The notes under the pieces were generated by a model that was not told the origin of the DNA, did no database searches, and saw only the letters and a list, made by a program, of their open reading frames with translations. A program made the translations under genes and the position numbers. Of a DNA stretch of 20,482 nucleotides, positions 1 through 20,482 are shown in pieces. This stretch comes from a virus. Where the stretch lies: IMG/VR virus record IMGVR_UViG_3300010388_000397, positions 1 through 20,482 of that record; one strand, given 5' to 3'. Within the stretch, counting starts at the first letter, position 1; each line of letters begins with the position of its first letter.

Positions 1-105
1 GGGGCGGGGGGGGGGGGGGGCCCCCCGCGTGGGGGGGGCCTCTCCCCCCCCCTCGGCGCGCCCCCCCGTCGCCGGCTCGTGTTCCGGGCGGGGGGGGGGG
101 GGGGG
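1..105. other. G/C homopolymer-rich low-complexity end
   Basis: This stretch is almost only long G and C runs (poly-G at about 6-20 and 91-107, poly-C around 45-68). It encodes nothing plausible and has none of the codon structure of its neighbours. Its position at the very edge of the window suggests a low-quality contig end or sequencing artefact. I see no gene or site in it. Confidence 0.7.
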
Positions 106-127
106 GGCAACCATTGACGACGCGCCC

Positions 128-160
128 AAAAAAAAGCCCCGGCTGATGAGGACCGGGGCT
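128..160 (-). terminator. Rho-independent terminator closing the late operon
   Basis: Read on the minus strand, AGCCCCGG (160-153) pairs perfectly with CCGGGGCT (142-135) around a 10-nt loop, and the stem runs directly into eight T residues (135-128). It lies 44 nt beyond the stop codon of the last minus-strand gene (204-752). Stem, loop and T-tract are all textbook, so this very likely ends the long leftward transcript. Confidence 0.9.
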
Positions 161-203
161 AGTTCTTGACCTTCAGGAGGAGAAAATGAGCACGGACGGG
201 ATT

Positions 204-752
204 TTACGCGTAAGTCGGCGGCACTGCACCGGGAGCGGTCGCGAGCCCGATAGCCGACAGCGCGTAGACGTAGATGAAGAACACTTCACCAGCGGTCATC
301 GGCGTCTCAGCCACGCCACCTTCACCGATCTGCACGACCTCGGTGATTTTCGGCGACAGTGCGCCAGCGGCGGTAGTCCACGCGGTTTTCTGCTCGGCGG
401 TCAGCAAGGCAAACGCGGCCTCGGCGGCGAGATAGGTCAGACCGCCCTTGCCGATGATCGACTTAGTGAGGAAGCCATTCCAGGCCTGCCCGCCCGGCGT
501 GATGGCCTTGATGCGCTCCTTGTCGCCGAGGGTTTGGGTCGGTGCCTTGAGTGCCGTGGTGTTTACCCAGGACTGCAGCGCGCCGGTTACCCGGGTGCGG
601 TTACGCGAAGTCTGTTGCCCCGCGCTCTGCGGGTTGGCGGGGGTGACCAATTGACGGACGGTGTTGCGGCCTTTCCACTTGCCGAAGACGAGCGAACCGG
701 CATACGCGCCGGAGGCGTCCATCGACATGAGGGGACCAGATACTTTTGCCAT
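204..752 (-). CDS. Phage structural-region protein, member A of the 'MAKV.GPLMS' paralogue family
   Basis: This 182-residue protein opens with MAKVSGPLMSMDASGAYAG, followed by a VFGKWKGRNTVRQLV block. The same N-terminal pattern recurs in the small genes at 3003, 3380, 7598 and 9941. It is the longest of the small paralogues. Later segments include a QAWNGFLTKSIIG block and an FALLTAEQKTAW block that echoes the W.AL..EEK motif of its relatives. The start is set by AGGAG about 8 nt upstream of the ATG. It is the last gene before the terminator at 128-160 and has its own candidate promoter upstream. Short proteins of this type occur near tail or appendage genes of other phages, but I know of no assigned function. 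A virion or appendage role is inferred from position only. Confidence 0.85.
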   Translation of the reverse strand: MAKVSGPLMSMDASGAYAGSLVFGKWKGRNTVRQLVTPANPQSAGQQTSRNRTRVTGALQSWVNTTALKAPTQTLGDKERIKAITPGGQAWNGFLTKSIIGKGGLTYLAAEAAFALLTAEQKTAWTTAAGALSPKITEVVQIGEGGVAETPMTAGEVFFIYVYALSAIGLATAPGAVPPTYA

Positions 753-798
753 GGTGTGGCTCCTGCATTGCTGCGCTTAAGTGATTGAAAGCGCGCGA

Positions 799-829
799 AG
801 TCTATTACCATTCATCGAAGCGCTGTCAA
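799..829 (-). promoter_or_regulatory. Candidate sigma70 promoter for the last late gene
   Basis: On the minus strand there is a perfect TTGACA (829-824). A TGG-TAATAG extended -10-like element (TAATAG at 807-802) follows at a 16-nt spacing, or alternatively TAGACT (804-799) at 19 nt. The 129-nt gap between the genes at 882 and 752 is the largest in the late operon, which fits an internal promoter. No transcript evidence is available; the -10 choice is uncertain. Confidence 0.4.
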
Positions 830-881
830 TACGTCCAGTCCTTGAGAAGGGCGGATTCTTTGCTTCTTTCTTGGATTTGGC

Positions 882-1148
882 CTAAATCGGCCACAGTTGA
901 CCGGTCAAGCGGGTTGGGCGTGGGGGTGGATCGTCTGGCGGCGGGTCTTCCGGATCGGTGGCGGCGGGGGCGAAGACAAAGGCGGTCGTGGGCGCGTAAG
1001 GGGCGGCGGAGGTGAAGACGAAGTCCGCGCCGGATGGCGCTTGCGGTTCTGGTTCCTGCGCGGCGGGGGCGAAGGTGAAGACCGCGCTGGGCTGGTAGGC
1101 CGCGCCGCCAGTGATGGTGAAATCGGCGCTGGGAGAATAGCTGGCCAT
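882..1148 (-). CDS. Small repeat protein of the phage appendage region, unknown function
   Basis: This 88-residue protein is built of imperfect repeats. Blocks of the form A-D-F-x-(I/F)-T/S, then Y-x-P-(S/T)-x-x-F-x-FAPAA, occur twice (about residues 8-30 and 42-64). They are followed by an acidic Pro-rich stretch (DPEDPPPDDPPP) and a short tail. The alternating hydrophobic/aromatic pattern suggests a small beta-rich or fibrous polypeptide. The ATG at 1148 lies 6 nt after the stop of the LamG gene, so it is probably co-translated. I do not recognise a family. A minor appendage or capsid-decoration role is inferred from the neighbours. Confidence 0.6.
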   Translation of the reverse strand: MASYSPSADFTITGGAAYQPSAVFTFAPAAQEPEPQAPSGADFVFTSAAPYAPTTAFVFAPAATDPEDPPPDDPPPRPTRLTGQLWPI

Positions 1149-1154
1149 GGCGGA

Positions 1155-2258
1155 TCAGGCGACGGGCCTGAGGGGGGCTTGCGTCAATGGCTGCACGACA
1201 GCGCCTTGGCAGGTCCAGACGATAGCCCCGTCGTTCACGGTTTGTCCAGCGGTCGCCGGCCACGTTGGCTCGGTGGCATTGGTCAGTGCCGGGGCATGCT
1301 TGCGGGTGGCGATGGTGGGTGGGGTGAAGGCGTCCCAAAAGCGCGCCGCTCCACGGGTAACCCGTACCCCGCCGATCTTCCCGCCGAAGCGCTGTTGTGC
1401 GCTGTCCATCTGTCGTCCGAGATACAGTCTCCCGACGTTGCCCACGTCCGTAAAGTCGGATTCCTCACCTGCGACTGCACCGTTTACCAGCCAGCGGATC
1501 GCTGGACCCTTCCGGCTATAGGCCAGGTGATTCCAGGTGTTCAAGGCTAGTTGGTACTCGAAAAGATTGGTTGCATTATTTGTGCTCAACGTGGCCCAGG
1601 TATTGCCGCCGTTGTACATCATCCTGAATGCGCCAAAGTCGTTCAGCAAGTCGCCAAACTGGATGATGGTCTGGGCGCTGCCGTTGCTGTCGGTGGGCTT
1701 GGCCCACAGGTCCACGGTGAAATCGTTGACCGAGGTGGGGAAAACCTCTTTGTTCCAATCTCGCCAATAGAGTCCGGTGCTCCGGGTAGCAGGGACCAAA
1801 GTAAACTTCGCGCAACCCGCACCGTCTGTTGTTGGGTGGTCGGTGGCGTCGATTTCGGTCGACATTTCATCTTCACTGACGAGGCCGTAGCCGTCGGCAA
1901 AATCACTCTCCAGCGGGGCCACAAAGACCGTGTAGTCAGCAAACGGGTCGATGTACCCTGGTGCGGTCGTGGCCCGAAATAGCCGCTGATTCGCGGCATT
2001 GCTGGGCGTCACGACATCGCCCGGCAGGATGCCGAGACCGGCGCTCCAGGCCCGCCCGAGCGTGGGGCTCATGGTGACGACGAGTTCATCGGTGACGGTC
2101 CCGCAATCAATGCTGTAACTGACTGGCGTTGCGCCGTTGGCTACGATGGCGGCTGCACCGACGAACGCGCCCGTCTTGGCCTGGTAGGCGCGGGCGGTCC
2201 AGTGGCTGATGGTGATGTCGGGATCGGTTATGGCTAGGGTGCCGGAAACGGTAGGCAT
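1155..2258 (-). CDS. LamG/concanavalin A-like domain protein, likely tail appendage or receptor-binding protein
   Basis: The protein has 367 residues. A central LamG-type jelly roll runs from about residue 105 to 310. It shows the usual landmarks in order: FADYTVFVAPLESDF, FTVDLWAKPT, a WNHLAYSRKG block, WLVNGAVAGE, GRLYLGR and a GKIGGVRVTRGAARF strand. Such domains in phages are commonly fused to virion proteins and are thought to bind sugars or host surfaces. The C-terminus (EPTWP...GQTVNDGAIVW) and a segment near residue 75 match a short motif often found repeated in phage fibre proteins. There is no signal peptide. It lies between the collagen-like gene and the repeat protein, in an array of appendage genes. 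The domain call is strong; the receptor-binding role is inference. Confidence 0.85.
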   Translation of the reverse strand: MPTVSGTLAITDPDITISHWTARAYQAKTGAFVGAAAIVANGATPVSYSIDCGTVTDELVVTMSPTLGRAWSAGLGILPGDVVTPSNAANQRLFRATTAPGYIDPFADYTVFVAPLESDFADGYGLVSEDEMSTEIDATDHPTTDGAGCAKFTLVPATRSTGLYWRDWNKEVFPTSVNDFTVDLWAKPTDSNGSAQTIIQFGDLLNDFGAFRMMYNGGNTWATLSTNNATNLFEYQLALNTWNHLAYSRKGPAIRWLVNGAVAGEESDFTDVGNVGRLYLGRQMDSAQQRFGGKIGGVRVTRGAARFWDAFTPPTIATRKHAPALTNATEPTWPATAGQTVNDGAIVWTCQGAVVQPLTQAPLRPVA

Positions 2259-2264
2259 GGTTGG

Positions 2265-2993
2265 TTAGCCCTCGCGTGGGATGAAGGTCAGAGTTAGGGT
2301 CAAGGTAGCGGGCGCGCCGCTGGTGTTCTGGATTCGGTAGGGAATGGCGCTGGACGGCGTTGTCTCCATGCTCGCGCCGTGGGCGTGGGGGTCGAGATGT
2401 TGGACGGCGGCGGCTGTGGTAACCACTTCCGCGACCACGCCGAGTCCGGGGGTGGCTTCGGTGCCGATAGCTCTGGCCTGATCGGCGGCACGGGCAGCGG
2501 CGGTGCTGTAGAGGCGAATTCGGCAAGGGCCGGACGCCTCGATGGCCAGCAGTTCAAAGCACGGGGCTAAGTCTACCGTGCCGGATGCCTCCGCATTGCC
2601 GGCCAGCGTGGCGGTGGTGAATGTCGCGGTCGTGCGGGCGGCGATTGGTCCTGCGGGTCCGGTGGGGCCGGTTGGCCCTATGGGCCCGGCTGGGCCGGGT
2701 ATGGTGGAAGCGGGGCCGGTGGGTCCGGTCGGCCCTGCCGGTCCGGTTGGCCCTTGTGGACCGCTGGGACCCGGCACGGTGGAAGGAGTGCCAGCGGGGC
2801 CGGTGGGTCCGGTTGGTCCAGCCGGTCCAGCCGGTCCAGCTTGTCCAGCGGGGCCGGTGTTGCCAGCGGGGCCGGTCGGGCCGGTAAAGCTGGTGCCGGG
2901 GGCGCGAAAGCATTTATCAGCGACCTCGATCAGCAGGTAATCTGATGCCAGGACGGGGCGGTCGAGTGGGTCAAGTTCGGATATGCGTGGCAT
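2265..2993 (-). CDS. Collagen-like fibre protein
   Basis: The 242-residue protein has three parts. A short N-terminal cap (residues 1-37; [21 protein letters not shown]) probably docks or trimerises it. A collagen-like stretch of Gly-X-Y triplets (about residues 38-116), rich in GPT and GPA, has two short breaks containing STVP and STIP. A C-terminal domain of about 125 residues ends in beta-strand-like [10 protein letters not shown]. Collagen-like repeats are common in phage side fibres, where they form trimeric rods. The ATG at 2993 follows the stop of the preceding gene by 9 nt. The repeat DNA is highly redundant (GGTCCGGTTGG-like units), so triplet number could vary by slippage. The structural call is secure; the exact site in the virion is unknown. 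Confidence 0.88.
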
Positions 2994-3002
2994 ACCCGTA
3001 GT

Positions 3003-3380
3003 TTATACCGTCAGGCGGCGTCCTTGCGCGTCAACAATCGGTCGGCCATCCGGCATGAGTAAGTTCAGGGGATCTGAACCCATTTCCTTGATTCGGGCGG
3101 CGAGGTACGCGCTCCAGCCATTCGGGGCGCTGGTGTGGGTGCTGACTTCCTGCCAGAAGGCTTTGGCCAGGCTGGGCATTGCGGCCCATTCGGCGGCAAT
3201 CTCCCTGAACTCGGCCCGGGCGGCGGCTTGGCGGGCGGTTGTTGCGGGCTTTCGGGTGGTGTTCCCGGCTTGCGGGAGCACGACTTGCGGTCCGCTGCGC
3301 GTGTTGCGGAACTGGATCGCCCCCCCGGCAATCGAGCCCGATGCCGTGAAGCTCATGAGCGGATTCTTGACCTTGGCCAT
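3003..3380 (-). CDS. Small paralogue B of the 'MAKV.GPLMS' family
   Basis: 125 residues beginning MAKVKNPLMSFTASGSIAGG, then AIQFRNTRSGPQVV. This is close to members A (204), C (3380) and H (9941). A middle stretch rich in Ala, Arg and Gln (TTRKPATTARQAAARAEF) leads to an FREIAAEWAAMPSLAKAFW block that corresponds to the W.AL..EEK segment of its relatives. The ATG overlaps the stop codon of gene C by one base (TAATG), so translation is probably coupled. No catalytic motif, signal peptide or membrane segment is visible. The function is unknown. Tandem adjacency to C and D suggests local duplication followed by divergence. Confidence 0.82.
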   Translation of the reverse strand: MAKVKNPLMSFTASGSIAGGAIQFRNTRSGPQVVLPQAGNTTRKPATTARQAAARAEFREIAAEWAAMPSLAKAFWQEVSTHTSAPNGWSAYLAARIKEMGSDPLNLLMPDGRPIVDAQGRRLTV

Positions 3381-3688
3381 TACGGCGGCACAGCCAAATC
3401 AAGATACTCGCGAATGAAGAGGCTAAGCCCGGTCATGTTCAATCCAAACCCCGCCGCGTTGTAGCTGGCCTTTTCTTCCAGCGTGAGTGCCTGCCAGGCA
3501 CTGCATGCCTGCTTGAATCTGAGGCGCTGGGCTTCTTGCGCGGGGCTGGGCGGCTGCTGGTTCTGGGTGCTGGGTGCGGGCGGCTGGTACACGTGGGTTC
3601 CGGTCGGTGTGGTGCGGAACTGCATTTTACCGCCCGTGGTGTTGCCGCTGGCTTCGGTGGACATGAGCGGGCCTTTGACGCGGGCCAT
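3380..3688 (-). CDS. Small paralogue C of the 'MAKV.GPLMS' family
   Basis: 102 residues with both family signatures. The N-terminus reads MARVKGPLMSTEASGNTTGG then KMQFRTTPTGTHVY; the C-terminus has SAWQALTLEEKASYN followed by GLSLFIREYLD. A Pro/Gln-rich linker (PPAPSTQNQQPPSPAQE) separates the two halves. The modular layout, an N-terminal beta-like motif joined by a variable linker to a helical C-terminal motif, recurs through the family. The gene starts 2 nt after the stop of D and ends in a TAATG overlap with B, so B, C and D form a coupled trio. Function unknown; probably a minor virion or appendage protein. Confidence 0.82.
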   Translation of the reverse strand: MARVKGPLMSTEASGNTTGGKMQFRTTPTGTHVYQPPAPSTQNQQPPSPAQEAQRLRFKQACSAWQALTLEEKASYNAAGFGLNMTGLSLFIREYLDLAVPP

Positions 3689-3690
3689 GG

Positions 3691-4074
3691 TCAGAAGCTC
3701 GACAGGGGTTGTGCGGCGGTGAACTCTCGCACGAACAGGTTAAACCCGGACAGGCCGAGATTCCCGGCCCGGGTGTTGTAGGTCGCCCGTTCCTCGGGAG
3801 AGAGCGCCTTCCAAGCGGCGGTCGCGGCGGTCATGCGGCGCTGATTCTGGCTCTGCTTGGTGCTGGGTGGTTGCGATCTGGGCCGAACGCGGCGGAGGTG
3901 CATGGGTGTTCCATTGGCGGCGGTGAAGTGCTCGCGGCCCGGTCTGGCCTTGGCGTAGGTGTAGGTTTGGGCTTCGGTCGCGTCAGGCGTGGGTTTGAGT
4001 GACACCTTGCCGGTGATGCCCATGCAGACGGCGTGGGGGGTGGCACGTGCCGCCTGTTTACTTGGAGGCTTCAT
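3691..4074 (-). CDS. Small paralogue D, sharing the C-terminal W.AL..EE+..Y...LF.REF motif
   Basis: 127 residues. The N-terminal half differs from members A-C: MKPPSKQAARATPHAVCMG leads into GKVSLKPTPDATEAQTYTYAKARPG. The C-terminal half is clearly related to C, E and H, with MTAATAAWKALSPEERATYN, then LGLSGFNLFVREFTA. N-terminal swapping with C-terminal conservation suggests recombination among family members. The protein is basic and has no membrane segment. The ATG follows the stop of the small membrane-protein gene by 2 nt. No function can be assigned beyond membership of this phage-encoded family. Confidence 0.78.
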   Translation of the reverse strand: MKPPSKQAARATPHAVCMGITGKVSLKPTPDATEAQTYTYAKARPGREHFTAANGTPMHLRRVRPRSQPPSTKQSQNQRRMTAATAAWKALSPEERATYNTRAGNLGLSGFNLFVREFTAAQPLSSF

Positions 4075-4076
4075 GT

Positions 4077-4256
4077 TTACTCCGGCTTTTTCGCTTCGCG
4101 TCGAAAGACATTGATGGTCCCGATACCTGCCAAACCCAGGGCCATGAGTGCATTTTGCTGCTCCGGCGCCAGGGTAATACCGATTGCGGTGGCGATTGCG
4201 ATGATGCCACGCCAGGTGGACGTTTCGCTGAGTAGGACTATGAAGTTTTCGAGCAT
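4077..4256 (-). CDS. Small holin-like membrane protein
   Basis: 59 residues from the ATG at 4256. An AGAGA stretch about 8 nt upstream supports this start over a TTG eight codons earlier. The protein has two short hydrophobic segments (about residues 16-30, WRGIIAIATAIGITL, and 36-52, NALMALGLAGIGTINVF) and a basic C-terminus (RREAKKPE). The WRGI...LAPEQ...AGI...F+RE pattern is common in small phage proteins often labelled holin-like, though many are uncharacterised. It lies far from the endolysin gene, among appendage genes, and a second holin candidate sits at 10255-10587. A membrane location is well supported; a lytic role is not. Confidence 0.65.
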   Translation of the reverse strand: MLENFIVLLSETSTWRGIIAIATAIGITLAPEQQNALMALGLAGIGTINVFRREAKKPE

Positions 4257-4269
4257 GGCTTTTCTCTGT

Positions 4270-4572
4270 TTATTGAACAAAAAACCCTGAGGCGCGTTGC
4301 ACGATCCAGGACATAGGGGCCGTCGGATTGGGCGGTTCTAGGCTGGGCTCGGTACATAGGCATTGTCGGTATACGGTGGCGTCTGGTTCTGCGTAGGGTT
4401 GGCGACAGAAGCACGCTTGTTGCCACTCTTTGCCCTTCGGCGCTGGATCGAGGCTGCGGATGAAGCCTTCACTGTCGATGGTGTACCAGGTCAGCTGATT
4501 ACCGTTCGGTGGCAGGGCGGACGCGCTGTGCGGCAGCGCCAGGGCCAGCATGATTAGGGTGGTGATTCGCAT
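4270..4572 (-). CDS. Small secreted Cys-containing protein with signal peptide, unknown function
   Basis: 100 residues. The N-terminus MRITTLIMLALALPHSASA is a convincing Sec signal peptide with an Ala-x-Ala cleavage site near residue 19. No lipobox cysteine follows, so it is not an evident lipoprotein. The mature part has CFC at about residues 54-56 and CLC at about 70-72, giving four Cys that could form two disulphides in the periplasm. AGGAG about 9 nt upstream supports the ATG at 4572. The start lies inside the 3' end of the preceding gene (19-nt overlap). Export from a phage appendage region is unusual. It could be a periplasmic moron or superinfection-exclusion factor, which is speculation. 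I do not recognise a family. Confidence 0.65.
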   Translation of the reverse strand: MRITTLIMLALALPHSASALPPNGNQLTWYTIDSEGFIRSLDPAPKGKEWQQACFCRQPYAEPDATVYRQCLCTEPSLEPPNPTAPMSWIVQRASGFFVQ

Positions 4573-5111
4573 AAAGGCGGCTCCTGCGGTGGGTCTATTG
4601 TTGTCGTTAGCATAGCAATGACTTGCGCCGTTTCGCCTGCGCGGAAGAGGGCGTCCAGGTCTGCATCACTCCAGTTCATGGCCGCCGACAAGAGGGCGAG
4701 TGCCGGTGAGTTGCGGGGAAAGACGGTGCTCTTGTTCCAAGCCAGGCGGACCAGCTCCGGCGTTGACGGGTCGGCCATCAGCGCTTCCACGGCTTCCAGT
4801 TGTCCGGTAGCCAGCAGCGCGGCGCGGGCCTCAAAGGGGCCGAGTACGGTCGTTCCGCGCCAGTTGAGTAGTTGCGCGGTGGCGCGCTCCTCCGGCGTCC
4901 CGCGCGGGTACGCGACGGCAACCTCGCGTCCGTGTCGGGTCTCGATCACCGGGTCGGCATATCCCAGCGGCGCTTGAGCCGGGTCGGGCGGTTCATGGAT
5001 CAATTCGACCTTGCCCTCGGCACGCAGCGCGGACCAATAGTCACGCGGTGCGGTTGGATCGGCTGGAGCGGGTGGCGCTGGCGTACTGGCCGGTAGTTGA
5101 TAGAGTTCCAT
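4554..5111 (-). CDS. Hypothetical phage protein of the tail-appendage region
   Basis: 185 residues. A Pro/Ala-rich N-terminus (ASTPAPPAPADPTAPRDYW) is followed by an acidic, mostly helical protein with a YPRGTPEERATAQLLNWRG segment near the middle. The C-terminal half is Ala/Leu-rich and helical (FEARAALLATGQLEAVEALMADP; MNWSDADLDALFRAGETAQVIAML). The gene starts 3 nt after the stop of the tail-fibre-like gene. It could be an assembly or chaperone-type protein for the fibre, by analogy with small genes that follow fibre genes in many phages, but no recognisable chaperone motif is present. Function unknown. Confidence 0.7.
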   Translation of the reverse strand: MELYQLPASTPAPPAPADPTAPRDYWSALRAEGKVELIHEPPDPAQAPLGYADPVIETRHGREVAVAYPRGTPEERATAQLLNWRGTTVLGPFEARAALLATGQLEAVEALMADPSTPELVRLAWNKSTVFPRNSPALALLSAAMNWSDADLDALFRAGETAQVIAMLTTTIDPPQEPPLCESPP

Positions 5112-5114
5112 CGG

Positions 5115-6206
5115 TCAATTCACCTGGGGGTAGACATAGACGCTACAGGATAGGCCCCGCCCAGGATCGCCCACTTCACCGCCATCAATCCAGGGATCGG
5201 AGATGACTTGCCAGCGGTGGTTGTCATAGCTGCTGCGCCAGTAGTCGCCGACGGTGCCGCTGTAGGGCAGTTCGGTGTTGATCGTGACGGAGTTGACGAA
5301 ACCCACGCCGAGATCAGTCCAGGTGCTGCCAGTCCATTGATAGGTTTTCTTGGTATCGAGCACGGCCACCAGTGAGCCTACGCCGGGCGGGTTCGCGGTG
5401 GGCAGTGAGGCCTCGTTTGGCGCGGCGCCACCGTCCCAGTAAACGCCGGTGTCTGACCAGACTAGGGCTCGTGTCCATTTGTGCCGGTTGGCGAGCACGA
5501 CATAGCACACGCCGATTTGGGTTAGGGTCGAGACTGGCAGTTCGCCGACCGTTGCCACCAATCCACAGCCGTGATCCCCAGGGGCGCTCAGAATCTTCAT
5601 CGTGTAAGCGCCTCTCCAGGGAATTTCGACCGGGTCTACCAGCATTTCGGGGGTGCCCGTCAGGGTGGTAGTATCGCCCGCCACGATCCGTGGATTCTGC
5701 CCCGTGGGGTAGACCGACGCGGGCGGGGAGCCGGCCCACAGGTCGAGCACGATATCGCCGCCGACTGGGGCTGAGAGAACATCGCAGACCATTCCGGCGA
5801 GCAGGCCCTCTGTAGTGCTGCGCAGGGTCATGGATGAGGCAAACGGCACGGCGCGATCGTCGATGCCCCAGACGAACTGATGGGCAATATAGGTGTGGTT
5901 GTTCAGCGCTTCGCGGTCGTGGGTGGTTTGCAGCCGATCGGCGGCGGTCGCGGCGGCATCCAGGCCCGTCTGAACACGGTCTGCCGCCGTAGCTTCCATC
6001 GCATCCATAATGGCCGGAATATCGATATCTGTGATGCCGTAGCCTTCAACCGTCGTGGGTCGATTGGTGAGGTCCAGGAAATCGAGTGTGTTCCATGCGT
6101 TCCCCGCTTGCCCTGCCCGTTGTTGGAGTACCTTGGGCGGGTCGGCGGCGCTGGCCGTTGCGACCAGGAGCGCTATCACACAGGGCATGTTGCGACTAAT
6201 CATCAT
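5115..6206 (-). CDS. Tail-fibre-like protein with an N-terminal signal-peptide-like sequence
   Basis: The ATG at 6206 overlaps the stop of the preceding gene (ATGA) and gives 363 residues. An in-frame ATG at 6221 would add five. The N-terminus (MMISRNMPCVIALLVATASA) looks like a Sec signal peptide cleaved after ASA, which is odd for a virion protein. Next comes a tail-fibre repeat of the 'L.LTNRPTTVEGYGITD' type (about residues 45-63), a helical DAAATAADRLQTTHDREALN stretch, then a beta domain (about residues 105-215) of a kind seen in fibre-associated proteins. A later KTYQWTGSTWTDLGVG strand pair and a Trp/Tyr-rich C-terminus complete it. A fibre or host-contact role is likely; why it carries a signal-like leader is unclear. 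Confidence 0.75.
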   Translation of the reverse strand: MMISRNMPCVIALLVATASAADPPKVLQQRAGQAGNAWNTLDFLDLTNRPTTVEGYGITDIDIPAIMDAMEATAADRVQTGLDAAATAADRLQTTHDREALNNHTYIAHQFVWGIDDRAVPFASSMTLRSTTEGLLAGMVCDVLSAPVGGDIVLDLWAGSPPASVYPTGQNPRIVAGDTTTLTGTPEMLVDPVEIPWRGAYTMKILSAPGDHGCGLVATVGELPVSTLTQIGVCYVVLANRHKWTRALVWSDTGVYWDGGAAPNEASLPTANPPGVGSLVAVLDTKKTYQWTGSTWTDLGVGFVNSVTINTELPYSGTVGDYWRSSYDNHRWQVISDPWIDGGEVGDPGRGLSCSVYVYPQVN

Positions 6207-6400
6207 TGCAATAACACCCATTTTCCATTGACGACTTGCAACATGGTGCCGTTGCTCAGGTTCTCTGGGTCGGGCAGTATTCGCTTGTCGTCAATCAATG
6301 ACTCTAACAAGTCGTGCAATTCCTTATGATCGTTGCTCAGCGCCTTGATATCGGCACCAATGGCCGTGGCCAGATCAGCTATGCGGCCTTCCAGGCTCAT
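6203..6400 (-). CDS. Short paralogue of the adjacent tail-fibre gene's N-terminus
   Basis: 65 residues. The opening MSLEGRIADLATAIGADIKAL matches MASLETRIADLAQAIGTDVKSL of the next gene upstream (6404-6934), so one derives from the other or both share a docking helix. The rest is a short helical linker (HKELHDLLESLIDD) ending in NGTMLQVVNGKWVLLQ, a strand pair typical of the tips of phage structural proteins. It overlaps the following gene by ATGA. It may be an accessory attachment subunit using the same N-terminal coiled coil, or a truncated fibre copy. Confidence 0.72.
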   Translation of the reverse strand: MSLEGRIADLATAIGADIKALSNDHKELHDLLESLIDDKRILPDPENLSNGTMLQVVNGKWVLLQ

Positions 6401-6403
6401 GGC

Positions 6404-6934
6404 TTAAGCCTTCGCGGTAGCGTAGTCGGTGGCGAACACGCGGTCGGTGTTGCCGATGGCGGTGACTAGATTGGATAAATCCAGCGCGGCGGCGGCGGCG
6501 ATATTGCTGCGGCCCTGCGTTTGCTGCGGCGCGGTGAAGGACTGGGCCGCGTCCACGCGAACGCGGAGCCCTAGTTGTTCGACGATGCCGCCCGCGATGC
6601 CGCTGCCGGCCAGGTAATCGGCCAGTTCCTTGATGGTGTCCAGCGTCGATGCCGGTATGCCGCCCATGATGTCGGAGCGTAGCGCTTCGACGACCGCCAG
6701 AATCTTGCTCACGCTGTAAGTCGTGGTGGTGCTGGTCGATAGGGCGCTGTCGTTGATTAGGTCCGTCAGGTCAACCGCGTTCACGGCGGCGAGCACTTCA
6801 TTCAGCGCTCCGACGAGGTTGGTTTTCTCCGTGGTCGTCAGGTTGGCCAGGGTGCCCAGGCGCGTGTTGAGGGATTTGACATCCGTGCCGATGGCTTGGG
6901 CGAGGTCGGCGATGCGGGTTTCCAGTGAGGCCAT
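6404..6934 (-). CDS. Tail-fibre-like protein
   Basis: 176 residues. The N-terminal amphipathic helix (SLETRIADLAQAIGTDVKSLNTRLGTL) looks like a coiled coil. A TTEKTNLVGALNEVLAAVNA segment typical of phage fibre shafts follows, then DTIKELADYLAG. The C-terminal segment LRVRVDAAQSFTAPQQTQGRSNIAAA strongly resembles a motif widespread in tail-fibre proteins, including after host-contact domains. Length is short for a full fibre, so it may be a fibre segment or one subunit of a multi-protein fibre together with the neighbouring genes. Start at ATG 6934. No membrane or signal sequence. Confidence 0.8.
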   Translation of the reverse strand: MASLETRIADLAQAIGTDVKSLNTRLGTLANLTTTEKTNLVGALNEVLAAVNAVDLTDLINDSALSTSTTTTYSVSKILAVVEALRSDIMGGIPASTLDTIKELADYLAGSGIAGGIVEQLGLRVRVDAAQSFTAPQQTQGRSNIAAAAALDLSNLVTAIGNTDRVFATDYATAKA

Positions 6935-6948
6935 GGGGTGTGCTCCGG

Positions 6949-7179
6949 TCAGGTGGACAGTTGGTACAGGGTGACAAAATCGGTCGTGATCTCTTCAGTC
7001 AGGCCGCTCGGCCCGGTCGGGCCCGGTGGACCTTCCGGGCCTTGGGGTCCGGTCGGGCCGGTGAGCCCGCGTAGCAGGTTGGTACGGATCCCGCGCAAGC
7101 CTTCGGCGACCTCGATGATGGCCAGTTCGGTACCGTCCAGCGCGGCGGTGTGTTCCTTGTGGTCTGAGATCAAGCTCAT
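6949..7179 (-). CDS. Small protein with a short collagen-like segment
   Basis: The ATG at 7179 follows the upstream stop by 2 nt and gives 76 residues. An upstream in-frame extension would overlap gene E and is rejected. It has a helical N-terminus (MSLISDHKEHTAALDGTELA) and an AEGLRGIRTNLLRG linker. About seven collagen-type triplets (GLTGPTGPQGPEGPPGPTG, about residues 46-64) precede a short C-terminus (EEITTDFVTLYQL). It resembles a miniature of the collagen-like protein at 2265, including an 'E(V/I)A' segment before the repeats. Probably an appendage component; seven triplets are few for a stable rod, so it may work as a linker. Confidence 0.75.
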   Translation of the reverse strand: MSLISDHKEHTAALDGTELAIIEVAEGLRGIRTNLLRGLTGPTGPQGPEGPPGPTGPSGLTEEITTDFVTLYQLST

Positions 7180-7181
7180 GG

Positions 7182-7595
7182 TTAAAGTATCTCTAGCAGA
7201 CGAAGTCCGATGATGTTGTATACGCTGCGCAATTCCAACCGTTCTGGTGTCGGTGTAGTGCTGTACTCGCGCATCCACAGGTTATACCCGGTGAGCGGCA
7301 GGCTCGCGGCCCGCTCCCGGTAGGCGTCCTTCTCGGATTCGGTGAGCGCCTGCCATGCCGCATTCGCGGCGGTGAAGCGTGCCCGGTGCGGGGCGTTCTT
7401 GCTCGTGGTCCGGTCGTGCCGGATGCCTTTGCGGCGGAGCTGCAATTCCGGCCCATGCTCGCGGTGGATGTTGCCCTTGCCCCGGGCGCGGCGCTGGTAA
7501 ACCCAATCCTCTGGCGCTGGGCTGGCGGGGTCGTAATCGGCGCGAATGGCCCCGGTCGGGACGATGCAGATGTCATGCAGGCGAGGCGTGGCCAT
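7182..7595 (-). CDS. Small paralogue E, W.AL..E+..Y...NLW.REY type
   Basis: 137 residues from the ATG at 7595, 2 nt after the stop of F. A longer frame upstream lies inside F and is rejected. The N-terminal half is specific to this member (MATPRLHDICIVPTGAIRADYD; WVYQRRARGKGNIHREHGPE). The C-terminal half carries the family signature FTAANAAWQALTESEKDAY, then LPLTGYNLWMREY, nearly superimposable on C and D. A tail with RLELRSVYNIIGLRLLEIL follows. The contrast of a unique head and a conserved end supports modular exchange within the family. Function unknown. Confidence 0.78.
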   Translation of the reverse strand: MATPRLHDICIVPTGAIRADYDPASPAPEDWVYQRRARGKGNIHREHGPELQLRRKGIRHDRTTSKNAPHRARFTAANAAWQALTESEKDAYRERAASLPLTGYNLWMREYSTTPTPERLELRSVYNIIGLRLLEIL

Positions 7596-7597
7596 GG

Positions 7598-7885
7598 TTA
7601 CAGCGGGTGCTCGATGATCCATGCGGCCCAGAAGTCGGCCCATGCTGGAATTCGGTGGTAGCGGATTTCTTCTCCCTCCATGTAGTCGGTCACTGGGATG
7701 GCGCTATGCGCGGCCTTGGCCGCCGCGAAGCGGGCTCTCAGTTGGAGTTGGCGCGGGGTCTGGCGATCGGTTGGCTGGCCCTGGGCGATGAATTCCGGCC
7801 CGTGCCGCCCGCGCCGGAAACTGCCGATATTCCCAATCTGGCCATAGGCCGAATCTGAAAACAGCGGGCGGACTACCTTAACCAT
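7598..7885 (-). CDS. Small paralogue F of the 'M.KV..PL.S' family
   Basis: 95 residues from the ATG at 7885, which overlaps the end of the preceding gene by 8 nt and has AAAGG a short distance upstream. The N-terminus MVKVVRPLFSDSAYGQIGN then GSFRRGRHGPEFIA matches the family pattern best seen in H (MVKVIGPLFSVAASGVF). The middle (TPRQLQLRARFAAAKAAH) aligns with the F.AA...W block of the others, but the C-terminal LSGYNLFVREY motif is replaced by a Trp-rich end (WADFWAAWIIEHPL). It is a divergent member; function unknown. Confidence 0.75.
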   Translation of the reverse strand: MVKVVRPLFSDSAYGQIGNIGSFRRGRHGPEFIAQGQPTDRQTPRQLQLRARFAAAKAAHSAIPVTDYMEGEEIRYHRIPAWADFWAAWIIEHPL

Positions 7886-8867
7886 TCCAGCCTTTCCCCT
7901 GGTAAATCTTGACCGTCTCGGTGTGCGACACGCGCACATTGTCGTTGCGTTCGAAGTATACCCCTCGGCTCGGCGGTGTCGTAATGCGCAGCATCAGCCG
8001 GTTGGCGTTCACCCTCGGGCCAAAGCTGGCCTTACCGTTCAGCGTGCGCAGGGCCGACACGTCAAGCGTGTATTGCCAGTCGCTGACCACGGCGGGCGGT
8101 ACGATCATGCGGGGCTCGTAATCCTTGACCCACTTCGTAATCAGGTAATCCGGCTCTGCGGGTGGCGAGTTGGTGGCGTGGTACAGGTAGGGCCATGAGC
8201 ACAGCGAAAACCAGGGTGCATAGCCGCGAAAGTTGGCCTGGGCGCTCACTTGGCCGGTGATGACCGCGAATAGCGGGCGCTCGTAGTTGTACAGCCCGGG
8301 CCGGTAGGCGAGTTGTGGCAGCGTGTAGGTCAGGCGGCGTTGGGCAAACCATAAGTCCCGCCACACGCCGTTGCTTACGGTGCCCTGCCAGCCGGGGCGC
8401 GGCTGTTGTGTCGTGCCGGGTCCGGTGGGTGTGGGATAGGTCGATGACGCCCGGGCAAAGCGGCAGATCGAGGGGTGCCGCGTTTCATCGAACCACGCCT
8501 TATTCAAATCGCCCGCGTAAATGCTGATTTCTGGCGTCCCGTAATCGGTCAGGTCTTCGGTGGCCGTCAGCTCATACCAGAACCGGGGATCGAAGAACCC
8601 GGCGCGCAGTTCTTCTAGCCGGTTGGTTTTGAAATCGCCGCTCTCGGCTGGTCGCTGACTCCTTGGCCAGTTACTGCGCAGCCACCTCCCGGCGCTGATG
8701 ATGGCGGTCAGTAGGGCATTCGGTATCGGTTCGGGTTGCGCCTGGCGGGCAGACCGTGACAGGCCCACGGTTTTCCCCTCGCCCCCGGTGTATCCGGGCA
8801 GGCTCAGGATGCGGGCGTATTGATCGCGGATGCTGGGTGGGATGGACTGATTTTTGACCTTGGCCAT
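7878..8867 (-). CDS. Hypothetical phage structural-region protein with a MAKVKN start
   Basis: 329 residues. The first six residues (MAKVKN) match paralogue B, but what follows (QSIPPSIRDQYARILSLPGYTGGEGKTVG) has no further family likeness, so this may be a distant or fused relative. The body is rich in Trp, Tyr and Arg (AFFDPRFWYELTATEDL-like, then WRDLWFAQRRLTYTLPQLAY, WFSLCSWPYLYHATN) and probably beta-rich. The C-terminus has repeated strands (MLRITTPPSRGVYFERNDNVRVSHTE type). GAGGG lies about 11 nt before the ATG at 8867. Size and place between the lysis genes and the fibres suggest a baseplate or appendage protein. I do not recognise a family. Confidence 0.75.
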   Translation of the reverse strand: MAKVKNQSIPPSIRDQYARILSLPGYTGGEGKTVGLSRSARQAQPEPIPNALLTAIISAGRWLRSNWPRSQRPAESGDFKTNRLEELRAGFFDPRFWYELTATEDLTDYGTPEISIYAGDLNKAWFDETRHPSICRFARASSTYPTPTGPGTTQQPRPGWQGTVSNGVWRDLWFAQRRLTYTLPQLAYRPGLYNYERPLFAVITGQVSAQANFRGYAPWFSLCSWPYLYHATNSPPAEPDYLITKWVKDYEPRMIVPPAVVSDWQYTLDVSALRTLNGKASFGPRVNANRLMLRITTPPSRGVYFERNDNVRVSHTETVKIYQGKGWNG

Positions 8868-8898
8868 GGCTGCGATTCCCTCGGGTGAGGGCTACAGC

Positions 8899-9438
8899 TT
8901 AAACCTTGGCGTCGAGCGGGAAAGCGATTCGCCACCTGGCCCAAAAATGCCGCTCCATGGCGGCGGCGAGTTCCGGCGATTCGATGACGAGCCCGGTGTC
9001 GTAGTTGCTCACCGCCGAGGCCTTGGAGATATTGTGCGAGCCCACGTAGACGATCCGCTTGTCGATGATTAGCAGTTTCTCATGCAGGGTGCGTCGGTCC
9101 GGCACCTTTCGCATGCCCCAGCCAGCAGCCTTGAGCTGGCGGGCCGCGCCGATGTTGTAGGGCTCCTTGCGGCCTGCCACGTTGGGTTGATCGACGATCC
9201 CCCGGCAGCACAGACCCCGCGCGGCGGCGTTGGCGAGGGTCTGCGTCAGGTTCAGTTTCCCGGTTGCGGGGTCGCGCCAATGGTGCGAGATCATGTAGAC
9301 CGACAGGAGGATTTGTGTCTCCGCGCTGTTGATCGCCCATTCAAACCAGGGCGCCCAGTCGTCGCCGGTCAGGATCGCGCAGGGGGCATCCGTGATCTTG
9401 ATGGCTGGCGGAGAAACGGGGCAGCTCAGCCAGTCCAT
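8899..9438 (-). CDS. Phospholipase D-like (HKD) nuclease-type protein
   Basis: The ATG at 9438 gives 179 residues; longer frames upstream run through the endolysin gene. It has one HKD motif, H119-x-K121-x4-D126 (TLHEKLLIIDKRIVYVGSHNIS), with the following GSHN segment typical of the PLD superfamily. An upstream ILLSVYMIS strand (about 43-51) corresponds to the first strand of the fold. A single HKD motif in about 180 residues is the size of the Nuc/EndA-type bacterial nucleases, which dimerise to make one active site. No signal peptide is evident from this start. It overlaps the endolysin gene by 13 nt, so both are co-translated in the lysis region. A role in DNA degradation, or in phospholipid cleavage at lysis, is possible. 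The superfamily is firm; the substrate is open. Confidence 0.88.
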   Translation of the reverse strand: MDWLSCPVSPPAIKITDAPCAILTGDDWAPWFEWAINSAETQILLSVYMISHHWRDPATGKLNLTQTLANAAARGLCCRGIVDQPNVAGRKEPYNIGAARQLKAAGWGMRKVPDRRTLHEKLLIIDKRIVYVGSHNISKASAVSNYDTGLVIESPELAAAMERHFWARWRIAFPLDAKV

Positions 9439-9920
9439 CGCGCCGGCCCACCTGGACGCACATCGACATGCGTGAACGATTGGTAACGCCCCACTCCGCC
9501 AGCCGCGCCAAGGATCCGTTCCGCCATGGCCGCGATTTCGGCTGGCGTGTGCGTGGCGCTGCGGATATCGGCGGCGTTGCCCAGGCAATGCTGGCTCGCG
9601 CGAGCGCCCCCCACGGCCCGATTGTGCGCGGTGCAGCGGTAGCCGCTCACAATGACCAAAGGCCCGCCTGAAGCGGCTCTCAGCGTTTCCAGCACGTCGA
9701 GTAACTTGATATTCACTTTAGCCCCGCCACAGCCGCAATGGCAGGCGAATTCCTGGCGGCGGAAGTGCGCTGACACCTGGTCGCCTTTGTTTGCCGGTGC
9801 CGCTGATGATTTTTTCTCCCCTTCTTTTTTCAGCCGTGACAGTAGGCCGGTCAGGGCGGGTTGATGCTCCAGGAGGGGCAGCAGGGCGGTCAGCTCATCG
9901 TGGGTGATGACGAAGGGCAT
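9426..9920 (-). CDS. Endolysin, peptidase M15 (D-Ala-D-Ala carboxypeptidase-like)
   Basis: 164 residues. The C-terminal domain (about residues 47-158) is peptidase M15A-like. The HFRRQEFACHCGCG segment opens the domain, SGYRC (92-96) and HNRAVGG (99-105) follow, and the zinc ligands are H111 and D118 in SQHCLGNAADI and H151 in HVDVR. Such enzymes cleave peptide bonds in peptidoglycan stems or cross-links. The N-terminal 46 residues form a helical Leu-rich segment with a Lys-rich linker, perhaps a wall-binding or regulatory extension. There is no signal peptide, so release would depend on the holin at 10255. GGAG lies upstream of the ATG at 9920. All catalytic residues are present, so it should be active. 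Confidence 0.93.
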   Translation of the reverse strand: MPFVITHDELTALLPLLEHQPALTGLLSRLKKEGEKKSSAAPANKGDQVSAHFRRQEFACHCGCGGAKVNIKLLDVLETLRAASGGPLVIVSGYRCTAHNRAVGGARASQHCLGNAADIRSATHTPAEIAAMAERILGAAGGVGRYQSFTHVDVRPGGPARWTG

Positions 9921-9940
9921 GTTGGCGTTCTCCGTATTGG

Positions 9941-10255
9941 TCAGGGTGGGACCGGCTGGGCCGGGGCTTGAATCAACTGGGTCTGATACTCGGACAGGTA
10001 GAGCTGATACCCGGACAGGCCGGTATTCACGGCGGCGGCTTTCCAGGCGGTTTTCTGCTCGGCGGTGGCGGCATGCCAGCCCGCCACGGCGGCGGCGAAC
10101 TTGGCGGACTGGGCCTGTTGTGCCGCCGTGCGTGGCTTTTCGACCTTCCGCCGCTCGCTCACGGTCGTCTGGCCGTTCCCGGTGCGGAATTCAAGCATGT
10201 CCTTGAACACGCCGGAGGCGGCCACGCTGAACAGCGGGCCGATAACCTTGACCAT
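9941..10255 (-). CDS. Small paralogue H of the 'M.KV.GPL.S' family, inside the lysis cassette
   Basis: 104 residues from the ATG at 10255, which overlaps the holin stop (TAATG). A much longer open frame reaching 10876 runs across the holin gene and is rejected. It has both family halves: MVKVIGPLFSVAASGVFKD with LEFRTGNGQTTVSE at the front, and FAAAVAGWHAATAEQKTAW with TGLSGYQLYLSEYQT at the back. Lying between holin and endolysin, about 1.1 kb from the nearest other member, it shows that the family is scattered as well as tandem. The tight coupling to the holin gene is notable, but no lysis function can be read from the sequence. Confidence 0.85.
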   Translation of the reverse strand: MVKVIGPLFSVAASGVFKDMLEFRTGNGQTTVSERRKVEKPRTAAQQAQSAKFAAAVAGWHAATAEQKTAWKAAAVNTGLSGYQLYLSEYQTQLIQAPAQPVPP

Positions 10256-10587
10256 TAAACCCCCCCTTCCTCTTCGGTGTTCAGCTTCATCTGCCGGGTA
10301 ATCACGTTCTGCATGCTGAACAGCAACCGGGCGCCCATGTGGGAACCCACACAGACCATGACAATCGCGGTCATTTCGTCCAGCTTCGCCGATTGGGCGA
10401 AAAAGTAGGTCGTCAGCCCGGCCAGCAAGCTGTAGCTCACATCCATGATGAAATTCAACAGGGGATTTCGCGGTGGCCGCTTGCCGAGGTAGCGCGAGAG
10501 GTTCCCGGCAATCGCGCTCAGCAGCGACAGGCCGGTGACCCACAGATACGAGATCATGGGCACAGTCGAGGGGTCGTTGTGGCTCAT
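10255..10587 (-). CDS. Phage holin (three transmembrane segments)
   Basis: 110 residues from the ATG at 10587 (MSHNDPSTVPMISYLWVTG), with GGGAG about 10 nt upstream. Three hydrophobic segments are visible, at about residues 12-30, 44-64 and 72-89, with a basic loop (RYLGKRPPRN) between the first two and a charged C-terminus (QMKLNTEEEGGV). This is the layout of class I-type holins, and the sequence resembles LydA-like phage holins, a family call made from memory. It would permeabilise the inner membrane to release the M15 endolysin encoded just downstream. The stop overlaps the next start. Confidence 0.82.
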   Translation of the reverse strand: MSHNDPSTVPMISYLWVTGLSLLSAIAGNLSRYLGKRPPRNPLLNFIMDVSYSLLAGLTTYFFAQSAKLDEMTAIVMVCVGSHMGARLLFSMQNVITRQMKLNTEEEGGV

Positions 10588-10638
10588 GGCGACGGTCTCC
10601 CGGAGTGGCGCAAGTGGTTGAAATAGAGGCATCACGGG

Positions 10639-10974
10639 TCATTCTATCGCGTCTGACTGCCGGGCTAGTGCTGACTCCAGGTACAGGATGCCCGTCCCGT
10701 CTTTGACCATCTCGCCGGTCATCCGGATCACGGTCCAATCCAGGAGGGCCGCGCAGTTGAATTTGTGGCAATCGCTCGTGAAGCCAGCGGCGCGCACATG
10801 CCGGCCCTTGGTGTGGATCCCGCCATCGATCTCCACGGCGACACGGGCCGCTGGCCACGCAAAATCGAATCGCCATTTGCGGGTTGGATGGAAGCAGTAT
10901 TCGCGTTCCGGTGTGGCGAGTTTCAGCGCTCGGACTTGCAGGGCAAATCGCGCCTCAAGCTTGGATTCACTCAT
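10639..10974 (-). CDS. Vsr/DUF559-like PD-(D/E)xK-type nuclease
   Basis: 111 residues from the ATG at 10974, which overlaps the end of the 31-residue membrane peptide gene. The core REYCFHPTRKWRFDFAWP then VAVEIDGGIH holds D37 and E48, the usual acidic residues of this restriction-endonuclease-like fold. H54 and H59 follow in a GGIHTKGRH segment, and VRAAGFTSDCHKFN leads to WTVIRMTGEMV. Small proteins of this type are frequent in proteobacterial phages beside lysis genes. They are related to the Vsr very-short-patch-repair and DUF559 nucleases. The substrate in phages is not established; branch or mismatch cutting of phage DNA, or host DNA degradation, are possibilities. Key residues look intact. 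Confidence 0.85.
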   Translation of the reverse strand: MSESKLEARFALQVRALKLATPEREYCFHPTRKWRFDFAWPAARVAVEIDGGIHTKGRHVRAAGFTSDCHKFNCAALLDWTVIRMTGEMVKDGTGILYLESALARQSDAIE

Positions 10975-11062
10975 CGTCAAGGCCGCCCCAGGCGGCGATT
11001 AACAGTAGGATTATCAGGATCGCGTTTTCCAGTTCGTGCAGGGATAGATGGATTTCAGTCAT
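10967..11062 (-). CDS. 31-residue single-span membrane peptide
   Basis: The ATG at 11062 lies inside the end of the preceding gene (ATGACTGA, 8-nt overlap), and the TGA overlaps the ATG of the nuclease gene. The peptide has an amphipathic N-terminus (MTEIHLSLHELEN), one hydrophobic span (AILIILLLIAAW, residues 14-25) and an acidic end (GGLDDE). It is far below the usual cutoff, but coupling on both sides argues that it is real. Its position ahead of the holin and endolysin genes makes an antiholin or lysis-timing role conceivable. I do not recognise a family. Confidence 0.6.
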   Translation of the reverse strand: MTEIHLSLHELENAILIILLLIAAWGGLDDE

Positions 11063-11267
11063 GGTGGAATACCTCGCCGGTGAGTGGGTCGATGTTGCGC
11101 ATGGATAGGGGCGGCGGGTGCGTGCCGTCCGGCAGGTCCAGTACGCGCCGCCAGGCCCGGTTGAACTTTCTCGGGTCGGCATTGACGCGCTGCCATTGCT
11201 CCGCCGATCCGCCACGCTTGAGGAAAGCGCGGTGGATGGCGTCATGGGTTTTCTCGTATCGGGTCAT
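11055..11267 (-). CDS. Small basic hypothetical protein at the start of the late operon
   Basis: 70 residues (MTRYEKTHDAIHRAFLKRGGSAEQWQRVN...), rich in Arg, Lys, His and Trp, with no Cys and no membrane segment. DPRKFNRAWRRVLDLPDG resembles a short helical nucleic-acid-binding or adaptor segment, but no known motif is certain. It is the first clear gene after the 22-bp repeat array at 11281-11346. Its stop overlaps the start of the 31-residue membrane peptide. Function unknown. Confidence 0.65.
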   Translation of the reverse strand: MTRYEKTHDAIHRAFLKRGGSAEQWQRVNADPRKFNRAWRRVLDLPDGTHPPPLSMRNIDPLTGEVFHHD

Positions 11268-11353
11268 GCTGCTCGGTTATGGGGTAAGCTCGGCAATCCA
11301 ACGGGGTAAGCTCGTTGAGCTAACGGGGCAAGCTCGACGAGCCAATGGGCCAT
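11264..11353 (-). CDS. Possible 29-residue ORF spanning the 22-bp repeats
   Basis: An ATG at 11353 opens a 29-codon frame whose TGA overlaps the ATG of the next gene (ATGA), as with many genuine neighbours here. It starts MAHWLVELAPLAQRAYP. It reads straight through three 22-bp DNA repeats. Because 22 is not a multiple of 3, the repeats do not give a repeated peptide, so selection seems to act on DNA rather than protein. No good ribosome binding site precedes it. Possibly a leader peptide; more likely fortuitous. Confidence 0.2.
   Translation of the reverse strand: MAHWLVELAPLAQRAYPVGLPSLPHNRAA
11281..11346 (-). repeat. Three tandem 22-bp repeats at the early/late boundary
   Basis: Three head-to-tail units occupy 11281-11302, 11303-11324 and 11325-11346. 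On the plus strand each begins GGGG(T/C)AAGCTCG. The middle copy contains a perfect 5-bp inverted repeat, AGCTC-GTT-GAGCT on the plus strand, and the third a near-perfect one. Two helical turns per unit put each copy on the same DNA face, as expected for cooperative protein binding. They fill the 104-nt gap between the last early gene and the first late gene. Likely an operator or control region; an iteron-like replication role is an alternative. Confidence 0.7.
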
Positions 11354-11371
11354 GGGCTGCGCTTCGGCGGT

Positions 11372-11725
11372 TCATGTCCTGTTAATTCGGGGTCTGGTGT
11401 CCTGGGTCACGTATTGGCAAAAACTGTCGCACTGGTGCCCGGTGGTGGCGCAAAGCGCCCGCTGTGCGCAGTCATCGCAAGGAAAGGCGACGGACAGACC
11501 TGATGGCTTTCGTTGGCGCGTCGCTGCCTTTACGCAATCCTTGCATTGGCTCGTTCTGTGTTGGTGATTCCAGGCGGTGGCGCGCTTCAGGTAAAAATCA
11601 TCCAGTGGCTTTATGTGGCCGCAGCGTGTGCATGTCTTCGTGCCAGCGATGGGGTCAGCGGGTGCTGCTGCCTGACTCCGGGACAGCTTGGTTTGGTCTT
11701 GTATTTGGCGGGCGGTGGCGCTCAT
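11372..11725 (-). CDS. Probable zinc-binding phage protein with two Cys clusters
   Basis: The ATG at 11725 overlaps the upstream stop (ATGA) and gives 117 residues. The first cluster reads CTRCGHIKPLDDFY, then CKDC about 20 residues later, a CxxC...CxxC pattern common in small phage proteins and in the N-terminus of some HNH-type proteins. The second cluster is FPCDDCAQRALC, then C..FC. No HNH catalytic motif is visible. The N-terminus is Gln/Ala-rich and basic, ahead of the fingers. Binding of zinc and nucleic acid is likely, function unknown. It is the last gene of the early block. Confidence 0.75.
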   Translation of the reverse strand: MSATARQIQDQTKLSRSQAAAPADPIAGTKTCTRCGHIKPLDDFYLKRATAWNHQHRTSQCKDCVKAATRQRKPSGLSVAFPCDDCAQRALCATTGHQCDSFCQYVTQDTRPRINRT

Positions 11726-11967
11726 GCGTCGTCCTCTTCTGGATTCTCGGGCTCGATCTCGACGAGGGGCCGACCACAAGCGGGGCAATAGACCATGTTG
11801 TTGTCCCAGGGTCCGCCCTCGACGAGCGACCAGGTCAGCCCGCATTCTGCTAGCCAGTTGTCCTCGTAGTCGTTGGCTTCATGGAGCCATTCGCAATGCG
11901 GGCCATCTTCCGGGTCTACCGCGTGGGGGTTCGTGGTCAGCCGGTGTTCCATTTGCTCGGGGCTCAT
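11722..11967 (-). CDS. Small acidic zinc-ribbon-like protein
   Basis: 81 residues from ATG 11967 in an ATGA overlap with the preceding stop. It is strongly acidic, ending PENPEEDDA. A late CPACGRPL knuckle, together with AECGLTW and HCEW upstream, supplies four Cys for a treble-clef or ribbon-type zinc site. Longer frames through the neighbouring gene are rejected because the coupled ATG is present. Proteins like this appear often in phage early operons without a known role. It also ends in ATGA overlap with the next gene. Confidence 0.7.
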   Translation of the reverse strand: MSPEQMEHRLTTNPHAVDPEDGPHCEWLHEANDYEDNWLAECGLTWSLVEGGPWDNNMVYCPACGRPLVEIEPENPEEDDA

Positions 11968-12293
11968 GCGGCTTGCTCCGTCGACAGTTGCGCTCTGAGC
12001 TCGGACAGGATGCTTTCGGCGCGTTTTTGATTCAGTTTTGGTCTGGGCAGGGCGATATAGCGGACGTGGGCCGGTTCTGGCGCTGGAGGACGGCAGAGTT
12101 GCCGGAACTCGGGCAAGGACGGCGGCCAGGGGTCCGCGCGGCTCAGGAGGGCTCTCAGGCCCGTTCCCAGCTCGTCCCTGGTCAGGTCCTTCAAGCCTCT
12201 TTGCCATGTGTCCATCGCGGACCGTGACTGCCCGTACTGGCTCGACCATTTGTGGCCGTAGATTTCGCCCATGCGTACCCAGAGCCTGGCCAT
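11964..12293 (-). CDS. Replication-partner protein (lambda P / helicase-loader-like, position-based)
   Basis: 109 residues from ATG 12293, 7 nt after the stop of the O-like gene. The start MARLWVRMGEIYGHKWSSQYG, then WQRGLKDLTRDELGTGLRALL and WPPSLPEFRQLC, is a pattern I associate with phage proteins annotated as replication protein P or helicase-loader accessory factors. It has no ATPase motif. Place directly after an O-like initiator carrying iterons fits a factor that recruits the host helicase. It is short compared with lambda P (about 230 residues), so it may be only the interaction domain. Family call moderate; role inferred from context. Confidence 0.65.
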   Translation of the reverse strand: MARLWVRMGEIYGHKWSSQYGQSRSAMDTWQRGLKDLTRDELGTGLRALLSRADPWPPSLPEFRQLCRPPAPEPAHVRYIALPRPKLNQKRAESILSELRAQLSTEQAA

Positions 12294-12300
12294 CGCGGTG

Positions 12301-13119
12301 TCATGCAGCCCGGTAGGCGTCGAGCTCGATGATGTTCCGTTCCTGCTTGTCTCTAAGCCAGTCGCTGGCTGTTTGGCTGACTCGTTCACAGGCGGACAGA
12401 GGCGGCTGATAGGCTCCATGGGGTTTGTCTCCTCGGGGATTGCGATACGGTTTCGGGTGGCGTAGGCCGGCCCAGTCTTCGCGAATGGCGGTCTTCAGGG
12501 CGGCGTTCCAATCGACGTATTGGTAGCCCTTGGCTTGGGCTTTCTCGGTGAAGGCTTCCAGGTGCTCGGGTAGCCGGTCGTAACTCTTGCGGCTTGCCCA
12601 TTCAGCCACGGCGGGAGAAATGCCGAAGTCGGGCGGCAGGGTGCGTTTCCGGGGTTTCGCGCTGGATGGTGGCGGGCTGGAATTTGGCGGATCGATGGCT
12701 TGTTGCGCGCCTATTCCCTCTTTTGGGAGGTTATTGGGAGATTCATGGGAGATTAGGGTACGGTTTTTCGTACTGCCGGTGGTACGCTTTTCCGTACTGG
12801 GTAGTACGCTTTTCCGTACTGGTACGGTTTCTCGTACTGGTACGGTTTCTCGTACTGGTTGCGCATAACCCTCGACGTTCAATCGATAGTAGGAACGGTG
12901 TCCTCTTGTGCGGTTAACCGTGATGATGCCGTCCCTCTCCAGTTCCTTTATTGCCTCCATAACGGTCTGTCGGTGACAGCCTGTTTCATCGCACAAGAGG
13001 TCAATGCCTGGGTAGCAGTTGTTCTCGTTGTCCGCATGGTTTGAGAGCGCCAGAAGGACGATTTTCCTCGTGGTGGGCAGGCTGATCGACCATGCCCAGT
13101 TGTGGGTTTCCAGGCTCAT
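12301..13119 (-). CDS. Phage replication initiator, lambda O-like, with HTH domain
   Basis: 272 residues. The N-terminal winged-helix-type domain (about residues 13-75) includes RKIVLLALSNHADNENNCYP, then LCDETGCHRQTVMEAIKELERDG, a pattern of phage replication and MarR-like HTH proteins. A repetitive linker (about residues 89-121; PVRETVPVRETVPVRKS...) is encoded by five palindromic DNA repeats. A Pro/Ser-rich stretch follows. The C-terminal domain (AVAEWASRKSYDRLPEHLEAF; YQYVDWNAALKTAIREDWA) is typical of O-like and DnaD/DnaT-type proteins that contact the helicase machinery. The start overlaps the XRE gene stop (ATGA). Initiator function is strongly suggested by the iterons lying inside the gene, as at the lambda origin. 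Confidence 0.85.
   Translation of the reverse strand: MSLETHNWAWSISLPTTRKIVLLALSNHADNENNCYPGIDLLCDETGCHRQTVMEAIKELERDGIITVNRTRGHRSYYRLNVEGYAQPVRETVPVRETVPVRKSVLPSTEKRTTGSTKNRTLISHESPNNLPKEGIGAQQAIDPPNSSPPPSSAKPRKRTLPPDFGISPAVAEWASRKSYDRLPEHLEAFTEKAQAKGYQYVDWNAALKTAIREDWAGLRHPKPYRNPRGDKPHGAYQPPLSACERVSQTASDWLRDKQERNIIELDAYRAA
12758..12855. repeat. Five palindromic iterons, candidate replication origin
   Basis: Five 16-bp copies of GTACG(G/C)TTT(T/C)(T/C)CGTAC occur at 12758-12773, 12782-12797, 12804-12819, 12822-12837 and 12840-12855. Each has perfect 5-bp inverted arms, GTACG and CGTAC. Start-to-start spacing is 24, 22, 18 and 18 bp. They sit inside the O-like gene. Next to them at 12725-12757 are three TTGGGAG/ATGGGAG-type repeats in a locally AT-richer stretch that could unwind. 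This matches the architecture of the lambda origin, so binding by the O-like protein is likely. Confidence 0.8.
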
Positions 13120-13373
13120 GACGCCGCCCCCTCGTGCTCGGTGGCTGGCGTCTGGTGATACTCGCCCATGATGTCTTCAACAGCGACTCCCAGCGTGCGT
13201 GTAATCCTCAATGCCTGGCTGAGCTTGATATCCGTTTTCCCCTGCAGCCAGCGGGAAATATGGGACTGGTCGATGCCGGCCATTTCCCCAATGTGTCGTT
13301 GGGCATAGCGTTGGCTTTTGGCGATGGTCATCAGGTTATGCGGGATCAGGATGCCTTTCTGGTTGTTAGCCAT
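13116..13373 (-). CDS. XRE/Cro-type HTH transcriptional regulator
   Basis: 85 residues from ATG 13373, with GGAG about 11 nt upstream; a longer frame upstream runs inside the preceding gene and is rejected. An XRE-type helix-turn-helix spans about residues 24-65: AQRHIGEMAGIDQSHISRWLQGKTDIKLSQALRIT, ending with the common LGVAVEDIM segment. The C-terminus is short and acidic. Its place between recombination and replication genes suits a Cro- or CII-like regulator. No CI-like repressor with a protease domain is in the window. Its first 28 nt overlap the end of the excisionase-like gene. Confidence 0.85.
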   Translation of the reverse strand: MANNQKGILIPHNLMTIAKSQRYAQRHIGEMAGIDQSHISRWLQGKTDIKLSQALRITRTLGVAVEDIMGEYHQTPATEHEGAAS

Positions 13374-13666
13374 GGTTGGACTTCTCCGTTGTGTAATGCG
13401 CAAGCGGATAATACCCTCTTCGCGTTTGTAGGGCATGTCGTTGTCTCCTGTGGTCGATGCCCCGCGCGCCTAGCATTATGCGTCGCGCTCATGGCGTTTG
13501 TCACCCACTCGGTCAGGGCGGCGGCGGGTATCAGCACCCGCCCCCGCACTTTCACGCTGGGCAGTTCGCCGGTCTCGATCAGCCGTCTGACGGTGCGGGC
13601 CGACACGCACCCTAGCTGGGTGGCGGCGGCATCGATGGAGTAGAGCAGTGGTTGATCGTCTCTCAT
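13346..13666 (-). CDS. Excisionase-family HTH DNA-binding protein
   Basis: 106 residues from ATG 13666; AGAGAGG lies 4 nt upstream, and a GTG one codon earlier is possible. A MerR/excisionase-type HTH is visible at about residues 8-58: YSIDAAATQLGCVSARTVRRLIETGELPSVKVRGRVLIPAAALTEWV, with the turn, recognition helix and wing strand in the expected order. The C-terminal part (THNARRAGHRPQETT...) is basic and low-complexity. Such domains serve as excisionases, small regulators or plasmid-type accessory factors. No integrase gene is in the window, so an excisionase role cannot be supported beyond the fold. It starts 15 nt after the exonuclease stop. Confidence 0.8.
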   Translation of the reverse strand: MRDDQPLLYSIDAAATQLGCVSARTVRRLIETGELPSVKVRGRVLIPAAALTEWVTNAMSATHNARRAGHRPQETTTCPTNAKRVLSACALHNGEVQPWLTTRKAS

Positions 13667-13681
13667 CACGCCTCTCTTTGG

Positions 13682-15388
13682 TTAGGTTTTGAAGCCCATC
13701 GCGAAGACCGCGAAGTCTTTCAAGATTGCGCGCACCAATGCCTCGTCTTCGCCAAAGTCTCGAGACTTAATGAATGCTTCGATGGTGGGATGCCACTCGA
13801 GATGCTCGAAGGCTGATGGCATTGCGGGCGGCTGCTCGTCCTCGATTGCGGCGGCTATTGGCGACAGCGTGCCGGTGGGCTCTTCTCTGGTGAAGAGTTC
13901 CGGCTCGTCTTGTGCCTGGGGCGAAGCCTCGATGGCGCCAATCTCCGCGCAGGGGGCGCGGTTCCGTGCTTCAACTTCGGCGGCGCGTGCTGCTTCCTCG
14001 GCGGCGCGTATTGCCGCCTGGGCTTCGGCGCGGGCTTTGGCTTCCGCCTCGGCGATGGCCTTGGCTTCGGCCTTGAGCCGTGCGGCTTCGGCTTCGGCTT
14101 CCAGGTGTCGGCGAATGCGCAGCCCCGCGAGGGCGTCGAATTCCTCGGCGTCACGCAGACCGATAGCCGCGAAGTCGGGGAAGAGGCTGTACCAATCCCT
14201 GCCGTCGATCCGCAGGGCGGCGCGGTTGCGCGTGAGCCGTGCGGCGTTGGCGGACAGTTCGGCGCGCAGCTCGCCGACGCGAACCGCGAGAGCATCCCGG
14301 CATGAACTGACCGACTTGCGGCCCTTTATGGCTTCACCCAGCGTCTGCCGCGCGGGGACACTGAGCCACTTGCCGTCTAGCTTCGATTCCAGTGCCTGGG
14401 TGTGCTGGATGAGGCCTTCCATGGCGCTGGCGATTAACTCGGCGCGTACCTCGTCTTTCCTGACTTTCACGGCCTTTTCCAGCGTCAAGCGCTTGGCGCG
14501 AAGCTCTTCCTTGAGCCCATCCATGACCCGGAAAACCTCGTCGATGCTGGCGGTTTGGGCAAGGGCCTGAGCTTTCACGGTCTCAAGCCGTGATTCCGCA
14601 TCCTTGCAGAATTTCACCGTGTTTTCCGCGTCGGCGAAGTCTTGGTCTGTCGAAAGGTCGGTCTTGATCGCGCCTATCAGCGCCTGGGCCGCAGTCTTGA
14701 ACCGGTCTAGGTTGGTCGATATGACCCGGCCTTCGATTTCGACCAGCAAGGCCGGCAGTGCCTGGATGGGCGTCGCTACCGGCGCGAGTATTGCGCTGAT
14801 GGGCGTGTAGTTGGCCACGTCGCGGGCGAACTGCTGCCAGCCTGCGATGAGCCGCGCGCGCATGGTGGGGTCTGGTTCGTACCAGGCTGCCAAAGGAGGC
14901 TCATTGTTGCCATTGCTGGCCATGAACATGCATTTTGTCGCCCCACTCACCATGAGTTGTTGCTCCATCTGGGCGCGGTGGTACTCGAGCAGTTCACCAT
15001 TGCGGATTGCCTCGGCAATCTCGCGATTGAGTGTCTTGTGCTCCCACGACACGTCACCCGCGAGAGTGAGTCCGTCCATGCTGGCGGACAGCTTGAGCCC
15101 TTCAATCTCTAGGCTCATCGTGACCGGGTAAAGCTCGTCGCCTATGGCGGCTTCCGCCCACGTGCGCGCGGCCGCTTCGTACTCATGCCCACGGTCAAAC
15201 CGGGCCTGGGTGGCGCTGTCGATCTCTTCCGGCAAACCCCGCGCATAGCGGTCGATCAGGGCCGCGCGCGTCACATAGGAACTGAGCCCCAGCATCGCGG
15301 CGGCATCGCTGGCGTTGAAGTGCGCGGCCCGGTGCGCATGCCACTCTGGGGATCCCTGTTGCAGGTTGTGCGTGATGGCGGCGTTCAT
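13682..15388 (-). CDS. YqaJ-type viral recombinase exonuclease with long C-terminal extension
   Basis: 568 residues. The N-terminal YqaJ nuclease domain (about residues 1-200) has GSPEWHAHR (12-20), SDAAAMLG (27-34), G67-H-E-Y-E71, catalytic D105 in SASMDG, E116-x-K118 in SWEHKT and the MEQQLMVSG helix (141-149). It would resect dsDNA ends to leave 3' single strands for RecT. The remaining 370 residues, unusual for the family, are mostly helical. They include an Ala/Glu/Arg-rich coiled coil (about residues 420-480, LEAEAEAARLKAEAKA type) and a C-terminal EAFIKSRDFGEDEALVRAIL segment. The ATG overlaps the RecT stop, giving the expected coupled exonuclease/annealase pair. The 8-bp-scale GC-rich repeats in the coiled coil are coding. 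Confidence 0.92.
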   Translation of the reverse strand: MNAAITHNLQQGSPEWHAHRAAHFNASDAAAMLGLSSYVTRAALIDRYARGLPEEIDSATQARFDRGHEYEAAARTWAEAAIGDELYPVTMSLEIEGLKLSASMDGLTLAGDVSWEHKTLNREIAEAIRNGELLEYHRAQMEQQLMVSGATKCMFMASNGNNEPPLAAWYEPDPTMRARLIAGWQQFARDVANYTPISAILAPVATPIQALPALLVEIEGRVISTNLDRFKTAAQALIGAIKTDLSTDQDFADAENTVKFCKDAESRLETVKAQALAQTASIDEVFRVMDGLKEELRAKRLTLEKAVKVRKDEVRAELIASAMEGLIQHTQALESKLDGKWLSVPARQTLGEAIKGRKSVSSCRDALAVRVGELRAELSANAARLTRNRAALRIDGRDWYSLFPDFAAIGLRDAEEFDALAGLRIRRHLEAEAEAARLKAEAKAIAEAEAKARAEAQAAIRAAEEAARAAEVEARNRAPCAEIGAIEASPQAQDEPELFTREEPTGTLSPIAAAIEDEQPPAMPSAFEHLEWHPTIEAFIKSRDFGEDEALVRAILKDFAVFAMGFKT

Positions 15389-16248
15389 TGGTTCAACTCC
15401 TCTGCTTGTGCGAGATCGTCCAGCCAGGCTTGGTTGGCCGGCTGTTGATCGAGTGCGGCGATGGCTTCGCGCTGCTCCGCGTTCAGGTCATATTTCGATG
15501 AGATCGCGGCGAGGATGTCGCCGGGTGATTTGCGGCCTGCCTCCACCAGGTCGCGCCATTTCGTGAGATTCCCGGCGAAGGCTTCGGGGTTGTAGGTGGG
15601 CAACTGCGTTAGCGCCAGCGCTGGCGGTTGGTCAACCCTCTCCCCTCGCGTTGGGGTTTCATTGATGACAACCTCGTTGAGCTCGTCCGTGTCATAGACG
15701 CCCAGCAGAACATCTGGAGCATGCAGACGCGCCCAGCGCTTGGTTGCCAGGTAGGCCAGTTGCTGTTTTGGATCGGATAACCAGAGCGGGGAATTGCGGA
15801 CGCTGCCGACTTGCGCCATGGATACCCGTAACTGCCGGGGCCGTTCCTCGCCGGCCAGCGTGGCTGTAATGGTGATGCCACGGGCCGCGCTGTTGTCGGT
15901 TTTGCCATCGACCTTTGACCAGTCGCCATCCCAGGCGTAATCAATGCGCGAGCTCAGCAGGCTTGAACTGGAAACCACGGCGTTGACCAGTTGGGCTTCG
16001 TAACCCAGCGCGCCGTTGACGATGTGGGTTTTCTGGGCCACGGCGAAGGGGTTCATGCCCCACTGTGCCGCCTGCATGACGATGGCCAGGCAATCGCCCG
16101 GGCTACCGGCCAAGTGCTTGGGGACCGTGATCTTCGCTGACGCCATGGCTTCCGCCAGCCGCTGCAGGCATTGCATGCCGACGGCATCAAGGGCCATTGT
16201 CATGGCGCCATGCCGCTCCGGTTTTGTGAGTTGTTGGTTTGTGCTCAT
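15385..16248 (-). CDS. recT: RecT single-strand annealing protein
   Basis: 287 residues. It carries the RecT core: LAIVMQAAQWGMNPFAVAQKTHIVNG, then GYEAQLVNAVVSSSSLLSSRIDY (about residues 53-103), followed by SDPKQQLAYLATKRWARLHAPDVLLGVYD (about 155-190). This family anneals complementary single strands during phage recombination and partners with the YqaJ exonuclease encoded next (ATGA overlap). The N-terminus and C-terminus are helical and charged; the C-terminal EAGRKSPGDILAAISSKYDL segment is typical of RecT proteins and may bind SSB. A GAGGAAACGG sequence lies upstream, and the ATG overlaps the previous gene's stop. A full-length, apparently functional copy. Confidence 0.93.
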   Translation of the reverse strand: MSTNQQLTKPERHGAMTMALDAVGMQCLQRLAEAMASAKITVPKHLAGSPGDCLAIVMQAAQWGMNPFAVAQKTHIVNGALGYEAQLVNAVVSSSSLLSSRIDYAWDGDWSKVDGKTDNSAARGITITATLAGEERPRQLRVSMAQVGSVRNSPLWLSDPKQQLAYLATKRWARLHAPDVLLGVYDTDELNEVVINETPTRGERVDQPPALALTQLPTYNPEAFAGNLTKWRDLVEAGRKSPGDILAAISSKYDLNAEQREAIAALDQQPANQAWLDDLAQAEELNQ

Positions 16249-16430
16249 TGTTCCGTTTCCTCTTCTTCACGGATGGATGCTGGTTGATACGTGGCGGGGA
16301 GGCCCATGGCGCGCATGTCGCGCCAGGCGCGGGACAGCCAGCCAGCGGCGGCGGCGAATGCCGCTGCGAGTAGCAGCAGCATCGCCCAACCGGCCAGCAT
16401 GAAAAACACGGACGCTATTTCATGGCGCAC
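16245..16430 (-). CDS. Small single-span membrane protein with GTG start
   Basis: The frame has no ATG with a good ribosome site. A GTG at 16430 is preceded by GGAGGG at a 6-nt spacing, so I choose it. The product has 61 residues beginning (V)RHEIASVFFMLAGWAM. One hydrophobic segment, about residues 8-32 (FFMLAGWAMLLLLAAAFAAAAGW), is followed by a basic then acidic tail (SRAWRDMRA...REEEETEQ). The start lies inside the end of the preceding gene (16-nt overlap), and the stop overlaps RecT (ATGA). A membrane protein in the early operon could alter host membrane or exclusion; no family is recognised. Confidence 0.65.
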   Translation of the reverse strand: MRHEIASVFFMLAGWAMLLLLAAAFAAAAGWLSRAWRDMRAMGLPATYQPASIREEEETEQ

Positions 16431-16765
16431 GTGAAGCCCTCCGCATGGAGCTGGTCTTGCGCCTCGCGGCGCTGCCGCCAGCACTGGAAGGAATGCGCCA
16501 TAAAGGTCCGCATGGTTTCCCGTGCCCGCTCGGGCCGGTTGTTTTCCACGTCCGAGAGGATGTCGTCGATCACATCGGGCGTGAGCGCCTGCGAGTAGGC
16601 AACCTCGCGTTCCCACTCGTCGCGGAGCCGTTCGGTGACAGCCTGGGGATCCTCGCCTTTGCCCTTTGGCGTTGGGATCGGCGGCGTTACTACTTCGCGC
16701 CGGTGCGCGATGGGCGCGGGGCAGTAGCCCCGCAGGAAATCAAAAGCCGGATTGATCGTGTTCAT
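16415..16765 (-). CDS. First gene of the early operon, unknown function
   Basis: 116 residues from ATG 16765, chosen because TTGGAGGAG lies about 6 nt upstream; a longer frame upstream would run through the promoter. The N-terminus MNTINPAFDFLRGYCPAPI is followed by a Pro-rich loop and two charged helices (LRDEWEREVAYSQALTPDVIDDILSD; RARETMRTFMAHSFQCWRQRREAQDQL). It is hydrophilic and probably helical, with no known motif. It is the first gene after the candidate early promoter at 16798-16826, so it should be strongly expressed. Possibly a host-takeover or RecT-associated factor; function unknown. Confidence 0.75.
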   Translation of the reverse strand: MNTINPAFDFLRGYCPAPIAHRREVVTPPIPTPKGKGEDPQAVTERLRDEWEREVAYSQALTPDVIDDILSDVENNRPERARETMRTFMAHSFQCWRQRREAQDQLHAEGFTCAMK

Positions 16766-16797
16766 CTTTGCTCCTCCAATATGTTGACCACACCTAT

Positions 16798-16846
16798 AGT
16801 CTAATGTGTGCCGCGCATAAACGCAAGGCAAATTGTGCGGCACACA
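16798..16846 (-). promoter_or_regulatory. Candidate early promoter with a 10-bp inverted-repeat operator
   Basis: On the minus strand TTGCGT (16826-16821) and TAGACT (16803-16798) are 17 nt apart and form a plausible but weak sigma70 promoter; transcription would begin near 16791, about 25 nt before the first gene. A perfect 10-bp inverted repeat, TGTGTGCCGC (16805-16814) and GCGGCACACA (16837-16846), encloses it. The left half-site lies inside the -35/-10 spacer and the right one just upstream of the -35. Repressor occupancy could block polymerase; the repressor is not identified in the window. Confidence 0.6.
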
Positions 16847-16856
16847 TATAACGAAC

Positions 16857-16882
16857 CATCAAAAAAACCCCGCCGAGGACGG
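16857..16882 (-). terminator. Weak possible terminator at the end of the SLOG gene
   Basis: On the minus strand a small hairpin (GCCG/CGGC, or alternatively CCTC/GGGG with one G-T pair) leads into a run of seven T that overlaps the stop codon of the SLOG-like gene. The stem is only about 4 bp, so termination strength is doubtful. It would separate that gene from the phage early promoter immediately downstream. Confidence 0.35.
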
Positions 16883-17470
16883 CACCCAAGCCCAAGCCCC
16901 AGCCCACACCCCCGGCCCATTGACCGGCTCCCAAGCGCCCGCGCCCAGGGACGGCAGGGCCGAACCATCGAAGCCCAGCGGGAAGGCCCGGACGGGCAGG
17001 CCGCGCGCAGCGGCGAGCCTGCCACACAGGGCGGTGCCCACGGACGAGGGCGAGCCGAAGAAGAGCACCGCGCCCGCGGTGGCTGCGCGAACACAGGCGC
17101 GAGTGCGGCCAGACAGGCGAGCCACCAGCGGTACGTGACCGGCGCCACCGGCCCACCACGAAACCGGGCCACCCTTTGCCGCGTGAGCGGCGACCGAGCG
17201 GACGGCGGAGCCGCGCCACGAGCCCGGGGCTTGCCAGCCGCGCAAGTCCGCGCCTTGCGCGAGCACGGGCACACCGTGCACCGCGAACACATGCACCCGT
17301 GCCCGATCCGCAAATGGCACGGCACACAGCACGGCTTCATCCGCGCCCACGGCGCACCCAACCGCGATGCTTTGCCCGTTGGCGAGTACCGCCCGGGCCA
17401 CTACGGCGACGAGCTGAGAGCCCGCAACAGGCAGGCGGCGCGAGCCGCCGAAAACAACGAATCCAGACAT
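16859..17470 (-). CDS. SLOG/DprA-like Rossmann-fold protein
   Basis: 203 residues. The N-terminus FVVFGGSRRLP (about 4-14) is a first strand with a GGSR loop; SIAVGCAVGADEAVL (34-48) is the second strand with a G-x-x-x-G-A-D loop. Later AVLFFGSPSSVGTALCGRLAAARGLPVRAFPLG (about 140-172) shows a third strand, a glycine loop and a helix. This order is the SLOG superfamily pattern (DprA, LOG, YspA), which binds nucleotides or single-stranded DNA. The C-terminus is Trp/Gly/Ala-rich and ends GFF. GAGGT lies about 5 nt before ATG 17470. Composition is GC-richer than the phage genes. It may be co-transcribed with 17531-17920. The fold is fairly sure; the ligand is unknown. Confidence 0.75.
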   Translation of the reverse strand: MSGFVVFGGSRRLPVAGSQLVAVVARAVLANGQSIAVGCAVGADEAVLCAVPFADRARVHVFAVHGVPVLAQGADLRGWQAPGSWRGSAVRSVAAHAAKGGPVSWWAGGAGHVPLVARLSGRTRACVRAATAGAVLFFGSPSSVGTALCGRLAAARGLPVRAFPLGFDGSALPSLGAGAWEPVNGPGVWAGAWAWVPSSAGFF

Positions 17471-17484
17471 AACAACCTCGACAG

Positions 17485-17530
17485 AGTAAGAGCCGGGGCG
17501 GCGCAGCCGCCCCAGCAGCGGAAGAAGAGC
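17485..17530 (-). other. GC-rich intergenic hairpin between the two flank genes
   Basis: On the minus strand GGGGCGGC pairs perfectly with GCCGCCCC around a 3-nt TGC loop (about 17493-17511), between the stop of the gene at 17531 and the start of the SLOG gene. There is no T-tract after it, so it is not a standard rho-independent terminator. It could stabilise or partly attenuate a dicistronic mRNA, or act as a single-strand DNA structure. Confidence 0.5.
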
Positions 17531-17920
17531 CTAAGCGGCCTGGGCCCAGGCGTAGCCCGTGCCGCACACCGTGGCGACGAGCTGGAAAGCCTGCTTGCCG
17601 GTGACGCCAGCAGGGAGCCGGACCTTGAGCACGAAGGCCGGACACGAGAGCGTGACCGTTTCGAAAACCTGCGACCCTGCCCCGCCAGGTGTAACCGATG
17701 CCGACCAGCCCAGCTCGCCCGCCACCTGTGCGGCATCCGCGCAAGCGGCAGACCCGGACGAGTAGCCGATGAAGATGCAAGCAGGGGCCGGATGCCAGCC
17801 AGCGCCACCCGGCAGGCAACGCCGTGCCCACACGTAGCCTTTGCCCGCCCGCGCAACGATTGGCGCATGGCGACGACCGGTAACGGCCAGGAAGTGCGAC
17901 TTGACGTAGTTAGCGTCCAT
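17531..17920 (-). CDS. Unrecognised protein encoded upstream of the SLOG gene
   Basis: 129 residues from ATG 17920, chosen because CGGAGG lies 8 nt upstream, a very strong ribosome site. The N-terminus MDANYVKSHFLAVTGRRHAP is followed by GKGYVWARRCLPGG. A central FIGYSSGSAACADAAQVAGELGW segment and a C-terminal FETVTLSCPAFVLKVRLPAGVT then FQLVATVCGTGYAWAQAA look beta-rich. It has several Cys and no signal peptide or obvious catalytic motif. Minus-strand coding, strong ribosome site and adjacency to the SLOG gene suggest a genuine two-gene unit. I do not recognise a family; a DNA-binding or virion role in a mobile element is only speculation. Confidence 0.65.
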   Translation of the reverse strand: MDANYVKSHFLAVTGRRHAPIVARAGKGYVWARRCLPGGAGWHPAPACIFIGYSSGSAACADAAQVAGELGWSASVTPGGAGSQVFETVTLSCPAFVLKVRLPAGVTGKQAFQLVATVCGTGYAWAQAA

Positions 17921-17940
17921 TTGAAACCTCCGATTGGTTG

Positions 17941-18803
17941 AAAACTTGGAACCCTTGCACACCCACCCCCCCCCACCCGCTTGAAAGCGCACGATTTGCA
18001 CCCGGCGAAGCATGCCAAGGGACCGTGGAATAAATGGGGGGGACCCGTTGCCGCCTGACACGCTGGCTATGGGCGATGGACTGCAAGGCGGCAATGGGGG
18101 GGCAACCGTTTATGCCGCGAAAGCCCTTGGCAAGCCCGGCCCAGACCCGCTGGGAAAGACCCGCCTAACCCACGCCCTCGATACGCTGGGAAAGAGCCTG
18201 GTAAACCATGCCGGGCGGTGCTTTGTTGGGTGCAAATACTTGAGCCAAGCGGGGGGGGGAGGGGGGGGTGTGCGCCGACCGATGCGCAGCGAGGGAGGGT
18301 ATGCGAAGCGGCCTTCTTCCTGGCCGCTGAGCGATACCGATATCCGGAACCAGTCGTGGCCTTATGTCTTCAAGCCGGGCATGGATGCTGGGCGTTCTGG
18401 CCATGGATGGCAGGCGGCGGGCGGACCGCGCCGGACCCGGCAAGACGGAAGGGAGTTGAGCGCAGCCGGGGCCGGATGAAGCGGTCGGCCCGCCGCCTCA
18501 TGGCGGGGATGGACCCCGGCCATGCTTCGCCATGGATGGCGCTCCGGCAGGCGTGGCGGCGGCTGAGTGGCAAACCGTAATGGACTAGGTTTGCCGCCAG
18601 CCAGAGCCGCGATTGCCGGACCCAAACAACTGCCGGTACTCCGGCAACAAGACCGCCTGACCCATGGGCAGCGGCCTGCCTGCTGGGCACCGCCCTATCC
18701 AATCCCCAACCCTTGGCCTGCCGGTACTCCGGCAACAAGACCGCCTGACCCATGGGCGACTGATTCCCTTCCGTGCCGCCCTATCGAATCATCTATCTCG
18801 CAC
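17941..18803. other. Gene-poor GC-rich region with homopolymers and short repeats
   Basis: No frame on either strand here has a good start, ribosome site and protein-like composition together. It holds long C and G runs (about 17963-17976 and 18250-18268) and two CGCTGGGAAAGA copies near 18149 and 18185. It also has two CCATGGATGGC copies near 18400 and 18530, and a CCCGCC/GGCGGG hairpin near 18490-18508. Open frames such as 18012-18479 look like translated repeat DNA. Confidence 0.55.
18630..18757 (+). repeat. 40-bp direct repeat, 88-bp period, containing a hairpin
   Basis: Identical 40-bp units occupy 18630-18669 and 18718-18757, and a shared CCGCCCTATC-AATC follows each about 30 bp later, so a unit of about 88 bp is tandemly duplicated. 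Each unit carries TGCCGG-TACT-CCGGCA, a perfect 6-bp stem with a TACT loop. A related hairpin with a CCGGTACTCCGG core and a longer stem recurs at 19083-19101. REP-like or ssDNA-structure elements are possible. Confidence 0.75.
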
Positions 18804-18831
18804 GGTGAACATAGTCCCGATTATGCGAAGG
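18804..18831 (-). other. dif-like Xer recombination site 1 (inverted partner)
   Basis: Read on the minus strand this is an 11-6-11 site: XerC-like arm CCTTCGCATAA (18831-18821), spacer TCGGGA (18820-18815), XerD-like arm CTATGTTCACC (18814-18804). Against the gammaproteobacterial dif consensus as I remember it, the XerC arm agrees at about 10 of 11 positions and the XerD arm at about 7 of 11. The spacing is exactly that of dif. Confidence 0.55.
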
Positions 18832-18859
18832 GGGTCTAAATAATCCCCGGCAAAATCCC

Positions 18860-18889
18860 CTTTCGCATAATCGCGGGATTATGTTTGGC
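18860..18889 (+). other. dif-like Xer recombination site 2
   Basis: On the plus strand an XerC-like arm CTTTCGCATAA (18860-18870) is followed by an 8-bp spacer TCGCGGGA (18871-18878) and an XerD-like arm TTATGTTTGGC (18879-18889). Eight-bp spacers occur in plasmid sites such as cer. It is inverted relative to site 1, 28 bp away; the two would pair in single-stranded DNA with a GC bulge in the spacer. A GGCGGG/CCCGCC hairpin (18887-18905) follows at once. Confidence 0.55.
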
Positions 18890-18974
18890 GGGCGCTCATC
18901 CCGCCTGGGGCATATTCAAAACAGGGATTGCGGCGCAGCCCACACGGAATTGCGTTAGGGATGCGAAGGGGCAG

Positions 18975-19051
18975 TCTGCCGGCTGGCCAGCGCGGCGAGT
19001 TGTAAAGCAATGCTTGATAGGTGCCATATGCCGCGATGGCCAGCCGGCAGA
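18975..19051. repeat. Large stem-loop with about 22-bp arms
   Basis: TCTGCCGGCTGGCCA (18975-18989) and TGGCCAGCCGGCAGA (19037-19051) are perfect 15-bp inverted arms. After one mismatch six more bases pair (CGCGGC with GCCGCG), giving about 22 bp around a loop of roughly 32 nt. There is no T-tract and no gene ends nearby, so it is not an ordinary terminator. It lies 86 bp from the dif-like pair and may be a replication, packaging or recombination structure of a mobile element. Confidence 0.7.
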
Positions 19052-19155
19052 CCGTAGCGAAGCGAAGCCCGTAGCAGCCCGACCCCCGGTACTCCGGGGG
19101 GAACGCCCAAAGACTGCGCCTGGGTGGACGGCTTACCGGTGGGCCAGATATCCGC

Positions 19156-19287
19156 TCAGTGACAGGTGAGCCGCCCGCAACGGCGGCAAACGAACACGCG
19201 GTCGCCTTCGATGCTGATCCGGATGAAGCGCCAACGGTGATGCAGGATGAGGCACCAGAAGGCGGATGGCAGAGGGAAAAAGCGCAT
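19156..19287 (-). CDS. Possible 43-residue zinc-ribbon microprotein
   Basis: From ATG 19287 the frame gives MRFFPLPSAFWCLILHHRW..., ending FVCRRCGRLTCH. A CxxC knuckle plus a final Cys-His, and HH near residue 16, could hold one zinc. The sequence looks more protein-like than its surroundings, with an aromatic and basic pattern typical of small phage or plasmid zinc proteins. The start lacks a clear ribosome site, and the open frame continues upstream to 19407, so the true start is uncertain. Not part of any operon I can see. Confidence 0.35.
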   Translation of the reverse strand: MRFFPLPSAFWCLILHHRWRFIRISIEGDRVFVCRRCGRLTCH

Positions 19288-19407
19288 GGGCACGGGCAAG
19301 GGAGCATGGTGAGGAACAATGGTACTGCGTAGCAGATCGAGCGCGTAGCGCGTGCGCTTCCCGACGACGACACCGCACACCCAACGGCCCAACACCGGAC
19401 AACCCAA

Positions 19408-19716
19408 CGGCAGCAGAAAAGCCGCTAGAGACAGCGCTTAACGAAGAAGAAGGGCGGGGCCGTTGGGTGGGCGGGGGAGGCGGCGGACTCAAACTCACTG
19501 AGAGCGCAGCGAACCACGACTGACCCACACAAGCTTTGCCGAAGGCCGCAAGACCTCCAGGAATAAGGCGACTCCGCAGCCCGAACCACTCACGTAGAAC
19601 GAAGCCCGGTGGCTGGATCGTCAGAGGCGCGGATGGCCCGGGGCGCTCAGGGGTCTCTGGTGGCGCGATAGGGGTGCGCTCTCAGGATGATCCGCCCGCA
19701 GCTCGAGGATGGCGCT
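19408..19716. other. Spacer region without recognisable gene
   Basis: Between the zinc-ribbon candidate and the small plus-strand frame I see no convincing gene, tRNA or terminator. The sequence is purine-rich on the plus strand around 19440-19495 (GGGCGGGGCC, GGGGGAGGCGGCGG), and base composition changes towards G+T after about 19,700. A plus-strand frame opens at 19536 with TTG but has no ribosome site and runs through repeats. Confidence 0.4.
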
Positions 19717-19818
19717 ATGAGGGCGAGCGGGGTCTTCTGGGAAAACTGGCCGGGTCTGTTTTTGGTCGCGTTTACCCGGTGGTTGAGCTTTGGCCGTGTC
19801 TGCTGGTGGTTGCGTTGA
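19717..19818 (+). CDS. Possible 33-residue Trp-rich hydrophobic peptide
   Basis: ATG at 19717 has GAGG about 8 nt upstream. The peptide begins MRASGVFWENWPGLFLVAF and ends in FGRVCWWLR. Its hydrophobic, Trp-rich character and short length fit a small phage membrane peptide, but the G/T-rich DNA here would give such composition by chance. A different frame (19536-20093) is also open across the segment and contains membrane-like stretches such as LVGGLFLAGVLCWLG. I cannot tell which, if either, is translated. Confidence 0.2.
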   Translation: MRASGVFWENWPGLFLVAFTRWLSFGRVCWWLR

Positions 19819-19938
19819 CTGCTGAGTGGGTCACTGGCCGGGTTGGTCGGTGGACTGTTTCCGGTCTGGCGAGAACCCTGGCCGGGTTGGTCGGTGGTTT
19901 GTTTCTGGCGGGTGTGCTGTGCTGGCTGGGTCGGTTGG
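19746..19938 (+). repeat. G/T-rich short direct repeats
   Basis: A perfect 20-bp sequence, CTGGCCGGGTTGGTCGGTGG, occurs at 19834-19853 and 19878-19897 (44-bp period). Partial copies lie at 19746-19755 (CTGGCCGGGT) and 19922-19938 (CTGGCTGGGTCGGTTGG). The strand is strongly G+T biased. The guanine spacing could support G-quadruplex formation on this strand. Confidence 0.65.
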
Positions 19939-20157
19939 TGCGTATACACCGGGCGTCTGTGGACCTAGTGTTGCCCTGGTCAGTGCGGGTTTGGCTCCTG
20001 ACTGCTCAATCCTATAGCGGTGAGCGAATGTGTGGCGGGCGGGTGATTCGATTGCGTGTGTATGGGTGCATGGATGTTCGCTCGGTATGTTGAAGATGTT
20101 CTTTGAAATATCTCCAGCGGCAAGGGGCATAAACGGGAGCTTCTAGGGTTTAACGGT

Positions 20158-20482
20158 ATGCATCCGGTATGTAATCAGGGTGCTCTGTGGGCATGCCTGG
20201 GGATGCTGTGTCAGTCGCTCAAGTATGGGGTGCTGCAGTTGTCCGCCACCATGAGCGGGGAATTATTTGGCAGTGTTAAGCGGCTGTGTTCTGGTCTGTC
20301 TCTGGGTTCTGTGGGTATTACTGCTTCGCATTCGCTTCGCTTCGCATTCTTCGAACCCCCCCCTTCTTCTGCTTTGCTTGCTACGTGCTGGGTTCAAGAC
20401 TGGGGGGAAGGGGGTCTGGGGGGAACCATGGAGGTGGCTGATGTTCCCTCAATGGGAACTGGGCACCGGAACTCCTGTGGCT
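20158..20482 (+). CDS. Partial plus-strand ORF running off the window end
   Basis: An ATG at 20158 opens 108 codons with no stop before the window ends. It begins MHPVCNQGALWACLGMLCQSL, then KYGVLQLSATMSGELFGSVKRL, and has Cys, Leu and Ser-rich stretches. A later part crosses C and G homopolymers (20356-20362 and 20401-20410) and gives low-complexity PPPSS and GGLGG. The G/T-rich plus strand supports a change of coding strand here, as does the lack of minus-strand genes. No clear ribosome site precedes it (TAGGGTTTAACGGT). Could be a genuine gene start or chance; no family recognised. Confidence 0.3.
   Translation, partial: MHPVCNQGALWACLGMLCQSLKYGVLQLSATMSGELFGSVKRLCSGLSLGSVGITASHSLRFAFFEPPPSSALLATCWVQDWGEGGLGGTMEVADVPSMGTGHRNSCG

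Follow-up and report, generated by a model that had tools for sequence, protein, structure and literature searches.

Tyrosine recombinases are known to act on single strands in integrons and in CTXphi, the latter borrowing XerCD from its host. The CTXphi attP(+) consists of inverted dif-like sites, one with a centre of 5–7 nt and the other with a centre of 12 nt (PMC3089051, PMC4246890). Since no integrase is encoded, CTXphi represents an incomplete single-strand recombination system (PMC4792948). The stretch of DNA analysed here (the window, at its full length) is a virus record of 20,482 bases (G000; IMGVR_UViG_3300010388_000397), in which an initial annotation had proposed a folded attP of the CTXphi type. 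Plasmid Xer sites such as pdif, psi and cer have an 11-6-11 structure with dif-like arms and are located on plasmids near toxin-antitoxin genes. The hairpin layout of the window is already known from CTXphi. The limited open-access literature consulted contained no account of the hairpin carriers described below, of a conserved hairpin family or of its linkage to a dedicated Xer recombinase.

Results

Two inverted dif-like sites in the window

An inverted dif-like pair was located at positions 18804–18889, with an 11-6-11 site on the minus strand, an 11-8-11 site on the plus strand and the XerC arms facing inward. The features of this region were as follows:

18630–18776, plus strand: two direct repeats of 59 nt each, 88 nt apart, beside the hairpin
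18799–18894, plus strand (the better-folding strand): entire hairpin, assigned by models R2 and R1 to the Methylococcales/NF002331 family
18804–18831, minus strand: dif-like site 1 with the short centre, CCTTCGCATAA-TCGGGA-CTATGTTCACC, 11-6-11 (sequence, arm scan)
18804–18814, minus strand: XerD-like arm of site 1, CTATGTTCACC
18815–18820, minus strand: centre of site 1, TCGGGA
18821–18831, minus strand: XerC-like arm of site 1, CCTTCGCATAA
18832–18859: apical part between the sites, 28 nt, in the place of the family's variable apical stem-loop (fold, family alignments)
18860–18889, plus strand: dif-like site 2 with the long centre, CTTTCGCATAA-TCGCGGGA-TTATGTTTGGC, 11-8-11 (sequence, arm scan)
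18860–18870, plus strand: XerC-like arm of site 2, CTTTCGCATAA
18871–18878, plus strand: centre of site 2, TCGCGGGA
18879–18889, plus strand: XerD-like arm of site 2, TTATGTTTGGC
19456–19486, plus strand: GC-rich motif GGGGCCGTTGGGTGGGCGGGGGAGGCGGCGG, 31 bases

The two sites and the 28 nt between them were thus read as the initial annotation had described them. In a scan of the whole window, the two sites had 0 and 1 mismatches to CGCATAA/TTATGTT, and the next best site had 3; the arms matched the dif of Methylococcales. Dinucleotide-preserving shuffles (n = 2000) contained a mean of 0.0095 single sites per window with ≤1 mismatch, and none of the 2000 shuffled windows contained an inverted pair with the XerC arms inside. 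As single-stranded DNA, the plus strand was predicted to fold with −29.4 kcal/mol, compared with −13.7 kcal/mol for shuffles (z = −5.7; none of 200 shuffles equal). This fold had the 2-nt central bulge previously claimed. The minus strand folded more weakly (−22.2 kcal/mol), and most of the family's outer stem was absent from the window hairpin. A conserved protein gene running through the sites had been raised as a possible objection; the tested open reading frames overlapping the two sites had no protein family match.

The genes of the window were encoded on the minus strand and were of a lambda-like phage type (RecT, YqaJ exonuclease, an O-like replication protein and an M15 peptidase). Methylococcales genomes contained relatives of the gene at 204–752, as did virus contigs L103 and L108; two further genome bins matched it more weakly. 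Because of the relatives in Methylococcales, a methanotroph is the likely host of the window virus. From approximately 18.1 kb to the window end, no gene could be assigned to a family. No integrase was found in the window, and the NF002331 recombinase (see below) gave no significant tblastn match across its 20.5 kb, the record being a fragment. The GC-rich motif was 87–97% conserved in six Methylococcales genomes; in two genomes, G280 and G145, it lay approximately 0.4–0.5 kb away from the hairpin, and Methylococcales also had it at places lacking the hairpin. Noncoding repeats were also present beside several relatives of the window hairpin.

The phage-like gene set of window positions 1–16843 recurred in Methylococcales (G190, G007 and G095) and included repeated 'MAKVKGPLMS' proteins, collagen-like and lectin-like proteins, PLD and M15 peptidase. 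By eye, no terminase, portal or capsid genes were seen in the listed regions of G190 and G007, and the set is possibly a reduced or satellite-like element.

A conserved hairpin family in Methylococcales

When related contigs were scanned for dif-like arms, inverted pairs were also found in G007 and G095, and sequence and pattern searches yielded eleven loci, the window included. In the window minus-strand direction, the common layout was ACATAA, 8–12 nt, TTATNCG, a loop of 33–35 nt with its own stem, CGNATAA, exactly 6 nt and TTATG, often followed by AAAAT, with outer stems beyond. One centre was always 6 nt and the other 8–12 nt. The arms in the family were dif-like, with up to 10 of 11 positions matching in the XerD arm. 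The copy closest to the window by eye was that of the NF002331 locus in G114 (AACATAGCGCCGATTATGCG versus AACATAGTCCCGATTATGCG).

The hairpin is thus a genuine structure that is conserved and shows covariation. In an RNAalifold analysis of ten copies, 44 pairs were obtained, of which 22 had changes on both sides. Among 16 copies in the window-plus direction, 95.4% of cells were paired, compared with 80.7% in shuffles, and pairing fell to 25–50% when the partners were slid; 87 cells were double-changed, compared with a shuffled mean of 29.3. The window-plus orientation was the better fold in 17 of 18 members with RNA parameters and in 16 of 18 with DNA parameters. A covariance model (R2) was constructed only with 16 hairpins from Methylococcales genomes, and the window was left out of both this model and model R1. 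The window was nevertheless matched by R1 (28.9 bits, E = 8e-4) and R2 (35.0 bits, E = 7.3e-7). R1 matches were obtained in 17 of 301 Methylococcales genomes, with two hairpin places each in G210, G214 and G239 and a single place in every other genome; places are counted since R1 usually reports each hairpin on both strands.

One copy (L240, 5860–5936) had lost its inner part by a deletion bounded by two TTATG repeats, the outcome to be expected of slippage across an extruded hairpin. Noncoding hairpin-rich repeat arrays were located upstream of the hairpin in L138 (2180–3280) and L141 (16110–16660), with a spacing of approximately 220–250 bases in G007.

Relation to dif and genomic carriers

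The dif site was detected in all ten Methylococcales genomes searched, and read TTCG[C/T]ATAATGTATATTATGTTAAAT in eight of them, with small variants in G095 and G273. The initial annotation had suggested looking for the 28–30 bp site at the host dif junction in related genomes; no hairpin copy was seen at or beside dif in the ten genomes compared. In the closed genome G190, dif (3309761) and the hairpin (4508852) were 1.2 Mb apart, and in draft Methylococcales genomes the hairpin and the best dif match were on separate contigs. After the XerC arm on the long side, the window had TC where Methylococcales dif has TG, which may not be the dif of the window host. The hairpin arms did not correlate with the dif variant (CGC or CGT) of each host. 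Dif is unlikely to be the present location of the hairpin.

Two further observations were made in G190. A Zot-type filamentous prophage adjoined dif (L242, around 3309761), with an inverted partial dif-like arm beside dif. At 4601451–4601476 (L241), 93 kb from the hairpin, an inverted repeat enclosed a second site, whose arms were perfect dif arms but whose centre differed (TGGGCG).

Relatives of the hairpin were carried by plasmids and accessory islands. Judged from their translations, the neighbouring genes encoded toxin-antitoxin, Rhs and defence-type proteins, serine resolvases and plasmid functions, among them ParA and KfrA-like proteins. A 33-base repeat (rep36) occurred twice, flanking or near the hairpin, in G190, G095, G145 and G273, and once in G065; it was found nowhere else in these five genomes. 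No recombination product and no pair of empty and occupied sites was found for the hairpin.

A third Xer recombinase beside the hairpin

The hairpin recurred in other Gamma- and Betaproteobacteria, and thus in at least two classes of Proteobacteria, where it was usually located approximately 0.2–1 kb from a dedicated third Xer recombinase (NF002331). This model (NF002331/PRK01287) bears the name 'site-specific tyrosine recombinase XerC', and the annotation goes no further than XerC. No paper on the model name was found in the limited open-access literature.

An R2 search of 369 genomes of the class, made blind to proteins, matched eight, six of which encoded an NF002331-type gene. The distance to the hairpin was approximately 0.25–0.9 kb in G503, G565, G522, G387 and G453 and approximately 4 kb in G401; in the remaining two (G423 and G511), the only candidates were Xer-type genes of more distant kinship or a different integrase. 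For the converse test, NF002331 loci were gathered by protein alone and then searched with R2. Matches were obtained in Methylococcales G114 (L285), Caballeronia (L302 and L303, with changed XerC-like arms), Providencia (L299/L306, approximately 3.7 kb from xerC at the opposite end of the element), Shigella (L304, a circular plasmid of 8758 bp, 0.2 kb past xerC) and Lonsdalea (L305, a circular plasmid of 11289 bp), and none in L258, L286, L296, L297, L298 and L301. Methylococcales genomes with R1 hairpins had no NF002331 gene above the cut-off of that model.

The gene order of the plasmid elements was an HTH gene, in most a primase-type gene, xerC and then toxin-antitoxin or toxin-immunity genes. 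HTH-primase-xerC elements with such cargo were seen on the proteobacterial plasmids L296, L298, L301 and L305, and stood in tandem with a spacing of 7685 bases in L301. The NF002331 recombinase matched XerC/XerD models nearly end to end. The integron model was matched in two pieces only, far below its cut-off, and profile positions ~182–238 were skipped; therefore, the integron-type extra segment is probably absent from this recombinase.

Discussion

Alternative explanations

The anatomy of the hairpin, its conservation, covariation and strand bias, and the physical linkage to a recombinase in relatives were observed. On this basis we favour, with some reserve, the explanation that an integrative element uses the window feature, folded as a single strand, as its Xer attachment site. 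The strongest competitor, though an unlikely one, is a double-stranded multimer-resolution site of a plasmid or island, at which XerCD would use the 11-6-11 site as in psi or pdif and the hairpin would be incidental. It agrees with the constant presence of one site with a 6-bp centre and a good XerD arm and with the location of several relatives on plasmids near ParA, KfrA-like and resolvase genes, but leaves unexplained both the covariation of the outer, inner and apical stems and the conserved second site with its 8–12 nt centre. We rate next, likewise as unlikely, a structured RNA or another ssDNA element (a priming site, single-strand promoter or regulatory RNA) with dif likeness by descent or coincidence. 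Covariation and strand bias suit RNA as well as ssDNA, and G-U pairs were present in the folded orientation. However, this reading does not account for why the arms resemble dif, why one centre is fixed at 6 nt or why a Xer-family recombinase is linked to the hairpin; no Rfam match was obtained for the window or the relatives' hairpins, no promoter was found and the single terminator-like match was at chance level. That the palindrome itself arose by chance is extremely improbable in view of the shuffled windows and the independent model match, with only the shortness of the arms in its favour.

The filamentous-phage origin suggested by the initial annotation fared poorly, as the neighbouring genes were lambda-like and the relatives were located on plasmids and islands, none beside dif. 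We consider it improbable, more so than a resolution site or an RNA, that the neighbouring phage or island captured a CTXphi-like attP remnant. Virus contigs did contain hairpins with this layout, one contig (L012) having filamentous-phage-like genes, and the prophage of G190 lies at dif. Yet these virus-contig hairpins scored 19–21 bits in the family model, compared with 35 for the window, and no filamentous-phage genes were read beside any Methylococcales hairpin. The hairpin may be the attP of the window's own phage: four Methylococcales genomes contained both hairpin and phage gene, on the same contig in three and 9–29 kb apart, but with non-phage genes between them. The window copy may belong to the phage or to a neighbouring island. 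The exact site pattern was absent from the genome contigs searched, and megablast and blastn searches of window or hairpin pieces against phage and plasmid collections gave no match. A looser hairpin pattern was found in one tailed-phage contig among the virus contigs (L244, 1991–2068), an inverted dif-like pair with two 6-nt centres in a region without long open reading frames and a weak R2 score (17.8 bits).

Several other identities were tried and rejected: a terminator or promoter (nothing above chance), a known RNA (Rfam), a dispersed repeat of the MITE/REP type (mostly one hairpin place per genome) and an integron attC array. The last was prompted by repeats in G007 and G095, which lacked the attC core; rep36 occurred only beside hairpins in the five genomes searched.

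Proposed mechanism

As a folded attachment site, the hairpin probably serves mobile DNA as a landing place and does so in the single-stranded state. For the ssDNA route, recombinase binding, strand exchange and target, we infer the following course. The plus strand would become single-stranded by transfer, replication or extrusion, and the two inverted sites would pair into one imperfect duplex, with the XerC-like arms by the loop, the XerD-like arms outside and an unequal centre (6 versus 8 nt). A pair of Xer-type tyrosine recombinases would bind this duplex. As when CTXphi integrates, one recombinase of the pair would carry out the exchange of a single strand with a target that is double-stranded, and the junction would then be resolved by replication. 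Where the NF002331 recombinase is encoded close to the hairpin, circular plasmids included, it would be the natural actor, and the hairpin is therefore most simply the attP of the element. Since the window copy and the copies of 16 Methylococcales genomes have no nearby NF002331 gene, they would need either host XerCD or a recombinase supplied in trans. Sole reliance on host XerC/XerD, which the initial annotation named as the cutters in CTXphi, does not fit the many proteobacterial hairpins that accompany an encoded NF002331 recombinase.

A broader possibility, which we put forward tentatively and consider somewhat less likely than not, is a self-contained single-strand Xer system, in which a third Xer-family recombinase acts on folded dif-like hairpins on proteobacterial integrative plasmids and islands, with recombinase-less derivatives such as the window copy. 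If true, this system would represent an extant intermediate stage linking dif/XerCD, CTXphi and integrons and, unlike CTXphi, would have an integrase of its own. A folded dif-like site with a Xer-type recombinase gene next to it would make the evolutionary step from chromosome resolution to cassette capture testable. It would also name an attachment site for mobile elements with toxin-antitoxin and toxin-immunity genes.

Comparison with known systems

The CTXphi-like folded attP proposed initially is supported in its mechanism by the layout, conservation and covariation of the hairpin and by relatives on mobile elements, whereas a filamentous-phage origin, a location at dif and a match of the bases beside the XerC arm are not supported. 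Like CTXphi attP(+), the hairpin arises when an inverted pair of dif-like sites folds on one strand, and the centres of the pair are unequal in length (6 and 8 nt in the window; one of 6 nt and one of 8–12 nt across the family). However, the sites are approximately 90 nt apart in CTXphi and 28 nt in the window. CTXphi is a filamentous phage without an integrase of its own, whereas the window genes are lambda-like and the hairpin relatives are on plasmids and islands, with their own Xer-family recombinase. CTXphi integrates at dif with matching bases beside the XerC arm; no hairpin copies were seen near dif.

The family resembles pdif, psi and cer in its 11-6-11 site, in the likeness of the arms to dif and in its occurrence on plasmids in the vicinity of toxin-antitoxin genes, but differs from them in the second inverted site and the covarying hairpin. 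NF002331-linked integrative elements have the recombinase within a few kb, unlike the window. Integron attC sites (PMC4792948) share with the hairpin a conserved folded imperfect palindrome, an unpaired centre, a variable apical loop and gene neighbourhoods rich in toxin-antitoxin and defence genes. In contrast to the hairpin, with its dif-like arms (by eye) and approximately one copy per genome, attC has a GTTRRRY core and occurs in arrays. IntI has an extra helix, whereas the hairpin-linked recombinase fits Xer models better than the integron model.
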